DNA from: Curvibacter sp. GWA2_63_95
GTDB lineage: Bacteria; Pseudomonadota; Gammaproteobacteria; Burkholderiales; Burkholderiaceae_C
Length of the DNA: 64,000 nt
NCBI GenBank assembly: GCA_001795455.1
Contig: MGPB01000008.1
Span: forward strand, 62,001 to 126,000
Direction: 5' to 3'
Shown here piece after piece: positions 1-64,000 of this stretch. The notes under the pieces are model-generated. The model was given only the letters and a program-made list of their open reading frames with translations, was not told the DNA's origin and did no database searches. Numbering within the stretch: the first letter of the stretch is position 1; the number at the start of each line of letters is the position of its first letter. The position numbers were made by a program, and so were the translations under genes.

Positions 1-347
1 TTCCATTTGCCGAGGCAGAACCCGGGGCCACAGGCCTGGAGCTGCTGCTGAGTTTGTCGCTCAAATGGGCCCAAGAAAGTCGGCTGGGTCTGGACCAGGC
101 GCTGGCCGTGGTCAGCAGTCGGCCTGCGCAGGTGCTGGGCCAGGCGCCTGGTGCCTTGGCAGACAGCTTGGGTCGGCTGGTGGTGGGGGGCGTGGCCGAT
201 GTGTGTGTGTTCGACCCGCAGGCTACGTGGGTGGTGCAGCCTGCAGGTCTGCGCAGCCAGGGCCGCCACACCCCATTCAGCGGTTACGAGCTGCCGGGCC
301 GCGTGCGCGCCACGGTCGTGGCCGGGCGTGTCGCTTTCACGGCCTGA
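1..347 (+). CDS. Dihydroorotase-like protein, C-terminal part (partial)
   Basis: Only the last 115 or so codons are present; the reading frame is already open at base 3 and the start lies before the window. The visible end carries the amidohydrolase tail PFAEAEPGATGLE, followed by a helical stretch and the closing beta-sandwich residues (GVADVCVFDP, then ATVVAGRVAF) typical of class I dihydroorotases and of PyrC-like PyrX paralogs that partner aspartate transcarbamylase. The metal-binding HxH motif would be upstream, so I cannot tell an active dihydroorotase from an inactive PyrX. The next gene, an acyltransferase, begins four bases after the stop, which suggests co-transcription. Confidence 0.8.
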   Translation, partial: PFAEAEPGATGLELLLSLSLKWAQESRLGLDQALAVVSSRPAQVLGQAPGALADSLGRLVVGGVADVCVFDPQATWVVQPAGLRSQGRHTPFSGYELPGRVRATVVAGRVAFTA

Positions 348-351
348 ACCC

Positions 352-1107
352 ATGGCCCGCCTTCAGGCTTGCTGGCGTTTGTGGCGCGTGCTGATCCATG
401 TGCTGGTGGGCGCCTGGCGCATCCGCTGGGTGTTTCCCCGTTTGCAGCAGCCTGAGCGTGATGCACAAGTTCAGGGCTGGGCCCGCGAAATGCTTGCGCG
501 ACTAGCTATCAAATTGATAGTGAATGGCCAACCTCCGGCAGTCGGTCCGGTGTTGCTGGTGGCCAACCACATCTCCTGGCTGGACATTGTGGTCATGCAC
601 GCAGCACGCCACTGCCGTTTTATCTCCAAGGCCTCGGTACAGCACTGGCCCATCGTCGGCACGCTGGCCAATGGTGCGGGCACGCTGTACATCGAGCGCG
701 AGTCGCGCCGAGACGCCATGCGCGTGGTGCACCACATGGCTGAGCGCCTGGGTGCGGGCGATGTGTTGGCGGTGTTCCCCGAGGGCACCACGGGGGATGG
801 CACCACGGTGCGGCCTTTCCACGCCAACATGTTGCAAGCCGCCATAGCGGCCCAGGCACCTGTGCAGCCTGTGGGCCTGCATTTTTGCGACAGCCCCACC
901 GGGCAACACAGCTTCGCCCCTTGCTACATCGGTGACGACAGCTTGCTCGATTCCCTCTGGCGCACGCTCAAGACGGATGGCCTGCAGGCCGTGGTGAGCT
1001 TTGGCGATGTGCAGTTGCCAGAAGGGCGCGACCGCCGCACCTGGGCGGCAGACCTGCACCAGGCCGTGGTGGACTTGCGTGCCGAGCTCAGGCCGCCAGT
1101 CGGCTGA
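352..1107 (+). CDS. plsC: 1-acyl-sn-glycerol-3-phosphate acyltransferase (PlsC family)
   Basis: Predicted membrane acyltransferase of 251 aa that would acylate lysophosphatidate to phosphatidate in phospholipid synthesis. The acyltransferase block NHISWLD (HX4D, residues 72-78) and the substrate block FPEGTT (142-147) are both present, after an N-terminal hydrophobic segment at about 11-30. I chose the ATG four bases after the dihydroorotase stop because an earlier start would lie inside that gene. Residues 49-57 (RLAIKLIVN) are encoded by the end of a dispersed repeat (496-523). The 3' end overlaps the convergent fbpC by 20 bases. Confidence 0.88.
   Translation: MARLQACWRLWRVLIHVLVGAWRIRWVFPRLQQPERDAQVQGWAREMLARLAIKLIVNGQPPAVGPVLLVANHISWLDIVVMHAARHCRFISKASVQHWPIVGTLANGAGTLYIERESRRDAMRVVHHMAERLGAGDVLAVFPEGTTGDGTTVRPFHANMLQAAIAAQAPVQPVGLHFCDSPTGQHSFAPCYIGDDSLLDSLWRTLKTDGLQAVVSFGDVQLPEGRDRRTWAADLHQAVVDLRAELRPPVG
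496..523 (-). repeat. Dispersed Comamonad repeat, copy 1 (partial, inside plsC)
   Basis: End fragment of the dispersed repeat, in reverse orientation: GCGCGACTAGCTATCAAATT followed by GATAGTG. It keeps the AGCTATCAA core and the small inverted repeat CTATCAA/TTGATAG that closes many copies. It is read in frame in plsC. Confidence 0.5.
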
Positions 1108-2158
1108 ACGTCACCACATGGTCCACCTGCGGGCGAATGCCAATCCATTCGCCCAGCTTGTGGTCGTGGTGGCTGGGCACATGGGCCATCACCGTGAGCC
1201 CGCTGCGCAAGCGCAAGGTGTATAAAAACTCGGACCCCCGGAACGACTTGCGCACAATCTCGGCCTTCACCGGGGCGTCGTCGTCGTGCACGATGTCATC
1301 GGCCCGCAGCAGCACATCACATTCGCCCTGCGGGTAGGCGCTGGGTAGCGGGCACTCGCTCACGTCTTGCAGTTGCCCCAGCGGCGTGTGCACCACCGGT
1401 GCGCCTTGTTCCATGGCGATGGTGGCGGGGGCGAACACCCCGTGGCCAATGAAGTCGGCCACAAACCGGGTGGCCGGGCGGTGGTAGAGCGTGTAGGCGT
1501 CGTCCCACTGGTGCAGCGTGCCTTCATGCATCACGCCAATCATGTCGCCAATCGCAAAGGCCTCCATCTGGTCGTGGGTGACAAACAGCGCCGTGGCACC
1601 CGCCGTCTTGAGGATGCCCCGCACCTCGTGCGCCAGGCGCTCGCGCAGGTCCACGTCCAGGTTGGAAAACGGCTCGTCCAGCAGCAGCAACTGGGGGCGC
1701 GGCGCCAATGCGCGGGCCAGCGCCACACGCTGCTGTTGCCCGCCTGACAACTCGTGCGGGTAACGCTGTTCCTGGCCCGACAGGCCCACCCATTCCAGCA
1801 CTTCCGCCACACGGGCGGTGCGCTCGGCCGCTGGCAACTGGTGGATGCCAAAGCCCACGTTGCGGGCCACATCCAGGTGGGGAAACAGCGCGTAGTCCTG
1901 GAACACCATGCCAATGCGGCGCTCCTGCGCCGGCATGTTGCTCTGGGCCGAACTGACCAGTGCGCCCCCCAGGCGGATGTGTCCGCCACTGGCGGGCTCC
2001 AGCCCTGCCACCGCGCGCAGCAGGGTGGTTTTGCCGCAACCGGAGGGGCCGATCAGTACGCCAATGTCTCCCGTGCGCAGGCCCAATGACGCGTTTTGTA
2101 CCGCCGCCTGGGCCCGGCCTGGGTAATGCACCTGCAGGTGAGAGACTTCTAAAAACAT
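1088..2158 (-). CDS. fbpC: Iron(III)-type ABC transporter ATP-binding protein (FbpC-like)
   Basis: ATPase of a probable ferric iron importer, 356 aa. Walker A GPSGCGKT (residues 37-44), signature LSGGQQQR, Walker B LLLLDEPFSNLD and the switch histidine in FVTHD are intact; a C-terminal TOBE-like domain follows. I prefer the ATG at 2158 (MFLEVSHLQV), the usual family start, over an in-frame ATG ten codons upstream. It is divergent from the permease gene fbpB with 69 bases between them, which hold a Fur-like palindrome. No periplasmic binding protein (fbpA) is next to the pair. The assignment to iron rests on the permease type and the Fur-like box; thiamine or polyamine transport is less likely. 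Confidence 0.85.
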   Translation of the reverse strand: MFLEVSHLQVHYPGRAQAAVQNASLGLRTGDIGVLIGPSGCGKTTLLRAVAGLEPASGGHIRLGGALVSSAQSNMPAQERRIGMVFQDYALFPHLDVARNVGFGIHQLPAAERTARVAEVLEWVGLSGQEQRYPHELSGGQQQRVALARALAPRPQLLLLDEPFSNLDVDLRERLAHEVRGILKTAGATALFVTHDQMEAFAIGDMIGVMHEGTLHQWDDAYTLYHRPATRFVADFIGHGVFAPATIAMEQGAPVVHTPLGQLQDVSECPLPSAYPQGECDVLLRADDIVHDDDAPVKAEIVRKSFRGSEFLYTLRLRSGLTVMAHVPSHHDHKLGEWIGIRPQVDHVVTFSRLAA

Positions 2159-2170
2159 GCAGGCATTGTA

Positions 2171-2190
2171 GATGCTTACAATTCTCATTT
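2171..2190. promoter_or_regulatory. Fur-like box between divergent fbpC and fbpB
   Basis: On the minus strand AATGAGAATTGTAAGCATC matches the 7-1-7 Fur pattern TGATAAT-N-ATTATCA at about 10 of 14 positions, with a strong left half (TGAGAAT) and a weaker right half. It lies between the two starts (2158 and 2228), as expected for an iron-repressed divergent promoter. Confidence 0.5.
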
Positions 2191-2227
2191 AGTGCCCATC
2201 CACCTGCCTGTAATCCCCACCTCGCTT

Positions 2228-3850
2228 ATGTCTTTCTCGCGCCTCACGCGCCTCCCCTTGGTCGTGTTTTTTGTGGCGCTGTTGCTGCCCGTGGTGGCCG
2301 TGTTTGGCGCCTGGCTGCCTTGGGGCGAGTCGGGTACGCAGTCGCTGCAAATCGTGCAGGAAATGGCGCACACCGTGCTGCCCGAATACGCCTGGACCAC
2401 CGTGCAGCTGTGCCTGATGGTGGGGCTGGGTGTGGTGCTGGTGGGCTTGGGCACGGCGGCAGCCGTCACGCTGTTCGATTTTCCGGGGCGGCGCGTGTTT
2501 GAGTGGGCGCTGTTGCTGCCGCTGGCCATGCCGGCCTATGTGGTGGCCTACGCCTACACCGACTTTCTGCAGTTCAGCGGCCCGCTGCAAACCAGCGTAC
2601 GTGCCTGGCTGCAGGTGGAGGGGCGGGTGTTCCCCGAGGTACGCAGCGTTGCGGGCGCCGCGTGGGTGTTCACCTTTGTGCTCTATCCCTATGTGTACCT
2701 GCTGGCGCGCACGGCCTTGTCCGAGCGGGCCAGCCACTTGATGGAAGCGGCCCGCCTTATGGGCGCCGGCCTGGGGCGGCGCATGGCGGTGGTGGCACTG
2801 CCGCTGGCGCGCCCCGCAGTGGCTGCCGGTGTGGCGCTGGCGCTGATGGAGGTGCTGGCGGACTTTGGCGTCTCCAGCTACTTTGGCATCCAGACCTTTA
2901 CCGCTGGCATCTACAAGGCATGGCTCGCCATGGACAACCGCATTGCCGCGGCCCAGCTGGCCACGCTGCTGCTGGCGCTGGTGGCTTTGCTGCTGTGGCT
3001 GGAGCAACGTGCCCAGGCGCGCATGCGCTTTGCCTCGGGGAAGGGCGGGCGCGCCAACGCTAGCGACGCACAGCCGGTGCCACTGGCGGGGCACCGCGCC
3101 GCGTGGGCCTGGCTGGTGTGTGCACTGCCCATCCTCATGGGTTTTGTGTTGCCCGTGGTCTTTATGCTGCGCCCGCTGTGGGTGGAGCAAAACGAACTCC
3201 CTTGGGGCCGCTTTGGCGAATGGGCACTGAACAGCGTGCGTCTGGCCGGCATCACCAGTGTGCTGGCGGTGGGCATTGCGTTGGCGTTGGCCTATAGCGC
3301 GCGGCGCAGCAGCCACTGGGGGCCGCGTGTGGCAGCCCAACTGGCGGGCTTGGGCTACGCCATTCCCGGTGCGGTGGTGGTGGTGGGCCTGCTGCTGCCG
3401 GTGGGTTGGGTGCAGGCCTGGCAGCCCGAGTGGCAGGTGGGCTACTTTGTCACCGCCACCGCGCTGGGCATTGTGTGGGCCTACCTGGTGCGTTTTTGTG
3501 CGGTGGCACTGCAGTCCCTGCAGAGCGGTTACGCGCGCATTCCCGCCAGCATGGACGATGCCGCCCGCATGCTGGGCACCAGCGATGTCGGCACTTTGGT
3601 ACGCGTGCACTGGCCGCTGCTGCGCCGCTCCACCGCAGCTGCGGCGCTGCTGGTGTTTGTGGATGTGATGAAAGAGCTGCCCGCCACATTGGTGCTGCGC
3701 CCCTTCAACAGCGACACGCTGGCCGTGGTGGCCTACCAGCTGGCCCGCGACGAGCGCCTGGGCGAAGCCGCCGTGCCCAGCCTGGCGCTGGTGCTGGTGG
3801 GGCTGATTCCGGTGGTGATGCTGAGCAGGACCTTGCGCAGCAAGGTTTGA
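2228..3850 (+). CDS. fbpB: Iron(III)-type ABC transporter permease (FbpB-like)
   Basis: Inner-membrane permease of 540 aa with two fused binding-protein-dependent transport domains, the two-domain layout of FbpB/SfuB ferric iron permeases. About a dozen hydrophobic segments are visible. Each half has an EAA-like cytoplasmic loop: SHLMEAARLMGAGLGRRM in the first, SMDDAARMLGTSDVGTLVRV in the second. I chose the ATG at 2228 (MSFSRLTRLPLVVFF) because the preceding in-frame GTG at 2192 would give a non-family N-terminus next to the Fur-like box. It pairs with fbpC, divergently transcribed; the cognate binding protein is not in the window. Confidence 0.87.
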   Translation: MSFSRLTRLPLVVFFVALLLPVVAVFGAWLPWGESGTQSLQIVQEMAHTVLPEYAWTTVQLCLMVGLGVVLVGLGTAAAVTLFDFPGRRVFEWALLLPLAMPAYVVAYAYTDFLQFSGPLQTSVRAWLQVEGRVFPEVRSVAGAAWVFTFVLYPYVYLLARTALSERASHLMEAARLMGAGLGRRMAVVALPLARPAVAAGVALALMEVLADFGVSSYFGIQTFTAGIYKAWLAMDNRIAAAQLATLLLALVALLLWLEQRAQARMRFASGKGGRANASDAQPVPLAGHRAAWAWLVCALPILMGFVLPVVFMLRPLWVEQNELPWGRFGEWALNSVRLAGITSVLAVGIALALAYSARRSSHWGPRVAAQLAGLGYAIPGAVVVVGLLLPVGWVQAWQPEWQVGYFVTATALGIVWAYLVRFCAVALQSLQSGYARIPASMDDAARMLGTSDVGTLVRVHWPLLRRSTAAAALLVFVDVMKELPATLVLRPFNSDTLAVVAYQLARDERLGEAAVPSLALVLVGLIPVVMLSRTLRSKV

Positions 3851-3853
3851 GAG

Positions 3854-3913
3854 TCAAATAGGGCTGTAGCCCGCGTGGATACTGCGCGAGCAGCTACTAT
3901 ATTGATAGTGATT
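3854..3913 (-). repeat. Dispersed Comamonad repeat, copy 2 (intergenic)
   Basis: Nearly full copy in reverse orientation between fbpB and tRNA-Arg: GGGCTGTAGCCCGCGTGGAT, then ACTGCGCGAGCAGCTACTAT, then ATTGATAGTGATT. It shares the CCCGTGGATA-TGCGCAAGCAGCTA core with the copies inside genes. Confidence 0.8.
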
Positions 3914-3922
3914 TGAAGAGGC

Positions 3923-3997
3923 TGGTGCCCCCGACAGGAATCGAACCTGTATCTGTCCCTTAGGAGGGGACCGTTCTATCCATTGAACTACGGAGAC
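3923..3997 (-). tRNA. tRNA-Arg (anticodon CCT)
   Basis: On the minus strand the sequence folds as a cloverleaf. The acceptor arm GTCTCCG pairs with CGGGGGC (two G-U pairs). The D arm is GTTC...GAAC. The anticodon stem is GTCCC/GGGAC with loop CTCCTAA, which gives anticodon CCT reading AGG. The T arm is CAGG-TTCGATT-CCTG, and the CCA end is encoded. There is no integrase gene or attachment-site duplication beside it. Confidence 0.96.
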
Positions 3998-4070
3998 CAG
4001 CGAGCGGGGATTGTAAGGGCGCGCTTCTGATCGGTTGGGGACAGAGCTGAAGGTCTGTCCCGCAAGGACA

Positions 4071-5285
4071 TTACTTGGTCAGATGCCGCATGGCCTCTTC
4101 CAGGCCCTTGAGGGTGAGCGGGTACATCTTGTGGCCCACGATCTCCTGGATCACGCTGATGCTCTGGCGGTACTGCCACACGCCCTGGGGCTCGGGGTTG
4201 ATCCAGGCGAACTTGGGGAAGGCGTGCAACAGGCGCTGCAGCCATTCGGCGCCGGCCTCTGCGTTGTTGTATTCCACGCTGCCGCCGGGCTGCAAGATCT
4301 CGTAGGGGCTCATGGTCGCGTCGCCCACAAAGATCAGCTTGTAGTCCTTGTTGTACTTGCGGATGATGTCCCAGGTTTCGAACTTCTCGGCAAAGCGGCG
4401 GCGGTTGTTCTTCCACATGTAGTCGTACACGCAGTTGTGGAAGTAGTAAAACTCCAGGTGCTTGAACTCGGCCTTGGCCGCGCTGAACAGCTCTTCCACG
4501 CGTGCAATGTGCTCGTCCATGGTGCCGCCCACGTCCATCAGCAACAGCACCTTGACGTTGTTGTGGCGTTCGGGCCGCATCCTGATGTCCAGGAAGCCCG
4601 CGTTGGCCGCTGTCTTGGCGATGGTGGCGTCCAGGTCCAGCTCGTCCTCATGCCCCTCGCGCGCAAATTTGCGCAGGCGGCGCAGCGCCACCTTGATGTT
4701 GCGCGTGCCCAGCTCCTGGGTGTCGTCGTAGTCCTTGTAGGCGCGCTGGTCCCAGACCTTCACGGCGCTTTTGTTGCGCCCCTTGTCCTGCCCGATGCGA
4801 ATGCCCTGCGGGTTCTGGCCATAAGCGCCAAACGGGGAGGTGCCACCCGTGCCTATCCATTTGTTGCCACCCTCGTGGCGTTCCTTCTGCTCTTCCAGAC
4901 GTTTTTTGAGTGTCTCCATGAGCTCGTCCCAGCCCATTTTCTGCAGCTTGGCCTGCTCTTCGGGTGTGAGGAATTTCTCCAGGTTCTTGCGCAGCCAGTC
5001 GGCCGGGATTTCTTTGGTGAAGTCCGCCACCATCTCCATGCCCTTGAAGTAGGCGGCAAAGGCGCGGTCGAACTTGTCGTAGTGCTTCTCGTCCTTCACC
5101 AGCGTGGTGCGGCTCAGGTAGTAGAAGTCGTCCATCGTGTAACCCGTGGGTTCAGATGCATCCTCGGGCTGCGGCGTCTTGGGCCCCACCACGCCTTTTT
5201 GCAAGGCCTCCAGCAGGGTCAGGTATTCCTTGACCGAGACCGGTAGCTTGGCGGAGCGCAGGGTGTAGAAGAAGTCCAGCAGCAT
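4071..5285 (-). CDS. VWA domain-containing CoxE-like protein
   Basis: Cytoplasmic von Willebrand A-type protein, 404 aa, last gene of a moxR operon. Residues 1-140 are helical and charged. The VWA fold begins at about 245 with VKVLLLMDVGGT, where the metal-site motif DxSxS is degenerate (D251-V-G-G-T255). A later strand, KLIFVGDATMSPYEI, has the third metal-site type of sequence. MoxR ATPase plus VWA pairs act as chaperone systems that mature or insert cofactors in target enzymes; the target here is unknown. I chose MLLDFFYTLR as the start because the in-frame upstream codons overlap the end of the preceding gene and do not look coding. Confidence 0.82.
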   Translation of the reverse strand: MLLDFFYTLRSAKLPVSVKEYLTLLEALQKGVVGPKTPQPEDASEPTGYTMDDFYYLSRTTLVKDEKHYDKFDRAFAAYFKGMEMVADFTKEIPADWLRKNLEKFLTPEEQAKLQKMGWDELMETLKKRLEEQKERHEGGNKWIGTGGTSPFGAYGQNPQGIRIGQDKGRNKSAVKVWDQRAYKDYDDTQELGTRNIKVALRRLRKFAREGHEDELDLDATIAKTAANAGFLDIRMRPERHNNVKVLLLMDVGGTMDEHIARVEELFSAAKAEFKHLEFYYFHNCVYDYMWKNNRRRFAEKFETWDIIRKYNKDYKLIFVGDATMSPYEILQPGGSVEYNNAEAGAEWLQRLLHAFPKFAWINPEPQGVWQYRQSISVIQEIVGHKMYPLTLKGLEEAMRHLTK

Positions 5286-5302
5286 GGTGTGTTCCTGGCG
5301 CG

Positions 5303-5899
5303 TCAGGTGCGCGGCTTGTCCAGCAAATACAGCAGCTGCGCCTTGGCCTCGGGCCATTCGCCGCTGCGCATGCTGTACATCACGGTGTCGCGGATGGTGC
5401 CGTCGCGGCGCAGCGCGTGGCCGCGGATCACGCCATCTTTCTTGGCGCCCAGGCGCTCGATGGCGGCTTGGGAGGCGAAGTTGAAGTTGTCGGTGCGCCA
5501 GCCGACCACATGGCAGCCCAGCGTCTCGAAGGCGTGGGTCAGGAGCAGCAGCTTGGCGGTGGTGTTGACGTGGCTGCGCTGGCTGCTTTTGCCATACCAG
5601 GTCCAGCCGATCTCCACGCGTTTCAGTGCAGGCACGATGTCGTGGTAGCTGCTGCAGCCCAGCACGCGGCCGGTGGCTTCATCAGTCACGGCGAAGGCAA
5701 AGCGGTTGCCCGCCTCGCGCATGGCCAGCGCGTCTTCAATGTACTTGCGGGTCTGCGCGGGTTCGGGCACCGAGGTGATGCGCAGGGTCCAGAGTTCGCC
5801 ATCGGCAGCGGCAGCGCGCAGGCCGGCTTCATGCTCCAGGCTCAGCGGTACCAGCTTGACGCCGCGGGCACTGAGGGTGACGGGTTCGACAAATGCCAT
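5303..5899 (-). CDS. GNAT family N-acetyltransferase (RimJ/RimL type)
   Basis: Acetyl-CoA dependent N-acetyltransferase of 198 aa. The fold runs from MAFVEPVTLSARGVKLVPLS through the beta4 segment RVLGCSSYHDI, the pattern RVEIGWTWYGKSSQRS (pyrophosphate-binding region) and a helix LLLLTHAFETLGCHVVGW, ending in GHALRRDGTIRDTVMYS, which is typical of RimJ/RimL-like enzymes acting on protein N-termini or small amines. The start is the ATG at 5899, four bases after the stop of the small membrane protein gene. It sits between moxR and the VWA gene in one compact operon; the substrate cannot be read from sequence. Confidence 0.85.
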   Translation of the reverse strand: MAFVEPVTLSARGVKLVPLSLEHEAGLRAAAADGELWTLRITSVPEPAQTRKYIEDALAMREAGNRFAFAVTDEATGRVLGCSSYHDIVPALKRVEIGWTWYGKSSQRSHVNTTAKLLLLTHAFETLGCHVVGWRTDNFNFASQAAIERLGAKKDGVIRGHALRRDGTIRDTVMYSMRSGEWPEAKAQLLYLLDKPRT

Positions 5900-5903
5900 G
5901 GGC

Positions 5904-6125
5904 TCAGTCCTTCTTGTCTTGGTTGCGGTTGTGCCAGCGGCGGGCCAGTTGCAGGCCCAAGCCACCGCCCAGGCCCACCAGCACAATGCCGCCAATGCTG
6001 GCGCCGCCGTAGCCGGGGGCAAACACATCCAGCCCCATCAGGCGGCCGGCCCAGAAGCCGAGCAGCGCTCCGCCCACAAAGCCCACGGCGTCAGACACGC
6101 CTTCGATCATTGGATTATTTTTCAT
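5904..6125 (-). CDS. Small glycine-rich membrane protein (hypothetical)
   Basis: 73 aa with two hydrophobic glycine-rich segments, AVGFVGGALLGFWAGRLMGL (about 13-32) and a second at about 39-60, and a charged tail RRWHNRNQDKKD. The pattern resembles glycine-zipper inner-membrane proteins. I do not recognise a characterised family. It lies between moxR (10-base gap) and the acetyltransferase (4-base gap), so it is almost certainly translated as part of that operon. Confidence 0.72.
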   Translation of the reverse strand: MKNNPMIEGVSDAVGFVGGALLGFWAGRLMGLDVFAPGYGGASIGGIVLVGLGGGLGLQLARRWHNRNQDKKD

Positions 6126-6135
6126 CGGGTGTGGC

Positions 6136-6990
6136 TCAGCGGTTGTGGCGTTGCATGAACATCAGTTTCTCGAACAGCGTGGTGTCCTGCTCGTTTTTCA
6201 GCAGCGCGCCTACCAGGGGTGGCACGGCCATTTTGTCGTCTTTGCTTTGCAGCGCTTCGGCGGGGATGTCTTCGGCCATCAGCAGTTTGAGCCAGTCCAA
6301 CAGTTCGCTGGTCGAGGGCTTCTTCTTGAGGCCAGGCAGATTGCGCACGTCAAAGAAGGTCTTCATCGCGGCGCTGACCAGCTCTTTCTTGAGGCCGGGG
6401 AAGTGCACGTCCACGATGCTTTGCATGGTGGTGGCATCGGGGAACTTGATGTAGTGGAAGAAGCAGCGGCGCAGGAAAGCGTCGGGCAGCTCCTTTTCGT
6501 TGTTGGAGGTAATGAACACCAGCGGACGGTGCTTGGCTTTGATGAGTTCGCGCGTCTCGTAGCAATAAAACTCCATGCGGTCGATCTCGCGCAGCAGGTC
6601 ATTGGGGAATTCAATGTCGGCCTTGTCGATTTCGTCGATCAGCAGCGCCACCGGCTTGTCTGCGGTGAAGGCTTGCCACAGCACGCCCTTGACGATGTAG
6701 TTCTGGATGTCCTTGACTCGCTCGCCACCATCGATGTCGGACAGCTGCGAGTCGCGCAGACGACTCACGGCGTCATATTCATACAGGCCTTGCTGTGCCT
6801 TGGTGGTGGATTTGATGTGCCACTGCAGCAGGGGCATGTCCAGCGCCGCCGCCACCTCTTCGGCCAGCATGGTTTTGCCGGTGCCGGGTTCGCCCTTCAC
6901 CAGCAGCGGGCGCTGCAGCGTGATGGCTGCGTTGACCGACAGCATCAGGTCCTGGGTGGCGACGTAGTTCTTGGTTCCGTGGAATTTCAT
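6136..6990 (-). CDS. MoxR-family AAA+ ATPase
   Basis: AAA+ ATPase of 284 aa, lead gene of the operon moxR - small membrane protein - acetyltransferase - VWA protein. Walker A GEPGTGKT (33-40), Walker B LLIDEIDKAD, a sensor-1 type FITSNNEKELPDAFLRR and the arginine-finger region are present. MoxR proteins team with VWA proteins to remodel or activate metalloenzymes, which fits the VWA gene 850 bases downstream. The ATG at 6990 (MKFHGTKNYV) gives the usual family N-terminus; an upstream in-frame start would add a non-conserved leader. Confidence 0.92.
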   Translation of the reverse strand: MKFHGTKNYVATQDLMLSVNAAITLQRPLLVKGEPGTGKTMLAEEVAAALDMPLLQWHIKSTTKAQQGLYEYDAVSRLRDSQLSDIDGGERVKDIQNYIVKGVLWQAFTADKPVALLIDEIDKADIEFPNDLLREIDRMEFYCYETRELIKAKHRPLVFITSNNEKELPDAFLRRCFFHYIKFPDATTMQSIVDVHFPGLKKELVSAAMKTFFDVRNLPGLKKKPSTSELLDWLKLLMAEDIPAEALQSKDDKMAVPPLVGALLKNEQDTTLFEKLMFMQRHNR

Positions 6991-7069
6991 GGCGTGGGCG
7001 GGCAGGGCAAAGGTGGTCGGACCCAAGGAGGCAGAAAAAAAGCCTGCCAAGGGCACGGGTGGTGGTCGA

Positions 7070-7096
7070 TATAATCGGCGTGCTGATTTATATCAA
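7070..7096 (+). promoter_or_regulatory. Possible promoter -10 and FNR/ANR-like site before cytochrome c4
   Basis: A TATAAT hexamer lies at 7070-7075. Immediately downstream, CTGAT-TTAT-ATCAA (7083-7096) matches the FNR/ANR consensus TTGAT-N4-ATCAA at 9 of 10 fixed bases. No good -35 is visible. If the TATAAT is used, the FNR-like site would cover the transcript start, a repressing position. Confidence 0.35.
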
Positions 7097-7121
7097 TCAC
7101 CGTCTGGATTGTCCCCGCAAA

Positions 7122-7787
7122 ATGAACAAATTCCTCTTGTCCCTGTCTGTTGCGCTTGTCGCCTCTGTGACCGTTTTCGCTGCCCATGCCGAGGGCGTCC
7201 AAGGCGACATCAAGGCTGGTGAAAAGAAGAACGCCATGTGCATTGGCTGCCACGGCATCGTGGGCTACCAAGCCAGCTTCCCAGAAATCCACAAGGTCCC
7301 CAAGATCTCCGGCCAAGGCGGCAAATACATTGCCTCCGCCCTGAACGCCTACAAAACCGGCGACCGCAAACATGCCTCCATGCGTGGTATCGCTGCTTCG
7401 TTAACCGATCAGGACATCGCTGACCTGGCCGCCTACTACGAAGCCAGTGGTGCCGTGGAAGGTGCCCAGGCTTTGGCCAAGGCGCCCGAGGGTTCCGAGA
7501 AGGTGAACGCCTTGCTGACCAAGGGTGCCTGTGCCTCCTGCCATGGCGATTCCTTCAGCAAGCCCATTGATCCCACCTACCCCAAAATCGCCGGCCAGCA
7601 CAGCGATTACCTGTTTGTGGCCCTGAAGGCCTACAAGGTGGAAGGCAACGCCCAGGTGGGCCGTGGTAACGCCATCATGGGTGGCGTGGCCAAGCAGTTC
7701 ACCAATGCGGAGCTCAAGGAGCTGTCCAACTACCTGGGCAAGCTGCCGAGCGAACTCAAGGTGGTGCCGCAAAGCCGTTTCCGCTAA
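7122..7787 (+). CDS. Cytochrome c4-type diheme cytochrome
   Basis: Periplasmic diheme c-type cytochrome, 221 aa. A signal peptide (MNKFLLSLSVALVASVTVFA, cut after AHA) is followed by two related halves, each with a heme c site: CIGCH (40-44) and CASCH (137-141). Distal methionines are plausible in SMRGIA and IMGGVA. This is the cytochrome c4 layout, an electron carrier to terminal oxidases such as the aa3 enzyme encoded at 16.7-21.5 kb. The ATG at 7122 starts the signal peptide; earlier in-frame codons lie in the promoter region. A strong intrinsic terminator follows. Confidence 0.92.
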   Translation: MNKFLLSLSVALVASVTVFAAHAEGVQGDIKAGEKKNAMCIGCHGIVGYQASFPEIHKVPKISGQGGKYIASALNAYKTGDRKHASMRGIAASLTDQDIADLAAYYEASGAVEGAQALAKAPEGSEKVNALLTKGACASCHGDSFSKPIDPTYPKIAGQHSDYLFVALKAYKVEGNAQVGRGNAIMGGVAKQFTNAELKELSNYLGKLPSELKVVPQSRFR

Positions 7788-7806
7788 GCAAGGCACCGCC
7801 CCCGTA

Positions 7807-7833
7807 AAAAGCCGCTCTTGAGCGGCTTTTTTT
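7807..7833 (+). terminator. Rho-independent terminator after cytochrome c4
   Basis: GCCGCT-CTTG-AGCGGC stem-loop (7811-7826) preceded by a run of A and followed by seven T, 20 bases after the cytochrome stop codon. Confidence 0.9.
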
Positions 7834-7929
7834 GTGCATGGTTTGCCCTGCGTGTGGGCGCGACTGCACACGGGCGTCATGGCGCCATTCAGCTGGGAGC
7901 TGACCGACGCGGTCGGCCCCAAAGCCTGA

Positions 7930-8364
7930 TCAGTCTTTGGTGGCGTGCCGCTGCACGCAGGCGATGTAGGCATTGCCGTCGGGTGGCCGACCGGCACGCT
8001 GGCTTTCCCACAACATGGTGCCCAAACATTCCATGGCCTCGTGGTGGGCTTGGTGCAGTGAGTTGCGCTTGTGGGTGAGCAGCTCCACCGCCTGGCGGAT
8101 GCCGCGTGGCTGGTCGATGCTGCACTGCTCGCTGATGGAGAGGTGCATGCTCAGGTGCAAGAACGGGTTGGTGCGACCCTCGGTGGCCTCGTACATGGTG
8201 GCCAGTGCGGTGTCCACATCGGCAAAGTCGGCGGCGTACTCGGGGTGCTCGTCCATCCACTGGGATGCTATGGTTTCGATAGCTTCCAGCGCAACACCCG
8301 TGCGGGCCTTGGCGTAAGTGGAGCAAAAAAATCGACGTACGTCTTCTTGGGAGGGGCTGAACAT
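7930..8364 (-). CDS. DUF1841 family protein
   Basis: Cytoplasmic protein of 144 aa. It starts with the family signature MFSPSQEDVRRFFC and has EHPEYAADF in the middle, then a histidine-rich helix (NPFLHLSMHLSISEQ) and HEAMECLGTMLWESQRAG near the end. All are hallmarks of DUF1841, a betaproteobacterial family of unknown function. I chose the ATG at 8364 because it gives exactly the family N-terminus. It runs toward the cytochrome terminator and is divergent from the TauE gene, 65 bases away. Confidence 0.85.
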   Translation of the reverse strand: MFSPSQEDVRRFFCSTYAKARTGVALEAIETIASQWMDEHPEYAADFADVDTALATMYEATEGRTNPFLHLSMHLSISEQCSIDQPRGIRQAVELLTHKRNSLHQAHHEAMECLGTMLWESQRAGRPPDGNAYIACVQRHATKD

Positions 8365-8429
8365 GGCGCCAAGGTTAGCACGTGCCTGCCAGGGCCGTGG
8401 GAGGCGCGGGAGCGCGTACATTTCCACGC

Positions 8430-9281
8430 ATGACATTTCCGCTGATCACCGATCCGTTTTTTTATGCCGTCACCATTCCTGCCGTGCTGCTGCTGGGCAT
8501 TAGCAAAAGCGGCTTTGGTGCGGGCTTTGGCTCGCTGGCCGTACCCATGATGGCGCTGGCGGTGAGCGTGCCAGAGGCTGCAGCCATCCTGATGCCGGTG
8601 CTGTTTCTCATGGACGTGCTGGGCATGGCGGCGTTTCGCAAGGACTTTGACCTCAAGCTGCTGAAGTTTTTGATTCCCTGCGGCCTGGTCGGTATTGCCG
8701 TAGGTGCGCTGCTGTTCAAGGTGCTCAACGCGCATACCGTGGCGGCCATGGTGGGGGGCTTCACGCTGTTGTTTCTGGCGCAGCGCTTGCTGTTTCCACC
8801 CAAACCCGACAGCGCACCACCGCCGCGCTGGCTGGGTGCCATTCTCACCGCCACCTCGGGCTTTACCAGCTTCATCGCCCACGCGGGCGGCCCGCCCATC
8901 AACGCCTATGTGATCCCGCTCAAGCTCAGCCCCCTCAAGTTCACCGCCACCATGGCCTTTACCAGCTTCATCGCCCACGCGGGCGGCCCGCCCATCAACG
9001 CCTATGTGATCCCGCTCAAGCTCAGCCCCCTCAAGTTCACCGCCACCATGGCGTTTTTCTTCTTTGTGGTGAACCTGAGCAAGTGGATTCCCTATGGGGT
9101 GCTGGGCCTGCTGGATATGCGCAACATGGCCACCAGCCTGGTGCTGCTGCCTTTGGCGCCTGTCGGCGTGTGGATCGGGGTGCGCCTGGCGCGGCGCATC
9201 AGCCAGGTGTTGTTTTACCGCTTCCTCTACGCCGGCATGTTTTTGACGGGCGTGAAGCTGCTGTGGGACGGCCTGGTCTGA
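8430..9281 (+). CDS. TauE/SafE family anion exporter with internal duplication
   Basis: Polytopic inner-membrane protein of 283 aa, TauE/SafE family, which exports sulfite, sulfoacetate or related organic anions. The N-terminal half has the family start ISKSGFGAGFGSLAVPMM. The second half contains the conserved FIAHAGGPPINAYV motif twice: a block of 32 residues (about 145-176) is repeated exactly at 177-208, from a perfect 96-bp tandem duplication. Relatives have one copy, near 250 aa, so this protein carries an extra motif and probably disturbed topology. Whether it is functional is unclear. The ATG at 8430 gives the usual N-terminus. Confidence 0.88.
   Translation: MTFPLITDPFFYAVTIPAVLLLGISKSGFGAGFGSLAVPMMALAVSVPEAAAILMPVLFLMDVLGMAAFRKDFDLKLLKFLIPCGLVGIAVGALLFKVLNAHTVAAMVGGFTLLFLAQRLLFPPKPDSAPPPRWLGAILTATSGFTSFIAHAGGPPINAYVIPLKLSPLKFTATMAFTSFIAHAGGPPINAYVIPLKLSPLKFTATMAFFFFVVNLSKWIPYGVLGLLDMRNMATSLVLLPLAPVGVWIGVRLARRISQVLFYRFLYAGMFLTGVKLLWDGLV
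8861..9052 (+). repeat. Perfect 96-bp tandem duplication inside tauE
   Basis: Bases 8861-8956 and 8957-9052 are identical over all 96 positions as far as I can read. The unit begins CTTTACCAGCTTCATCGCCC and ends TTCACCGCCACCATGGC. It keeps frame (32 codons) and duplicates the HAGGPP motif and the segment after it. Confidence 0.95.
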
Positions 9282-9302
9282 CGCTGTGCCCCGCGTGCAG
9301 GC

Positions 9303-10070
9303 TTACTTGGAGGCCCAGTAGGTAGCGGGACCGGGCAGGTCGGTGGCGTCGTTGTTGACGACCTTCATCCAGCGCAGGCCGGTGTCGTGCATCCAGGTTT
9401 GCAAGTGTTGGCGGTAGGCCGGGTTCACATCGGCATTGGCATCGGCCCGCAGCAAAAAGGTGATGTTCATGGCCTTGCCGCGAAACTTGTTGCTGTTGAT
9501 ATCGACCGCCACGGCGCTGTTGGGCAGCTCGTCGGCGTGGGGGGCCAGGCCAGAGAGGTAGGCCTTGAACCAGTTGTCCGGCCCGGTGGGCGCGTCCTTG
9601 ACGATCTGGCGCAGGTTGTACAGCGCATTGCTGCGTGCGCAGGCATAGAGCATGGCGTTGGCATTGACGTTGAAGTTGTCGACCAGGCCGAGCGGATCGT
9701 CGGTGGTGCAAGGGCGGTTGCCCCAGTTGATGGGAATCGAATTCGGGGTGAAGTGCACCACCATGGCAAACAGGGGGCTGTCCCCCCGGTCCAGCCGACG
9801 CAGGGTGAGTGACACGCGTGGGGTGCTGCTGGGGCTGTCACTGCGTCCGCCGGTCAGGGGGAGTTCCACCACGCTGCGGTTGACGACCGCCCAGTTCCCT
9901 TCGGGCAGCGGGATGGGTTTGCTAAACAGGCCCAGGGCAATGCCGCTTGCCGTGAGGGTGGTGCCGACCTCAATCTGGTCGTACGCCACTTGGGCTTGGC
10001 TGGTGGTGGCGATGGCCAGCAGGCTGGCCAGAAGGCACACGGTCCGGCGTGCGGTGCAGTAATTTCGCAA
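9303..10070 (-). CDS. Secreted protein of unknown function
   Basis: 255 aa if it starts at the TTG at 10070, which has GGGAGA eight bases upstream and gives a clear signal peptide (RRTVCLLASLLAIATTSQAQ, cut before VAYDQ). There is no ATG in a sensible place, and a longer frame lacks a leader. The mature part is predominantly beta (VVELPLTGG, RVSLTLRRLDRGD, MNITFLLRADANADV) and has two cysteines in PCTTDD and YACARS that may pair. I do not recognise the family. It is probably periplasmic, and it stands alone between tauE and kefC. Confidence 0.65.
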   Translation of the reverse strand: MRNYCTARRTVCLLASLLAIATTSQAQVAYDQIEVGTTLTASGIALGLFSKPIPLPEGNWAVVNRSVVELPLTGGRSDSPSSTPRVSLTLRRLDRGDSPLFAMVVHFTPNSIPINWGNRPCTTDDPLGLVDNFNVNANAMLYACARSNALYNLRQIVKDAPTGPDNWFKAYLSGLAPHADELPNSAVAVDINSNKFRGKAMNITFLLRADANADVNPAYRQHLQTWMHDTGLRWMKVVNNDATDLPGPATYWASK

Positions 10071-10154
10071 AACTTGTCTCCCAGAAATAATCTGCAGCGA
10101 TGCTACCGACCTGGGCCAAGGGGCGCCATCCCCCAAAAGAGTGATTCTGGTGCC

Positions 10155-11981
10155 TCATGGGTCCCAGCCGTGGGGGCGGCGCTGGGCTTGTTCCGCGCGC
10201 TCTTGTGCCATTTGCTCTTCCAGCTGTTGGCGGCCCTGCTTGATCACGGCGATCAGCTTGGAGCTGTCCTTGTAGTGCGGGTGCAGTTTCTCAAACAGCT
10301 CTAGGTTGTGCTGGCGAAAGCGCATGGTCGTCTGGCGGGCCGCGTGGGGTTCGTGGCCCAGCAGCTCCAACACACTGCGTGCGCTGCGCAGGCTGGACTC
10401 GAACAGCTCGCGCTCCACCCGCATCACGCCGCGTTCGCGCAGCTGGTTCCAGTGCGTCACGTCGCGCGCGCGCGCCACGATCTGCAGCTGCGGAAAGTGC
10501 GCCTGCGCCAGATCCACAATCTCCAGCGATTGCTCCACATCGTCCACGGCCACCACCAGCACCTTGGCCGTGGCGGCGCCCGCGGTGCGCAGCAGGTCCA
10601 GGCGGGTGGCGTCGCCGTAGAACACCCGGTAGCCAATGTTGCGCGCCACTTCGATCATCTCGGCGTCGTGGTCCAGCACGGTGGTGGCAATACCTTGGGC
10701 GGTCAGCAGGCGGCCAATGATCTGGCCGTAGCGGCCAAAGCCAGCGATGACGATGGGCGCATCCTGTTGCTCGGAAATCTCTTCCAGCGTGGGCACCCCA
10801 CAGTTGGCATAGCGCGGCAGCAGCAGCCGGTCTACCGCCACCAGAATCAGCGGACTCAGCAGCATGGACACGGCCACTGCGCCAATCAGCAGCGAGGCAG
10901 TCTCGGCCGGAAACACATGCGCCCCGGCGGCGGCCTGGAATACGACAAACGCAAACTCGCCGCCCTGCGCCAGCAGCAGCGTGAACACCGGCCGCTCTTG
11001 GAAGGGCAGCTGGATGTGGCGTGCCAACGCGTAAATCACGGCCCCCTTGATGGCCAGAAAGCCCAGCACCACGAGCGCCATGATGCCGGGCGACGCCAGC
11101 AACACGCCAAAGTCGATGCTCATGCCCACGGCGATGAAGAACAGGCCCAGCAGCAGCCCCTTGAAGGGCTCGATGTCGGTCTCCAGCTCGCGCCGGTATT
11201 CACTCTCGGCCAGCAGCACGCCGGCCAAAAAGGCCCCCAGCGCCATGCTCAGACCCACCAGCAACATCAGCGCCGAGATACCCACCACCAGCAGCAGCGC
11301 TGCGGCGGTGAAGATTTCGGGCGTCTTCGAGCGCGCAATCCAGCGCAGCAGCGGTCGGATCAGCAGGCGCCCACCCAGCACAATACCGGCAATGACTGCT
11401 ATTATTTTGATAGCTGCTTGCGCATATTCCATGGGCGCTGAGGCCTCATTTGTTGCTGAAACCACGCCCAGCAACGGCAGCAGCGCCAGGATGGGGATGG
11501 CGGCCACGTCCTGGAACAGCAGGATGGAAAACGCCGCCTGCCCGCTGCGGGTGGGCAGCAGGTTGCGCTCGCCCATCACCTGCAGCGCAATCGCGGTGCT
11601 CGACAAGGCCAGACCCAGCGCAGCCACCACGGCCAGGCGCCAGCCCACGCCGCAGGCCACGGCCACCAGCGCCAACAGCAGCGCGCAGCCCAGCACCTGG
11701 GCGGCGCCCCAGCCAAAGATGGAGCGGCGCAGGTTCCACAGGCGTTTGGGCTCCAGCTCCAGGCCGACCAGGAACAGCATCAGCACCACACCAAACTCGG
11801 CAAAGTGCAGGATGTCTTCCACATTGGTCACCAGGCCCAGGCCCCAGGGGCCAATGGCAATGCCGGCCGCCAGGTAACCAATGATGGAGCCCAGGCCCAC
11901 GGCCTTGGACAGTGGCACGGCAATCACCGCCGCACTCAAATAGATGAAGCTGTTGATCAGCCAGGTCGGTGCGTGTTCCAT
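10155..11981 (-). CDS. kefC: KefB/KefC-type potassium/proton antiporter
   Basis: Inner-membrane monovalent cation:proton antiporter of 608 aa. Residues 1-380 form a CPA2 transporter domain (YLSAAVIAVPLSKAVGLGSIIGY at the start, then about 12 membrane segments). From about 410 a TrkA-N domain with IAGFGRYGQIIGRLL binds NAD(H) or glutathione; the charged tail extends to the C-terminus. The start ATG overlaps the stop of kefF by one base, so the two are translationally coupled, as for glutathione-gated KefFC efflux systems that protect against electrophiles. Residues about 179-195 (EASAPMEYAQAAIKIIA) are encoded by a dispersed repeat. Confidence 0.9.
   Translation of the reverse strand: MEHAPTWLINSFIYLSAAVIAVPLSKAVGLGSIIGYLAAGIAIGPWGLGLVTNVEDILHFAEFGVVLMLFLVGLELEPKRLWNLRRSIFGWGAAQVLGCALLLALVAVACGVGWRLAVVAALGLALSSTAIALQVMGERNLLPTRSGQAAFSILLFQDVAAIPILALLPLLGVVSATNEASAPMEYAQAAIKIIAVIAGIVLGGRLLIRPLLRWIARSKTPEIFTAAALLLVVGISALMLLVGLSMALGAFLAGVLLAESEYRRELETDIEPFKGLLLGLFFIAVGMSIDFGVLLASPGIMALVVLGFLAIKGAVIYALARHIQLPFQERPVFTLLLAQGGEFAFVVFQAAAGAHVFPAETASLLIGAVAVSMLLSPLILVAVDRLLLPRYANCGVPTLEEISEQQDAPIVIAGFGRYGQIIGRLLTAQGIATTVLDHDAEMIEVARNIGYRVFYGDATRLDLLRTAGAATAKVLVVAVDDVEQSLEIVDLAQAHFPQLQIVARARDVTHWNQLRERGVMRVERELFESSLRSARSVLELLGHEPHAARQTTMRFRQHNLELFEKLHPHYKDSSKLIAVIKQGRQQLEEQMAQERAEQAQRRPHGWDP
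11395..11447 (+). repeat. Dispersed Comamonad repeat, copy 3 (inside kefC)
   Basis: Full-length copy: GCTATTATTTTGATAGCTGC then TTGCGCATATTCCATGGGCG then CTGAGGCC. The gene reads it on the opposite strand, giving EASAPMEYAQAAIKIIA inside the membrane domain. Confidence 0.85.
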
Positions 11982-12634
11982 CAGTGTTGGTCCCCCACGG
12001 TTTCGTGCGCGGGCCGGTCGGTGTCGGGCACCACACAGGCCGGGCAGCTTTCCATGTCGTCCAGTTCGGGCCACTGCGGGTAGCTGGCCAGGCGTTCGGC
12101 AAACATGGCCACATGGGTGTCCACCTCGGCGCTGTCCACCCGGTGTGCGCCGTGCAGCACCAGGGGCGGCAAAAAACGCATGCCGCAGAGGGCCGCGGTC
12201 TGTTCGTAGGGGGGCAAAAAGGCGTCGAAAAAATAGCGGTTGTAGCCTTGCGGGTGGTAGGAGCCCTCGGGCCCGCCGGTGGTGGCCACCAGCCACAGGT
12301 CCTTGCCCTGCAGCGCCTTGCCGCCGCCGTAGGCCCAGCCATGGGTGAGCACTTCGTCCACCCAGAGCTTGAGCAGCGCGGGCATGGAGTACCACTGCAC
12401 CGGGTGCAACAGCACAATCAATTGGGCGTCCTGCAGCTGGGCCTGCTCGGTCGGGACGCGGATGCTGTAGTCCGGATAACGCGCATACAAGTCGCAGACT
12501 TCTGTGCTTTCGGTGGCAAGGGCGGCCTGCAGCAGGCGCCGGTTGACACGGGATTCGCGCCAGTTGGGGTGGGCGGCGACCACGTACACGGGTTTGGCTG
12601 GCGTGGCGGGCGGTGCTTGGTGTTCGGTGTCCAT
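11981..12634 (-). CDS. kefF: KefF-like NAD(P)H:quinone oxidoreductase (KefC ancillary subunit)
   Basis: Flavodoxin-fold FMN oxidoreductase of 217 aa. Hallmarks are VYVVAAHPNWRESRVNRRLL at the N-terminus, VLLHPVQWYSMPALLKLWVDEVL (flavin and dimer region) and WLVATTGGPEGSYHPQGYNRY. KefF activates KefC and has quinone reductase activity; the kefC start codon overlaps this stop. I prefer the ATG at 12634 (MDTEHQAPPA); an in-frame ATG eight codons earlier has no better ribosome site. The gene is divergent from parA, 41 bases away. Confidence 0.9.
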   Translation of the reverse strand: MDTEHQAPPATPAKPVYVVAAHPNWRESRVNRRLLQAALATESTEVCDLYARYPDYSIRVPTEQAQLQDAQLIVLLHPVQWYSMPALLKLWVDEVLTHGWAYGGGKALQGKDLWLVATTGGPEGSYHPQGYNRYFFDAFLPPYEQTAALCGMRFLPPLVLHGAHRVDSAEVDTHVAMFAERLASYPQWPELDDMESCPACVVPDTDRPAHETVGDQH

Positions 12635-12675
12635 GCCGATAACATAGCGCAGTTCCACCCTCCAAGGAGTCGTGT

Positions 12676-13296
12676 ATGCCCGTGGTTGTTGTCGCCAATC
12701 CCAAAGGCGGAGTGGGTAAGTCCACCCTGGCTACCCAGATTGCGGGCTACTTTGCCTCCCAGGGGCATGCCGTCATGCTGGGGGATGCCGACCGGCAGCA
12801 GTCCTCGCGGCTCTGGCTCACCTTGCGGCCTGCTGCGGCCCGGCCCATCCGCAGCTGGGACGTGGGTGATGACCAGATTGCCAAACCGCCCAAGGGCACC
12901 ACCCACGTGGTGCTGGACACCCCGGCCGGCCTGCATGGCAAGCGCCTGAAAGAGGTACTCAAACTCGCCGACAAGGTGGTGGTACCACTGCAGCCCAGTG
13001 TGTTCGACATCTTTGCCACCCGCGCCTTTTTGGACGAGCTGGCCGATAGCGCTCACACCGCCAAGACGCAGATTGGTATCGTGGGTATGCGCGTGGATGA
13101 ACGCACCCGCGCAGCCGACCAGTTGCACACCTTTGTCGACAGCCTGGGCTTGCCGGTGCTGGGCTTTGTGCGCGACACACAAAACTACATCCAGCTCGCC
13201 GCGCGCGGCCTCACGGTGTTTGACGTGGCGCCGGGGCGGGTAGAGCGCGATCTGGCGCAGTGGCAACCGGTCTGCCAGTGGCTGGACGCGAAGTAG
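12676..13296 (+). CDS. Orphan ParA family ATPase
   Basis: 206 aa, deviant Walker A ATPase: KGGVGKST at residues 10-17, GDADRQQSS as the switch I region, and VVLDTPAG as Walker B. It is short and has no N-terminal DNA-binding domain and no ParB neighbour, like orphan ParA/MinD-type proteins that position cellular cargo or plasmid-free assemblies. The ribosome site AAGGAG is 6 bases before the ATG. It is followed 64 bases later by maoC; no functional link is apparent. Confidence 0.9.
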   Translation: MPVVVVANPKGGVGKSTLATQIAGYFASQGHAVMLGDADRQQSSRLWLTLRPAAARPIRSWDVGDDQIAKPPKGTTHVVLDTPAGLHGKRLKEVLKLADKVVVPLQPSVFDIFATRAFLDELADSAHTAKTQIGIVGMRVDERTRAADQLHTFVDSLGLPVLGFVRDTQNYIQLAARGLTVFDVAPGRVERDLAQWQPVCQWLDAK

Positions 13297-13360
13297 CGAC
13301 CGGACCGGTTTGTCACCCGGCGGACATGCCGCAGCGTTGCGGCTGGCTACAGTGGACGGC

Positions 13361-13816
13361 ATGACAACCTTTGCCACCCTTGCCGAACTCTCCGCCCTGG
13401 TGGGCCAACATGTGGCCACCAGCGCGTGGGTCACCGTTACCCAGGAGCACATCAACCTGTTCGCCCAGGCCACGGGCGACCACCAGTGGATCCACGTGGA
13501 TGTGGAGCGTGCCAAGGCGGGCCCGTTTGGTGCGCCCATTGCGCACGGGTTTCTGACGCTGTCGCTGATTCCGCAGTTCTTCGAAAGCGCCATCACGGTG
13601 ACCGAGGTGCGCATGGGCGTGAATTACGGGCTCAACAAGGTGCGCTTTATTGCCCCGGTGCCGGTGAATAGCCGCCTGCGCGCGCAGCTCACGCTGTTGG
13701 CCAGCGACCCCATCGACAACGGTGGCCGCCAGCAAACCTGGGAAGTGACGATTGAGCGTGAGGGCTCGCCCAAACCGGTCTGTGTGGCCGAATCGCTGGT
13801 GCGCCAGTACCCTTAA
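13361..13816 (+). CDS. MaoC family dehydratase ((R)-specific enoyl-CoA hydratase type)
   Basis: Hot-dog fold protein of 151 aa. The hydratase motif ATGDHQWIHVDVERA carries the catalytic Asp40 and His45, followed by GPFGAPIAHGFLTLSL, the (R)-hydratase signature. It would hydrate trans-2-enoyl-CoA to (R)-3-hydroxyacyl-CoA, a step that feeds polyhydroxyalkanoate or fatty acid degradation. The ATG at 13361 gives the family N-terminus (MTTFATLAEL). No linked PHA genes are in the window, so the pathway role is inferred from family only. Confidence 0.88.
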   Translation: MTTFATLAELSALVGQHVATSAWVTVTQEHINLFAQATGDHQWIHVDVERAKAGPFGAPIAHGFLTLSLIPQFFESAITVTEVRMGVNYGLNKVRFIAPVPVNSRLRAQLTLLASDPIDNGGRQQTWEVTIEREGSPKPVCVAESLVRQYP

Positions 13817-13829
13817 CGCGCTAGGAGGC

Positions 13830-13911
13830 AACCCCACCGCCGGGCCGCCCCAAGGTGGGTTAGTCCCCCCTGGGGGCCAGCGACCCGCGACGCGGCGGAG
13901 CGTGGGGGCTT
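13830..13911 (+). repeat. GC-rich intergenic repeat, copy A
   Basis: Fills the gap between the convergent maoC and trmL. It contains several short inverted repeats (CCCCCTGGGGG; CCCGCGACGCGG) and ends in GGCGGAGCGTGGGGGC (13894-13909). The same 16 bases occur in reverse at 41803-41818. The sequence type is familiar from Comamonadaceae intergenic regions. Confidence 0.6.
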
Positions 13912-14375
13912 TATTCTCCGAAACCGTTTTGCCGCCAGGCCTCAAAGACGGTCACAGCGACCGCGTTCGACAAGTTCAGACTACGCTGCCCGGGCAACAT
14001 GGGCAGGCGCAGACTGCGCTGGGCGTCAAACGCGGCGCGCACCGTGTCCGAAATACCCTTGGTCTCTGAGCCAAACACCAGCCAGTCGCCCGGCTGGAAC
14101 GCCACTGCGTAAGGGCTGCGTGTGCCACGTGTGGTCAGCGTGAACATGCGATCGATGGCGGGTTGCTCGGTATCCAGAAACGCTTGCCAGTTGGCATGGC
14201 GCTTGAGCGCCGCGTACTCGTGGTAATCCAGCCCGGCGCGGCGCATGTGTTTGTCGTCCATTGAAAACCCCAGCGGCTCCACCAGGTGCAGCGTGCAGCC
14301 TGTGTTGGCCGCCAGGCGGATGACGTTGCCCGTGTTGGGCGGGATCTCGGGTTCGACCAAAACGATATGGAACAT
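13911..14375 (-). CDS. trmL: tRNA (cytidine/uridine-34-2'-O)-methyltransferase TrmL
   Basis: SPOUT-class methyltransferase of 154 aa, the usual TrmL length. Clear signatures are VLVEPEIPPNTGNVIRLAAN at the N-terminus, LVFGSETKGI in the middle, and the knot region LPMLPGQRSLNLSNAVAV, which binds S-adenosylmethionine. TrmL methylates the wobble base of tRNA-Leu isoacceptors in the cytoplasm. It lies between maoC (convergent) and comF (same strand, 33 bases upstream), so comF and trmL may be co-transcribed. Confidence 0.95.
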   Translation of the reverse strand: MFHIVLVEPEIPPNTGNVIRLAANTGCTLHLVEPLGFSMDDKHMRRAGLDYHEYAALKRHANWQAFLDTEQPAIDRMFTLTTRGTRSPYAVAFQPGDWLVFGSETKGISDTVRAAFDAQRSLRLPMLPGQRSLNLSNAVAVTVFEAWRQNGFGE

Positions 14376-14408
14376 GGCCGCTATTGTCGCGCGGCCGTGG
14401 CCCCCTTT

Positions 14409-15104
14409 TTATTCCGTTCGGGCGAATACCAGCACCGTGATGTGCGCCGCTCCTGCGGTGCGCAGAGCGGTGCTGGCCGCATGCAGCGAAGCGCCGCTGG
14501 TCATGACATCGTCGACCAGTGCCACGCGCCGCCCCTGCAGTTCCTTGCTACGCAGGGGTTCTACCGCAAACGCGCCTTGCACACTGCGCAGGCGTTCGTG
14601 GCGTGGCAAGCTGCTCTGGGGTGGTGTGTCGCGCACACGCAGCAGCAGTTCGGTATTCACCTTGCCGGGCGCCAAGTGGCGCGCCAGTTCCAGGGCTTGG
14701 TTAAAACCCCGGGACTGCAGGCGCTGGGCCGACAGGGGCAGTGGCAGCACCAGGTGCGCAGCCTCCAGAGCGGGTTCCACCCACGGGGCGCTGCGCATCA
14801 GCGTGGCCAGGGTGCGAGCCCACGCGGGGTGTTGCTGAAATTTGAATTCCACGACCAGACCGGACCAAGGGTAGTCGTAGGGTGCGGCCGCCAACGCGGC
14901 ATCCCATAGCGGTGGTGCGGTGATGCAGGCACCGCAGCGCGGCATGCCGGCGGGCAGGGGCAGGGCACAGGTTTCGCAGCGGTGCACCGGCTGCGCGAAC
15001 TGGGCCACACAGTCCTCACAGACGGCATGCGTCGGCCAAGCGTGGCACACGGCGCACCGGCTGGGCAGGTGCCGCGATACCCCCTGAAGCAGCTGGCGGA
15101 ACAT
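14409..15104 (-). CDS. comF: ComF family phosphoribosyltransferase-like protein
   Basis: 231 aa. The N-terminus has the double zinc-finger cysteines of ComF (CAVC, CEDC, CETC, CGAC), followed by the YDYPWSGLVVEFKF motif, and the C-terminal half is a type I phosphoribosyltransferase with the PRPP loop VALVDDVMTSGAS. ComF proteins support DNA uptake or processing of imported single strands; in Proteobacteria the role is less defined. The ATG at 15104 places the first CxxC at residues 18-21, as in relatives. It is divergent from the bioC-like gene, 39 bases away. Confidence 0.9.
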   Translation of the reverse strand: MFRQLLQGVSRHLPSRCAVCHAWPTHAVCEDCVAQFAQPVHRCETCALPLPAGMPRCGACITAPPLWDAALAAAPYDYPWSGLVVEFKFQQHPAWARTLATLMRSAPWVEPALEAAHLVLPLPLSAQRLQSRGFNQALELARHLAPGKVNTELLLRVRDTPPQSSLPRHERLRSVQGAFAVEPLRSKELQGRRVALVDDVMTSGASLHAASTALRTAGAAHITVLVFARTE

Positions 15105-15143
15105 GCAGGCAATATACTCGCCAGCGCTTTCCGCACCCACCCC

Positions 15144-16061
15144 ATGAGCACCCAGCGTCCCCCCACCATCGACCCCGTTGCCGCTACCCGCTGGGCCACC
15201 TTGGCACCGAAACAGCTGGAGTCGCCTTGGTTGCATGAAGAGGTGGCACGCCGCATGGAAGAGCGTTTGCAATGGATCGTCCAAAAGCCGCGCCAGTGGG
15301 TGCACTGGGGGGCATTGCGGGGTGGCCTGCAGGCCCAGGGGCTGGTCAGCCAGCGCTACCCGGAATCCACCTGTTTTGTGCTTGAAAGCACCGCTGAGCG
15401 TGCGCAAGCAGCTCGTAATTTGATAGCAAAACCCTGGTGGAAGCCGAGTGGCTGGCGGGGGGCGGCGGTCCAGTTCGAGGTGCCCCCGCAGCCGGTGCAG
15501 ATGATCTGGGCCAATATGGCGCTACACACCGCTGCCGACCCCGAGGCTCTGATTGCCGAGTGGCATCGGCTGATTGCGGTAGAGGGTTTTGCGATGTTCT
15601 CGTGCCTGGGGCCGGACACGCTGCGCGAGTTGCGTGCCGTGTACGCCCGCATGGGCTGGCCTGCGGCGGGCCATGAATTCACCGACATGCACGACTGGGG
15701 CGATATGCTGGTGCATGCCGGCTTTGCAGAGCCGGTGATGGACATGGAGCGCATCACATTGACCTACTCCTCTCCGCAAAGCCTGCTTGCAGAGTTGCGC
15801 GGCCTGGGGCGCAACCTGCACCCCCAGCGCTTCGCGGGTTTGCGTTCCCGGGCCTGGTTGGCGCGCTTGCATGGCGCCCTTGTCGAGGGCCTCGCCTCGC
15901 CTGCGGGGGATGGGCGTTTGCAGCTCACCTTTGAGGTGGTCTATGGCCACGCCTTCAAGCCAGCGCCGCGTCTGAATGTGCAGGCTGAAACCATGGTATC
16001 GCTGGAGCAAATGAGAGCGGTTCTCAAGCACGGTCCGAATGGCTCCAGGGGCGGCGTCTAA
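15144..16061 (+). CDS. BioC-like methyltransferase (divergent)
   Basis: 305 aa. The second half resembles malonyl-ACP O-methyltransferase BioC: MIWANMALHTAADPEALIAE (the substrate-side motif after the SAM fold), FSCLGPDTLRELRAVY, and HEFTDMHDWGDMLVHAGFAEPVMDMERIT. The region where the SAM motif GxGxG should stand reads VHWGALRGGLQAQGLVSQRY and has no glycine-rich loop, so catalytic activity is doubtful. Residues about 86-95 are read from a fragment of the dispersed repeat. It faces comF, a neighbourhood I associate with this gene in Burkholderiales. The ATG at 15144 is the first good start. Confidence 0.75.
   Translation: MSTQRPPTIDPVAATRWATLAPKQLESPWLHEEVARRMEERLQWIVQKPRQWVHWGALRGGLQAQGLVSQRYPESTCFVLESTAERAQAARNLIAKPWWKPSGWRGAAVQFEVPPQPVQMIWANMALHTAADPEALIAEWHRLIAVEGFAMFSCLGPDTLRELRAVYARMGWPAAGHEFTDMHDWGDMLVHAGFAEPVMDMERITLTYSSPQSLLAELRGLGRNLHPQRFAGLRSRAWLARLHGALVEGLASPAGDGRLQLTFEVVYGHAFKPAPRLNVQAETMVSLEQMRAVLKHGPNGSRGGV
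15401..15430 (-). repeat. Dispersed Comamonad repeat, copy 4 (partial, inside bioC-like gene)
   Basis: TGCGCAAGCAGCTCGTAATT then TGATAGCAAA keeps the GCGCAAGCAGCT core and the terminal TTGATAGCA inverted repeat. It is read in frame as AQAARNLIAK. Confidence 0.6.
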
Positions 16062-16167
16062 GCGATTACCCGGGGTTGGCGGTTTGCTTTTTTGAGGCGG
16101 ATCAACAAGATGTCTCGACTACAATGCTAGGAATAAAAGGTACGGGCATTTCCCCCTGCAGTCTCGT

Positions 16168-16195
16168 CCCGGTTCGGTAAGAGCCGGGTCTTTTC
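16168..16195 (+). terminator. Terminator-like hairpin in the leader of the cox operon
   Basis: CCCGGTTC-GGTAA-GAGCCGGG (16168-16188, one G-U pair) followed by TCTTTTC, 11 bases before the DUF2244 start codon. A -10-like TACAAT lies at 16120-16125. The hairpin could be an attenuator or a processed leader element. Confidence 0.5.
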
Positions 16196-16206
16196 GGGCA
16201 AGCCGC

Positions 16207-16683
16207 ATGACGAATTTGGTTTTTCGCTTTGCGACGGTACAAGGGCGGCACGTTCAGTGGTTTTTGCGGCGCAACTGTTCCGTTACGCCTTGGCAACTGG
16301 TCTGGCTGTATGTATCACTGTGTGTGGTGTCGCTGGGAATCGGAATGTTTTTCTGGTTCCAGGGTGCTACGTTGGTGATCCCCTTTGCAACCCTCGAACT
16401 GCTTGCGGTGGGGTTTGCGTTTTTGGTGTACGCCCGGCATGCCGCTGATGGTGAGCACATCTCCTTGCGGGATGGCCAATTGTTGGTGGAGTTGGAAAGT
16501 GCCGGCAGGCTGGAGCGCGCCGAATTTTCGCGGGAATGGGTAAGGGTGGAGCCACGGTCAGGCAACGGGTCGTTGATCGAGTTGTCGGGGCGTGGCAAAA
16601 CGATTCGGGTAGGTCGGTTTATCAGGCCAGAGCTGCGTCCGCTGCTTGCCAAAGAAATCCGACTCGCGCTGCGTTCAGCCTGA
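16207..16683 (+). CDS. DUF2244 domain-containing membrane protein
   Basis: 158 aa with two adjacent hydrophobic segments (about 32-51 and 54-76) and a cytoplasmic beta-rich tail (HISLRDGQLLVELE, FSREWVRVEP, GRGKTIRVGRFI). This is the DUF2244 pattern, commonly found just before coxB in Betaproteobacteria and Alphaproteobacteria, which implies a role in oxidase assembly, though none has been shown that I know of. It starts at an ATG right after a terminator-like hairpin and leads the cox cluster, 58 bases before coxB. Confidence 0.85.
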   Translation: MTNLVFRFATVQGRHVQWFLRRNCSVTPWQLVWLYVSLCVVSLGIGMFFWFQGATLVIPFATLELLAVGFAFLVYARHAADGEHISLRDGQLLVELESAGRLERAEFSREWVRVEPRSGNGSLIELSGRGKTIRVGRFIRPELRPLLAKEIRLALRSA

Positions 16684-16741
16684 ATGGCCGTGCCCAGCTG
16701 CTGCGTATTTGGTAATTTTGGGGCTTAGAAAAGTGAACACG

Positions 16742-17926
16742 ATGAAGAGCATATTGAACAAACTGGCTACCCCCTTGCTGGCGGTGGGCGCGTGGGTGGG
16801 CACAGCGGCATTGAGCTTGGCACATGCTGTCAATGATTTGCCTGGCGGGCCTGCCGTGAATCAATTGAATCTGGCACCTGCGGTGACCAAGATCGCGCAA
16901 GAGCAACAGTGGTTGCATTGGTTCATGCTGATTGTGTGTTCTGTTATTTTTGTTGCCGTGTTCTCGGTGATGTTTTATTCCATCTGGAAACATCGCAAGT
17001 CGCAGGGCTACAAGGCCGCCACCTTCCATGAGTCGGTGACGGTGGAAATCATCTGGACCATCGTTCCCTTTGTCATCGTGATCCTGATGGCCTTGCCCGC
17101 CACCAAGGTGGTGGTGGCCATGAAAGACACCACCAACGCCGACCTGACCATCAAGGCTACCGGCATGCAGTGGAAGTGGGGCTATGACTACCTCAAGGGT
17201 GAAGGCGAAGGCATTGGTTTTGTCTCCACATTGGACAGCGACCAGCGCGCCATGTCTGACGCCGGCGGCCCCAAGAAGGGTGAGTCGATCGACAACTACC
17301 TGCTCAAGGTCGACAACCCTCTGGTGGTGCCTGTGGACAAGAAGGTCCGCATCATTACCACTGCCAACGATGTGATCCACGCTTTCATGGTGCCAGCCTT
17401 TGGTATCAAACAAGATGCGATCCCCGGCTTTGTGCGCGACACCTGGTTTCGTGCTGAAAAAGTGGGTGACTACTACGGTCAGTGCGCCGAACTGTGCGGC
17501 AAAGAACACGCCTACATGCCCATCCACGTGAAGGTGCTGTCCGCTGAAGATTACTCTGCCTGGGTGTCTGCCGAGCAGAAGAAAATGGCCGCCAAGCTGG
17601 ATGACCCCAGCAAGGTATGGACTTTGGATGACATTTCCAAGCGCGGTGAAAAAGTCTACGCACAAAACTGTGCCGCCTGCCACCAGGCCAACGGGAAGGG
17701 CGCCGGCGCCATTAAGCCCCTGGACGGTGCTGCTGTGGTGCTCGATGCTGACAAGAACAAACAAATCGCGGTTCTGCTGAATGGCCAGAACAACGGTGCC
17801 ATGCCTTCGTGGAAGGCCTTGAGCGACACCGACATCGCGGCAGTTATCAGCTACACCAAGAACAACTGGTCTAACAAGACGGGTCAACTGGTGCAGCCGG
17901 CCGACGTGTTGGCATTGCGCAAGTAA
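16742..17926 (+). CDS. coxB: Cytochrome c oxidase subunit II with fused cytochrome c domain
   Basis: Subunit II of an aa3/caa3-type oxidase, 394 aa. After a signal-like N-terminus come two membrane helices (about 57-80 and 97-117). The CuA cupredoxin domain holds CAELCGKEHAYM at about 247-258, and a C-terminal cytochrome c domain has CAACH at about 309-313. It accepts electrons from cytochrome c and passes them via CuA to subunit I. The fused heme domain explains the length above the usual 280 aa. The ATG at 16742 gives the best leader. Confidence 0.96.
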   Translation: MKSILNKLATPLLAVGAWVGTAALSLAHAVNDLPGGPAVNQLNLAPAVTKIAQEQQWLHWFMLIVCSVIFVAVFSVMFYSIWKHRKSQGYKAATFHESVTVEIIWTIVPFVIVILMALPATKVVVAMKDTTNADLTIKATGMQWKWGYDYLKGEGEGIGFVSTLDSDQRAMSDAGGPKKGESIDNYLLKVDNPLVVPVDKKVRIITTANDVIHAFMVPAFGIKQDAIPGFVRDTWFRAEKVGDYYGQCAELCGKEHAYMPIHVKVLSAEDYSAWVSAEQKKMAAKLDDPSKVWTLDDISKRGEKVYAQNCAACHQANGKGAGAIKPLDGAAVVLDADKNKQIAVLLNGQNNGAMPSWKALSDTDIAAVISYTKNNWSNKTGQLVQPADVLALRK

Positions 17927-17968
17927 TGTTCCCCAGACTGAACGAAGAGAATTGAGAAGGACAGCAGA

Positions 17969-19585
17969 ATGAGCGCCGTACTAGACCATCACGACCACGC
18001 CCATGACGACCACCACCACGCCCCCACGGGCTGGCAGCGCTGGGTGTTTGCGACCAACCACAAGGACATCGGTACCCTGTACCTGCTGTTCAGCTTCACG
18101 ATGCTGATCATCGGCGGCATTCTGGCCTTGCTGATCCGGGCAGAGCTCTTCCAGCCCGGTTTGCAACTGGTGAACCCTGAGCTCTTCAACTCGCTGACCA
18201 CCATGCACGGTCTGATCATGGTGTTCGGCGCCATCATGCCGGGCTTCGTGGGCTTCGCCAACTGGATGATCCCGTTGCAAATCGGCGCCTCCGACATGGC
18301 CTTTGCCCGCATGAACAACTTCAGCTTCTGGCTGATGATTCCTGCGGCTTTGATGCTGGTCTCTTCGTTCTTCATGCCTGGTGGCGCACCCGCTGCCGGT
18401 TGGACGCTCTATGCGCCCTTGACCTTGCAGATGGGCCCCTCCATGGATGCCGGCATTTTTGCCATGCACATTCTGGGTGCTTCTTCCATCATGGGTTCGA
18501 TCAACATCATCGTGACCATCCTCAACATGCGCGCCCCCGGCATGACGCTGATGAAGATGCCCATGTTCTGCTGGACCTGGCTGATCACCGCGTACCTGCT
18601 GATTGCCGTGATGCCCGTGTTGGCTGGTGCTATCACCATGACGCTGACCGACCGTCACTTCGGTACCAGCTTCTTCAACCCCGCTGGTGGTGGCGACCCG
18701 GTGATGTACCAGCACATTTTCTGGTTCTTCGGTCACCCTGAGGTCTACATCATGATCTTGCCGGCCTTCGGCATCGTCAGCCAGATTGTTCCCGCCTTCG
18801 CACGCAAGAAGCTGTTCGGTTATGCCTCCATGGTGTATGCCACTTCCTCGATCGCCATCCTGTCCTTCATCGTGTGGGCCCACCACATGTTCACCACCGG
18901 TATGCCGGTGACTGGCCAGTTGTTCTTCATGTACGCCACGATGCTGATCGCCGTGCCTACCGCTGTGAAGATCTTCAACTGGATTGCCACTATGTGGCAA
19001 GGCTCCATGACATTTGAAACCCCCATGCTGTTTGCTGTGGGCTTCATCTTTGTGTTCACCATGGGTGGTTTCACCGGCCTGATCTTGGCTATGGCGCCCA
19101 TCGACATCCAGCTGCAGGACACCTACTACGTGGTGGCCCACTTCCACTATGTGCTGGTGGCCGGCTCGCTGTATGCCATGTTTGCCGGGTTCTACTACTG
19201 GGCACCCAAGTGGACTGGCGTGATGATCAGCGAAACCCGCGGCAAGATTCACTTCTGGTGGTCGCTGATCGCGTTCAACGTGACTTTCTTCCCCATGCAC
19301 TTCCTGGGTCTGGCCGGCATGCCCCGTCGTTATGCTGATTACCCCATGCAGTTCGCAGATTTCAATGCTGTGGCCACAGTGGGCGCATTTGCCTTCGGCT
19401 TGGCGCAGGTCTACTTCTTTGTGTGGGTGGTGTTGCCTGCCATGATGGGCAAGGGAGAAAAAGCGCCCCAGAAACCCTGGGAAGCTGCTGAAGGTCTGGA
19501 GTGGGAAGTTCCCTCGCCCGCACCTTTCCACACATTTGAAAACCCACCCAAGCTGGACGCCACTGCAACCAAGGTGATTGGTTAA
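17969..19585 (+). CDS. coxA: Cytochrome c oxidase subunit I
   Basis: Catalytic subunit of 538 aa with about 12 membrane helices, carrying heme a, the heme a3-CuB centre and proton channels. Seen in sequence: a histidine-rich N-terminus ([16 protein letters not shown]), the helix II heme a ligand in [12 protein letters not shown], the CuB motif [17 protein letters not shown] with His and cross-linked Tyr, the paired histidines in [11 protein letters not shown], and [13 protein letters not shown] for hemes a3 and a. It follows coxB by 42 bases and its stop overlaps the start of the next small gene. Confidence 0.98.
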
Positions 19586-19698
19586 TGGCCACGCCAGAGC
19601 AAAAGAAAGCAAATACACGCCTGGGGCTGATTCTGGCCTCGGTCGCGGCGATCTTTTTCATCGGCTTCATGGCACGTTTGGTATTGCTGGGCAAATGA
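19585..19698 (+). CDS. Small cytochrome oxidase assembly-associated membrane protein
   Basis: 37 aa: a polar start [15 protein letters not shown], one hydrophobic helix (ILASVAAIFFIGFMARLVLL) and GK at the end. The ATG shares its A with the coxA stop (TAATG), and its own stop overlaps the cox11 start (ATGA), so it is translationally coupled on both sides. Equivalent tiny proteins lie between coxA and cox11 in other Burkholderiales. It is easily missed because of its length. Confidence 0.85.
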   Translation: MATPEQKKANTRLGLILASVAAIFFIGFMARLVLLGK

Positions 19699-20297
19699 GT
19701 ATGGGATTCAAGCGCGAGAACTCCCGCATGTTGGGCAAGCTGGCGGTGATTACCGTTGGCATGTTCGCATTCGGCTACGCGCTGGTGCCCATTTACAAAA
19801 CCATTTGCGAAATGACTGGCATCAACATCCTGGCCTTGGGTGAGCAGGTGCTGACCGGTCAGAAGGGGCAGGTCAGCAACACGCAAGTGGATACCAGCCG
19901 CACCATTACCGTGGAATTTGATGCCAATGCCCGCGGCCCATGGGAATTCAAGCCCGCACAGCGTTCTTTGCAGGTGCATCCGGGTGAGTTGACCACGGTG
20001 GTGTATGAATTCCAGAACGTGCAGAACCGTCGCATGTCAGCGCAAGCGATTCCGAGCTATGCACCGATGCAAGCGTCTGCGCATTTCAATAAGCTGGAAT
20101 GTTTTTGTTTCAACCAGTACACGCTGGAGCCCGGTGAGAAGAAGTCGTGGCCCGTGGTCTTTGTGATTGACCCCAAGCTGTCCAAGGACGTCAGCACTAT
20201 CACGCTGTCGTACACCTTCTTTGAGGTGGGTGGCAAAACACCTGCGGCACCGGTCGCCAGTGTGAAACCAGCATCCGCAGAAAGTGCAGGCTCCTGA
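19695..20297 (+). CDS. ctaG: Cytochrome c oxidase assembly protein Cox11/CtaG
   Basis: Copper chaperone of 200 aa that delivers CuB to subunit I. It has one N-terminal membrane helix (about 13-32, LAVITVGMFAFGYALVPIY) and a periplasmic immunoglobulin-like domain with the copper motif CFCF at about 136-139, within HFNKLECFCFNQ. Conserved flanks are ITVEFDANARGPWEF and EKKSWPVVFVIDP. The start ATG at 19695 overlaps the previous stop. It is in the middle of the cox operon, as usual. Confidence 0.95.
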   Translation: MSMGFKRENSRMLGKLAVITVGMFAFGYALVPIYKTICEMTGINILALGEQVLTGQKGQVSNTQVDTSRTITVEFDANARGPWEFKPAQRSLQVHPGELTTVVYEFQNVQNRRMSAQAIPSYAPMQASAHFNKLECFCFNQYTLEPGEKKSWPVVFVIDPKLSKDVSTITLSYTFFEVGGKTPAAPVASVKPASAESAGS

Positions 20298-20515
20298 TGG
20301 CATCCCAGGTACCCGGTCAAGACCAGGACAAGGCGTCGTTTGTGCGTAGCGTCAAATTGGTGGCATGGTCCTTTTTGGGCATTCGCAGCAACAAGGGGTA
20401 CCGCGATGACCTCGCCAAGGTGAATCCCATGCACGTGGTGCTGGTGGGCTTGGTTGCCGCCGTGTTGCTGGTGGTAGGTTTGATCAGTTTGGCGAAATGG
20501 GTTGTCGCCGCCTGA
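20297..20515 (+). CDS. DUF2970 domain-containing membrane protein
   Basis: 72 aa, with a polar N-terminus, the family segment SFLGIRSNKGYRDDLAKVNP and one C-terminal hydrophobic helix (VVLVGLVAAVLLVVGLISLA). DUF2970 proteins occur between cox11 and coxC in Betaproteobacteria and are thought to relate to oxidase assembly; no activity is known to me. The ATG shares its A with the cox11 stop codon, so translation is coupled. Confidence 0.88.
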   Translation: MASQVPGQDQDKASFVRSVKLVAWSFLGIRSNKGYRDDLAKVNPMHVVLVGLVAAVLLVVGLISLAKWVVAA

Positions 20516-20568
20516 GTGGTGAAGCGGCAGCTTTCAGAGATTTGGATTAGAGAAGGAATGGAGCAAAA

Positions 20569-21450
20569 ATGAGTTCAACAACACATGGCGGAACGCCGTA
20601 CTACTTTGTACCCGGCCCTTCGCGTCACCCAGTCATGGCGGCAGCCGGACTGTTTTTTGTGATTCTGGGCGCAGGCCAGTGGATCAATGGCGCGGATTGG
20701 GGCAAGTACTCTTTGGCCTTGGGCTTGGTCTGGTGGCTGGCGGTGTTGTACCAATGGTTTGGTGACGCCATTGCCGAGAGCGAAGGCGGTCAGTATGGTC
20801 GCAAGATCGACCTCTCGTTCCGCTGGAGCATGAGCTGGTTCATCTTCTCTGAAGTGATGTTCTTCGGTGCCTTCTTCACCGCTTTGTGGTGGGCCCGTTC
20901 GCACTCGGTGCCTGCCTTGGGCAGCCTGGAAAACGCTTTGCTGTGGCCCGACTTCAAAGCGGTATGGCCCAGTTTGGCCGCCGGTGTGACAGCCTCACCA
21001 GCTGGCATTGTGGAACCTTTCACCACCATGGGCCCCTTTTGGCTGCCTACCATCAACACGGCTTTGTTGTTGACTTCTGGTGTTACCTTGACCATCGCAC
21101 ACCATGCGCTGGTGGACGGCAATCGCAGCAAGACCATCGCCTTCATGTGGGCCACGGTATTGCTGGGTGTGACCTTCCTGCTTGTGCAAGGCTACGAGTA
21201 TTACCACGCGTACACCGCCTACAACCTCAAACTGAGCTCGGGTGTGTTCGGCTCCACTTTCTACATGTTGACCGGTTTCCACGGTTTCCACGTGCTGGTG
21301 GGCATGCTGATGCTCTTGTTCATCACCTTGCGCCTGCAAAAGGGCCACTTCACCTCTGAGCGTCACTTCGGTTTCGAAGGCGCAGCCTGGTACTGGCACT
21401 TTGTGGACGTGGTGTGGTTGGGCTTGTACGTGTTGGTGTACTGGCTCTAA
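20569..21450 (+). CDS. coxC: Cytochrome c oxidase subunit III
   Basis: 293 aa with seven membrane segments. Hallmarks include PYYFVPGPSRHPVMAAAGLF at the start, SFRWSMSWFIFSEVMFFGAF with the conserved glutamate, YEYYHAYTA, FYMLTGFHGFHVLVGMLML and the end WYWHFVDVVWLGLYVLVY. The subunit stabilises subunit I and the proton uptake path. It has an AGAAGGA ribosome site 8 bases before the ATG and is followed by an intrinsic terminator that closes the operon. Confidence 0.97.
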   Translation: MSSTTHGGTPYYFVPGPSRHPVMAAAGLFFVILGAGQWINGADWGKYSLALGLVWWLAVLYQWFGDAIAESEGGQYGRKIDLSFRWSMSWFIFSEVMFFGAFFTALWWARSHSVPALGSLENALLWPDFKAVWPSLAAGVTASPAGIVEPFTTMGPFWLPTINTALLLTSGVTLTIAHHALVDGNRSKTIAFMWATVLLGVTFLLVQGYEYYHAYTAYNLKLSSGVFGSTFYMLTGFHGFHVLVGMLMLLFITLRLQKGHFTSERHFGFEGAAWYWHFVDVVWLGLYVLVYWL

Positions 21451-21471
21451 GCCAAGCGTTTGCGCCTCTTC

Positions 21472-21500
21472 AAAAAGGCACCGCTTGCGGTGCCTTTTTT
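21472..21500 (+). terminator. Rho-independent terminator after coxC
   Basis: GGCACCGC-TT-GCGGTGCC stem (21477-21494) flanked by five A and six T. It closes the cox operon and may also serve the convergent gene at 21537 in the opposite direction. Confidence 0.9.
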
Positions 21501-21536
21501 AATGGGGAGGTTTACCTCTCGCCACTGGGCAGTGGT

Positions 21537-21758
21537 TCAACTGCCTTGCGGAATGCCCGTGGGGTGGATATAGCCCAACTTCCAGGCCAACAAGATGCAC
21601 ACAAACAACAGGATGGAAAAGCCAACGCGCAAAGCCAGTGCCTTGGCCATGCCGCGGGACTTGCTGCTTTGGGCCTGGCCGCCACGCAACATGAAGAACA
21701 GGGCGGTACCCAGGCTGGCCAGGATGGCGAGGAATGCAATGGCGACGAGTAGGGTCAT
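21537..21758 (-). CDS. Twin transmembrane protein (DUF2909 type)
   Basis: 73 aa with two hydrophobic helices: LLVAIAFLAILASLGTALFF (about 3-22) and VGFSILLFVCILLAWKLGYI (about 45-64), joined by a short polar loop (RGGQAQSSKSRGMAKAL). This is the DUF2909 twin-TM layout, commonly located between coxC and the SURF1 gene. The function is unknown; the position suggests a link to oxidase biogenesis. It is divergent from SURF1, 15 bases away, and convergent with coxC. Confidence 0.85.
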   Translation of the reverse strand: MTLLVAIAFLAILASLGTALFFMLRGGQAQSSKSRGMAKALALRVGFSILLFVCILLAWKLGYIHPTGIPQGS

Positions 21759-21773
21759 GCAGGGGATTATCCC

Positions 21774-22520
21774 GTGAGTCTGCGTTGGCGTCGTGTGGTG
21801 GTGGGAATGGCTGCGGTCGCTGCGGTGGCGTTGGCCGTGTCGCTGGGGCGCTGGCAGCTAGACCGTGCCGCGCAGAAAGAAGCCCTTGCCCAGTCCATCC
21901 GAACCGAGGGCAGCAAGGCCGCGCTGACCGCCAGCGATATTCTCCAGGCGACCCGGCGTGATGCGTTGGTGCACCGTACGGTGCGCCTGCAGGGCCGTTG
22001 GCTAGCTGAGCGTACGGTGTATTTGGACAATCGGCAAATGCAGGGTCGCGTCGGTTTTTTTGTACTGACACCGCTGCAACTGGCTGATAGCCCATCCGTC
22101 GTGCTGGTGCAGCGTGGCTGGGCGCCGCGCAATTTTGAGAACCGCACCGCACTGCCGATGGTGCAGACGCCGAAAGAGCTGGTGTTTGTGGAAGGGCGTA
22201 TGGCCCCGCCTCCGTCCAAGCTTTACGAGCCGGGTCCATCTTCTGTCGGTGCAATCCGGCAAAATCTCGACTTGGCCCAATTCCAGGAGGAGACGGGCCT
22301 GCCGCTTTTGCAAGACCTGAGCGTGGTGCAGACGGGTGCTGCCAATGAAGGTCTCTTGCGAGAGTGGCCCGAAATCAACCTGGGCGTTGACAAGCACTAC
22401 GGCTATGCGGCGCAGTGGTTTGCCCTGGCGGCCCTGATCGTGGCGCTGTACGTATGGTTTCAGCTCCGTCCACTTTTATTTGTTTCCAAGGATTCCCATG
22501 TCTCGCGCCAACCCGAATGA
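21774..22520 (+). CDS. SURF1 family cytochrome oxidase assembly protein
   Basis: 248 aa. It has one membrane helix at each end (about 8-24 and 217-234), the first SURF1 motif SLGRWQLDRAAQKE, then the periplasmic beta domain with VRLQGRWLAERTVYLDNRQM and the core motif VVLVQRGWAPRN, and the tail NLGVDKHYGYAAQWFALA. SURF1 supports heme a insertion into subunit I. It uses a GTG start at 21774; no ATG precedes a sensible leader. The end overlaps the next gene by 23 bases. Confidence 0.92.
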   Translation: MSLRWRRVVVGMAAVAAVALAVSLGRWQLDRAAQKEALAQSIRTEGSKAALTASDILQATRRDALVHRTVRLQGRWLAERTVYLDNRQMQGRVGFFVLTPLQLADSPSVVLVQRGWAPRNFENRTALPMVQTPKELVFVEGRMAPPPSKLYEPGPSSVGAIRQNLDLAQFQEETGLPLLQDLSVVQTGAANEGLLREWPEINLGVDKHYGYAAQWFALAALIVALYVWFQLRPLLFVSKDSHVSRQPE

Positions 22521-23187
22521 CGACCACCCTCTGGGCCTGACCGTGCACTCCATGCCGGTGCCAGACCAGGGCTTGGCCAGTGCTGGAGCGCGCACTCGCC
22601 TGGGCCGCTGGAAGATGCTGATGGTGATGCTGGTGTGTGCCGCGCCGGTGATCGCTTCTTACTTCACCTATTACGTGGTGCGGCCTGAAGGACGGCGCAA
22701 CTTTGGCACGCTGATTGACCCCCAGCGCCCTCTGCCCGATGTGGTGGGCACTGCACTGGACGGCAAGCCTGTGAATCTGCGCAGCCTGAAGGGCCAGTGG
22801 TTGTTTGTGAGCGTGGCAGGTGCCGACTGTGATGCCGAATGCGGCCAGCGCCTGTACCTGCAGCGCCAACTGCGCGAGAGCTTGGGCAAGGAAAAAGACC
22901 GCTTGGATTGGGTCTGGCTCATCAACGACACCCAACCCGTGGCCGAAGCCCTTCTGCCTGCGCTCAAAGACGCCACCGTGATCCGGGTGCCATCCGCGGA
23001 CCTCAGCGCTTGGCTGGTGGCCCAAGAAGGCGCGGCCTTGCCGGACCACCTGTATGTCGTCGACCCGATTGGCAACTTGATGCTGCGCTTCCCGCCCAAG
23101 CTGGACCCCGAGGGTGCGCTCAAGGCCAAGCGGGATCTGGACCGGCTGATGCGCGCCGCTGCTTTCTGGGACAAGGCCGGGCGCTAA
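22498..23187 (+). CDS. SCO-like thioredoxin-fold membrane protein of the oxidase cluster
   Basis: 229 aa: a polar N-terminus, one membrane helix (MLMVMLVCAAPVIASYFTYY, about 40-59), then a thioredoxin-like periplasmic domain. The metal or redox site would be in VSVAGADCDAECGQRLYLQR, where two cysteines are separated by three residues (CDAEC), recalling the CxxxC of SCO. The order SURF1 - this gene - ctaA is conserved in Burkholderiales. It probably helps copper or heme delivery. It overlaps the SURF1 end by 23 bases. Confidence 0.8.
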   Translation: MSRANPNDDHPLGLTVHSMPVPDQGLASAGARTRLGRWKMLMVMLVCAAPVIASYFTYYVVRPEGRRNFGTLIDPQRPLPDVVGTALDGKPVNLRSLKGQWLFVSVAGADCDAECGQRLYLQRQLRESLGKEKDRLDWVWLINDTQPVAEALLPALKDATVIRVPSADLSAWLVAQEGAALPDHLYVVDPIGNLMLRFPPKLDPEGALKAKRDLDRLMRAAAFWDKAGR

Positions 23188-23206
23188 GCCCGCATTCCTG
23201 CACACC

Positions 23207-24325
23207 ATGTCGCCAGCCTTGTACGACCTGTCTCCCGTCTTGCGCCTGCTCCTGGTGGGCGGGGTGCTGACTGCCGTGCCGCTGCTCTGGGTGTTGCTGC
23301 GCCACCGGCGCACCAGCCCCATGGGCCGCTACCAGGCGCTCACCGTGGTGACCCTGTTTTTGACCTTTGACCTGGTGCTGTTCGGCGCCTTTACCCGTCT
23401 GACCGACAGTGGTTTGGGCTGCCCCGACTGGCCGGGCTGCTACGGCAGCGCCAGCCCCTTGGGCGCCAAAGAGGCCATTGCCACGGCGCAAGCCGCCATG
23501 CCCACCGGCCCTGTGACCCACGGCAAGGCTTGGGTGGAGATGGTGCACCGTTACCTGGCGACCGGTGTGGGAGGCTTGATTCTGGTGCTGGCGGTGTCGG
23601 CCTGGCTGGGCCGCAAGAGTTATCTGCAGCAACCGCGTGTGAGCCCTTGGCTGCCCACCTTCACCTTGGTTTGGGTGTGTGTGCAGGGCGCGTTTGGTGC
23701 CCTCACGGTGACCATGAGGCTGTTTCCGGCCATCGTGAGCCTGCATCTCTTGGGGGCCTACCTGTTGCTGGCATTGTTGACCGTGCAGGTGGTGCGCAAC
23801 GGCGGCATGGCAGCGGTGGTGCCGTCATGGGTCAAGCCGTGGGCGGTGGCTGCCCTGACCATGCTGGTGTTGCAGGCCGCGTCGGGCGCCTGGGTCAGCA
23901 CCAACTACGCGGTGTTGGCGTGTACGGAATTCCCCATGTGCCAAGGCAGCTGGTGGCCGGCCATGGACTTTGGTGGCGCACTGGAGCTCTGGCGGCCCTT
24001 GGGCGTGGGCCAGGATGGCGGGCACATCAGCTTCCAGGCACTTACTGCCATTCACTTTGCCCACCGCCTGTTGGCGCTGGTCACCGTGCTGCTATTGGCC
24101 CGCCTGGCGTGGCGCCTGCGTGCGGTGCCCGCTTTGCGCGCACCTGCGCGCTGGCTGGGCGGATTGTTGTTGTTGCAAGTGGCCACAGGCCTGAGCAATG
24201 TGGTGCTGGACTGGCCGTTGCTGGCGGCCGTGTTGCACACGGGGGGCGCGGGGGCCATGCTGGTGTCCCTGGTGTGGACCTTGTCCCTGGCGGGCCAGCC
24301 CCCCTTGAATGGAAAAACGGAATGA
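23207..24325 (+). CDS. ctaA: Heme A synthase (COX15/CtaA)
   Basis: Inner-membrane heme O oxidase of 372 aa that makes heme A for the aa3 oxidase. Eight helices are visible. Signatures are [21 protein letters not shown] near residue 65, [16 protein letters not shown] (heme ligand His), the inter-helix cysteine loop [15 protein letters not shown], and [16 protein letters not shown] with the second-half histidine. The stop overlaps the ctaB start (ATGA), so the two synthesis enzymes are translationally coupled. Confidence 0.95.
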
Positions 24326-25218
24326 CTGCGAACGCTTCTATGGACAAGCCCTCGGTGCTGCGCCAATTTCACGCGCTGACCAAGCCCCGGGTGATTCAGC
24401 TCATCGTCTTTTGTGCCTTGATCGGCATGGTGCTGGCGGTGCCGGGTGTGCCCAGCTTGGCGCAAATTGGACTGGCTGCCATCGCCTGCGCGGGCATCTA
24501 CCTGGTGGCGGGTGCGGCGGCGGCCTTCAACTGCATTGTCGAAAAAGGCATAGACGCCAAGATGAAGCGCACCGCCTGGCGCCCGACCGCGCGCGGTGAG
24601 CTCAGCGACACGCAAACCCTGATCTTCTCGGCTTTGCTGTGCGCGGTGGGCTCTGCCATTCTGTATGTCTGGGTCAACCCGCTCACCATGTGGCTGACCT
24701 TTGCCACCTTTGTCGGCTATGCGGTCATCTACACCGTGATCCTCAAGCCGCTCACGCCGCAAAACATTGTCATTGGCGGTGCCTCTGGCGCCATGCCCCC
24801 GGTGCTGGGCTGGGCCTCCATGACCGGTGATGTGGGCCCCGAAGCGCTGATTTTGTTTCTCATCATCTTCCTGTGGACGCCGCCCCACTTCTGGGCGCTG
24901 GCGCTCTACCGGGTGGAAGACTACCGCAAGTCCGGCCTGCCCATGCTGCCGGTCACCCACGGCAGCGAGTTCACACGCCTGCAGATCTTGCTCTACACCA
25001 TCATCCTGGCGGCGGCCTGTGTGTTCCCGTTTGTCTATGGCATGAGCTCCTGGCCCTACCTGGTGGTGGCGCTGGGCTTGAGCGCCGGCTTTTGCTGGTA
25101 CGCCGTGCGCCTGCTGCGCAACTACTCGGACGAGCTGGCGCGCGCCACCTTCCGCTTCTCCCTCATCCACCTGAGTGTGCTGTTTGCCGCACTGCTGGTG
25201 GACCACTACCTCTTGTGA
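24322..25218 (+). CDS. ctaB: Protoheme IX farnesyltransferase
   Basis: UbiA-family prenyltransferase of 298 aa that converts heme B to heme O, the substrate of CtaA. The allylic-diphosphate site is [20 protein letters not shown], with the typical NxxxD...MxRT spacing. [18 protein letters not shown] opens the first helices and [19 protein letters not shown] is the family signature in the second half. The ATG at 24322 overlaps the ctaA stop. SCO follows nine bases later. Confidence 0.96.
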
Positions 25219-25226
25219 GATCTGCC

Positions 25227-25838
25227 ATGCACAAACGTTTTGCTCTTAAATCGATAGCTATTGGCGCAATGGCCATGGGCTCCATGGCTGTTTTGACTGC
25301 ATGTTCGGAGCAAAAGCCCTCGTTCGCCTCGGTGGACGTGACGGGCGCCAACTACGCCAAGGACTTCGAGCTGACCGACCACAACGGCCAGGTGCGCCAC
25401 CTGACCGACTTCAAGGGCAAGGTGGTGGTGATGTTCTTCGGCTTCACCCAGTGCCCCGATGTGTGCCCCACCTCCATGGCCGAGCTGGCCGAGGTCAAGC
25501 AACTGCTGGGCAAAGATGGCGACCGCCTGCAGGGCCTGTTTGTCACGGTGGACCCGGAGCGCGACACGGCACCGGTGCTCAAAGCCTATATGGGCAACTT
25601 CGACCCCACCTTCCTGGCCCTTAGCACCACGCCCGACAAGCTCGCGGCCTTGGCCAAGGACTACAAGGTCTATTACAAAAAGGTGGAAGGCAAGACCCCC
25701 ACCAGCTACACCATGGACCACTCCGCGGGCAGCTACATCTACGACCCGCAAGGCAATCTGCGCCTGTTCACGCGTTACGGTAGTGGTGCCAAGGTGCTGG
25801 CGTCCGACATCGCCCAGCTGCTCAAAAGCAGCTCCTGA
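25227..25838 (+). CDS. SCO1/SenC family copper chaperone (lipoprotein)
   Basis: 203 aa. It has a lipoprotein signal (lipobox LTAC, about residue 28) followed by a thioredoxin fold with the copper motif CPDVC at about 76-80 in FFGFTQCPDVCPT and the distal histidine in YTMDHSAGSYIYD at about 165. SCO proteins load or reduce the CuA site of subunit II in the periplasm. The signal peptide core SIAIGAMAMGSMA is encoded by a diverged copy of the dispersed repeat. It ends the ctaA-ctaB-sco set. Confidence 0.93.
   Translation: MHKRFALKSIAIGAMAMGSMAVLTACSEQKPSFASVDVTGANYAKDFELTDHNGQVRHLTDFKGKVVVMFFGFTQCPDVCPTSMAELAEVKQLLGKDGDRLQGLFVTVDPERDTAPVLKAYMGNFDPTFLALSTTPDKLAALAKDYKVYYKKVEGKTPTSYTMDHSAGSYIYDPQGNLRLFTRYGSGAKVLASDIAQLLKSSS
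25250..25282 (+). repeat. Dispersed Comamonad repeat, copy 5 (diverged, SCO signal peptide)
   Basis: TCGATAGCTATTGGCGCAAT then GGCCATGGGCTCC aligns to the repeat core GATAGCTGCTTGCGCAATAT-CCACGGGCGC at about 23 of 30 positions. It is read in the same frame as in the Bug protein. Confidence 0.45.
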
Positions 25839-25849
25839 GCGGATTTAGA

Positions 25850-25910
25850 TAAAAACGGGCTCTGGCGCCCGTGGAATATGCGTGAGCAGCTCCTGTTTTG
25901 ATAGCTGCTG
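25850..25910 (-). repeat. Dispersed Comamonad repeat, copy 6 (intergenic)
   Basis: Full copy between the convergent SCO and Bug genes: GGGCTCTGGCGCCCGTGGAA then TATGCGTGAGCAGCTCCTGT then TTTGATAGCTGC. It may form part of the shared 3' region of both transcripts; no separate terminator is visible there. Confidence 0.85.
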
Positions 25911-25919
25911 TCGCGTACT

Positions 25920-26909
25920 TCAGTCGATCTTGATGCCCTGGCTGGCGATGATGCCGCCCAGCAGGGCCGTGTCGGACTTCACGCGCAGGCGCAGGCCTTC
26001 GGCCGTGGTGCCCACCACCGTCCAGCCTTGCTGGAACATCTTCTGGCGCATCTCCGGGCTGCGCGCAATCTCGCTGAACAGCCTGGCCAGTTGGGCCGCT
26101 GCTGCTGGTGGCAGGCTGTTGGGGGCGGCCACGGCGTTCCAGATCTCCAGGTTGAAGTTCTTCACACCGGCTTCGGACAGGCTGGGAATCTCGGGCGCCA
26201 GCGGGCTGCGCACGCTGGCCGTCACGCCAATCGCCTTGAGCTTGCCGGCCTTGATTTGGGCGTTGGCCAGCGCCGGGGGCAGCAGGCTCAGATGCAAGTC
26301 ACCGGCAATCATGGCGGTGGCCACTTGCGGGTAGCCGGGGTAGGGCACATGCACCGGGGCCATCTTGGCCTGCGACTTGAACAACTCCATGCCCAGGTGA
26401 CCCACAGTGCCCATGCCGGGGGTGCCGTAGTTCCAGCGGTCACCGGCCGCGCGTGCGGCCTGCAAAAACTCGCTGGCATTGTTGCCGGGGGCATTGGCCG
26501 GCGCCGTCAGCACCAGGGGCGACACGCCCAGCAGGCTCAGGGGCTGCAAATCCTTGAGCGGGTCGTAGCTCAGCTTGGGATTCAGCAGCTTGGCAATCGT
26601 CATGTTGCCGTTGATCATCAGGCCGATGGTGTGGTTGTCCGTGGCCTTGGCCACGTAATCGGCAGCGATGTTGCCGGCCGCGCCCACCTTGTTTTCCACA
26701 ATCACCGGCTGGCCCAGGGCCTTGGACAGAGGCTCGGCAAACGCCCGTGCCGTCAGGTCGGGCGACGACCCGCCCGGAAAGCCCACGATGATGCGTAGCG
26801 GTTTGCTCGGCCAGGCCGCGGTTTGAGGTGCTTTTTGGGCCATAGCCCCCGTGGATAGTGCGCAAGCAGCTATGGAAAGTGTAGCAAGGGTGAGCGCGCG
26901 GCGTTGCAT
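25920..26909 (-). CDS. Bug-type tripartite tricarboxylate transporter binding protein
   Basis: Periplasmic substrate-binding protein of 329 aa (TctC/Bug family). It has a signal peptide MQRRALTLATLSIAACALST ending GAMAQ, then the Bug signature WPSKPLRIIVGFPGGSSPDLTAR split over the first strand, VIVENKVGAAGNIAADYVAK, and LSEAGVKNFNLEIWNAV near the end. Ligands are usually carboxylates. No TctA/TctB membrane genes are beside it, as is common for orphan Bug genes. The signal peptide hydrophobic core is encoded by the dispersed repeat (26839-26884). Confidence 0.93.
   Translation of the reverse strand: MQRRALTLATLSIAACALSTGAMAQKAPQTAAWPSKPLRIIVGFPGGSSPDLTARAFAEPLSKALGQPVIVENKVGAAGNIAADYVAKATDNHTIGLMINGNMTIAKLLNPKLSYDPLKDLQPLSLLGVSPLVLTAPANAPGNNASEFLQAARAAGDRWNYGTPGMGTVGHLGMELFKSQAKMAPVHVPYPGYPQVATAMIAGDLHLSLLPPALANAQIKAGKLKAIGVTASVRSPLAPEIPSLSEAGVKNFNLEIWNAVAAPNSLPPAAAAQLARLFSEIARSPEMRQKMFQQGWTVVGTTAEGLRLRVKSDTALLGGIIASQGIKID
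26839..26884 (-). repeat. Dispersed Comamonad repeat, copy 7 (Bug signal peptide)
   Basis: On the minus strand CATAGCTGCTTGCGCACTAT then CCACGGGGGCTATGGCC is nearly identical to the consensus. It is read as SIAACALSTGAMA, which is the whole hydrophobic core and cleavage region of the Bug signal peptide. Confidence 0.88.
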
Positions 26910-26928
26910 GGTGGTATGTCTCCAGAAT

Positions 26929-26960
26929 AAAAAAGCCCCTGCGGGCGGGCCAGCAGGGGC
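26929..26960 (-). terminator. Rho-independent terminator after rpoH
   Basis: On the minus strand GCCCCTGC-N10-GCAGGGGC is followed by a run of T (26929-26934), 35 bases after the rpoH stop and before the Bug gene. Confidence 0.85.
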
Positions 26961-26995
26961 ATTGTCGCGCAAGCGCCGCAGCGCTTGGCGTGGGC

Positions 26996-27937
<942 letters not shown>

Positions 27938-27966
27938 GCAGAACCTCCTTGTGTTCAGTCTTTATA

Positions 27967-27993
27967 TTAGCACTCGTCTGAGTTGAGTGCTAA
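27967..27993. promoter_or_regulatory. CIRCE element (HrcA operator) upstream of rpoH
   Basis: TTAGCACTC-N9-GAGTGCTAA, a perfect match to the CIRCE inverted repeat bound by HrcA. On the minus strand a plausible promoter (TTAGCA, 18 bases, TAATAT) overlaps it, so binding would block rpoH transcription. Confidence 0.93.
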
Positions 27994-28065
27994 AGAGAAG
28001 TTCAATGACCCCAATAGGAATCGGATGAAGTTGTGTAAAGCCCTGCTGCCCCGCGTTTAGGGCAT

Positions 28066-28086
28066 AAAAAAAGGGGCCGAAGCCCC
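28066..28086 (-). terminator. Rho-independent terminator after the acyl-CoA synthetase gene
   Basis: On the minus strand GGGGC-TTCG-GCCCC is followed by seven T; a UUCG tetraloop stem 24 bases after the stop at 28111. Confidence 0.92.
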
Positions 28087-28110
28087 TGTTTGAAACACAG
28101 TGGTGGGGTC

Positions 28111-29790
28111 TCAGGCCCACTGCACCGTGCCCTTGCCGCTGTACCAACGGTCCAACTGGGGTTCCACGGCCGCCTCGATGCGGTTGCGGCGGATCTTCAT
28201 GGTGGGCGTCAGGAAGCCGTTTTCGATCGACCAGGGTTCGGGGGCGATCACCAGCATCTGCAGCTTCTCGTAGTCGGCCAGTTCGGAGTTCACATCCTTG
28301 AGCAACTGGGTCAGGTCGGCGGTGATCTGGGCCTTGACGGCCGGGTCTTTGACCGTGGGGCGCACGGTTTCGGCCAGCACCACCATGGCGTAGGCTGAGG
28401 GGTGGCCCACGCCAGAGACCATGCTCAGCTCGATCAGCGGGCAGGCGTTGATGCGGTTCTCGATGGGCGCGGGTGCCACGTACTTGCCCTTGGAGGTTTT
28501 GAACAGCTCTTTCACTCGGCCGGTCAGGCGCAGCAGTCCGTCGGCGCGGCGCTCGCCCTTGTCGCCGGTGCGGAAGAAGCCGTCTTCGGTGAACACCTCG
28601 GCGTCCAGGTCGGGCCGCTTGTAGTAGCCCACAAACTGGCCGGGCGACTTGATCAGCACTTCGCCTTCTTCACTGATGCGGACTTCCACACCCTTGAGCG
28701 GCACGCCCACGCAGCCGGGGGCGTTCACCTTGGCGGTGGAGTTGTGCGAGTAGGCAAAGTCCTCCGTCATGGCGTAGCCCTCGATGAGGTTAAGCCCCAG
28801 GCGGCGGTACCAGGCAATCAGCTCGGACGGGATGGGCGCCGAGCCACTGCCCGCCAGCAGCGCGTGGTCCAGGCCCAGGCCCTTGAGCACCTTGCGCCCG
28901 ACGATCTTGCCCAGGATGGGGATGCTCAGCAGGCGGTCCAGCTTCTTGGGGGGCATCTTGGCAAACACGCCTTGCTGGAATTTGAGCCAAAGGCGCGGCA
29001 CCGAGATAAAGGTGATCGGCTTGGCGCGGTTCAGGTCCTGCACAAAGGTGTCCAGCGACTCGGCGAAGAACAGGTGGGTGTTGCCATCCACCAGCGATGC
29101 GCTTTCCACCCAGGCGCGCTCAAACACGTGCGCCAGCGGCAAGTAGGACAGCATGCGGTTTTTCACGTCCGCCCCGATGCGCGACTTGGTGTCGTGGCTA
29201 ATGCCCTCGGCCGCTGCGGTGATGCGCTCGAAACTGTGCATCACGCCCTTGGGCTGGCCGGTGGAGCCAGAGGTGTACATCAGGATGCCAATGTCTTTGG
29301 CGTCACGGGCCACTTTGCCCTGCAGCGGCTGGGTGCGGGCGACCACGGCGTCCCAGCTCTCGTAGCTGTTTTTGGGCGCCAAGGGGAAGGCAATGCGGGG
29401 CAGTGCGTCTGGAATGCCGGGCAACTGCTGGTCAAAGGTGTCGAGCTTGCCCACAAACAGCAGGCTGGCCTCGCTGTGGTCCAGCACGTAGCGCACGGTG
29501 TCGGCAGTCTCGGTCGGGAAGATGGCCACGGTGGTACCACCCGCCAGCCAGATGGCCAGCTCCGCCATGATGAAGTGGGCACAGTTCTTGGACAGGATGG
29601 CGATGCGCGCGCCGGGTGCCAGGTTTTGTGCCTTCAGGTGTGCGGCCATGCGGCGTGACTCGTCCATCACCTGGCGCCAGGTGTAGTCCTTGACCTGCCC
29701 GCCGCCGGTGGGCTGGGTCAGGTAGACCTGATCGGCCAGCCGGGTTTCGTGGTCGTAGACGTAGTCGAGGATGAGTTTGGCTTGGGCCAT
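28111..29790 (-). CDS. Long-chain acyl-CoA synthetase / AMP-binding protein
   Basis: 559 aa, ANL superfamily adenylating enzyme that would activate fatty acids with ATP and CoA. Motif A3 is YTSGSTGQPKG, motif A5 is LNLIEGYAMTEDFAYSHNS, then FFRTGDKGERRADGLLRLTGR and KTSKGKYVAPAPIENR. The variant type, with short loops and TSKGKYVAP, matches the long-chain (LACS/FadD15) group, not FadD of E. coli. The ATG at 29790 has AGGAGA before it. It stands alone, with its own terminator downstream and about 230 bases upstream to the isochorismatase gene. Confidence 0.9.
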   Translation of the reverse strand: MAQAKLILDYVYDHETRLADQVYLTQPTGGGQVKDYTWRQVMDESRRMAAHLKAQNLAPGARIAILSKNCAHFIMAELAIWLAGGTTVAIFPTETADTVRYVLDHSEASLLFVGKLDTFDQQLPGIPDALPRIAFPLAPKNSYESWDAVVARTQPLQGKVARDAKDIGILMYTSGSTGQPKGVMHSFERITAAAEGISHDTKSRIGADVKNRMLSYLPLAHVFERAWVESASLVDGNTHLFFAESLDTFVQDLNRAKPITFISVPRLWLKFQQGVFAKMPPKKLDRLLSIPILGKIVGRKVLKGLGLDHALLAGSGSAPIPSELIAWYRRLGLNLIEGYAMTEDFAYSHNSTAKVNAPGCVGVPLKGVEVRISEEGEVLIKSPGQFVGYYKRPDLDAEVFTEDGFFRTGDKGERRADGLLRLTGRVKELFKTSKGKYVAPAPIENRINACPLIELSMVSGVGHPSAYAMVVLAETVRPTVKDPAVKAQITADLTQLLKDVNSELADYEKLQMLVIAPEPWSIENGFLTPTMKIRRNRIEAAVEPQLDRWYSGKGTVQWA

Positions 29791-30019
29791 GGATTTGTCT
29801 CCTGTTTTAAAAATGTTTGCAGCATTGTCTGGTGATTTGGCGGCAGTAGAGAGCTTTGGGCGACTATTTCCCTGCAAAAACGCGGTTTTACAGTATTTAC
29901 CCTAGGTTTTTTAACCGCAAAACTTGGCATTTTTTGTCCTCTTGTGGTCTGCGCCGGTGCTTACGGTGCCTGGGGCACTCCGTTAGCATGAAGGCATCTT
30001 TCATCGCACCGAGAACCCC

Positions 30020-30598
30020 ATGACCAAGCCCTCGTCCCCCAAAGCCGCCCTCATCGTCATCGATGTGCAGGAGTCCTTCGCCCAAATGCCTTTTTGGCCA
30101 GAAGGCATCCACGCACCGTTTCAGCAAGCCTTGCTGAAGCTGGACGCCGGTGCCCGCGCGGCGGGTGTGCCGGTGGTGCACATCTACCATGTGGGGCGTG
30201 CGGGGCCTTTCTTGCCCGAGTCTGGTTTTGTCAAGCCTTTGCCGTGGTTGCCGGGTGCCCCGGCGGTGCGTTTCGACAAACACACGCACAACGCGTTTAC
30301 CGACACCGGGCTGGACCTGTGGCTGCGCCGCCAGGGCGTGACCAAACTCCTGATCAGCGGCATCCGCACCGAGCAGTGCTGCGAAACCACGGCGCGTGTG
30401 GGTTCGGACTTGGGTTACGACGTGGACTTTGTGTCCGAAGCCACGCTGACCTTTCCCATGACACACGCTGGCAGCGGTCGCACCTTCAGCGCGGAAGAGA
30501 TCACCACGCGCACCGAGCTGGTGTTGGCAGACCGCTTTGCGCGTATCGTCGATGTGGACACCTGCCTGGCCGGTCTGGTCCCTTCATCGAAGCAATAA
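30020..30598 (+). CDS. Isochorismatase-family cysteine hydrolase
   Basis: 192 aa, alpha/beta hydrolase of the isochorismatase/nicotinamidase group. The catalytic aspartate is in ALIVIDVQESF (about residue 15), the lysine would be in the VRFDKHTHNAF strand, and the nucleophile is one of the two cysteines in GIRTEQCCETTAR. The natural substrate is unknown; amides or ureides are typical. The next gene starts 10 bases downstream behind a good AAGGAG site, so the genes form an operon with the DUF1272 protein, the exporter and the GlxA regulator. Confidence 0.88.
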   Translation: MTKPSSPKAALIVIDVQESFAQMPFWPEGIHAPFQQALLKLDAGARAAGVPVVHIYHVGRAGPFLPESGFVKPLPWLPGAPAVRFDKHTHNAFTDTGLDLWLRRQGVTKLLISGIRTEQCCETTARVGSDLGYDVDFVSEATLTFPMTHAGSGRTFSAEEITTRTELVLADRFARIVDVDTCLAGLVPSSKQ

Positions 30599-30608
30599 GG
30601 AGATCTCC

Positions 30609-30878
30609 ATGCTGCAACTGCGCCCCAACTGTGAGTGCTGCAATGTGGACCTGCCACCGGCGGCCCTGAATGCCCGCATCTGCTCGTTTGAATGCACGTT
30701 TTGTGCGGATTGCGCCGACACCCACCTGCAGGGCACGTGCCCGAACTGCGGTGGCGAACTGGTGCGCCGCCCCGTGCGCCCGGCGGGCAAGTTGGCCAAC
30801 AACCCGCCGTCCGCCGAGCGTGTGTTCAAGCCCCAGGGCTGTGTGATGCCGTCCCAGCCCGCATCGGTGGGCGCATGA
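30609..30878 (+). CDS. DUF1272 zinc-ribbon-like small protein
   Basis: 89 aa, rich in cysteines arranged for metal binding: CECC (11-14), CSFECTFCADCA and CPNCGGEL. The start MLQLRPNCECCNVDLPP and the CSFECTFC block are the DUF1272 signature. Function is unknown. The C-terminal third is proline-rich and not conserved. Its TGA overlaps the ATG of the following exporter gene. Similar DUF1272 genes lie next to EamA exporters elsewhere, in my recollection. Confidence 0.88.
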   Translation: MLQLRPNCECCNVDLPPAALNARICSFECTFCADCADTHLQGTCPNCGGELVRRPVRPAGKLANNPPSAERVFKPQGCVMPSQPASVGA

Positions 30879-31804
30879 ACGCCAGCCTTCCCATGCGGCC
30901 CAAAGACCTGGCGCTGGCGCTGCTGGTCATTCTGGTCTGGGGTGTCAACTTTGCCGTCATCAAGGTGGGGGTGGTGGGCATCCCGCCCTTGTTGCTGGGC
31001 GCCTTGCGTTTCATGCTGGCGGCGTTTCCGGCGCTGCTGTTTCTCAAGCCGCCCAAGGTGCCGCTGCGCCTGTATCTCGCCTACGGCCTCACCATTTCGG
31101 TGGGGCAGTTTGCGTTTCTGTTCAGCGCCATCCACGTGGGCATGCCGTCCGGCCTGGCTTCGCTGGTGCTGCAGTCGCAGTCCTTCTTCACGCTGCTGCT
31201 GGCGGCTTGGTGGCTGAAGGAGCGCTGGCAGGCCAACCAGATGGCGGGACTGTTGCTGGCCGCTGTGGGGCTGGTGCTGATTGGCAGCGCCAGCGGCTCG
31301 GCCAATGGCGTTTCCATGCCCTTGTTGGGCTTTCTGCTCACCATGGCGGCCGCGGTCATGTGGGCCTGCGGCAACATCGTCACCCGCGCGGTGGGGCGCT
31401 ACGGCCCCATGAACCAGCTGGCCTTTGTGGTCTGGGCCAGCCTGGTGCCGCCGTTGCCGTTTTTGGGCCTCTCAGCCTGGCTGGAGGGGCCAGACGCCAT
31501 GCTGCAAGCCCTGCAACACATCGACCTGGCGGCCGTGGGCGCCATTGCCTACCTGGCGTGGGCCGCCACCCTGTTGGGCTACGGCTTGTGGACGCACCTG
31601 ATGTCGCGCTACCCCACCAACCGTGTGGCGCCGTTCACGTTGCTGGTGCCCATTGTTGGCCTGAGTACGGGCTGGCTGGTGTTTGGCGAGGCGCTGCGCC
31701 TCATCCACTTTGCGGGTGGTGCCTTGCTGATGGCGGGCCTGCTGGTGAATGTGTTTGGTGCTCCATTGTTCGCCCGCATCAAGGAGTTGGCATGGAAGAC
31801 CTGA
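30875..31804 (+). CDS. EamA family (DMT) exporter
   Basis: 309 aa with ten membrane segments in two EamA repeats. The first repeat opens with ALALLVILVWGVNFAVIKVG, the second with FLLTMAAAVMWACGNIVTRA. This family exports amino acids or other small metabolites. It overlaps the DUF1272 stop by four bases, and its end overlaps the GlxA-type regulator start by 13 bases, so all three are likely expressed together and the regulator may respond to the exported compound. Confidence 0.9.
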   Translation: MNASLPMRPKDLALALLVILVWGVNFAVIKVGVVGIPPLLLGALRFMLAAFPALLFLKPPKVPLRLYLAYGLTISVGQFAFLFSAIHVGMPSGLASLVLQSQSFFTLLLAAWWLKERWQANQMAGLLLAAVGLVLIGSASGSANGVSMPLLGFLLTMAAAVMWACGNIVTRAVGRYGPMNQLAFVVWASLVPPLPFLGLSAWLEGPDAMLQALQHIDLAAVGAIAYLAWAATLLGYGLWTHLMSRYPTNRVAPFTLLVPIVGLSTGWLVFGEALRLIHFAGGALLMAGLLVNVFGAPLFARIKELAWKT

Positions 31805-32757
31805 CACTTTCCATTTACCTGGTGCTCACGCCCAATGTGCTGATGCTGGACTACGCAGGTCCGGCCGAGGCGCTGCGCATGGCGCGTGACATGGGGGCAC
31901 CGCTTGCGCTGCACACCTGCGGACCGCAGGCAGCCATCCACACCTCGTTGGGCACGGGCCTGTCGGGCCTGGAGCCCTTGCCCGCACAACTGCCGCCACG
32001 CAGCCTGGTGCTGGTGGTGGGCAACAGCAATGAGGAGGTGGACTATGCCACCGATGCGGCACGGACCGTAGTGCAGTGGCTCAAGACGGCGCCGCAGGGC
32101 GACACGCGGCTGGCCAGCATCTGCTCCGGTGCTTTGTTATTGGCGCAGGCCGGTTGTCTGGATGGTCGGCACTGCACCACCCACCACACCCTCATTGCGG
32201 ACCTGCAGGCTTGCGCCCCCACGGCCCAGGTGGCGATGGACCGCATTTTTGTGGACGACGGCCGCGTGCTCACCAGTGCGGGCATTACCACCGGTATTGA
32301 CCTCGCGCTGTACATCGTGGAGCAGGCTGCGGGCCCCGAGTTGGCCGCCCGCGTGGCACGCCGCCTGGTCATGTACCAGCGCCGTGGCGCGCACGACCCG
32401 CAAGTCTCCCCCTGGTTGGCGTATCGCAACCATATGCACCCCGCGGTGCACCGTGCCCAAGACGCGGTGGCGCGCGCGCCCGAACGCAGCTGGACGCTGG
32501 AAGACCTGGCGGCTGTGGCCTGTGTGAGTGCCCGCCACCTGAGCCGCCTGTTCGCGCTGCACACGGGAATCAGTGTGGTGGCCTACCAGCAACAGTTACG
32601 CATTGCGCGGGCGCAAGAAATGCTGGTGCACAACCCCCTGCTGTCGCAGGAACGGCTGGCGCAAGCCTGCGGCTTCGCGTCGGCGCGGGATTTCAGACGG
32701 GTGTGGCAGAGGTGCGGTGGCGTAGCGCCAGTTACGGGCCGAAGTTCTGCGCGATGA
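31792..32757 (+). CDS. GlxA-type AraC family transcriptional regulator
   Basis: 321 aa. The N-terminal domain (residues 5-195) is a DJ-1/PfpI-type glutamine-amidotransferase-like sensor with the nucleophile elbow SICSGALLLAQAG; the C-terminal domain (215-315) is an AraC helix-turn-helix pair, LEDLAAVACVSARHLSRLFA and SQERLAQACGFASARDFRR. Such regulators usually activate neighbouring catabolic or export genes. The start overlaps the exporter end. The 3' end overlaps the convergent binding-protein gene by 26 bases. Confidence 0.9.
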   Translation: MEDLTLSIYLVLTPNVLMLDYAGPAEALRMARDMGAPLALHTCGPQAAIHTSLGTGLSGLEPLPAQLPPRSLVLVVGNSNEEVDYATDAARTVVQWLKTAPQGDTRLASICSGALLLAQAGCLDGRHCTTHHTLIADLQACAPTAQVAMDRIFVDDGRVLTSAGITTGIDLALYIVEQAAGPELAARVARRLVMYQRRGAHDPQVSPWLAYRNHMHPAVHRAQDAVARAPERSWTLEDLAAVACVSARHLSRLFALHTGISVVAYQQQLRIARAQEMLVHNPLLSQERLAQACGFASARDFRRVWQRCGGVAPVTGRSSAR

Positions 32758-33487
32758 GCTTGGGGATGTCACCGCGCGCATAGCCTCGTTTGATGATCTG
32801 GTTGAACGTGGCCAGCCAGAGTTTCATCTGCATGCTTTTAGGAAACGCCAAAAAGTTCGGGTCGCTGCGCAGGGGGACAGGCAGCACCACCAGTGTGTCA
32901 CGCAGCCCTTCCAGTGCCTTGTTGCTGCGCAGCAGTTCTTCAAACCCGGCCTTGCCGGCGTTAAACAGTGCGCAGTCCAGGCGGCCAAGCACCAGTTTGT
33001 TGATGCGGTCGGTGGCACCACCGTCGCCGTCCACCACAAACAGGCCGGCCTCGCGTGCTTTTTCAAAGGCCTCGCCGTAGCTACCGCCGCGTCCCAAGCC
33101 CACGCGTTTGCCTTGCAGGTCTGCCAGTTCCTTGAAGCTGAACTGCTTGTCCTTGCGCACCACAATCACCACATCGTCCACATACACCGGGTCCGAGTAG
33201 TCAAACAGGGTGGAGCGCTCTTGGGTCCATGACAGGCCGACGATGCCGCCCACACCGCCATTGGCATAGCGGTAAGCGCGGGCCCAGGGGTACAGCTCGA
33301 TGCGCAGTTCGTCGGTGGCCAGTTCTTGGTCGGCGTACTGCAGGATGTCGATCAGGATGCCGCGGCTTTTGCCATCTTGCAGGTACATCTTGGGGGGAGA
33401 GTTGTCGCCGCCAAAGACGGTGAGCTCCAAGCTCCACGCCGTACTGGCCAGTAGCAACCCCAACAGGGCACTGAGGATTTTTTTCAT
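32732..33487 (-). CDS. Periplasmic amino-acid-type binding protein (paralog A)
   Basis: 251 aa, SBP_bac_3-like periplasmic protein with a signal peptide MKKILSALLGLLLASTAWS. The two-lobe fold shows SPPKMYLQDGKSRGILIDIL at the start, then LFDYSDPVYVDDVVIVVRKD at the hinge and QMKLWLATFNQIIKRGYARG at the end. About two thirds of the residues match the next gene upstream, so the pair is a tandem duplication. There is no permease or ATPase nearby; such orphan proteins can be sensors rather than transport parts. Confidence 0.88.
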   Translation of the reverse strand: MKKILSALLGLLLASTAWSLELTVFGGDNSPPKMYLQDGKSRGILIDILQYADQELATDELRIELYPWARAYRYANGGVGGIVGLSWTQERSTLFDYSDPVYVDDVVIVVRKDKQFSFKELADLQGKRVGLGRGGSYGEAFEKAREAGLFVVDGDGGATDRINKLVLGRLDCALFNAGKAGFEELLRSNKALEGLRDTLVVLPVPLRSDPNFLAFPKSMQMKLWLATFNQIIKRGYARGDIPKLIAQNFGP

Positions 33488-33582
33488 GGCATTTCCTTCG
33501 CGTGCATTCCAACGCGAGCACAGGGCTCTCTGCACAGTATGCCGCCTTTTCGGACCCTGGGGCCAGGTTGGCGTGGCCCGGT

Positions 33583-34341
33583 TTACGAGCCAAGGTTTTG
33601 CGCAATGATTTTGGGAATGTCGCCGCGTGCATACCCTTTTTTGATGACTTGGTTGAACTCGGCCAACCAGGGCTTCATCTGCATGCTTTTGGGAAAGGCC
33701 AGAAAATTGGGGTCGCTGCGCAGGGAAACGGGCAGCACCACCAGCGCGTTTTTGAAGGGCAAAAATTCTTTGTGGATGCGCAATGTCTCTTCAAACCCCG
33801 CCTTGCCCACATTGAATAGCGCGCAGTCTATGCGCCCGGCCTTCAGCTTGTGCAGGCGGTTACTGGCACCGTTGTCGCCATCCACCACAAACACGCCCGC
33901 GTCGCGGGCTTTCTCAAAGGCTTCGCCATAACTGGCGTCCCGCACAATGCCCACGCGTTTGCCGCGCAAATCGCTCAGCGTCCTGAACGGAAACTCGTTC
34001 CCTTTGCGCACCACCACCACCACTTCGTCAAAAAACAGCGGGTCCGAATAATCGAACAGTTCGTCCCTGCGCCGTGTCCACGACAAACCCAGAATGCCGC
34101 CGTCCCCCGACGAGGCTTGCAGGTAGGCGCGGGCCCAGGGGTAGAGCGCCAGGTGCAGGCTGTCGTTATGCAACTGTTGGTCGGCGTATTGCAGGATATC
34201 GATCAGGATGCCGCGGCTCTTGCCCGCTTGCACATACATCTTGGGGGGCGATCCGTCACCGCTGAACACGGCAATGTCCGCAGCCCCTGCACCGGAGCCC
34301 AATAGCAGTCCCAACACACAAGCAATGAACAACTTCACCAC
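33583..34341 (-). CDS. Periplasmic amino-acid-type binding protein (paralog B)
   Basis: 252 aa, paralog of the gene 95 bases downstream. The signal peptide is MVKLFIACVLGLLLGSGAGA. Shared blocks include GKSRGILIDILQYADQ, YPWARAY, LFDYSDP, GKRVG, SYGEAFEKAR and SDPNFLAFPKSMQMK. Differences cluster in the middle loop (ASSGDGGILGLSWTRRRDE) and around the putative ligand pocket, which may mean different ligands. Both genes are on the minus strand, with this copy transcribed first. Confidence 0.88.
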   Translation of the reverse strand: MVKLFIACVLGLLLGSGAGAADIAVFSGDGSPPKMYVQAGKSRGILIDILQYADQQLHNDSLHLALYPWARAYLQASSGDGGILGLSWTRRRDELFDYSDPLFFDEVVVVVRKGNEFPFRTLSDLRGKRVGIVRDASYGEAFEKARDAGVFVVDGDNGASNRLHKLKAGRIDCALFNVGKAGFEETLRIHKEFLPFKNALVVLPVSLRSDPNFLAFPKSMQMKPWLAEFNQVIKKGYARGDIPKIIAQNLGS

Positions 34342-34474
34342 GCCCCCTTTAGTTTGATGAGCAAATAAAGCATAACCTGCAAAACCGCGTGCCTGTTGCA
34401 GTCTTGATCGGCAAGGGCACTTGCCCGCGTTGTCCGTGTTTCAATAGACAGTTGCACTGCCCCATTTCTCTTCC

Positions 34475-35707
34475 ATGAATCCCGACGCCCTCAAACTCTG
34501 GCGCGCCCCGCAATGGGCGTTTTCCATCCTGCTGGCCCTTTTGGGCATGTTGGGTCCATTCTCCATTGACACCTACATCCCTGCCTTTGCCGGCATCAGC
34601 CAGTCGCTGGGCGCCACGCCGGTGCAGATGCAGCAAACGCTGTCGGCCTACCTGTTTGGCTTTGCCTTCATGGCGCTGTTCCACGGCTCGTTTTCGGACA
34701 GCTTTGGCCGCCGCCCCGTGGTGCTGTGGGGGCTGGCGGCGTTCACCATCGCCTCCATTGGCTGCGCACTGGCGCAGAGCATCGGGCAGCTCATCTTCTT
34801 CCGCGCCATGCAGGGCCTGTCCACCGGCGCGGGCATTGTGGTGTCGCGCGCCGTCATTCGTGATGTGTTCCCGCCCTCCCAGGCGCAAAAGGTCATGAGC
34901 CAGGTCACCATCTTCTTTGGTGTGGCGCCGGCCATTGCGCCCATGGTGGGCGGCTGGTTGCTGGTGCACGCCAGCTGGCACGGCATCTTCTGGTTCCTGA
35001 CCGGCGTGGGGGTAGCGCTGTGGGTGGCCAACTACTTCTTGCTGCCCGAGACCCTGCGGCCAGCCGACCGCCAGCACTTCCATGCCAAAAATCTCATGGC
35101 CGGTTACTGGAAGCTGGGTTCTGACCCGCGTTTTGTGCTCTTGGCGCTGGCCAGCGGCATTCCGTTCAACGGCATGTTTTTGTATGTGTTGAGCGCGCCC
35201 GTGTTTCTGGGCGACCACCTGGGCCTGCAGCCCCAGCAGTTCTTCTGGTTCTTTGTGCTCACCATCAGCGGCATCATGGGCGGCGCCTTTGTCAGCGGCC
35301 GTGTGGCCGGCAAGGTCAGCCCCAAGCGCCAGATCCGCAATGGCTTCCTCATCATGCTTGTCATCGGCCTGCTCAATCTGGCCGCCAACCTCGTCTTCAA
35401 GGCCCACGTGAGCTGGGCCCTGTTCCCCATCGCCATCTTCGCGTTCGGCTGGGCCATGATGGTGCCGGTGGTGACGCTGCTGGTGCTGGACCTACACCCC
35501 GACCGCCGCGGCATGGCGTCCAGCCTGCAGATGTTTGTGGGCTCCACGGCCAACGGCCTGGTGGCCGGTGTCATCTCGCCGCTGGTCATGCACTCCACCG
35601 TGGCACTGGCCGCTTCATCGGTGCTGATGATGTGCCTGGGCCTGTGCTCCTGGGTGTTTATCCGTCGGCGCTGGCCCGAGATCGGGCAGAAGGTGGACGG
35701 CTTGTGA
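34475..35707 (+). CDS. Bcr/CflA family multidrug efflux MFS transporter
   Basis: 410 aa with 12 membrane segments. Signatures of the Bcr/CflA drug:proton antiporters are MLGPFSIDTYIPAFAGI, then motif A GSFSDSFGRRPVVLWGL, and motif C-like GVAPAIAPMVGGWLL. Exported drugs in the family include bicyclomycin and sulfonamides; the natural substrate is not known here. It has its own upstream region of about 130 bases and ends just before the NlpC/P60 lipoprotein gene. Confidence 0.9.
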   Translation: MNPDALKLWRAPQWAFSILLALLGMLGPFSIDTYIPAFAGISQSLGATPVQMQQTLSAYLFGFAFMALFHGSFSDSFGRRPVVLWGLAAFTIASIGCALAQSIGQLIFFRAMQGLSTGAGIVVSRAVIRDVFPPSQAQKVMSQVTIFFGVAPAIAPMVGGWLLVHASWHGIFWFLTGVGVALWVANYFLLPETLRPADRQHFHAKNLMAGYWKLGSDPRFVLLALASGIPFNGMFLYVLSAPVFLGDHLGLQPQQFFWFFVLTISGIMGGAFVSGRVAGKVSPKRQIRNGFLIMLVIGLLNLAANLVFKAHVSWALFPIAIFAFGWAMMVPVVTLLVLDLHPDRRGMASSLQMFVGSTANGLVAGVISPLVMHSTVALAASSVLMMCLGLCSWVFIRRRWPEIGQKVDGL

Positions 35708-35718
35708 ACGGCGCAGCG

Positions 35719-36231
35719 ATGCGATGGGTGGGGCGTGTGAGGTCACCGATTGGCACGGCGCTGGTGGCAGGTGTGCTGGTCGTCCTGACCGGCTGCTCTT
35801 CAGTGCCGCAGGCATCGGCACCGCCGGTGGCAGCATCCCAGCCCGCTGGACGCCTGACGCTGGAACAAGCCAACGACGTCACCGTCATGGCCATTGGTTT
35901 GGTGGGCACGCCGTACCGTTATGGCGGCAACACGCCGGCCAGCGGCTTCGATTGCAGCGGCCTCATTGGTTACGTCTACAAACAGCGCGCGAGTGTGGTG
36001 GCACCGCGCTCTACGGCGGGCCTGATCGATTGGGGCGCCAGCATTCCCGCGCCGAGCCTGCGCACGGGGGACCTGGTCGTCTTTGCGCAAAACGGGCGTG
36101 CCACGCATGCGGGCATTTATGTGGGGGAAGGGCGGTTCGTGCACGCGCCCTCTACGGGCGGGACTGTGCGGCTGGATAGCCTCAAGTCGACTTACTGGGC
36201 GAAGCAGCAGGTGAGTTACCGGAGGCCTTGA
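35719..36231 (+). CDS. NlpC/P60 (C40) peptidase lipoprotein
   Basis: 170 aa. A lipoprotein signal with lipobox VLTGC (C26 or so) is followed by an NlpC/P60 cysteine peptidase domain: catalytic Cys in PASGFDCSGLIGYVY, catalytic His in GRATHAGIYVGEGRF, and a third polar residue in FVHAPSTGG. It would cut peptide cross-bridges in peptidoglycan (gamma-D-Glu-diaminopimelate type) at the outer membrane. I chose the ATG at 35719; a GTG at 35704, overlapping the MFS stop, is possible. It lies 11 bases after the exporter. Confidence 0.9.
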   Translation: MRWVGRVRSPIGTALVAGVLVVLTGCSSVPQASAPPVAASQPAGRLTLEQANDVTVMAIGLVGTPYRYGGNTPASGFDCSGLIGYVYKQRASVVAPRSTAGLIDWGASIPAPSLRTGDLVVFAQNGRATHAGIYVGEGRFVHAPSTGGTVRLDSLKSTYWAKQQVSYRRP

Positions 36232-36274
36232 GCAACCGCCAACGTGCATTCATCGCGAAGGGGCGATGGCACCA

Positions 36275-36859
36275 CTATGCTCCCACCTTCACCCCTTCCC
36301 CAATCACAAAAAACTGCCCACCCGCCACATAGTGCAAGGTCCGCAGCGCATCCGGCGCCTTGTCAAACTCCCAGTGTCCGTTGACGAACACGCGGCGGTC
36401 GGCCCAGGCTTGGGTCACCTCGCCGATGAACAGGTCGTAGGTTTGCTGGTTGTGTGGCTCGGGCACCAGTTTGCACAGCAGCCAGCCCACGCAGCCTTGC
36501 ACCAGCGGCAGTTCGCTGTCTTCCACGGCAAAGGTCTGGATGCCGTGGTGTTGCAGCTTGTCAGGCATGGTGGCCGCACTGTCACTGCCCACCCCCAGCG
36601 TGGCCTGGGCCAGCCCGCGGGCCGGTACGTTGAGTGCAAACCAGCCACTGTCTTCCACCAGTGCCCGCGTGCGCGTGGCCTTGTCGATCACCACCGTCAC
36701 CTTGGGCGGGCTGAAGTCCAGTGGCATGGACCAGGCGGCGGCCATGACGTTGTGCTCGCCCGCATGGGCGGATGACACCAGCACGGTGGGGCCGTGGTTG
36801 AGCAGGCGGTAGGCTTTGTCCAGCGGGACGGGGGTGCAGAAAGCGGGCAGGGTGGTCAT
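36275..36859 (-). CDS. Flavin reductase family protein
   Basis: 194 aa, FMN-binding split-barrel flavin reductase. Evidence: GPTVLVSSAHAGEHNVMAAA, then SPPKVTVVIDKATRTRALVE and SGWFALNVPARG, which follow the FMN site pattern of the family, and DLFIGEVTQAWAD toward the end. Such proteins reduce FMN for monooxygenases or act as flavoproteins themselves; no partner is adjacent. The ATG at 36859 follows a stretch with the SOS promoter of imuA on the other side. Confidence 0.88.
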   Translation of the reverse strand: MTTLPAFCTPVPLDKAYRLLNHGPTVLVSSAHAGEHNVMAAAWSMPLDFSPPKVTVVIDKATRTRALVEDSGWFALNVPARGLAQATLGVGSDSAATMPDKLQHHGIQTFAVEDSELPLVQGCVGWLLCKLVPEPHNQQTYDLFIGEVTQAWADRRVFVNGHWEFDKAPDALRTLHYVAGGQFFVIGEGVKVGA

Positions 36860-36960
36860 GCGGGCCACTCTAGCAAAGCCCCAAAAAGCCCGTGCCATGG
36901 CAGCCCTTGCCGGGGCTTGCAAGCCTGTTCTTGATTTTGATAGCAGAGGCGTTTTCCATA

Positions 36961-36980
36961 TACTGTGTATAAATACAGTT
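36961..36980. promoter_or_regulatory. LexA (SOS) box upstream of imuA
   Basis: TACTGTGTATAAATACAGTT has perfect CTGT-N8-ACAG half-sites and 20-base symmetry, ending 19 bases before the imuA start codon. Confidence 0.92.
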
Positions 36981-36999
36981 ACAAGCTAAAACCCTTGCC

Positions 37000-37737
37000 A
37001 TGACTAGCCTTGCGCGCATCAGCGCCGGTTCGCCGGACCCGCAAGACATCCACGCCGATGTCTGGCACGCGCACGCGCTGGCCAGCAGCCCGCAGGTGGT
37101 GCAGCCCACGGGTGATGCGCTGTTGGACGCGCAATTGCCCGGCGGCGGCTGGCCGGTGGGGGCGCTGGTGGAGCTGCTGCAACCTACCGGCGTGCACAGC
37201 GAATGGCGGCTGCTGCTGCCCGCGCTGGCACGCTGCGGGCAGGGGCCGGTGGTGCTGGTGGGCGCGCCCTACCTGCCGTTTGCACCGGCCCTGGCGGCGC
37301 AGGGCTTGCGCGCCAGCCGCCTGCTGGCTGTTGGTGTGGGGGGAGCAGCGGGCACGGCCCAAGACGGCCGGCTTTGGGCGACCGAGCAGCTGCTGCGCTG
37401 TGCCGAGGTCGACGCCGTGCTGGCTTGGCTGCCGCAGGCGCGCAGTGACCAACTGCGTCGCCTGCAAATGGCCGCTGCCGAGCACCACAAGCTGCTGTTT
37501 GTGATGCGCCCGGTTGCACTGCAGGCCGATGCTTCGCCCGCCGCCCTGCGCCTGGTACTGCAGCCGCAGCCACCGGCGCAGAGTCCGCGCACGGATGCAC
37601 TGGCGGTGCACATCGTCAAGCGCCGTGGGCCACCGCTGGCGCAGCCCTTGCAGCTGCAGGCGCGCGCGGCCCGCTTGGCCGTGCTGCTGGCGGCGGAGGG
37701 TACCCATGCACTGGATCGCACTGCGACCCACGCCTGA
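37000..37737 (+). CDS. imuA: Translesion synthesis accessory protein ImuA
   Basis: 245 aa, RecA-like protein without a good Walker A (the site reads VELLQPTGVHSEWRLLLPAL). Family features are TGDALLDAQLPGGGWPVGALVELL and VLVGAPYLPFAPALAAQGL. ImuA works with ImuB and DnaE2 (ImuC) in SOS mutagenesis. A LexA box lies immediately upstream. The end overlaps the imuB start by 32 bases, and dnaE2 is 8 kb downstream instead of adjacent. Confidence 0.93.
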   Translation: MTSLARISAGSPDPQDIHADVWHAHALASSPQVVQPTGDALLDAQLPGGGWPVGALVELLQPTGVHSEWRLLLPALARCGQGPVVLVGAPYLPFAPALAAQGLRASRLLAVGVGGAAGTAQDGRLWATEQLLRCAEVDAVLAWLPQARSDQLRRLQMAAAEHHKLLFVMRPVALQADASPAALRLVLQPQPPAQSPRTDALAVHIVKRRGPPLAQPLQLQARAARLAVLLAAEGTHALDRTATHA

Positions 37738-39079
37738 TGCGTTGTCACCCACCGAACCCACCCTGGCCGATGTGCACACCGCGCTGGCCTGGTGGGCGCT
37801 GCGCTTCACGCCGCTGGTGGCGCGGGTGGAGGACGCGCTGGTGCTGGAAGTGTCGGGCAGCGAGCGCCTGTTTGGCGGGCGCAGCGCCTTGTTGCAGCAA
37901 ATTTTTAAGCCAAATCAGCCTCTAGCACCCGTGGAAACTGCGCAAGGCGCTACGTCTTTGATAGCGTTGGGGCGGCTGTGGGGCGGCCGAGAGGTGGCGC
38001 CCGAGGCGCTGTCGGCGCATGTGCTGGCCGCCGCCCGGCCGCATCTGCCCACGTTGGCGCGCCTGGGCGTGCGCACCTGGGGCCAGCTGCGTGCGCTACC
38101 GCGTGGCGGGCTGGTGCGCCGCTTTGGCGCCGAGCTGGTGGACGCGCTGGACCGTGCCTGGGGCCAGCGCCCCGAGGTCTACCCCTGGCTCACGCTACCC
38201 GAGGTGTTTGACGCGCCGCTGGAGCTGGCCGCCAGCGTGGAGTCGGCCCCGGCGCTGCTGTTTGGCGCGCGCCGCCTGCTGGCGCAGCTGCTGGTGTGGC
38301 TGCGCGCGCGCCAGCGCGGCGTGCTGGCGCTGGAGCTGTTGTGGGACTTGGACGCGCGCCGCGCCAACACGCTGCATGTGGACGCCCACCACACGGGCGG
38401 CCAGCAGGGCCGGCTGGAGCTGCGCACCGCCCAGGCCACGCAAGACATGGCGCATTTGCAGCGCATTCTGGGCGAGCAGCTGGCGCGCGTCACGCTGCCT
38501 GCACCCGTGCTCTACCTGCGCCTGCGCAGCCTGCAAACCTCGCCGCTGGCGGGCGAGAGCCACAGCCTGTTGCCCGACGAGGTGCGCAAGGGCGACAGCC
38601 TGCACCAGACGCTGGAGCGCCTGGCCGCGCGCCTGGGCGCCGCGCAGGTGCAGTGTGTCCGCCCGTTGGCCGACCACCGGCCCGAGCAGATGCAGCGCTG
38701 GGCACCATGGTGTGCCGATATGGCGCCACAAAACGCTATTAAATCAGGAGCTGCTCGCGCAATATCCACGGGGGCTAGAGGCCTGAAAGACCATGAACTG
38801 CACCCCCAGGCCGGAGGTTGGCCCACTTGGTTGTTATCCAGCCCGCAGCGCCTGCCGGTGCGTGACCACTGCCCGCAGTACCAGGGGCCACTGGCGCTGC
38901 TGGTGGGGCCGCAGCGGCTGGAGGCGGGCTGGTTGGAAGGGGCGCCGGTGCTGCGTGATTACTACATCGCCCGCAGCCCGCAGGCGGGGCTGGTGTGGGT
39001 GTTTCGCGAGCGGCTGGGTGGCGAGGGCGGGCCATCGGCGCAGGATGCGCCGTGGTACCTGCACGGGCTGTACGCGTGA
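37706..39079 (+). CDS. imuB: ImuB, Y-family polymerase-like mutagenesis protein
   Basis: 457 aa, DinB-like but catalytically inactive in known relatives. The start MHWIALRPTPDALSPTEP and the block GVRTWGQLRALPRGGLVRRFG are typical ImuB. Two stretches are foreign: residues 65-86 (IFKPNQPLAPVETAQGATSL) and 341-361 (NAIKSGAARAISTGARGLK) are both encoded by the dispersed repeat, in opposite orientations. ImuB bridges DnaE2 to the beta clamp. The coupled overlap with imuA shows the two act together. Confidence 0.92.
   Translation: MHWIALRPTPDALSPTEPTLADVHTALAWWALRFTPLVARVEDALVLEVSGSERLFGGRSALLQQIFKPNQPLAPVETAQGATSLIALGRLWGGREVAPEALSAHVLAAARPHLPTLARLGVRTWGQLRALPRGGLVRRFGAELVDALDRAWGQRPEVYPWLTLPEVFDAPLELAASVESAPALLFGARRLLAQLLVWLRARQRGVLALELLWDLDARRANTLHVDAHHTGGQQGRLELRTAQATQDMAHLQRILGEQLARVTLPAPVLYLRLRSLQTSPLAGESHSLLPDEVRKGDSLHQTLERLAARLGAAQVQCVRPLADHRPEQMQRWAPWCADMAPQNAIKSGAARAISTGARGLKDHELHPQAGGWPTWLLSSPQRLPVRDHCPQYQGPLALLVGPQRLEAGWLEGAPVLRDYYIARSPQAGLVWVFRERLGGEGGPSAQDAPWYLHGLYA
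37899..37965 (-). repeat. Dispersed Comamonad repeat, copy 8 (inside imuB)
   Basis: Reverse orientation: GCCTCTAGCACCCGTGGAAA then CTGCGCAAGGCGCTACGTCT then TTGATAGCG. It is read in frame as PLAPVETAQGATSLIA. Confidence 0.85.
38728..38790 (+). repeat. Dispersed Comamonad repeat, copy 9 (inside imuB)
   Basis: Forward orientation: GCTATTAAATCAGGAGCTGC then TCGCGCAATATCCACGGGGG then CTAGAGGCC. It is read in frame as AIKSGAARAISTGARGL. Confidence 0.9.
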
Positions 39080-39084
39080 GCCGG

Positions 39085-39552
39085 CTAGAACAGGCGGAAC
39101 TTCACCTGTACCACCAGCGCACCGTCGATCTGGGCGACGCTGGGGATGAGGCTGAGGTTGACGCCAAAGCGCTTGCCTTCGTAGCTGGCCATGGGCAAGG
39201 CCGCCACAAAGTAGCCGCCGTTTTCCACGGCGGGGTAGCCATTCATCACACCCATGGCTAATCCCAGCTTCCAGTCGCCCAGCGCGATGGGCTGCCAGTT
39301 CACCGCAGCGTACTGGGTGTCGCGGTACACGCTGTTGTAGAAGCTGCCCACCATCACCGAGGTGTCGGGCTTGAACCGGTACTCCAGGCCCAGACCGCTG
39401 TTGTTCTCGTTGTAGCCCTGGCTTTGGTTGGGGTGGTAGGTCAGGGCGCCCAGGTTGAGCCAGAGTGCTGAGGTGGTGGGGGCCTCAGGCGCCTCGTCCG
39501 CCCAGGCAGCAGACATGGCGCCGACCAGCGCCAAGGTACACAGGCGGCGCAT
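39085..39552 (-). CDS. Small secreted outer-membrane-barrel-like protein
   Basis: 155 aa. It has a signal peptide (MRRLCTLALVGAMSAAWA) and a mature part of alternating beta segments: SALWLNLGALTYH, GLGLEYRFKPDTSVMVGSFY, YAAVNWQPIALGDWKLGLAMG and VVQVKFRLF. The terminal phenylalanine and amphipathic strands suggest a small outer-membrane beta-barrel. I know similar hypothetical proteins in Proteobacteria but no function. Its ATG overlaps the stop of the DUF1993 gene by one base (TGATG). Confidence 0.72.
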   Translation of the reverse strand: MRRLCTLALVGAMSAAWADEAPEAPTTSALWLNLGALTYHPNQSQGYNENNSGLGLEYRFKPDTSVMVGSFYNSVYRDTQYAAVNWQPIALGDWKLGLAMGVMNGYPAVENGGYFVAALPMASYEGKRFGVNLSLIPSVAQIDGALVVQVKFRLF

Positions 39553-40082
39553 CAACGCGTCTGCCCATTGCGGTAGAGGTGCCAGCCGTCAAAGTCGCCT
39601 TTGCTCAGGGGAACGCCGTGGTGTCGCAAGATCGCATAAACCATACTGGTGTGAAAGAAGAAGTTGGGCAGCGCGTACTGCTGCAAAAAGACAAGGCCAT
39701 CTAGCGTAACCGCGGTTTCACCGGCTGTGTCGGTGATTTTGCGCAGCGCTGCATCGGCAAAGTCGGCGGGGGTGAGGGTGTCCAGAAACTCCAGCCCCTG
39801 GGCGATGCGGGCCTGCAAGGCCGCCAGGCTGTGGTGATGCTCGCCAAAAGGCGTCAGCCCACGCCCCGTCAGCGGCGCGCAGGCGCGGAACACAAAGTTC
39901 ACCGCCACCTCCACCTGCACCGCCAGCGGCAACATGTCGGGCGCCAGGCGGGCCTGCAGCAGCGCGGCTTCGGGCAGGCCGTTCCGGGCGAGATGGTGCT
40001 GGGCTTGGCGCAACAGTCCTTGCAACTGCTGCAGGTAGCGGTGGAACACGGGGACGCTGGCGTCAAACAAGGGGGCGTGCAT
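39552..40082 (-). CDS. DUF1993 family protein
   Basis: 176 aa, helical, with the DUF1993 pattern: DASVPVFHRYLQQLQGLLRQ at the N-terminus, LAPDMLPLAVQVEVAVNFVF in the middle and YALPNFFFHTSMVYAILRHH near the end. The family is thought to share the four-helix DinB-like fold; function unknown. The ATG at 40082 gives the family start. It is divergent from the thioesterase gene, 45 bases away, and coupled to the downstream secreted protein by the overlapping TGATG. Confidence 0.88.
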   Translation of the reverse strand: MHAPLFDASVPVFHRYLQQLQGLLRQAQHHLARNGLPEAALLQARLAPDMLPLAVQVEVAVNFVFRACAPLTGRGLTPFGEHHHSLAALQARIAQGLEFLDTLTPADFADAALRKITDTAGETAVTLDGLVFLQQYALPNFFFHTSMVYAILRHHGVPLSKGDFDGWHLYRNGQTR

Positions 40083-40127
40083 GGGTGCAATATAGCCCGC
40101 CAGGGTGGCTCTTTTACACTCGTGCCC

Positions 40128-40616
40128 ATGAACCTGCCCACCCACCAACTCAGCATGACCGTGCTCATGTCGCCCGACATGGCCAATTTCTCCGGCAATG
40201 TGCACGGCGGCGCCATCCTCAAGTTGCTCGACCAGGTAGCCTATGCCTGCGCCAGCCGCTATGCCTCGCGCTACGTGGTCACGCTCAGTGTGGACCGGGT
40301 GCTGTTCCTGCAGGCCATCCACGTGGGCGAGCTGGTGACCTTTCTGGCCAGCGTCAACTACACCGGCAAGTCGTCCATGGAAATCGGCATCAAGGTGATT
40401 GCCGAAAACATACGCTCCCAGGAGGTGCGCCATGTGAACAGCTGCTTCTTCACCATGGTGGCGGTAGATGACCACGGCAAGGCCGCGCCGGTGCCCGCGC
40501 TGCAGCCCGAGACGCCCGATGAGGTACGCCGCTTTGAAGCGGCGCAGATGCGCAAAGCATTGCGCCACGAGCTGGAGCAGAAGTTCCGCCAGACGCGGCA
40601 AAGCGGTACGGCCTAG
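40128..40616 (+). CDS. Acyl-CoA thioesterase (hot-dog fold, YciA-like)
   Basis: 162 aa. The thioesterase motif is ANFSGNVHGGAILKLLDQVA, with the catalytic aspartate in LLDQ, followed by SRYASRYVVTLSVDRVLFLQ and VNYTGKSSMEIGIKVIAEN. It hydrolyses acyl-CoA to free acid and CoA; broad range in the family. The N-terminal start MNLPTHQLSMTVLMSP matches relatives. A C-terminal charged helix (RRFEAAQMRKALRHELEQKF) is longer than in YciA. It is a single gene with its own divergent promoter region. Confidence 0.92.
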   Translation: MNLPTHQLSMTVLMSPDMANFSGNVHGGAILKLLDQVAYACASRYASRYVVTLSVDRVLFLQAIHVGELVTFLASVNYTGKSSMEIGIKVIAENIRSQEVRHVNSCFFTMVAVDDHGKAAPVPALQPETPDEVRRFEAAQMRKALRHELEQKFRQTRQSGTA

Positions 40617-40701
40617 TCTTTGTCCCCTGGGGTGGGGGAATTAAGGGATAACCCTATACTGGTCCGCACTGCATGTCCTCTTGTGCACCGAAAGGACTCC
40701 T

Positions 40702-41796
40702 GTGATCGACCTCCCCACCTCTGCCCGTCGCCTGCTGCCATCGGTTGGCAGCCGTTTGTTCAGGCGTCTGTGGCGCACGCGCCTCAAGCCCCCGTCTCCC
40801 ACCCGGATCAACCTGGCCCTGCAAGGCGGCGGTGCGCATGGGGCCTTCACCTGGGGCGTGCTGGACGCGCTGCTGCAAGACCCGCGCATGCAGTTTGAAG
40901 GCATCAGCGGCAGCAGTGCCGGTGCCATGAACGCGGTGGTGATGGCGCAGGGCTGGATGACTGGGGGGCGCGACGGTGCGCGCGAAGCCCTGGCCCAGTT
41001 TTGGACCGAAGTGAGCCAGCAGCTGCCCTGGGGCATGCTGACCACGGGCGGGGGGGATGCCATCAGCCTGTCCCCCGCCACCAAGATGCTGGCGCAGTGG
41101 GCGGGGTTCTTTTCCCCCGCCGAGCTGAACCCGCTGGCCATCAACCCGCTGCGCAGCCTGCTCAAGCGCCAGATCGACTTTGAGCGCCTGCGCGCTGAGA
41201 GCCCGTTCAAGCTGTTTGTGGGCGCCACCCAGGTCAACACCGGCAAGCTGCGCCTGTTTCGCGAGCACGAGCTGACGCTGGACATGCTGCTGGCCTCGGC
41301 CTGCCTGCCCAAGATCCACCACACGGTGGAGATTGAGGGTGAGCCCTACTGGGACGGTGGCTTTGCAGCCAACCCCGCGGTATTCCCGCTGTTTTACGAC
41401 TGCGCAGCGGGCGATGTGCTGCTGGTGCTGCTGGCCCCGCTGAAGCGCGAAGGCACACCACATACCAAGGACGAGATTGAGGCGCGCATGGAGGAGCTGG
41501 GCTTCAAGGCCCACTTCATGCGCGAGATGCAGATGTTTGCCCGTGTGCAGGATGCGGCCCACATCACCCAGCACCAGGGCCCGCTGGAGCAGCGTTTGCA
41601 GAGCGTGCGTTTCCACATGATTGACTCCAGCAACCTGGAGAGCCTGCAGCGCAACGAGACCAAGATGCTGGCCCATGCGCCTTTTTTGAACCTGCTGCAT
41701 GACCAGGGCCTGCAGCGCGGTCTGCAGTGGCTGGCCGCCCACGCGGGCAGTGTGGGTCAGCGCACCACGGTGGATATGCAGCAGTGGCTGGTGTGA
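40702..41796 (+). CDS. Patatin-like phospholipase
   Basis: 364 aa. The patatin fold is complete: oxyanion loop LQGGGAHGAF, nucleophile elbow GISGSSAGAMNA and catalytic Asp in YWDGGFAANP. It would hydrolyse acyl esters of phospholipids and may be surface-associated or cytoplasmic; I see no signal peptide. I chose the GTG at 40702, because AAGGA lies 7 bases upstream. The closest relatives I recall are patatin family proteins of Burkholderiales with the same C-terminal tail (LLHDQGLQRGLQWLAAH). Confidence 0.9.
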   Translation: MIDLPTSARRLLPSVGSRLFRRLWRTRLKPPSPTRINLALQGGGAHGAFTWGVLDALLQDPRMQFEGISGSSAGAMNAVVMAQGWMTGGRDGAREALAQFWTEVSQQLPWGMLTTGGGDAISLSPATKMLAQWAGFFSPAELNPLAINPLRSLLKRQIDFERLRAESPFKLFVGATQVNTGKLRLFREHELTLDMLLASACLPKIHHTVEIEGEPYWDGGFAANPAVFPLFYDCAAGDVLLVLLAPLKREGTPHTKDEIEARMEELGFKAHFMREMQMFARVQDAAHITQHQGPLEQRLQSVRFHMIDSSNLESLQRNETKMLAHAPFLNLLHDQGLQRGLQWLAAHAGSVGQRTTVDMQQWLV

Positions 41797-41802
41797 TTTT
41801 GG

Positions 41803-41818
41803 GCCCCCACGCTCCGCC
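41803..41818 (-). repeat. GC-rich intergenic repeat, copy B (fragment)
   Basis: GCCCCCACGCTCCGCC is the exact reverse complement of the end of the element at 13830-13911. The following 180 bases up to the Lrp gene hold several short inverted repeats (AAAGCCAC...GTGGCTTT at 41940-41959) and no gene that I can see. Confidence 0.5.
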
Positions 41819-42006
41819 CACGCACGGCCAACAGGCCGTGCCGGGCGTATTGCCACAACGTGAGTGCATCTGCGACAGCAGATGCGTGAGCGGGTCGCTG
41901 ATCGGGCCCAGCCAGAGGCTAGGGCTCTTCAGGCTGTCCAAAGCCACGCAGGTGGCTTTGGAGCCGCAGCCTTCAGCCCCACAAGGGGGCTCATTACCCT
42001 CTTCGA

Positions 42007-42474
42007 TTAGTCGTTGAGTCGAAGGGGCTGGTCTTCAAACTCGGTGTTCAGCACCACCGTGCTGGTGGTGCGGGCCACGCCGGGAATCGCCTTGATCTGC
42101 AGCAGCACGGCCTCCAGGTCGCGTGCATGGGCCGTGCGCACCTTGGCTAGCAGGTCGTACTCACCGGCCACGCTGTGCAGTTCTTGCACGGCACTCACCT
42201 CGCGCATGCGTGCCGAAATGTCGCGGCAGTGCGCGCCACCGTCGTTGCGGATGGCCACAAAGGCGGTGAAGTTCAGCCCCACGGTGAGCGGATCCACGCT
42301 GATGGAGAAACGGCGGATCACGCCACGCTCCAGCATCTTCTTCACCCGCTCGTGCACCGCGGCGGTGGACAGGCCGACTTCAGCGCCCACCTCGGCGTAA
42401 GAACGACGGCCATCTTCCCCCAAGGCCGTAAGAATTTTGGCGTCGATGGTGTCTGTCTGAATATTTGCTTGCAT
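42007..42474 (-). CDS. Lrp/AsnC family transcriptional regulator
   Basis: 155 aa: an N-terminal winged helix-turn-helix (DTIDAKILTALGEDGRRSYAEVG to LSTAAVHERVKKMLERGVI) and a C-terminal RAM ligand domain (VAGEYDLLAKVRTAHARDLEAVL, then PGVARTTSTVVLNTEFE). It is divergent from an EamA exporter, 65 bases away, with a perfect palindrome at 42518-42532 directly before the exporter start. It probably senses an amino acid and controls that exporter and itself. Confidence 0.92.
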   Translation of the reverse strand: MQANIQTDTIDAKILTALGEDGRRSYAEVGAEVGLSTAAVHERVKKMLERGVIRRFSISVDPLTVGLNFTAFVAIRNDGGAHCRDISARMREVSAVQELHSVAGEYDLLAKVRTAHARDLEAVLLQIKAIPGVARTTSTVVLNTEFEDQPLRLND

Positions 42475-42517
42475 TGGGCGTGTTTTTCGGTATTATCACG
42501 CCATGCGGCGCTGATTG

Positions 42518-42532
42518 CCGTAAATTTTACGG
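42518..42532. promoter_or_regulatory. Palindromic operator between lrp-like gene and exporter
   Basis: CCGTAAA-T-TTTACGG is a perfect 7-1-7 inverted repeat eight bases before the exporter start codon; flanks (ATTG...CTAAT) extend the symmetry in part. It is A/T-cored, like Lrp/AsnC sites. Confidence 0.6.
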
Positions 42533-42539
42533 ACTAATC

Positions 42540-43475
42540 ATGAATTCGGCACTCAATATTCAGCAAGGCTGGCGTTTGTCTCCTTTTTGGCGCCTCATGG
42601 TGGCGCTGTGGCTGGTCTACATCGTCTGGGGCACCACCTACTTTGCCATCGGCATTGCGGTGCACAGCTTCCCCCCGCTGTGGATGAATGCCACCCGCTT
42701 CACGCTGGCCGGCGTGATCATGCTGGCCTGGGCCCTGTGGCGCGGCGAGAAGTTGCCCAGCTGGCGCCAGTGGCGCAACGCGGCTGTGGTGGGCGGGCTG
42801 ATGGTGTTTGGTGCCATGAACCTGGTGGTGTTTGCGCAGCAGCACGGCATTGGTTCAGGCCTCATGGCGACGGTGGTGACGACCATGCCCATGTGGCTGG
42901 CGCTTTGGACGCGCCTGGGCGGCGAACGCGTGCCCATGACGAGCTGGATTGGCCTGGTGCTGGGGGTGGGCGGTGCCCTGCTGCTGGCGATGGAAGGCGA
43001 TTTCTCGGCCAGTTGGCTGGGCGCGCTGGCCGCTTTTGGTGCACCGCTGTGCTGGAGCGTGGGCTCCTACGCGTCCCGCAAGCTGGACCTGCCGGGTCCG
43101 GCCATGGCTTCGGCCACCGAGTGGTTGGCCGGTGGACTGATGGGGGTGGTCGCTGCGTCGTTGATCGAACCGCAGGGTGCACTCAGCAACGTCACGCAGG
43201 AAGCCTGGCTGGCCTGGTGGTACCTGCTGGTGTTTGGCACGCTGATCGCGCTCAACGCCTACCTCTGGTTGCTGCAAAACACCACGGCCGCCGTGGCTGG
43301 CAGCTACTCGTTTGTGAACCCCGCCGTGGCGCTGCTGGTCGGCGTGCTGATTGGCAAAGAAATGCTCACCGGCTGGGTGTTCCTGGCGCTGCCGCTGATT
43401 GGCGGCGCGCTGGCCATGATCATGTACGGCCCAGCCATCGTGGCGTGGTTGCGCCGCCGCACCGGCCGGGCGTAA
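42540..43475 (+). CDS. EamA family (DMT) exporter, YedA-like
   Basis: 311 aa, ten membrane segments in two EamA repeats. Distinctive parts: VALWLVYIVWGTTYFAIGIA, then FPPLWMNATRFTLAGVIMLA and the second repeat with AFGAPLCWSVGSYASRKLDL. It resembles YedA/RhtA-like amino acid or metabolite exporters. Its start is flanked by a palindrome shared with the divergent Lrp/AsnC regulator, so the exported substrate may be the regulator's amino acid ligand. Confidence 0.92.
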   Translation: MNSALNIQQGWRLSPFWRLMVALWLVYIVWGTTYFAIGIAVHSFPPLWMNATRFTLAGVIMLAWALWRGEKLPSWRQWRNAAVVGGLMVFGAMNLVVFAQQHGIGSGLMATVVTTMPMWLALWTRLGGERVPMTSWIGLVLGVGGALLLAMEGDFSASWLGALAAFGAPLCWSVGSYASRKLDLPGPAMASATEWLAGGLMGVVAASLIEPQGALSNVTQEAWLAWWYLLVFGTLIALNAYLWLLQNTTAAVAGSYSFVNPAVALLVGVLIGKEMLTGWVFLALPLIGGALAMIMYGPAIVAWLRRRTGRA

Positions 43476-43482
43476 AGCGTCG

Positions 43483-44244
43483 TCAGACCGAGGTCATCCC
43501 GCCGTCCACCGTGTGGGCCAGGCCGGTCACAAAACTGGCCGCATCGGAGCTGAGCCACAACACGGCGGCGGCCACCTCGTCGGCTTCGCCAATGCGGCCA
43601 ATCGGGTGGATGCCGGCCACCGCCGGGCCCACCTTGGGGTCGGCCGCCACGGCGCGCTCAAACATCACGGTGCGGATCACGCCGGGGCACACCGCGTTGA
43701 CGCGGATGCCCTTGCGTCCATATTCGGCAGCGGCTGATTTGGTCAGGCCGACGACGGCGTGTTTGCTGGCTGCATAGGCCGACATCTTGGGCGCGCCGAT
43801 CAGGCCTGCCACCGAGGCCGTGTTGACGATGCTGCCGCCGCCCTGGGCCAGCATCTGCTGGATCTGGTACTTCATGCACAGCCAGACGCCCTTCACGTTG
43901 ACGCCCAGAATGCGGTCAAACGTGGCTTCTTCGCAGTCGGCCAGGCGCATATGCTCCTCTTCGATACCCGCGTTGTTGAAAGCACAGTCCAGCCGGCCAA
44001 AGTGCGCCACCACCTGAGCCACCATGGCTTGCACCTGCGTGGCCAGCACCACGTCGGCCGCCACAAACAGGGCCTCGGCACCCAGGGCGCGCACCTGGGC
44101 AGCCGTCTCCTCGCCAGCCGGTACATCACGGTCCGTCACCGCCACCTTGGCTCCCGCGCGGGCAAAGGCCAGCGCACTGGCTCGCCCGATGCCACCGCCA
44201 CCGCCGGTGACCAGCACTACCTTGTTGTCAAAACGCATGTTCAT
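43483..44244 (-). CDS. Short-chain dehydrogenase/reductase (SDR)
   Basis: 253 aa classical SDR. The cofactor motif is VTGGGGGIGRASA (TGxxxGxG), the structural NNAG is in FNNAGIEEE, the catalytic Ser is in VNTASVAGLIG and the Tyr-Lys pair in YAASKHAVV. An aspartate after the second strand (VTDRDVP) suggests preference for NAD(H). Many relatives are annotated as glucose or 3-oxoacyl dehydrogenases, and the substrate is unknown. I chose the ATG at 44244 with GGAG seven bases upstream. It is convergent with the exporter. Confidence 0.9.
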   Translation of the reverse strand: MNMRFDNKVVLVTGGGGGIGRASALAFARAGAKVAVTDRDVPAGEETAAQVRALGAEALFVAADVVLATQVQAMVAQVVAHFGRLDCAFNNAGIEEEHMRLADCEEATFDRILGVNVKGVWLCMKYQIQQMLAQGGGSIVNTASVAGLIGAPKMSAYAASKHAVVGLTKSAAAEYGRKGIRVNAVCPGVIRTVMFERAVAADPKVGPAVAGIHPIGRIGEADEVAAAVLWLSSDAASFVTGLAHTVDGGMTSV

Positions 44245-44331
44245 TCGCCAACTCCAAGCCAAACGGCCATCTTAGGCGGCCGTGGGCCGGGCGCTGGTGC
44301 GCGACGGTAACGCACGGGACAGCACCAGAAA

Positions 44332-44353
44332 CGACAAAGGCCCCGAAGGGCCT
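44332..44353 (-). terminator. Probable terminator after the PEP-CTERM gene
   Basis: On the minus strand AGGCCC-TTCG-GGGCCT is followed by TTTGTCG. The stem with UUCG loop is good, the T run short. Confidence 0.6.
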
Positions 44354-44386
44354 GTGTGGAGGAGAGTCGGGATACCGCGGGGTAGC

Positions 44387-45136
44387 TCAGGTCGCAGCAG
44401 CCTTGGCCTTGCGGCGGCGAGCCACCGCACCCACCAAGCCCAGACCCGCCAGCATCAGGGCATAGGTTTCGGGTTCGGGGACAGCCGACACGAAGTACAA
44501 CTGGTCCTGGGCGTACTGGGTGTAGTTTTTGTCCTTGTACAGATTCAAAACACGGACTTGGTTGCCCACATCAGTCCAGCCATTGTTGACGGCCGTCGAG
44601 GCCATTTGTACCAACTGCTTGGCATAGGTGTCGTAGCTGTACAGGCTGCTGCCCACCAGTTCTTTTTCCAGGTACCACACGGCAGTCTGGAAGGAGTTCG
44701 CTTTGGAGTCGCTCGACAGGATGCTCGTCTTGAAGCTGGTGTTTGTGTTGAAGTAGCTAAACAGCCATTCGGTCTTCAGGCTCAGGGGATCGCTGTAGGC
44801 ATTGCCGCCAGAAGCGCCGTTGTTGGCGCTGTAGTAGCTGGAATTCGCGTTTTGGGTCGCGTTGCTCACGTTTTTGACGTACAGCGTGTTTCCCGGTGTG
44901 AATGTTTCGAATTTTTCCAGGCAGAAGGTGTAGAACGAATTTTCACCCGACAGGCTGGAGCCATTCACGCTGCTGACTTCTATGGCTGAAAAAGCGCCAG
45001 CCAAGGTACCTTTGGGGCTGGTGCTCAGCTTGATGGCATCCCCGGCGACCACTTCAGCTGCTGCAAACTGGGCACCTGTCAAGGCTGCTGCGGCCAGAGC
45101 GATGCGGGCGACACGGCCCAGGTTCTTGCGGTTCAT
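44387..45136 (-). CDS. PEP-CTERM sorting domain protein
   Basis: 249 aa. The N-terminal signal peptide is RIALAAAALTGAQFAAAE. The C-terminal anchor is VPEPETYALMLAGLGLVGAV followed by ARRRKAKA: PEP motif, hydrophobic helix, basic tail. This is the substrate tag for exosortase (EpsH/XrtB type), so the protein is exported and processed, often together with exopolysaccharide. The body is rich in Ser, Asn and Tyr (NANSSYYSANNGASGGNAYS) and has one cysteine (FYTFCLEKF). Exosortase genes are not in the window. A perfect palindrome lies 71 bases upstream. Confidence 0.93.
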   Translation of the reverse strand: MNRKNLGRVARIALAAAALTGAQFAAAEVVAGDAIKLSTSPKGTLAGAFSAIEVSSVNGSSLSGENSFYTFCLEKFETFTPGNTLYVKNVSNATQNANSSYYSANNGASGGNAYSDPLSLKTEWLFSYFNTNTSFKTSILSSDSKANSFQTAVWYLEKELVGSSLYSYDTYAKQLVQMASTAVNNGWTDVGNQVRVLNLYKDKNYTQYAQDQLYFVSAVPEPETYALMLAGLGLVGAVARRRKAKAAAT

Positions 45137-45207
45137 CTTGTTTCTTCCCTTAATTAGCCAATACCAAATCTTGGACAGATTGTTGATGGCGGGCGGGCGA
45201 GTGTAAA

Positions 45208-45223
45208 TAGTCCGAACGGACTA
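45208..45223. promoter_or_regulatory. Perfect palindrome upstream of the PEP-CTERM gene
   Basis: TAGTCCG-AA-CGGACTA is a perfect 7-2-7 inverted repeat, 71 bases before the PEP-CTERM start codon. No T run follows on either strand, which argues for an operator and against a terminator. Confidence 0.5.
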
Positions 45224-45301
45224 AACCCGGGGCTGGAGGCTGTGGCAGAGCCCGCCGGGTGTGGAAAAAGTCACAGAAATGGCCCCCATTTTCAGGGGTG
45301 C

Positions 45302-45871
45302 CTAAGGCGTCAGACCCAATACGTCGGCCAGGTCGTCGCGCTGTAGCGGCTTGGCAAACGAGCCCAGCACGCGCAGGCCGTCGGACACCGCCACTTCGGC
45401 GGCAATCGACAGCATCAGGCTGTCGCCGCCGCTGAGCAGGATCACGCCGCCGCGGTATTGCACCTTGGCCAGGTGGCCCAGGAAATCGAGGCCATCGGTG
45501 TGTGGCATGACCATGTCGCAAATCAAAAAATCCGGGGCATGTGGCATCTGGGCCAGTACCTCGGCGCCGGTGCTGCCGTCGCGCGCCGTGTGCACCTCGG
45601 CTACGCCCAGGCTCAGCAGCATTTCGCGCAGCACGGTGTGGCTGAAATCGTCGTCGTCCACCACCAGCACACGCAAGGGGCTGCTGTGGGGGGCGGGGAG
45701 GCGGTGGGTGGTGTCGGCGCGCTGGGCGGCGGCATGGCGGCGGCGCTCCAGGCTCTCCAGTACGGCGGTGAGCACGAACTCGGACAGGGACTCCTCGGCG
45801 CCGAGCAGGGACTCAATGTCCGCACGCAGGGCAGCCGTGATGGGAATGGCGGGCAGCGAAGGCAGTTGCAT
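45302..45871 (-). CDS. Ribbon-helix-helix-like domain fused to a response-regulator receiver
   Basis: 189 aa. Residues 1-50 (MQLPSLPAIPITAALRADIE, then LLGAEESLSEFVLTAVLESL) resemble YlcI/YnfO-type or CopG-type antitoxins of the pattern IPSLR...LR.A.E.LL..GESLS.FV. From about 66 there is a CheY-like receiver: VLVVDDDDFSHTVL with acidic pocket, phospho-acceptor Asp in DFLICDMVMPHTDG, Ser in ILLSGGDS and Lys in SFAKPL. No output domain follows. It is divergent from dnaE2, and a LexA-like box lies in between. The start could also be the ATG at 45910. Confidence 0.78.
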   Translation of the reverse strand: MQLPSLPAIPITAALRADIESLLGAEESLSEFVLTAVLESLERRRHAAAQRADTTHRLPAPHSSPLRVLVVDDDDFSHTVLREMLLSLGVAEVHTARDGSTGAEVLAQMPHAPDFLICDMVMPHTDGLDFLGHLAKVQYRGGVILLSGGDSLMLSIAAEVAVSDGLRVLGSFAKPLQRDDLADVLGLTP

Positions 45872-45912
45872 GGGCGAAGTGTAAGGGAATGTTAGTGTTT
45901 TTATGGCCATAA

Positions 45913-45932
45913 AACTGTATATATAACCAGTT
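45913..45932. promoter_or_regulatory. LexA-like box between the receiver gene and dnaE2
   Basis: AACTGTATATATAACCAGTT: left half CTGT perfect, right half CCAG against ACAG, AT-rich core. It lies 42 bases before the dnaE2 start and 41 bases before the start of the divergent receiver gene. Confidence 0.7.
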
Positions 45933-45974
45933 ATTTGCCATAATTCCAGACCCTGATGATGGGAGTGCGCCACC

Positions 45975-48900
45975 ATGCCTCCAGATTACGCTGAACTGCA
46001 CTGCCTTTCCTCTTTCAGCTTCCAGCGCGGTGCCTCCCAGCCCGAAGAGCTGGTGCAGCGCGCCCATGCACTGGACTACCGTGCGCTGGCCGTGACGGAT
46101 GAATGTTCGGTAGCGGGGGTGGTGCGTGCGCACGTGGAGGCCAAGCGTCTGGGACTGCCCCTGTTGCCAGGGGCCGAGTTTGTGGTGGCGCTACCTGACG
46201 GAGGCCACTTCACGCTGGTGGCCTTGCCGCATAACTTGGCGGGCTGGGGCCAGCTGTGTGAGTTCATCACCGCCGCGCGCATGGCGGCCCCCAAGGGCGA
46301 ATACCGTGCGGCCTGGCACGAGGCGAACTGGGCCGCGCTGCAGGATTGTGAGGTGCTGCTGCAGTTCCAGTTTGCTATCAATATAGAAGCTGCTTGCGCA
46401 ATATCCATAAGGGCTAGGGGCCTATTTGGCCCCAATTGTTGGCTGATGGCCAGTGCCGGGCTGGTGGTGGGGGATGTGCTGCAGCGCGTGCGGGTGCAGC
46501 AGCTCTCGGCCCTGAGCGGCTTGCCGGTGCTGGCCACAGGCCAGGTGTGCATGCATGTACGTTCGCGCAAGCCGCTGCACGATGTGCTGACCGCCGTGCG
46601 CCTGGGCCAGCCCGTGTCGGCCTGTGGCTTTGCGCTGCAGGCCAATGCCGAGGGGCACCTGCGCTCGCGGGCGCGGCTGGCGGCGCTGTTCCCGCCGGAC
46701 TGGCTGGCGAACACGCTGACCGCAGCGCAGCGCTGCACCTTCAGCCTGGACGAGCTGCGTTACCACTACCCGCTGGAGGCGGTGCTGCCAGGCCAGACGG
46801 CGGCGCAGACCCTGCGCCATTATGTGGAGGAGGGGGCTAGTGAGCGCTACCCGGCGGGCGTGCCGCAGGACATCCGTGCGCGCGTGGAGCATGAGATGGC
46901 GCTGATCGTGGAGTTGCGCTTTGAGATGTATTTCCTCACGGTGCACGACATCGTGCGCTTTGCGCGGCGCGAACACATCCTGTGCCAGGGGCGCGGCTCG
47001 GCGGCCAACTCGGTGGTCTGCTACTGCCTGCACATCACCGAGGCCAACCCGCATGAGACCTCGCTGCTGTTCGAGCGTTTCATCAGCCGCGAACGCAACG
47101 AGCCGCCCGATATCGACGTGGACTTTGAGCACCAGCGCCGCGAGGAGGTGATCCAGTACATCTACGCCAAATACGGCCGCGAGCGTGCCGCCATTGCGGC
47201 AACCGTCATCAGCTACCGCCCGCGCAGCGCGTTGCGCGATGTGGGGCGCGCGTTGGAGATTCCCGAAGTGTTGATCACCGCCATGGCCAAAGAGCACCCT
47301 GGCATGTACAGCCGCGAGGTATTGGCCGGGCGGCTACAGGATGCTATTGAAAAAGTAGCTGCTGGCACATATTCCACGGGCGCTGGGAGCCTGGACGGCA
47401 GGGCGCCCAGCTCCGTGTCCCCCGCCCGCAGTGCGGGCTCCTCCTTGACCTCCGCTGAGCGCCCTGCCGCCCAGACTCCCGGGTGGGCGGGTGGCGGTGC
47501 ACTTCCCTCCGAGCGCCGTCTACAGCTGTGGCTGGAGCTCAGCACTGTGCTGCAGGGCTTCCCGCGCCACCTGAGCCAGCACGTGGGCGGTTTTGTACTG
47601 ACGCAGGGGCCGCTCACCCGCCTGGTGCCGGTAGAAAACGCGGCCATGCCAGAGCGCTCCATCATCCAGTGGGACAAGGACGACCTGAGCGCCGTGGGCC
47701 TGATGAAGGTGGACGTGTTGGCCCTGGGCATGCTCAGCGCCATCCGCCGCTGTCTGGAGATGGTGGCGCAGCGGCGCGGCCTGCTGCAACCGCTGCGCAT
47801 GCAGGACATTCCGCGGGACGACGTGGCCACCTACGACATGATTTGCGCGGCCGATACGGTGGGCGTGTTCCAGATTGAGAGCCGGGCGCAGATGAGCATG
47901 TTGCCGCGTCTGCAGCCCCGCTGTTACTACGATCTGGTGGTGGAGGTGGCCATCGTGCGGCCCGGGCCCATCCAGGGGGGCATGGTGCACCCGTACCTGA
48001 AGGCGCGCAAAGACCCCGAGGCCGCCAAGTCGCCTTACCCCGCCTTGCACAAGGCGCTGAAGCGCACGCACGGTGTGCCCATCTTTCAGGAGCAGGTGAT
48101 GCAGATTGCCGTGCTGGCGGCCGGCTTCACACCGGGCGAGGCCGATGCGCTGCGCCGCTCCATGGCCGCGTGGAAGCGCCATGGCAATGTGAGCCAGTAC
48201 CACGACCGGCTGGTGGGTGGCATGGTGGAGCGCGGTTACCCGCTGGACTTTGCCGAGGCCATCTTCAAGCAGATGGAGGGCTTTGGCGAATACGGCTTCC
48301 CCGAGAGCCACGCGGCCAGTTTCGCGCTGCTGGTCTACATCAGCAGCTACCTCAAGTGGCACGAACCCGCGTGTTTTCTGGCCGCCTTGCTCAACAGCCA
48401 GCCACTGGGTTTCTACGGCCCCGCGCAGCTGGTGCAGGACGCCCAGCGCCATGGTGTGGTGGTGCATGCGGTGGATGTGATGCACAGCGACTGGGATTGC
48501 ACCCTGGAGGCGATCTCCGCTCGCCCTGTGTTTGTCGAAGGGCCTGCAGTCCGGTTGGGCCTGCGGCTGGTCAGCGGCCTCACCCAGGCCGTTGCCACGC
48601 GCATCACCGGGCAGCGCCTGCTCGCACCTTTTGCCAGCACCCAAGACCTGGCGCTGCGCTGCCAGCTCGACGCGGGGGACCTCAAGGCCCTGGCCAGTGC
48701 CGATGCGCTGCAGTCGCTCAGCGGCCACCGCCGCCAGCAGGTGTGGGACGCCTCGGCGCTCTTGCCCGCCCCCGCGCTGCTGCGAGGCGTGCCGATTGAC
48801 GAAGACGACCTGGTGCTGCCCGCCGCGGGCGAGGGCGAGGAGGTGACGTTTGATTACGCTGCAGTTGGGCTTACTTTACGCTCCCACCCCTTGCTGCTAT

Positions 48901-49259
48901 TGCGGGAGCAGCTATCAAAACAGAAGCTGCTGACGGCCGCGCAGATGCGCGACTACCCCAGTGGCCGTCTGGTCCGCGCCTGCGGCATCGTCACGGCGCG
49001 CCAGCGGCCGCAGACCGCCAAGGGTGTGATTTTTGTGACGCTGGAGGACGAGACCGGTAGCGTGAATGTGATTGTGTGGAAGAGCGTGCACGAACGCTGG
49101 CGCGATGTGGCTTACCGCGCACGGCTGATGGCGGTGTATGGCGTGTGGCAGCGCGATGACGAGAGCGGCGGCCAGGTGCGCCATGTGGTGGCCAAATACC
49201 TGGTAGACCTGACCCACCTGCTGGGCGACCTGGCCACCACCAGCCGGGATTTCCACTGA
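45975..49259 (+). CDS. dnaE2: Error-prone DNA polymerase DnaE2 (ImuC)
   Basis: 1094 aa, C-family polymerase for SOS translesion synthesis with ImuA and ImuB. The PHP domain opens with YAELHCLSSFSFQRGASQPEE; the catalytic aspartates are in EPPDIDVDFEHQRR; GFPRHLSQHVGGFVLTQGPL and FGEYGFPESHAASFALLVY are DnaE2 hallmarks; an OB fold is near the end (GVIFVTLEDETGSVNVIVW). Three stretches are read from the dispersed repeat (about 133-152, 456-473 and 964-983). The second is part of a roughly 60-residue low-complexity insertion not expected in the family. A LexA-like box lies upstream. Confidence 0.95.
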   Translation: MPPDYAELHCLSSFSFQRGASQPEELVQRAHALDYRALAVTDECSVAGVVRAHVEAKRLGLPLLPGAEFVVALPDGGHFTLVALPHNLAGWGQLCEFITAARMAAPKGEYRAAWHEANWAALQDCEVLLQFQFAINIEAACAISIRARGLFGPNCWLMASAGLVVGDVLQRVRVQQLSALSGLPVLATGQVCMHVRSRKPLHDVLTAVRLGQPVSACGFALQANAEGHLRSRARLAALFPPDWLANTLTAAQRCTFSLDELRYHYPLEAVLPGQTAAQTLRHYVEEGASERYPAGVPQDIRARVEHEMALIVELRFEMYFLTVHDIVRFARREHILCQGRGSAANSVVCYCLHITEANPHETSLLFERFISRERNEPPDIDVDFEHQRREEVIQYIYAKYGRERAAIAATVISYRPRSALRDVGRALEIPEVLITAMAKEHPGMYSREVLAGRLQDAIEKVAAGTYSTGAGSLDGRAPSSVSPARSAGSSLTSAERPAAQTPGWAGGGALPSERRLQLWLELSTVLQGFPRHLSQHVGGFVLTQGPLTRLVPVENAAMPERSIIQWDKDDLSAVGLMKVDVLALGMLSAIRRCLEMVAQRRGLLQPLRMQDIPRDDVATYDMICAADTVGVFQIESRAQMSMLPRLQPRCYYDLVVEVAIVRPGPIQGGMVHPYLKARKDPEAAKSPYPALHKALKRTHGVPIFQEQVMQIAVLAAGFTPGEADALRRSMAAWKRHGNVSQYHDRLVGGMVERGYPLDFAEAIFKQMEGFGEYGFPESHAASFALLVYISSYLKWHEPACFLAALLNSQPLGFYGPAQLVQDAQRHGVVVHAVDVMHSDWDCTLEAISARPVFVEGPAVRLGLRLVSGLTQAVATRITGQRLLAPFASTQDLALRCQLDAGDLKALASADALQSLSGHRRQQVWDASALLPAPALLRGVPIDEDDLVLPAAGEGEEVTFDYAAVGLTLRSHPLLLLREQLSKQKLLTAAQMRDYPSGRLVRACGIVTARQRPQTAKGVIFVTLEDETGSVNVIVWKSVHERWRDVAYRARLMAVYGVWQRDDESGGQVRHVVAKYLVDLTHLLGDLATTSRDFH
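46371..46430 (+). repeat. Dispersed Comamonad repeat, copy 10 (inside dnaE2)
   Basis: GCTATCAATATAGAAGCTGC then TTGCGCAATATCCATAAGGG then CTAGGGGCC. It is read as AINIEAACAISIRARGL within the PHP domain. Confidence 0.9.
47342..47395 (+). repeat. Dispersed Comamonad repeat, copy 11 (inside dnaE2)
   Basis: GCTATTGAAAAAGTAGCTGC then TGGCACATATTCCACGGGCG then CTGGGAGCC. It is read as AIEKVAAGTYSTGAGSL and followed by about 40 Ser/Ala/Pro-rich residues before the conserved GFPRHLSQH block. Confidence 0.85.
48866..48923 (-). repeat. Dispersed Comamonad repeat, copy 12 (inside dnaE2)
   Basis: Reverse orientation and most diverged on one side: CTATTGCGGGAGCAGCTATC then AAAACAG keeps the core, while the CCCGTGG side is blurred. 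It is read as LLLLREQLSKQ. Confidence 0.65.
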
Positions 49260-49278
49260 ATCCCCGGGCCAAGCGGCC

Positions 49279-49890
49279 CTAAAACTTGAAACGCAGGCCG
49301 AAACTCAAAAAGTCCTCGCCATTGGCGCCATGGCTGTTGAGCAGGTCGTAGATGGCGCAGCGGTGGTGCAGGCGCACAAAAAATTCATGCTCGGGGGTGT
49401 GTGGCCGGGAGAACGCGGCTTCGATGAAGAGGAAGTTCAGTGTGCGCGTGCCCTGCCCATTGGCGCCGCGCTCCATGGGCCCCACCTCGCTGGTGTACGA
49501 GATGCCCAGCGGTGCCAGCCGCAGGTCGGTGCGCAGCACATCGCGCCACGGAAAACCGCTCCAGCGAATGGCGGGGGCCACTGCCACTTCGGTCAGGCTG
49601 GCCTGGCCCCATTGCTGGCCAACCATGCCGTCCAGCTCCAGCGCAATCGGCCAGTCCTGCGATTTCCACAAGGTGGTGCTGCCCGTGAGGGCCAGCATGT
49701 AGTGCTCTGTGTAGTGGGCCGTGCCTGCGATGGCGCCGGCGGGCTCTGCATCGTGGTACTTGCCCACATACAGGCCCCAGCTGGAGTCGCGTGTTTCAGC
49801 GCCCGCCTGCCAGGGCAGGGCCATGGCTGCCGCCAGCAGCAGGCGGTGCAGACCGTAGCAAGGCAGGTGCATGGGCGTCCCCCAAAACAT
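49279..49890 (-). CDS. PagL-like outer-membrane beta-barrel protein
   Basis: 203 aa with a signal peptide (HRLLLAAAMALPWQAGAE region) and a barrel-like body: SSWGLYVGKYHD at the start, WPIALELDGMVGQQWG, DVLRTDLRLAPLGISYTSEV, and the C-terminus LSFGLRFKF ending in phenylalanine. HEFFVRLHHRCAIYDLLNSH resembles the active-site strand of lipid A deacylase PagL-type proteins (usually H-x-S), with Cys in place of Ser, so activity is uncertain. I chose the ATG at 49890 with GGAGG five bases before it; earlier in-frame codons look non-coding. It is convergent with dnaE2. Confidence 0.7.
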   Translation of the reverse strand: MFWGTPMHLPCYGLHRLLLAAAMALPWQAGAETRDSSWGLYVGKYHDAEPAGAIAGTAHYTEHYMLALTGSTTLWKSQDWPIALELDGMVGQQWGQASLTEVAVAPAIRWSGFPWRDVLRTDLRLAPLGISYTSEVGPMERGANGQGTRTLNFLFIEAAFSRPHTPEHEFFVRLHHRCAIYDLLNSHGANGEDFLSFGLRFKF

Positions 49891-49982
49891 GGTGGCCTCC
49901 ATGCTAGCGTCCACAACCGCGCCCACCAAATGGCGGGCGCCCAAAACCCCCCGCACGCAGGGGGGATGCCTGCGGGGCTGGC

Positions 49983-51011
49983 TCAGCCCTGCGTGATGGC
50001 GACCGGCAGGCCGGTCTGGAGTGACTCGGTCACCGCCAACCCAATGCGCGTGGCCTCCAGCGCGTCGGACAGCGTGAGCGTGAGCGCGCGCTCGCCGCGG
50101 CAAGCGGCCACGAACTCGGCCATCTCGGCCGCAAATGCTGCCTCGAAACGCTCGTAGAAGTCCTTCAGCACGGCATGGCGCACACCGTGGGCATCGCTCT
50201 TCACCACACGGTCGCGGGCAGCGTGCTCGCCCACCAGCAGCTTGCCGGCGGTGCCAATGACCTCCGTGTGGGTTTCATGGCCGTGGGCCATGGTGCGCGA
50301 GGCGTAGAAGACGGCCTTGGCACCGCCCTCAAAGTCCACAATGGCCAGGCCGTTGTCCACATCACCAAACTCCGCCAGACCGGGGTGCAGGGCGATGGTG
50401 CCGGTGGCGTAGGCGCGCAGGGCCTTGGGGCGGCCCAGCATCCAGCGTGCCAAATCGATGTCGTGCACGCTGCAGTCCATGAAGATGCCGCCCGAGGTGG
50501 GCGCAAAGCGCACAAAGAAGCCGTCGGGGTCATTCTGGTCGCAGGTCTGCGAGCGCACGATGAACGGGCGTCCGATCTCGCCTGCCTCAATGCTGGCCTG
50601 GGCCGCACGGTAGCTGGGGTCAAAGCGGCGCACAAAGCCCACCATGGCCACCAGTGCCGGGTGCTTGGCCGCCTCTGCCAATACGCGCGCGCAATCGGGC
50701 ACGTTCAGGGCCAGGGGCTTTTCCACAAACACATGTTTGCCGGCTTGCAAGGCCGCAATGGCCTGGTCGGCATGCAAAGAGGTGGGGGTGACCAGCACCA
50801 CAGCGTCCACATCGGGGCTGGCCAGCAGGTCTTCATAACGGGAGTAGACCTGGGTGATGCCGAGCTGCTCGGTGGCATACACACGCTCGGCTTCGACCGG
50901 GCTGCAGGCGGCGGTGAGGGTGCAGTTGCGGGTGCTGAAGGCCAGGGCTTGTGCGTGGCGTTGGCCCAGGCGGCCGAGGCCGACGATACCGATCCGCAAA
51001 GAGGATGTCAT
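49983..51011 (-). CDS. Gfo/Idh/MocA family oxidoreductase (inositol-dehydrogenase-like)
   Basis: 342 aa NAD(P)-dependent oxidoreductase. The Rossmann motif is IGIVGLGRLGQRHAQAL, the catalytic Lys is in HVFVEKPLALNVPD, and the C-terminal domain has GGIFMDCSVHDIDLARWMLG with the typical Asp/His pair. The family oxidises inositols, their methyl ethers or amino-inositols. It follows another such gene eight bases upstream on the same strand. The position in the cyclitol island, next to iolG-type enzymes, points to a methyl- or amino-inositol or a keto intermediate as substrate. Confidence 0.9.
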   Translation of the reverse strand: MTSSLRIGIVGLGRLGQRHAQALAFSTRNCTLTAACSPVEAERVYATEQLGITQVYSRYEDLLASPDVDAVVLVTPTSLHADQAIAALQAGKHVFVEKPLALNVPDCARVLAEAAKHPALVAMVGFVRRFDPSYRAAQASIEAGEIGRPFIVRSQTCDQNDPDGFFVRFAPTSGGIFMDCSVHDIDLARWMLGRPKALRAYATGTIALHPGLAEFGDVDNGLAIVDFEGGAKAVFYASRTMAHGHETHTEVIGTAGKLLVGEHAARDRVVKSDAHGVRHAVLKDFYERFEAAFAAEMAEFVAACRGERALTLTLSDALEATRIGLAVTESLQTGLPVAITQG

Positions 51012-51019
51012 GGCGCGCC

Positions 51020-52015
51020 TTAGAAGGTGATGATCTGGTTGGTGGCAGCGCTTTGGGCGGCGGCATCGGCCAGGATTTGCGCGTCCACGCCGTCCTGCAC
51101 CGTGGTGCGGAAGCTGCCGCCGTTTTGCAACTGGGTGAAGAAGTGCTCGATCTCCAGGCGGTAGGCCGCGGCGTAGCGCTGCAGGAAGAAGGCTTCAGGG
51201 TTGTCCTGCGAGGTGCCTTGTGCCGTGGCCTGGGTCACTTCGCTGGGGCGGTGGTTGCCACACTGCAGCATGCCCGCAGAGCCAATCACCTCAAAGCGCT
51301 GGTCGTAGCCGTAGGCGGCGCGGCGCGTGGTGTTGATCTGGCACAGGCGGCCCTTGACGGTCTTGATGGTGACGGCCGTGCAGTCAAAGTCGCCGGCTTT
51401 GCCAATGGCGGGGTCGGTCAGGCAGGAGCCGGTGGCGCTGAGCCAGGCCGCCTTGTCGCCATCGCCACACAGAATCCAGCGGAACACATCGAAGTCGTGG
51501 ATCAGCATGTCGCGGAAGATGCCGCCGGACTGCTGGATGTACTCCACCGGGGGCGCACCGGGGTCGCGGCTGGTGATGACCAGCATTTCGGGGTTGCCGA
51601 TGTCACCGCGGTCCAGGCGGATTTTGGCCTCGTTGAAGGTGGGGTCGAAACGGCGCTGGAAGCCGATCATGCAGGCCACGCCGGCAACTGAGACCGCCTT
51701 TGCCACCGCCTCAGCGCGTTGCACGGACAAGTCCACCGGTTTTTCGCAGAAGATGTGTTTGCCGGCAGCCGCTGCGCGTGCGATCAGGTCGCTGTGCGTG
51801 GTAGTGGGCGAGCAGATGGCAACGGCGTCGATACTCTTGTCCGCGAACACGGTGCCAATGTCTGCCACCTGGGCACCCAGAGTCTGCGCCAGGTCTGCAG
51901 CAGTAGCGGGCATGGCATCGCAGATGTACTTGAGTTGCACGCCCGATTGGGCGGCAAGGTTGGTGGCGTGAATGCGGCCAATACGACCAGCGCCGAACAC
52001 TGCAACGTGCTTCAT
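51020..52015 (-). CDS. iolG: Inositol 2-dehydrogenase, proteobacterial IolG type
   Basis: 331 aa. Rossmann motif VAVFGAGRIGRIHATNL, catalytic Lys in HIFCEKPVDLSVQ, and the subfamily blocks IGFQRRFDPTFNEAK, ITSRDPGAPPVEYIQ, GGIFRDMLIHDFDVFRW and RRAAYGYDQRFEVIGS. This pattern is the proteobacterial IolG group that oxidises myo-inositol to 2-keto-myo-inositol with NAD. It is first of a two-gene operon. A GGAA-N6-TTCC palindrome lies 81 bases upstream, between this gene and the RpiR-type regulator. Confidence 0.92.
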   Translation of the reverse strand: MKHVAVFGAGRIGRIHATNLAAQSGVQLKYICDAMPATAADLAQTLGAQVADIGTVFADKSIDAVAICSPTTTHSDLIARAAAAGKHIFCEKPVDLSVQRAEAVAKAVSVAGVACMIGFQRRFDPTFNEAKIRLDRGDIGNPEMLVITSRDPGAPPVEYIQQSGGIFRDMLIHDFDVFRWILCGDGDKAAWLSATGSCLTDPAIGKAGDFDCTAVTIKTVKGRLCQINTTRRAAYGYDQRFEVIGSAGMLQCGNHRPSEVTQATAQGTSQDNPEAFFLQRYAAAYRLEIEHFFTQLQNGGSFRTTVQDGVDAQILADAAAQSAATNQIITF

Positions 52016-52096
52016 GAAAGTTCCTGTCTCCGTATGTTTATGGAATATCTCGTCGCGCGCGACGCGAAGACAGGACTATACGAAAAATTGCCGCTA

Positions 52097-52114
52097 TTGG
52101 AAATATTTTTCCAA
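52097..52114. promoter_or_regulatory. GGAA-N6-TTCC palindrome upstream of iolG (probable RpiR/IolR operator)
   Basis: TTGGAAATATTTTTCCAA is a 7-4-7 perfect inverted repeat containing GGAA-N6-TTCC, a pattern I recall for IolR of rhizobia. Near-copies occur at 53064-53081 (13 of 18) and 60875-60892 (17 of 18). Confidence 0.75.
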
Positions 52115-52152
52115 ATTAAATTAATAATGAAATATTAATTTATCTACCAGTT

Positions 52153-53025
52153 TTAGGCTTGTGCCGGGGTCGAGGTTGGGCGGTAAGGCAGCTCCAGCGC
52201 ATAGGCCAGGGAAATGAACAGGCTTTGTGCCAGGCCCATGGTACTGGTTAAGGCCCTGAAGCCGAAGGTCGAGTTGTCCTGCACGATCAGCACGGCCTCA
52301 GCGTCTTTGGCCAGTGGGCTCATGCGGCTGTCGGTGATGGCGATCACGCGCGCACCCCGTTCTTGTGCCAGCGCTACGGCGGCCAGTGTTTCTTCCGCAT
52401 AGGGTGCAAACGAAATGGCCAGTATCACATCGCCCGTGCGCACTGAGCGCATCTGCCCCAGATGCATATTACCCAAGGCCGACATCAGGCACACACGCTT
52501 GTCGGTGTGCTGCAGCGCGTAGTCCAGGTAGACGGCAATAGGGAAAGAGCGACGTGACGCGGCGATCCAGATGCAGTCGGTCTTGCGCAGCATGTCCACG
52601 GCTTTTTTAAAGGTGGCCTCGTCCAGATTTGCCTCCAGCTCGTGCATGGCAGCCTGGCTGCCAGCCAAAAACTCGCGTGCAATTTCTACGCTTGAGAGAC
52701 TGCCGGCGCCAGAGTCGATGATGTCGCGGATGCGTGCGCGGTAGTTGCGGCTGGGCGCCAACTGGCGCGTCAAACCCTCGCGGAAGACAAGTTGCATCTC
52801 CGAGAAACCGGAGAAGCCGAAGTGCTTGGCAAAGCGCACCACCGCCGAGGGCTGCACCTGGCAGTTGGCCGCCAGTTGCTGGATACCTTCAATGCCGATG
52901 TGGTCGCGGTGCTGCTCCACATACTTGGCAATAATTTTGAGTTGTTTGCTCAGCGTGTCGTACTCCGCAGTAATGCGTGCGATGAACTGATCGACCGGGG
53001 TCTTCTCGTTGCCCTTGGATGCCAT
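52153..53025 (-). CDS. MurR/RpiR family regulator (IolR-like)
   Basis: 290 aa: an N-terminal helix-turn-helix (residues 15-85, with IQQLAANCQVQPSAVVRFAK) and a C-terminal SIS sugar-phosphate domain (about 130-265; SFAPYAEETLAAVALAQERG, VIAITDSRMSPLAKDAE). RpiR-type regulators of inositol loci are named IolR and respond to an inositol catabolite. Located 137 bases upstream of iolG on the same strand. Palindromes of one type lie on both sides of it, consistent with autorepression and repression of iolG. Confidence 0.9.
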   Translation of the reverse strand: MASKGNEKTPVDQFIARITAEYDTLSKQLKIIAKYVEQHRDHIGIEGIQQLAANCQVQPSAVVRFAKHFGFSGFSEMQLVFREGLTRQLAPSRNYRARIRDIIDSGAGSLSSVEIAREFLAGSQAAMHELEANLDEATFKKAVDMLRKTDCIWIAASRRSFPIAVYLDYALQHTDKRVCLMSALGNMHLGQMRSVRTGDVILAISFAPYAEETLAAVALAQERGARVIAITDSRMSPLAKDAEAVLIVQDNSTFGFRALTSTMGLAQSLFISLAYALELPYRPTSTPAQA

Positions 53026-53063
53026 GTCCTGAATCTTTCGTGAGTTTTAGGGCAGTAGTCGCC

Positions 53064-53081
53064 CTGGAAAACTATTTCTTC
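53064..53081. promoter_or_regulatory. Weak GGAA-type site upstream of the RpiR-like gene
   Basis: CTGGAAAACTATTTCTTC matches the reverse form of the iolG palindrome at 13 of 18 bases, with the left half intact. It lies 38 bases before the regulator start and would allow autoregulation. Confidence 0.4.
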
Positions 53082-53146
53082 TCGTATTTTGATTGAAAAA
53101 GACGTTCTTCTTAGGAAGGGTGTTCCCGCAGGCGGCATATGTTTTT

Positions 53147-54202
53147 TCAGGTGAGATAAGACTGATTCCCCATGTTTTCAGTGAAGTAGAGGCGAAATTC
53201 TCCGGCTTTTCCCAGTTGGTTGGTAGAAGAGGGGGCCATGCCCAGCGCGACCAGCACGTGCTGGAGGGCGCGGATGGCCTGGGTGTCCGGATCCTGGTCG
53301 ATTACCACGTCCAGAACGCCTTGTTGCAGGTATTGGCGGTGGTCATCGGAAATCTCGTGGGTAATCCAGCAGACTTTGTCGTGGGCGAAGCGTTGCAACG
53401 CCGCATGGATACCCGGTGAGCCAGCGCCCGTGTTGTAGAGGCCCACGACGTCGTGTTGGCCTTGCAGGGCCTTTTTGAGTGCGAGGTAGCAGCGGTCCGG
53501 GTCATCGTGCGTCTCGGCCACATCTTTATCCCAGCGCAGGTGGGGGAATTGCGCGGCCAGGACCTCTCGGCAGCCTTCGCTTCGTTCGATGTGGCCCAGG
53601 TAGTCCAACCGGCTGGAGAGGGTGAGGATGCGGCCTTCGCGATGGCACAAACGCCCCAACAGGTAGCCTGCGGTGCGGCCGGCGGCATGATTGTCGATGC
53701 CCACATAGTCGGCCTGCGGCACATGGTTCACGCGGGTGACCACCATGGCCACGTGCTCTCCGTTGGCACGCGCCTGCTGCAGCGCCTGGCGCACCGCTGG
53801 CGTGTCCGGCGCGGCCACGATCAGGGCCTGGCGTTTGTAGCGTCGAGGCCCGATGGCGCGCACCAGCGCAGCCTCGTCTTCCTCCGGTGTTGTCACGCGG
53901 TGGACGACCAGCCGTTTGTCGAGCATGGCCACGCCCCGCTGCATGGCCTGGTTCAGACGTTGGAAGAAGGGCGAGGGGTTGTCTGGCAGCACGATGTCGA
54001 TGTGTATCAAACCATGCCGGGTTTCGGGCAACACCCGTGGCACACCTAACTGGCGCGCAGCCTGCACCACTTTCTCCCGCGTCTTGACCGATGCGGTGTC
54101 GCGCTCGTTGAGCACCCGGTCTACGGTGGCAATGCTCACTCCCGCCAGTGCGGCAATTTCGGTGAAGCGTGCGGTCTTTTTTTTGCGACTAGGGTTAACC
54201 AT
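53147..54202 (-). CDS. LacI family regulator 1
   Basis: 351 aa. The DNA-binding helix-turn-helix is FTEIAALAGVSIATVDRVLN with the hinge VVQAARQLGV; a periplasmic-binding-protein-like sensor domain follows from about 65 (HGLIHIDIVLPDNPSPFFQR, then VGIDNHAAGRTAGYLLGRL). The TVDRVLN variety occurs in regulators of sugar and cyclitol genes. It is divergent from the TIM-barrel/iolG operon, and a perfect palindrome straddles its start codon region (54206-54223). I prefer the ATG at 54202; an in-frame ATG at 54223 would begin inside the palindrome. Confidence 0.9.
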   Translation of the reverse strand: MVNPSRKKKTARFTEIAALAGVSIATVDRVLNERDTASVKTREKVVQAARQLGVPRVLPETRHGLIHIDIVLPDNPSPFFQRLNQAMQRGVAMLDKRLVVHRVTTPEEDEAALVRAIGPRRYKRQALIVAAPDTPAVRQALQQARANGEHVAMVVTRVNHVPQADYVGIDNHAAGRTAGYLLGRLCHREGRILTLSSRLDYLGHIERSEGCREVLAAQFPHLRWDKDVAETHDDPDRCYLALKKALQGQHDVVGLYNTGAGSPGIHAALQRFAHDKVCWITHEISDDHRQYLQQGVLDVVIDQDPDTQAIRALQHVLVALGMAPSSTNQLGKAGEFRLYFTENMGNQSYLT

Positions 54203-54205
54203 AAA

Positions 54206-54223
54206 TTGACGATTTATCGTCAA
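54206..54223. promoter_or_regulatory. LacI-type operator between regulator 1 and the iol operon
   Basis: TTGACGA-TTTA-TCGTCAA is a perfect 7-4-7 palindrome, extended by AA/TT to 22 bases. It lies directly before the LacI gene start and 85 bases before the divergent TIM-barrel gene. Confidence 0.8.
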
Positions 54224-54308
54224 TTATTGCGCAGTATTTTCGGGAGCGGGAACCTACATTGCGCAGGCCGTGCTGCGTTGGCAGCCGCGATACGACCAGG
54301 AGACAAAG

Positions 54309-55211
54309 ATGAAGATAGCCTTAGACCCGTACATGATCCGGCACCTGAGCCTGAACGATCTGCCCGCCGCAGTAGCTGCCCTGGGCTATGACCAGATCGA
54401 ACTCTCTCCCCGCTCAGACTTTCTGGACTGGTGGGTCATGCCCCGCGCCACTAAAGAGCGTATGGGCGGCTTCAAGGCCGCCATGAAAGCCTCCGGCGTA
54501 GGGCTTGCCAGCCTGCAACCCATGTACCGCTGGGCCAGCCCGTTTGAAGACGAGCGCCAATGGGCCATGCGTTGCTGGAAGAAGGCTATTGAGGTAGCCA
54601 TTGAGATGGATTGCCCCTTGATGGTGTCCGAGTTTGGCCGGGGCTCGTCTCCGGAGCGCTCGGTAGGGGAGCGTCCCGGTGCCAACACCAAGGAGATGTG
54701 CGAAGCCGCCTGGTTCCGCTCCATGGATGAGTTGCTACCCATCTTTGAGCGCGAAGGCATCACGCTGTCGGTAGAACCTCATCCGGAAGACTGGATAGAG
54801 ACCATGCAGCCAGCGGCGGACATGGTGAAGAACATCGGCTCCAAGGCTTTGAAGCTGTCCTACATCGCCCCCCACACCTTTTACTACGGCGACGACATGG
54901 CGGCGCTGATCAAGGAAACCGCCCCGGTACTCGCCCATGTGCGGGTGGCAGATACCTTTAACCACAAGAAGAGCAGCCAGCTGCGCTACATCGTCAATCC
55001 CCCGGGCTCCAACCAGATACGGGTGCACCAGCACTTGGACATGGGCCAGGGCGAGATTGACTGGGATGTGTTCTTCAAGACGCTGGCGGAGGTGAAGTTT
55101 GATGGCGTGATGTCTTCATGCGTGTTTGCGTGGGAGGAGCGTGCTGAGGACTCCAGCCGCTTTATGCGCAGCGAGATGCAGCGCTATATCGACAAGTTTT
55201 CCAACAAGTAA
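54309..55211 (+). CDS. TIM-barrel sugar phosphate isomerase/epimerase-like protein 1
   Basis: 300 aa, AP-endonuclease-2/xylose-isomerase-like barrel. Conserved-type blocks: [60 protein letters not shown] (metal-ligand Glu/His), [20 protein letters not shown] and [20 protein letters not shown] (metal ligand His). It likely isomerises or dehydrates a keto-inositol. Ribosome site AGGAG precedes the ATG at 54309. It is first in the plus-strand operon with iolG and a second barrel protein, under the divergent LacI protein. The exact reaction is unknown. Confidence 0.88.
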
Positions 55212-55231
55212 CAACCCTCAGGAGATATTTC

Positions 55232-56242
55232 ATGACTTTGAAAATTGGTGTCATCGGAACCGGCATGATCGGCCGCGACCACACACGTCGCATTCAACAA
55301 GTGCTCGCGGGCGCCGAAGTGGTGGCCTTGTCTGACGTGAACGCGGCTAGCGCCGAAGCAGTTCGCAAAGACCTCGCACCCAACACCAAGTTGTACGACA
55401 CCGGTGAAGCCCTGATTGCAGCACCCGAAGTGCAAGCGGTATTGGTGACCTCTTGGGGCGCAACCCACGAGCCCTATGTGTTGGCCGCCATAGCCGCTGG
55501 CAAACCTGTTTTCTGCGAGAAACCACTGGCTACTACCGCTGAGGGGGCGCGTCGCATCGTCGATGCTGAAGTGAAGTTCGGCAAGCGCTTGGTGCAGGTC
55601 GGTTTCATGCGCCGCTACGACGCTGGCTATGTGGCGCTCAAGCACGCTGTGGAAAACCATACTGGTGCGCCTATCCTGGTGCACGCCGCTCACCGCAACC
55701 CCGCCGTTCCAGAGGCGTATGTGACGCCCATGGCCATCCACGACACCATGATCCATGAGATCGATGTGTTCCGCTGGTTGCTGAACGACGACTACGTGTC
55801 CGCCCGCGTGCTCTACCCCCGCAACGCGGCCCGCAGTCACACCAAGCTGCGCGATCCACAGGTCGTGGTGCTGGAGACCCAGAAGGGCGTACTGATCAAT
55901 GTGGAAATCTTCGTCAACTGCGCCTACGGCTACGACATCCAGTGCGAAGTGGTGGGCGAAGAAGGTACTGCCAAGTTGCCCGAGCCGATGACGGTGGACA
56001 TGCGCCTGGGCGCCAAGCGGCAGAGCACCATTCTCACTGATTGGAAAGACCGCTTTGTGGCCAGCTACGACGTGGAGTTGAAGGACTTTATCGGCGCGGC
56101 CTCCCAAGGTGGCGCCACCGGCCCGAGTGCCTGGGATGGCTATGCCGCCGCAGTCACCTCCGACGCCTGCGTGCAGGCGCAAGAGAGCAACGGCCAGCCC
56201 GTCGCCATTGAACTGCCTACCCGTCCTGCGCTGTACGCGTAA
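55232..56242 (+). CDS. iolG: myo-Inositol 2-dehydrogenase (Bacillus-type IolG)
   Basis: 336 aa. Long blocks match the Bacillus subtilis IolG as I remember it: [113 protein letters not shown]-like segment at the C-terminal sheet and [20 protein letters not shown]. It oxidises myo-inositol, and in relatives D-chiro-inositol or glucose, with NAD; Lys in EKP and the Asp/His in HDTMIHEID are catalytic. It is a different subfamily from the iolG at 51020. Confidence 0.93.
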
Positions 56243-56269
56243 ATCAATCTCTCTATCTGAAAGAACACT

Positions 56270-57061
56270 ATGCGTTTTTCTTTGAGCCATATCCTGGCCC
56301 CCCGCCAATCTCCCGCAGAGTTTTTCGCCATGGCCCGCGCCCTCGGCGTGACCGATGTAGAAATCCGCAACGACACCCCCAATGTGGTTGGCACCTTGGC
56401 GCCGGCTGACGTGAAAGCAGCGGCGGCTACTGCCGGAGTGAACCTCTTGTCTATCAACGCGTTGTATCCCTTCAACGTGTGGAACGATGAGCGCCGTGCC
56501 CAGACCGAGAAGCTGGCCGACTATGCCGCCGCATCCGGCGCCAAAGCCCTGGTCATGTGCCCGCTCAATGATGGCACCCCCGTGTCACAAGCCGATGTAG
56601 TGACCGCACTCAAGGCGATCAAGCCGATCCTGGAATCGCGCGGCATCACCGGTTTGGTGGAGCCACTGGGTTTCCCTGTGTCGTCCCTACGCCGCAAGGC
56701 CGATGCGATCGCAGCCATCAAGGAAGCGGGCGGCGAAGGCTTGTTCAAGTTGGTGCACGACACCTTCCACCACCACCTGGCCAGTGAGACCGAGTTCTTT
56801 CCTGAATGGACCGGTTTGGTGCATATTTCCGGCGTGGTTGATGCGGACGTGTCTGTGGACAAAATGCTCGACGCCCACCGCGTGCTGGTGGACAAGCGTG
56901 ACCGCCTGGGCAACATCCCCCAGATTCGTGCCTTGCAGGCTGCAGGTTACAAGGGCCCGTTCAGCTTCGAGCCCTTTGCTACCGAAGTGCAGGAGTTGGC
57001 CGACCCGCAAGCTGCGCTGGCCGATAGCATCGGCTGGATTCGCGAACAGGTCGCTGCCTGA
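56270..57061 (+). CDS. TIM-barrel inosose isomerase-like protein (IolI-like)
   Basis: 263 aa, xylose-isomerase-like barrel. Strands carry VTDVEIRNDTPNVVGTLAP, GVNLLSINALYPFNVWND, GLVEPLGFPVSSLRRKADAI (metal-ligand Glu), LVHDTFHHHLASETEFFPE (metal-ligand His/Asp), and PFSFEPFATEVQEL (last Glu). The DxEIRND start is typical of IolI-type 2-keto-myo-inositol isomerases found beside iolG in Proteobacteria. It is third in the operon, 27 bases after iolG, and followed by an intrinsic terminator. Confidence 0.88.
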   Translation: MRFSLSHILAPRQSPAEFFAMARALGVTDVEIRNDTPNVVGTLAPADVKAAAATAGVNLLSINALYPFNVWNDERRAQTEKLADYAAASGAKALVMCPLNDGTPVSQADVVTALKAIKPILESRGITGLVEPLGFPVSSLRRKADAIAAIKEAGGEGLFKLVHDTFHHHLASETEFFPEWTGLVHISGVVDADVSVDKMLDAHRVLVDKRDRLGNIPQIRALQAAGYKGPFSFEPFATEVQELADPQAALADSIGWIREQVAA

Positions 57062-57081
57062 GTTTGTCTGACGTCTGATGG

Positions 57082-57107
57082 AAAAGGCCAGCGTGAGCTG
57101 GCCTTTT
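57082..57107 (+). terminator. Rho-independent terminator after the iolI-like gene
   Basis: AAAAGGCCAGC-GTGA-GCTGGCCTTTT, an 11-bp stem closing the plus-strand iol operon. It is symmetric enough to act also on the convergent moc operon ending at 57141. Confidence 0.88.
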
Positions 57108-57140
57108 CGCTTGCAAAAACCGTTGAATCACCACATTCGA

Positions 57141-58130
57141 TCAGCACCGTTGCCATTCTTCCTGCAGCCACCGTGCGCAGGCGATGTTGTTTTGCCAGAT
57201 GTCGTAACGCCCACCACCGCCGTAATCCGGGAAGGGAATGAACTCACAGCTGATTTGCTGGGGCGCGTGAGTGGGGTGCGCCTTCATCCAGTCCAGCATT
57301 TCGTTCACCGCGGTCTTCCAGGTGGTGAGTGCCTGCACCTCCCAATTGCGGTGAAAGCTTCCTGGTGCGGGTTCGATAAAGGGGTATTGAATCGCGCGAC
57401 CTGGTCGGCCGTTACTGCGTTGCATGGCAGCGTTGCCCGGTAGGCCGGTTGCCACGCTGCGTGTGTGCGCATGCACCACCCAGCCACGTGCCAGCCACTG
57501 GCGGTAGAGCGTGCCAGGCAACCCGGGCGCCAGCTGCGCCCGCCCGCCATCCGCAGCGTTTTGCAGGCCGCTGGCTAGTAGCTCTTCCGGGGTGTCGATC
57601 TTGAACACCAAGTGCGAGTGGTCCAGTGTCAGGCGCAGTGACACGTTTGATCGCGCCAGCAGCTCGCCTACCGCCTCCACACGATGAAAGCGCTCGCTCC
57701 ACATGTCGACATGCACTTCCATTGCAGGCAGGCAGCCCGCAGTGGCGCCGTGTTCCATCGCATCGAGAAACCAGTCAGCCACCTCGCGGTCACTGAGTTC
57801 GTGACCATCAGCGTGGCGCGCGAACAGCTGGATGTTGAACAGCCGTGCGCCCAGTTCGCCACCGGTGCGCATGCCCCAGCGCATTAAGGCCTCATCACGG
57901 CCTGCGCAAAAGATGCCACCGAACACGCCGACGGGTATGCCGTGTTCGGCAATCCAGTAGCGGTAGGGTGAAAAATCTTCATCCGGATCAATGTTCTTTT
58001 CGATGTAGTCAAAGACACCGGCGTCGCGCACCCAGCGCAAGCGGGTAGGCGTGTCGGGGCTAGGCAGGCCGTCGTGGATCAGCACACCATCCAAATTGAT
58101 GCCGATGGGCAGTGCTTTAGAGGGAGTCAT
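57141..58130 (-). CDS. TIM-barrel protein of the moc operon (xylose isomerase-like superfamily)
   Basis: 329 aa. Barrel-type segments are GINLDGVLIHDGLPSPDTPT, IEKNIDPDEDFSPYRYWIAE, HGIPVGVFGGIFCAGRDEAL, CLPAMEVHVDMWSERFHRVE (Glu/Asp metal ligands) and LRLTLDHSHLVFKIDTPEEL (Asp/His). It ends with CEFIPFPDYGGGGRYD. It is not close to IolE or to the two other barrels here. The start overlaps the mocF stop by four bases, so it is made together with MocDEF and probably acts on their product. It may correspond to MocC of rhizobial moc loci; I cannot verify this. Confidence 0.8.
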   Translation of the reverse strand: MTPSKALPIGINLDGVLIHDGLPSPDTPTRLRWVRDAGVFDYIEKNIDPDEDFSPYRYWIAEHGIPVGVFGGIFCAGRDEALMRWGMRTGGELGARLFNIQLFARHADGHELSDREVADWFLDAMEHGATAGCLPAMEVHVDMWSERFHRVEAVGELLARSNVSLRLTLDHSHLVFKIDTPEELLASGLQNAADGGRAQLAPGLPGTLYRQWLARGWVVHAHTRSVATGLPGNAAMQRSNGRPGRAIQYPFIEPAPGSFHRNWEVQALTTWKTAVNEMLDWMKAHPTHAPQQISCEFIPFPDYGGGGRYDIWQNNIACARWLQEEWQRC

Positions 58131-59398
58131 GTTGCCACCGCCATGCCTGATACCAATGCTTTAAGTTTTACGGCTGGATCGCGCAGCTCTTCTGGGTGGG
58201 CGTGAACCCGCCGCTCCACCAGCATGCGTGCGAGTTTGAAGTCTTTGAGACATTTCTGTGTCACACCCCAAGCGCTCATACCCACTGCACGGTTCTGCTC
58301 GTCCAGGTGAAAAGTGATGTGCATGCCTTCTCCCAGTTCGCGCTTTACGGTGTGCGTGCCCAAGGCGGGTTCGCCGCACACTTGCAGCTGATGGTCGTAC
58401 TGGTCGCTCCAGAACCAAGGCGCTTGCTGCACACGCTCCATCACATCTGTCTGGTCGCAGAGCATATTGCGCGCGGCAACCCGGGCTTGCGTTTCGGCAT
58501 TGAACCAGGTCTCCTGTCGCATTGGCTGACCCGACAAGGGGCCTGGGAACTCCGCCACGTCTCCCGCAGCGAACACATCGGGTGCGCTGGTGCGCAAGTG
58601 GGCATCCACGAGGATGCCTTGTGCCACGGCAAGGCCCGCCGCTCGCGCCAATTCGGTGGCTGGCTTCATGCCGATGCCCACTATGACCGTATCTGTGTCT
58701 ATGTGACTTCCATCCCTCAGGTGCACTCGCACACCGCAGGGGGAGTGGGGCGCGATTGCTGTGGGTAGCATGTCCAGTCGAACGTCCACCCCTCGGGCCT
58801 GATGCAGCGCGTGTACTGACGCGGCCACATCCGCGGGCACGGTGCGGCCAAGCAAGCGGCTTGCGCCTTCTAGCAGCGTCACCGCCATGCCGGTGCGTCG
58901 CGCAGAAGCGGCAACCTCCAGGCCGATGAAGCCGCCGCCAATGACCAGCAAGCGTCTACCTTCACCCAGTCGCTGTGCGAGCAGCAAAGCGTCGTCCACG
59001 GTGCGCAGTGTGAGCACTTCGGGCAACTCAGCGCCGGGAATGTCCAGGCAGCGTGCGCCACCGCCGGTGGCCAGCAGCAGCCGGTAATAAGGCAGTACCT
59101 CTCCGTTGGCCAGCGCGATGCAGTGAGCGACAGTGTCGATGGAGGACACACGCTGCGTGTGAAGGTGTATGTCGTCATCAATCATGGTTTGCACGCTGCG
59201 TAGCTGGCAGTCTTCTGCCGTTTTTTCACCGGTCAACAGTTCTTTGGACAGCGGCGGGCGTTCATAGGGCGCATGGTGCTCCATGCCGACCAGATGGATC
59301 GGGCCGGCCCACCCGGCTTCGCGCAGTGCCTGGGCCGCACGACCACCACAGTGGCCTGCTCCGACGATGACCATACCGGCAGAAAGTGAGGCCTGCAT
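58127..59398 (-). CDS. mocF: MocF-like ferredoxin reductase (FAD, NAD(P)H)
   Basis: 423 aa flavoprotein of the rubredoxin/ferredoxin reductase group. FAD site VIVGAGHCGGRAAQALREAG at the N-terminus; YERPPLSKELLTGE; NAD site LLVIGGGFIGLEVAASARRT; and the second FAD motif in TSAPDVFAAGDVAEFPG. It would move electrons from NAD(P)H to the adjacent Rieske ferredoxin. It lies four bases after mocE and overlaps the TIM-barrel gene. The length and neighbours match MocF of rhizopine catabolism. Confidence 0.88.
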   Translation of the reverse strand: MQASLSAGMVIVGAGHCGGRAAQALREAGWAGPIHLVGMEHHAPYERPPLSKELLTGEKTAEDCQLRSVQTMIDDDIHLHTQRVSSIDTVAHCIALANGEVLPYYRLLLATGGGARCLDIPGAELPEVLTLRTVDDALLLAQRLGEGRRLLVIGGGFIGLEVAASARRTGMAVTLLEGASRLLGRTVPADVAASVHALHQARGVDVRLDMLPTAIAPHSPCGVRVHLRDGSHIDTDTVIVGIGMKPATELARAAGLAVAQGILVDAHLRTSAPDVFAAGDVAEFPGPLSGQPMRQETWFNAETQARVAARNMLCDQTDVMERVQQAPWFWSDQYDHQLQVCGEPALGTHTVKRELGEGMHITFHLDEQNRAVGMSAWGVTQKCLKDFKLARMLVERRVHAHPEELRDPAVKLKALVSGMAVAT

Positions 59399-59402
59399 GG
59401 GC

Positions 59403-59720
59403 TTAGCTTTCTTCGGGCTGGAGTTGCACCCGGCCTTCGTGCACGCGGGCTGGCCAAGTGCGCAGGTTCACGCACACCGGTGCGCCCAAGGCACGTCCGT
59501 CGCGAATGTCAAAGCGGCCGTTGTGCTTGGGGCATTCAATGACGTGCTCCATCACTAGGCCATCGCCCAAGTGGATTTTTTCATGCGTGCACAGTCCGTC
59601 GGTGGCGTAAACCTTGTCTTCGTAGCGGTAAATGGCGTATGTCTTGTCGGCGTGGTCAAAGCGACGCACGTCTTCATCGTCAATCGCGTCGAACTCGCAC
59701 ACATCAATCCAGTCGGTCAT
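59403..59720 (-). CDS. mocE: MocE-like Rieske 2Fe-2S ferredoxin
   Basis: 105 aa, small soluble Rieske ferredoxin. The cluster ligands are Cys-x-His in GLCTHEKIHLGDG and Cys-x2-His in IECPKHNGRFDIRDG. It would pass electrons from the reductase MocF to the oxygenase MocD. The ATG at 59720 (MTDWIDVCEFDAIDDEDV) gives a typical length. It lies between mocD (28-base gap) and mocF (4-base gap). Confidence 0.93.
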   Translation of the reverse strand: MTDWIDVCEFDAIDDEDVRRFDHADKTYAIYRYEDKVYATDGLCTHEKIHLGDGLVMEHVIECPKHNGRFDIRDGRALGAPVCVNLRTWPARVHEGRVQLQPEES

Positions 59721-59748
59721 GGGTATCTCCGGGTTGTTTTTGTGACTA

Positions 59749-60834
59749 TCAAGAACGCGCAGGCAGTGGCCGCGCAATGTGGAATGTGTGGTCTCTGCGC
59801 TGGTGCCAGATGGCGGGCAGGATCTCCGCCAACGCCTGTGGTGTGCTGGTGTAGGGCGGAGGGCAGTTGTCTTTCATCAACGCGTGCAGCTTCGGCAGCG
59901 CGTGGTAAGGCACCAGCGGGAACATATGGTGCTCCACGTGGTAGTTCATGTTCCAGTAAAGAAAGCGCAGCACCGGCCCCATCAGGATGGTGCGACTGTT
60001 GATTCGGTGGTCCAGCACGTTTTCCGGTAAGCCGGCGTGCTGCGTCAGCCCCAACATGTGCATGAGCCAAGCCCCGGCCATGCTGGGCAAAGGACCCAAC
60101 AGCAACACCGGCAACCAACTTTGCATAGCCACGGCTGTCGCAATGATGAGCGTGTAGGCCAGTATCCACATGCGCGAGGTACGAATAGCGGATGCCCACG
60201 CCATCTCGGGGATGTAGGTTTTCTCTTCCGCGCTGATGTAGCCGAATGCGTGGCGCACGGCCGCCCATAACTCGCTCGGCACATTCCTAATAGCGAAGAA
60301 GTTCAGTAGCAGGGCTGAAATATCCGGCGGCAGCGTGACGTTGAATTCCGGGTCCCGGCCGGTCACCAGCGTGTCGGTGTGGTGGCGCGCGTGGCTCCAG
60401 CGCCAGCGGGTGGGGCGGCGGGTGAGCTGGAAGGACGCGAGCTGGTACAGCGCATCGTTCATCCAGCGAGTTTTGAATGCGGTGCCATGGCTACATTCAT
60501 GCCAGCGACTGTCTGAAGGGCTGCTGTACAGCGTGGCGTACAGCCAATAGGCGGTCACCAGCGCCCAGGTGCTCCAACCCGCCGTCCAGCCCATCACAAA
60601 CAGCGCGCAGGCACCCAGAAGCAGCGCGTACCACAAGGCCGTGTCGCGCAAGGCGTGAGCATCGTCGCGTTTCATCAGCGCCTTGAGTTCGGTGCGTGGC
60701 ACCGGGCATTGGTACCACTGCGCGTTCACCAGGCCAGCGGCCTCGGCACGTTCGCTGGCTCCACCGATCAGGCGGTAATCATCGGTGGATCGGAGCGGTG
60801 CGGCAGCGGCGGTATCAGGTCTCGCGGTGGTCAT
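59749..60834 (-). CDS. mocD: MocD-like membrane di-iron oxygenase (fatty acid desaturase fold)
   Basis: 361 aa integral-membrane desaturase/hydroxylase. Three histidine boxes bind the di-iron centre: HECSHGT (HxxxH), HARHHTDT (HxxHH) and HVEHHMFP (HxxHH), plus the late NMNYHVEHH context. About four membrane segments: ALWYALLLGACALFVMGWTA, then others near 85, 215 and 235. In rhizobia MocD with MocE and MocF is needed to use 3-O-methyl-scyllo-inosamine, by inference an oxidative O-demethylation. Here it is first gene of the operon mocD-mocE-mocF-TIM barrel, with a GGAA-type site 40 bases upstream. Confidence 0.85.
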   Translation of the reverse strand: MTTARPDTAAAAPLRSTDDYRLIGGASERAEAAGLVNAQWYQCPVPRTELKALMKRDDAHALRDTALWYALLLGACALFVMGWTAGWSTWALVTAYWLYATLYSSPSDSRWHECSHGTAFKTRWMNDALYQLASFQLTRRPTRWRWSHARHHTDTLVTGRDPEFNVTLPPDISALLLNFFAIRNVPSELWAAVRHAFGYISAEEKTYIPEMAWASAIRTSRMWILAYTLIIATAVAMQSWLPVLLLGPLPSMAGAWLMHMLGLTQHAGLPENVLDHRINSRTILMGPVLRFLYWNMNYHVEHHMFPLVPYHALPKLHALMKDNCPPPYTSTPQALAEILPAIWHQRRDHTFHIARPLPARS

Positions 60835-60874
60835 GAAAAATAGCCTCCTTGTTGGTTTCCACTAATGTCCATGA

Positions 60875-60892
60875 TTTGAAAAATATTTCCAA
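60875..60892. promoter_or_regulatory. GGAA-type palindrome upstream of mocD
   Basis: TTTGAAAAATATTTCCAA matches the reverse complement of the iolG palindrome (52097-52114) at 17 of 18 bases. It lies 40 bases before the mocD start and 74 bases before the divergent LacI gene 2. Confidence 0.7.
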
Positions 60893-60966
60893 TATGGAGA
60901 TGTCAAACTGCATCAAAACCTATCAAAATTAAGTTATGGAAACTTGCATTACTGGCAGGAATACGT

Positions 60967-62004
60967 ATGAAACCCAAGATCACCATCCAAGCCATTGCGG
61001 AAGCGGCAGGCGTGAGCACTGCCACGGTGGATCGCGTGCTCAACAGCCGTTTACCCGTGCGCGAGGGTACGGCTTTGCGCGTGATTGAGGCCGCGGACCG
61101 GCTGGGCTACCACGCAGTGCACGTGATGCGGCAGCGCTTGCCCGCGCGTGGGGGCCGGCGGCGCTTGGGGTTTTGTCTGCAAAAGCGCTCTTCGCCCTTC
61201 TACCAATCATTTGCACAGGCCTTGCGCGATGCTGTTGCACGCCAGACTGACGGGCGTGGTACGGCGGTGATTGAGTTCGTAGATGACCTGGATCCGGGAA
61301 TCATTGGCGAGAAACTGTTGGAATTGGGACGGCGCTGCGATGCACTGGGCGTGGTGGCGTTGGACCATCCGCATGTCAACGCTGCGGTGGAACAGCTGCA
61401 CGAAGAAGGCCATCCCTGTCTGGCGCTGCTCAGCGACTTAAGTTCGCCGCTGCGCCTGGGCTGTGTCAGCATCAACGACCGGCAGCGTGGGCGCATGGCC
61501 GCCTGGGCCGTGCGCCGCCTTGCGCGCAGCGACGGCGATGTGGCGGTGTTCATTGGCAGTCACCGCTATCTGGGGCAGGAAATCAGCGAAATGGCGTTCC
61601 GTGCTGCGCTGCGCGAGCAAGCCCAGGGGCTGCGCGTGCTGGAGGCCCAAGTAAACCTGGAGGATGAACAGCTGGGCTATGAAGCCACCCTGGGCCTGCT
61701 GGCCCGTCACCCTCAGTTGGTGGGCCTGTATGACACCGGAGGCGGTGCCATGCGCGGCATCGTGCGGGCACTGCGCGAGGAGGGCGCGGGCCGTGACATT
61801 GTGGTGGTAGCCCACGGCCTCACCCCTGAGCACCGGCTGGCGTTGATTGACAATGTGATCGATCTTGTGATCCAGACCCCCGTAGGTCCGGTGGCTGATA
61901 CGGCCATATCGGTGCTGTTGCGTGCGTTGGAACCGGGTCAGCCTGTGGCCTTTGGCCAGCCCTTTGTATTGCCCTTTGAGTTGTATACATCCGATAACGT
62001 CTGA
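60967..62004 (+). CDS. LacI family regulator 2
   Basis: 345 aa. Helix-turn-helix TIQAIAEAAGVSTATVDRVLN and hinge VIEAADRLGYHAVHVM, then the periplasmic-binding-type sensor (RRLGFCLQKRSSPFYQSFAQ, CVSINDRQRGRMAAWAVRRL, LVGLYDTGGGAMRGIVRALR). It is a distant paralog of regulator 1 with the same TVDRVLN start. It is divergent from mocD by 132 bases, so it probably controls the moc operon; its ligand may be the rhizopine-like substrate. No clear long palindrome of its own is visible in the spacer apart from the GGAA-type site. Confidence 0.9.
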   Translation: MKPKITIQAIAEAAGVSTATVDRVLNSRLPVREGTALRVIEAADRLGYHAVHVMRQRLPARGGRRRLGFCLQKRSSPFYQSFAQALRDAVARQTDGRGTAVIEFVDDLDPGIIGEKLLELGRRCDALGVVALDHPHVNAAVEQLHEEGHPCLALLSDLSSPLRLGCVSINDRQRGRMAAWAVRRLARSDGDVAVFIGSHRYLGQEISEMAFRAALREQAQGLRVLEAQVNLEDEQLGYEATLGLLARHPQLVGLYDTGGGAMRGIVRALREEGAGRDIVVVAHGLTPEHRLALIDNVIDLVIQTPVGPVADTAISVLLRALEPGQPVAFGQPFVLPFELYTSDNV

Positions 62005-62045
62005 TCAGGCGCAGTCCAACCAAACCATGTTCCAGTAACAGGCAT

Positions 62046-62069
62046 GAAAAAGGCCACCCGAAGGTGGCC
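62046..62069 (-). terminator. Rho-independent terminator after the ABC permease gene
   Basis: On the minus strand GGCCACC-TTCG-GGTGGCC is followed by TTTTT, 24 bases after the permease stop at 62093. Confidence 0.9.
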
Positions 62070-62092
62070 ATGAGATCGACAGCGGGTTGGAG

Positions 62093-63112
62093 TTAGCGGC
62101 CGCGCTTCTTGTTGCGATATTTGTCGGCAATCACCGCAATCACGATGATGGCGCCCTTCACCATCTCCTGGTAATAGGCGTCGATGCGGATGAAAGTAAA
62201 GCCAGACATCATCACACCCAGAATCAGCACGCCGATCACGGTGCCGGTTACGCGGCCAACGCCACCCACAAGTGACGTGCCACCAATCACCACTGCGGCA
62301 ATTGCATCCAACTCGTACATCACACCCATGCCGGACTGGCCGGAGATGGCGCGCGCTGCAGTCACGCTACCGGCAATGCCGCTGAGCAGGCCAGCAATGG
62401 CGTAAATCCAGAGGAGGTGACGGTTCACGTTGATGCCGGACACCAGTGCAGCCTGGCGGTTGGCGCCGATGGCGTAGGTGAATTTTCCAAATCGGGTGTA
62501 GCGCAAGACGATATGGAAGATGACGGCAATGATCAAAAAGATATACACGGGGTTGGCGCCGGAACCGATCCATGCGAAATCATCGGTCAACATGGACACT
62601 GGCATACCACCAGTGAACCACTTGGCAAAACCGCGTGCTGCCACCATGGTGCCTAGCGTGACGATGAAGGGTGGAATCGCTGCATAGGCCACCAAGGAGC
62701 CATTAAGCATGCCGATCAAAAGGCCGGTCGTCATCCCCGCGAGAATGGGCCAGATCAAGGGTAAATCCGTCAACGCCGGAAAAATGGCCCGGGGAAAGTC
62801 AGATACCTGCGCCAAACTGGCCGATACAACTGCGGTTGCCGCCACTACGGAACCCGAAGATAAATCTGTACCACTGGTAATGATGACCATGTTGACGCCA
62901 ACGGCGATGATGCCGATGACCGACATCTGCAAGATGATGATCTGCAGTCGCTCCAGATTGAAGATAAAACTCTGACTGTTGATGTACCAGCCCAGCGCTT
63001 CGAAAAACAAACTGATGCCGATCAGCACCATCAAGATGCTGGCTTCCGGTGGAAGCTTGAATTTGGGCTTGCTGCCCATCACAGGTGATGCAGAGACGGT
63101 GGAAGTAGTCAT
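62093..63112 (-). CDS. Ribose-type sugar/cyclitol ABC transporter permease
   Basis: 339 aa, RbsC-like permease with about ten membrane segments. Signatures: IIAVGVNMVIITSGTDLSSG (RbsC motif), AAIPPFIVTLGTMVAARGFA, TRFGKFTYAIGANRQAALVS and AIAAVVIGGTSLVGGVGRVT. It lies 19 bases after the ATPase gene on the minus strand. With the dehydrogenases, isomerases and MocDEF beside it, an inositol, inosamine or rhizopine is the likely cargo. Start ATG at 63112 (MTTSTVSASPVMGSKPK). Confidence 0.93.
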   Translation of the reverse strand: MTTSTVSASPVMGSKPKFKLPPEASILMVLIGISLFFEALGWYINSQSFIFNLERLQIIILQMSVIGIIAVGVNMVIITSGTDLSSGSVVAATAVVSASLAQVSDFPRAIFPALTDLPLIWPILAGMTTGLLIGMLNGSLVAYAAIPPFIVTLGTMVAARGFAKWFTGGMPVSMLTDDFAWIGSGANPVYIFLIIAVIFHIVLRYTRFGKFTYAIGANRQAALVSGINVNRHLLWIYAIAGLLSGIAGSVTAARAISGQSGMGVMYELDAIAAVVIGGTSLVGGVGRVTGTVIGVLILGVMMSGFTFIRIDAYYQEMVKGAIIVIAVIADKYRNKKRGR

Positions 63113-63131
63113 GGTTGCGTCTTTCGGTGAA

Positions 63132-64000
63132 TTACTTGGCAGCCAGGTCCATGATGGACACCTGATCTGCATCTTTGCGGTCCAGAATGCCAGTGACAGT
63201 GCCTTCGTGCATCACGACAATGCGGTCACTCATGCCGAGCACTTCTGGCATTTCTGAAGAAATCATGAGAATGGCAACGCCTTGGCCTGCCAGCTCAGAC
63301 ACCAGACGGTGAATCTCGGCCTTGGCGCCCACGTCGATGCCACGGGTTGGTTCATCCAGAATCAGAATCTTCGGGTTCGTTAGCAACCAACGGCCCACCA
63401 GCACTTTTTGCTGGTTGCCACCTGACAGGTTTTGAATGATTTCGTTCATGTCTGGCGTTTTGACCCGCAAGCGCTTGGCCATGGCGATGCAGTCTTCGTT
63501 CAGTTGCTTATGCTGCACAAATCCGTTGGACACATAACGGCTGTTTAGCACTGCACTGTCCATGTTTTCCTGAATATTCAAGGCCAAAAAGCAACCGGTT
63601 TCTTTGCGGTCTTCGGTTAAAAAGGCCATGCCGCACTGCATCGCCTTGGCCGGTGTATTGATGTGCTCTTCTTTGCCGTTGATCGTGATGGTTCCACCGT
63701 TCGCAGGTGTCACGCCGAACAGCGTTTCGGCGACGTTAGATCGGCCGGAACCCACCAGTCCTGCCATGCCGACAATTTCGCCGGCACGCACATCAAAATT
63801 CACGTTTTTGAAAACGCCATTCAAAGTCAAGTTCTTGATGGACAGCACTACCTCGCCAATCGGCACGTCCTGTTTTGGGAACATCTGGGTGATCTCACGT
63901 CCCACCATCATCTTGATGATGTCGTCGCGGGTTACCTCGGTGGAGAGTTTGGTGGCAATGTATTTGCCATCGCGGAACACAGAGAACTCATCGGCAATCT
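63132..64000 (-). CDS. Ribose-type ABC transporter ATP-binding protein (partial)
   Basis: C-terminal part of a two-domain RbsA/MglA-like ATPase; the gene continues beyond 64000. Visible are the end of domain 1 ([20 protein letters not shown]), then domain 2 with the degenerate Walker [15 protein letters not shown], signature [16 protein letters not shown], Walker [13 protein letters not shown] and the switch region [20 protein letters not shown]. It powers the importer whose permease follows. The periplasmic binding protein gene is expected just upstream, outside the window. Confidence 0.93.

Follow-up and report, generated by a model that had tools for sequence, protein, structure and literature searches.

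A mocDEF-timA operon among inositol genes of a Curvibacter as a probable O-methyl-inositol demethylase

Which substrate does a mocDEF gene set serve when it lies among the inositol genes of a Curvibacter? The window analysed here (the whole 64,000-nucleotide stretch of contig MGPB01000008.1 from Curvibacter sp. GWA2_63_95) carries such a set, which the original prediction called rhizopine-type and assigned to the degradation of a methylated inositol or a rhizopine. We examined the identities of the encoded proteins, their relatives and neighbouring genes, and the upstream sequences in this light.

Operon layout and relatives of MocD

The genes mocD, mocE, mocF and one with the working name timA form a single tight operon on the minus strand (57141-60834; Table 1). 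By ORF positions, mocD, mocE and mocF are separated by 28 and 4 bases and mocF and timA overlap by 4 bases, and the ORF calls bear out all four predicted ORFs with their coordinates, gaps and overlapping barrel gene. The identities proposed for MocD, MocE and MocF are likewise upheld by Pfam, by NCBIfam and by the histidine boxes. MocE passes the NCBIfam model TIGR02377 (MocE_fam_FeS) with 148.1 bits against a cut-off of 136.15, and the box histidines of MocD (H112, H116, H148, H151, H152, H299, H302 and H303) are invariant in all ten aligned MocDs. The best named NCBIfam models for MocF are HcaD and AndAa, each below its own cut-off. The three-His-box desaturase-fold protein lies beside a ferredoxin of the MocE family and a ferredoxin reductase, so that the gene set of a three-component oxygenase is complete. 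MocD is fused to a Rieske domain in some relatives, and three of the four fusions scanned also carry a reductase domain, which suggests one electron chain; L073 and L076 are examples of single-chain fusions. Among the 61 unfused MocD loci, only 38 had a recognisable mocF-like reductase. A PDB sequence search with MocD returned nothing at E 0.01.

Table 1. Positions of the operon and its neighbours within the window
Feature	Description	Position	Strand	Details
idh2	second inositol-dehydrogenase-like Gfo/Idh/MocA gene	49983..51011	-	TIGR04380 304.8 bits, below cut-off 355
idhA	inositol 2-dehydrogenase	51020..52015	-	TIGR04380 391 bits, cut-off 355
rpiR	RpiR-family regulator, IolR-like by context	52153..53025	-	HTH_6 and SIS
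lacI2	second LacI-family regulator	53147..54223	-	type adjoining mocDEF in Burkholderia; 52% to B. cenocepacia plasmid regulator
timC	further xylose-isomerase-like barrel	54270..55211	+	313 aa; PF01261 E 2.3e-45
iolG	myo-/D-chiro-inositol dehydrogenase type	55232..56242	+	427 bits to solved 3mz0
timB	xylose-isomerase-fold barrel, IolI-like by context	56270..57061	+	263 aa; PF01261; 158 bits to 2q02 and 4hgx
timA	xylose-isomerase-like TIM barrel (modelled)	57141..58130	-	329 aa; no match in Pfam or NCBIfam
mocF	FAD/NAD(H) ferredoxin reductase	58127..59398	-	423 aa; Pyr_redox_2 E 1.2e-63 and Reductase_C
mocE	Rieske-type [2Fe-2S] ferredoxin	59403..59720	-	105 aa; Pfam Rieske E 8.5e-17
mocD	desaturase-fold di-iron oxygenase, three histidine boxes	59749..60834	-	361 aa; Pfam FA_desaturase E 9.2e-34
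candidate regulator site	TGAT-N6-TGAT-N6-TGAC	60902..60925	-	68-91 bases upstream of mocD start
lacI1	LacI-family regulator, divergent from mocD	60967..62004	+	Pfam LacI
ABC permease	sugar-type	62093..63172	-	ORF
ABC ATPase	sugar	63132..63998	-	runs off window; whole gene = contig C8 125132-126670

In a midpoint-rooted tree of 125 rows, with long outgroup branches and no verified carotenoid enzyme among the rows, the window's MocD falls inside a clade of 95 rows (SH-aLRT 99) that leaves out the desaturase outgroup rows and the genome's own second desaturase, both on long branches and of unsure placement. It thus groups with MocDs and not with the fatty-acid or carotene enzymes that the original prediction had raised as the contrary case. 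Its position is in a betaproteobacterial branch, and the three MocR-type MocDs are nested within a rhizobial branch; as derived twigs in a branch separate from that of the window, the rhizobial MocR-type version looks like a later offshoot. The nearest MocD that we found, at 71% identity, is from Malikia granosa (Comamonadaceae), which makes the earlier assignment to a comamonad plausible. Other relatives occur in Burkholderia, Caballeronia, Sphaerotilus, Nostoc and a Nitratireductor from a vent plume, and fused ones in Verrucomicrobiota, Bacteroidota, Acidobacteriota and Kiritimatiellota. The surprise first attached to mocDEF outside nodulating bacteria is not borne out by these relatives, and an excerpt of PMC5132102 already reports mocDEF in Pseudomonas syringae.

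The window shares its three proteins and their gene order with the rhizopine mocDEF of S. meliloti L5-30 and R. leguminosarum, and both sets are inositol-linked (as described in an excerpt of PMC10107442). For the S. meliloti L5-30 sequence, the MocR-type clusters L006, L012 and L178 were used as stand-ins; the window's MocD is 51-52% identical to those of L006 and L012. Unlike rhizopine moc clusters, the window has a LacI-type rather than a MocR regulator, no mocA, and a complete iol cluster alongside. After mocF it has timA, whereas L006, L012 and L178 have a PanB-like gene, and the MocDs lie in separate tree branches. The loci on R. johnstonii 3841 pRL11 and S. meliloti 1021 pSymB share with the window a LacI gene divergent from mocDEF (LacI proteins 43-44% identical, 44% for lacI1 and the R. 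johnstonii regulator) but again have a PanB-like gene in place of timA; R. johnstonii 3841 also has TimB. The laboratory strain S. meliloti Rm1021, to which the pSymB locus (L007) belongs, is described as a non-producer of rhizopine (PMC6668481). In non-rhizobial P. syringae, likened here by description, mocDEF lies directly upstream of the xylose-isomerase-type xylA2, much as it precedes a barrel gene in the window, and the rest of the moc operon is reported absent in the excerpted text (PMC5132102); the window differs in additionally having the inositol pathway.

Inositol neighbourhood and candidate substrates

Beyond the ABC ATPase, contig C8 continues with a binding protein and then iolC/J, D, E, B and A up to C8 136075. 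Five iol genes exceed their curated cut-offs, as does idhA, and the inositol pathway is complete, flanking the operon on both sides. The structure matched by iolG, 3mz0, is entitled 'Inositol 2-dehydrogenase/D-chiro-inositol 3-dehydrogenase'; against NCBIfam NF052679 iolG scores 517 bits, under the cut-off of 540. TimC had no solved relative in a PDB sequence search at E 1e-5. Sphaerotilus hippei DSM 566 (L020) shows a near-identical order (iol genes, ABC transporter, lacI divergent from mocDEF, timA, rpiR, lacI2, timB, idhA, idh2), portions of which are also found in L017, L019, L021, L028 and L033, and an ABC permease homologue occupies the equivalent position in the Sphaerotilus and Rhizobacter loci L019, L020, L021 and L028. 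B. cenocepacia combines divergent LacI and mocDEF genes with iolG and TIM barrels, and Nitratireductor has them together with iolG, an ABC transporter and one TIM barrel.

This complete pathway around the operon supports the earlier guess of a methylated-inositol substrate. We consider it probable, judging from gene content, that the product of the operon is an inducible enzyme system for the oxidative O-demethylation of O-methyl-inositols, with D-pinitol as the likeliest substrate and TimA as an accessory of demethylation. MocF would draw electrons from NADH and MocE would carry them on to MocD, which, with O2 at its di-iron site, would hydroxylate the methyl ether carbon; the resulting hemiacetal would break into formaldehyde and free inositol. 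The free inositol would next become a keto-inositol through IolG-type dehydrogenases and be brought into the myo series by IolI-like barrels (TimB, TimC and perhaps TimA), leaving the rest of the breakdown to IolE, D, B, C/J and A.

Among substrates, D-pinitol (3-O-methyl-D-chiro-inositol) appears most likely because a D-chiro-type inositol dehydrogenase adjoins the operon, followed by ononitol or sequoyitol. Such an iolG next to the module was seen only in the window and in Malikia, which means that pinitol cannot serve as the general substrate across the branch. In excerpts of PMC5789663, R. mesoamericanum mocDEF homologues are reported to rise 1.5-2.1-fold in Mimosa root exudate, in which pinitol is the most concentrated component measured (145 uM, against 0.73 uM inositol); the authors interpret the rise as rhizopine catabolism. 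In the open-access literature we found no published assay of the window's MocD branch. Rhizobial mocDEF is followed by the PanB-like gene (annotated 3-methyl-2-oxobutanoate hydroxymethyltransferase) in three annotated loci, one of which also has purU. We counted PanB-like and purU neighbours, together with the VanA-type demethylase, frmA and PF00756 esterase neighbours described below, as formaldehyde or C1 partners, which favours demethylation.

A LacI-type regulator is present in 48 of the 61 unfused MocD loci fetched from genomes. Among 62 lacI1-type upstream regions, the TGAT pattern seen before mocD, which was picked after viewing the intergenic alignment, turns up in 11 (one gene accounting for two of these rows) against 0.14 expected from first-order Markov copies, and is lacking from the other 51. 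Ten of the 11 rows come from the window's own branch, again with two representing one gene. No clear operator emerged when nine lacI1-mocD intergenic regions were aligned with MAFFT. The IolR-type site GGAA-N6-TTCC, from S. meliloti work, has a single exact match in the window (52099-52112; 0.59 expected window-wide) and none in L013; this sole match lies between idhA and rpiR and was rejected as an account of mocDEF regulation.

Alternative readings of MocDEF

There is a modest chance that MocDEF instead introduces a hydroxyl group or a double bond into the inositol ring, or that its substrate is a non-cyclitol O-methyl or deoxy sugar. The published function of mocDEF reportedly stems from rhizopine work (Bahar 1998 and others). 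The fused MocDs of the four phyla named above had no inositol-query match in their flanks, and genes near some of them encode an IlvD/Edd-type dehydratase, an aldose epimerase and an aldo/keto reductase; within the window's own MocD branch, however, inositol genes often adjoin the operon, C1 partner genes recur and TimA is tied to demethylases. Many Caballeronia mocD loci showed no inositol gene inside the fetched flank, which, like the patchy recognition of mocF, counts against the O-methyl-inositol reading.

A true rhizopine pathway, in which MocDEF would demethylate 3-O-methyl-scyllo-inosamine and another aminotransferase or dehydrogenase would remove the nitrogen before the inositol pathway, seems to us unlikely despite the MocDEF homology. 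The adjoining ABC binding protein shares 57% identity with the MocB from an R. lentis MocR-type cluster, which leans towards the original prediction and against the methyl-inositol reading, although MocB-like proteins are also found in LacI-type inositol clusters (L024, L040 and L074) and the match does not point to rhizopine alone; an ORF resembling a class III aminotransferase by eye lies about 3 kb past iolA (L013:14310-15776). However, neither the window nor the adjoining stretches contain a mocR match, and the genome's seven MocR-like matches are 27-42% identical, none of them on the mocDEF contig. The three Gfo/Idh neighbours match inositol dehydrogenase models but share just 27-30% identity with MocA from L006 and L012, and mocR or mocA was found in none of the 61 unfused MocD relatives in the fetched genome stretches. 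With no MocR near, no MocA among the neighbours, the MocR-type MocDs as derived twigs elsewhere and a complete inositol pathway bracketing the operon, the 'rhizopine' label fails.

It is highly improbable that MocD acts as a desaturase of lipids or carotenoids and merely happens to lie near inositol genes: its Pfam FA_desaturase domain and low NCBIfam scores for DesB and CrtR (39/500 and 21/475 bits, both far under cut-off) are outweighed by the 95-row clade, which excludes the long-branched desaturase outgroups, and by the conserved operon with MocE.

TimA and oxidative demethylation

The product of the barrel gene first described as uncharacterised, TimA, indeed had no match in Pfam, NCBIfam or, by sequence, the PDB, and none to Pfam AP_endonuc_2 at E 10; three of nine homologues scanned match AP_endonuc_2 below cut-off and six have no match. 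An AlphaFold2 model (pLDDT 76.7) has eight barrel strands and matches UlaE 3cqj (E 5.2e-8) and IolE 3cny (E 1.5e-5) at a TM of about 0.5, and TimA is thus modelled as a xylose-isomerase-like barrel. Residues E138, D170, H222 and E296 are invariant in all 11 aligned sequences, and from knowledge of the family we take them to be candidate metal ligands; in Rieske-linked homologues the H222 position is Gln. Close TimA proteins occur in seven of 399 genomes of the family, all seven of which also have MocD, and at E 1e-25 in three of 398 genomes of the phylum (counting the window's own and G133), indicating that TimA is rare.

The link between TimA and demethylation is the most surprising part of the analysis. 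In six of ten genomes a distant homologue has a VanA-type Rieske demethylase no more than 3 kb away, against 0.06 expected, a control that is post hoc on the genomes that suggested the link (five of seven with one genome per genus). Some distant homologues lie near frmA (formaldehyde dehydrogenase) and a PF00756 esterase; at two distant loci (L162 and L172) we saw no demethylase, formaldehyde gene or mocF-like gene. VanA/Ndm-type clusters with frmA/frmB, which house these homologues, perform oxidative demethylation releasing formaldehyde (ndm, in an excerpt of PMC4408171), the activity proposed for MocDEF, but their oxygenase is a Rieske protein of a fold unrelated to MocD. Among the 61 unfused loci, timA occurs in eight, panB or purU in 16 and both together in none. 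As a sign that TimA and PanB replace each other this pattern was set aside, being confounded by ancestry, and in L020 timA is accompanied by a purU-like match.

From these neighbourhoods we infer that TimA may act as an accessory either to demethylation as such or to the first product formed. More tentatively, TimA might found an unrecognised family serving oxidative demethylation whatever the oxygenase (MocD on inositol ethers, Rieske VanA/Ndm-type elsewhere), handling the hydroxymethyl intermediate, formaldehyde or a shared first product, and filling the slot of the rhizobial PanB-like C1 enzyme.

Methylated inositols are widespread in legumes (excerpt of PMC8730688) and a major share of carbohydrate in many plants (excerpt of PMC5889025), and in the open-access literature we found no paper naming genes for their bacterial breakdown. 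If O-methyl-inositol demethylation is indeed the role of this operon, MocDEF would be a general entry enzyme for methyl-inositol carbon and the rhizopine pathway a specialised offshoot, so that the story of rhizopine as a 'private nutrient' would gain an older public counterpart, with TimA as a new and testable participant in demethylation by enzymes.

The mocDEF-timA operon and neighbouring inositol genes

The original prediction that mocD, mocE, mocF and timA, a TIM-barrel gene, are tightly packed is borne out: they form a single unit in which the first two gaps measure 28 and 4 bases and the last two genes overlap by 4 bases. The box histidines of MocD show no variation among ten aligned MocDs. 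Beyond the TIM-barrel genes timC and timB and the iolG between them lie lacI2 (a second LacI-family gene), an RpiR gene, idhA and a second dehydrogenase gene. On the operon's other flank, ABC permease and ATPase genes continue into the rest of the contig, where the adjoining stretch L013 carries a binding protein gene, fused iolC/J, iolD, a second binding protein gene, iolE, iolB and iolA. A GGAA-N6-TTCC palindrome, the pattern of the S. meliloti IolR site, lies at 52099-52112 between idhA and the RpiR gene (1 match in the window vs 0.59 expected). The iolG at 55232 scores 427 bits to the solved myo/D-chiro-inositol dehydrogenase 3mz0, presumably the B. subtilis enzyme, and misses its NCBIfam cut-off by ~23 bits. 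timB matches barrel structure 2q02, presumably Salmonella IolI2. iolI2 has been described as uncharacterised (PMC10783015).

Features of the window and of loci L013 (same contig) and L144 (Malikia granosa)
Feature	Location	Strand	Remark
mocD	59749-60834	minus	strong match to its domain
mocE	59403-59720	minus	above curated MocE cut-off
mocF	58127-59398	minus	strong match to its domain
timA	57141-58130	minus	last gene of operon
LacI-family gene (lacI1)	60967-62004		opposite direction to operon
timC, D-chiro-type iolG, timB	54270-57061	plus	convergent with operon
idhA	window		391 bits vs cut-off 355
DNA polymerase III alpha-type gene	45975-49259		1094 aa, immediately beyond inositol cluster
IolC/J	L013		1018 bits vs cut-off 600
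IolD	L013		860 bits vs cut-off 715
IolE	L013		374 bits vs cut-off 290
IolB	L013		323 bits vs cut-off 205
IolA	L013		683 bits vs cut-off 448.5
GntR-type, class III aminotransferase-like, glutamine-synthetase-like ORFs	L013:13651-17233		past iol operon; labels by eye
Parallel module	L144:2058-6813		LacI-like gene divergent from PF04116 fatty-acid-hydroxylase-type protein, mocE, mocF, AP_endonuc_2 barrel

MocD relatives and the rhizopine question

A rhizopine role for the window cluster is unlikely, but the 57% identity of its ABC binding protein to R. lentis MocB leans that way. In plasmid loci L006, L012 and L178, mocDEF is accompanied by mocR and mocB- and mocA-like genes, the set reported for rhizopine strains (PMC10107442). 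In a 125-row tree, inferred by a quick search and containing some long branches distant from the rhizobial and window groups, these MocDs take two positions within the rhizobial branch, one adjoining S. meliloti pSymB rows with a divergent LacI regulator (SH-aLRT 96); window MocD pairs with Malikia (100) in a 37-row betaproteobacterial branch (98). No MocR was found on the window's contig, and the seven MocR-like matches genome-wide (27-42% identical) all lie on other contigs.

A contig scan with ten MocDs as queries gave at least 577 relatives in at least 594 stretches. The best 80 of 577 were kept, a sample biased towards the window protein as its nearest among the matches listed; 19 encode a protein of >600 aa and were treated separately as fusions. 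Among the 61 unfused loci of these 80, where contig-end cuts depress some neighbour counts, mocE was nearby in 59 and accompanied by a recognised mocF in 38, regulators were lacI1-like in 38, lacI2-like in 10 and of none of three types in 13, and neither mocR nor mocA occurred (0/61 each). An inositol gene was present in 33 (timB and timC counted; 16 strictly), timA in 8 and panB or purU in 16. Sphaerotilus hippei (L020) has almost the entire window cluster; gene orders are iolG-timB-timA-LacI//mocDEF on a B. cenocepacia plasmid and iolG-ABC-barrel-LacI//mocDEF-purU in a vent-plume Nitratireductor (// marks divergent starts).

In rhizobial loci L005, L007, L011, L012, L078 and L084, a PanB-like hydroxymethyltransferase gene follows mocDEF, some also with purU, which suggests folate-linked formaldehyde disposal; the best PanB relative in the window's genome is only 34% identical. 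Loci L146, L148 and L149 (genomes G630, G698, G757) have a second MocD-like gene near the first with its own LacI, 45-47% identical to window MocD, whose target may be a different methyl position or isomer.

Single-chain MocD fusions of ~690-810 aa occur in 18 loci of Verrucomicrobiota, Bacteroidota, Acidobacteriota and Kiritimatiellota (L050, L052, L055, L056, L061, L071-L073, L076, L077, L083, L085, L086, L088, L091-L094; 4/18 domain-scanned). Locus L049 encodes a 708-aa protein. The scan, on L050, L073, L076 and L094, found FA_desaturase and Rieske domains in 4/4 proteins and additionally an NAD-binding reductase domain in L073, L076 and L094; L050 had no reductase domain. Sugar-catabolism genes lie near some fused loci, and the fusions may demethylate O-methyl sugars. 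In Malikia granosa L144, the MocE/MocF chain seems re-used with another membrane di-iron fold.

TimA: fold, distribution and neighbours

TimA matched no family model and no solved structure by sequence. Its AlphaFold2 model (mean pLDDT 76.7, pTM 0.80, nine sequences) has eight barrel strands, and Foldseek matched it to UlaE (E 5.2e-8), Art22, IolE and an O-glycoside beta-eliminase at TM ~0.5.

Among 399 genomes of the family, MocD was found in 14 at E 1e-40 (9 strong, <1e-100) and TimA in 16 at E 1e-30 (7 close, <1e-150). All 7 close-TimA genomes fall among the 9 strong-MocD genomes (p 1e-13; by genus 4/4, p 1e-6); the two remaining strong-MocD genomes, G469 and G507, lack a close TimA, and four further genomes of the window's genus had neither protein in these searches. 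In G436, G630, G698 and G757, timA adjoins a mocF with mocD elsewhere, 13 kb from timA in G630 and far away or on another contig in the others.

For distant TimA (nine genomes from the family search plus G158 from a wider-phylum search), VanA_C lies within 3 kb in 6/10 genomes vs 0.06 expected (p 8e-12, a post hoc statistic; 5/7 genera) and 4.6 kb away in G642, and frmA lies within 3 kb in 3/10. Neither was near distant TimA in G133, G575 or G769; in G133 a mocF-like reductase gene overlaps timA. TimA relatives occur in 53 plasmid records, four of which were inspected: one is the mocDEF case, and the others carry Rieske oxygenases (P. fulva), frmA (Aminobacter) or both (A. nosocomialis). The H222-equivalent position is Gln in Rieske-linked homologues, so their chemistry may differ from that of window TimA.

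Proposed reaction

We favour MocDEF as an O-demethylase for O-methyl-inositols. Electrons would pass from NADH through MocF and MocE to MocD, which would hydroxylate the O-methyl carbon, yielding formaldehyde and a free inositol that IolG, IolI-like barrels and the iol enzymes could break down further. Established three-component oxygenase behaviour and the C1 partner genes are the grounds for proposing the first steps. Pinitol is the preferred candidate substrate: its demethylation would give D-chiro-inositol, and both the window cluster and that of Malikia include a dehydrogenase to match. The mocDEF-timA module is real, conserved and patchy in distribution, and TimA is its sole unclassified component; MocDEF is a known kind of enzyme whose role is probably wider than its name implies.
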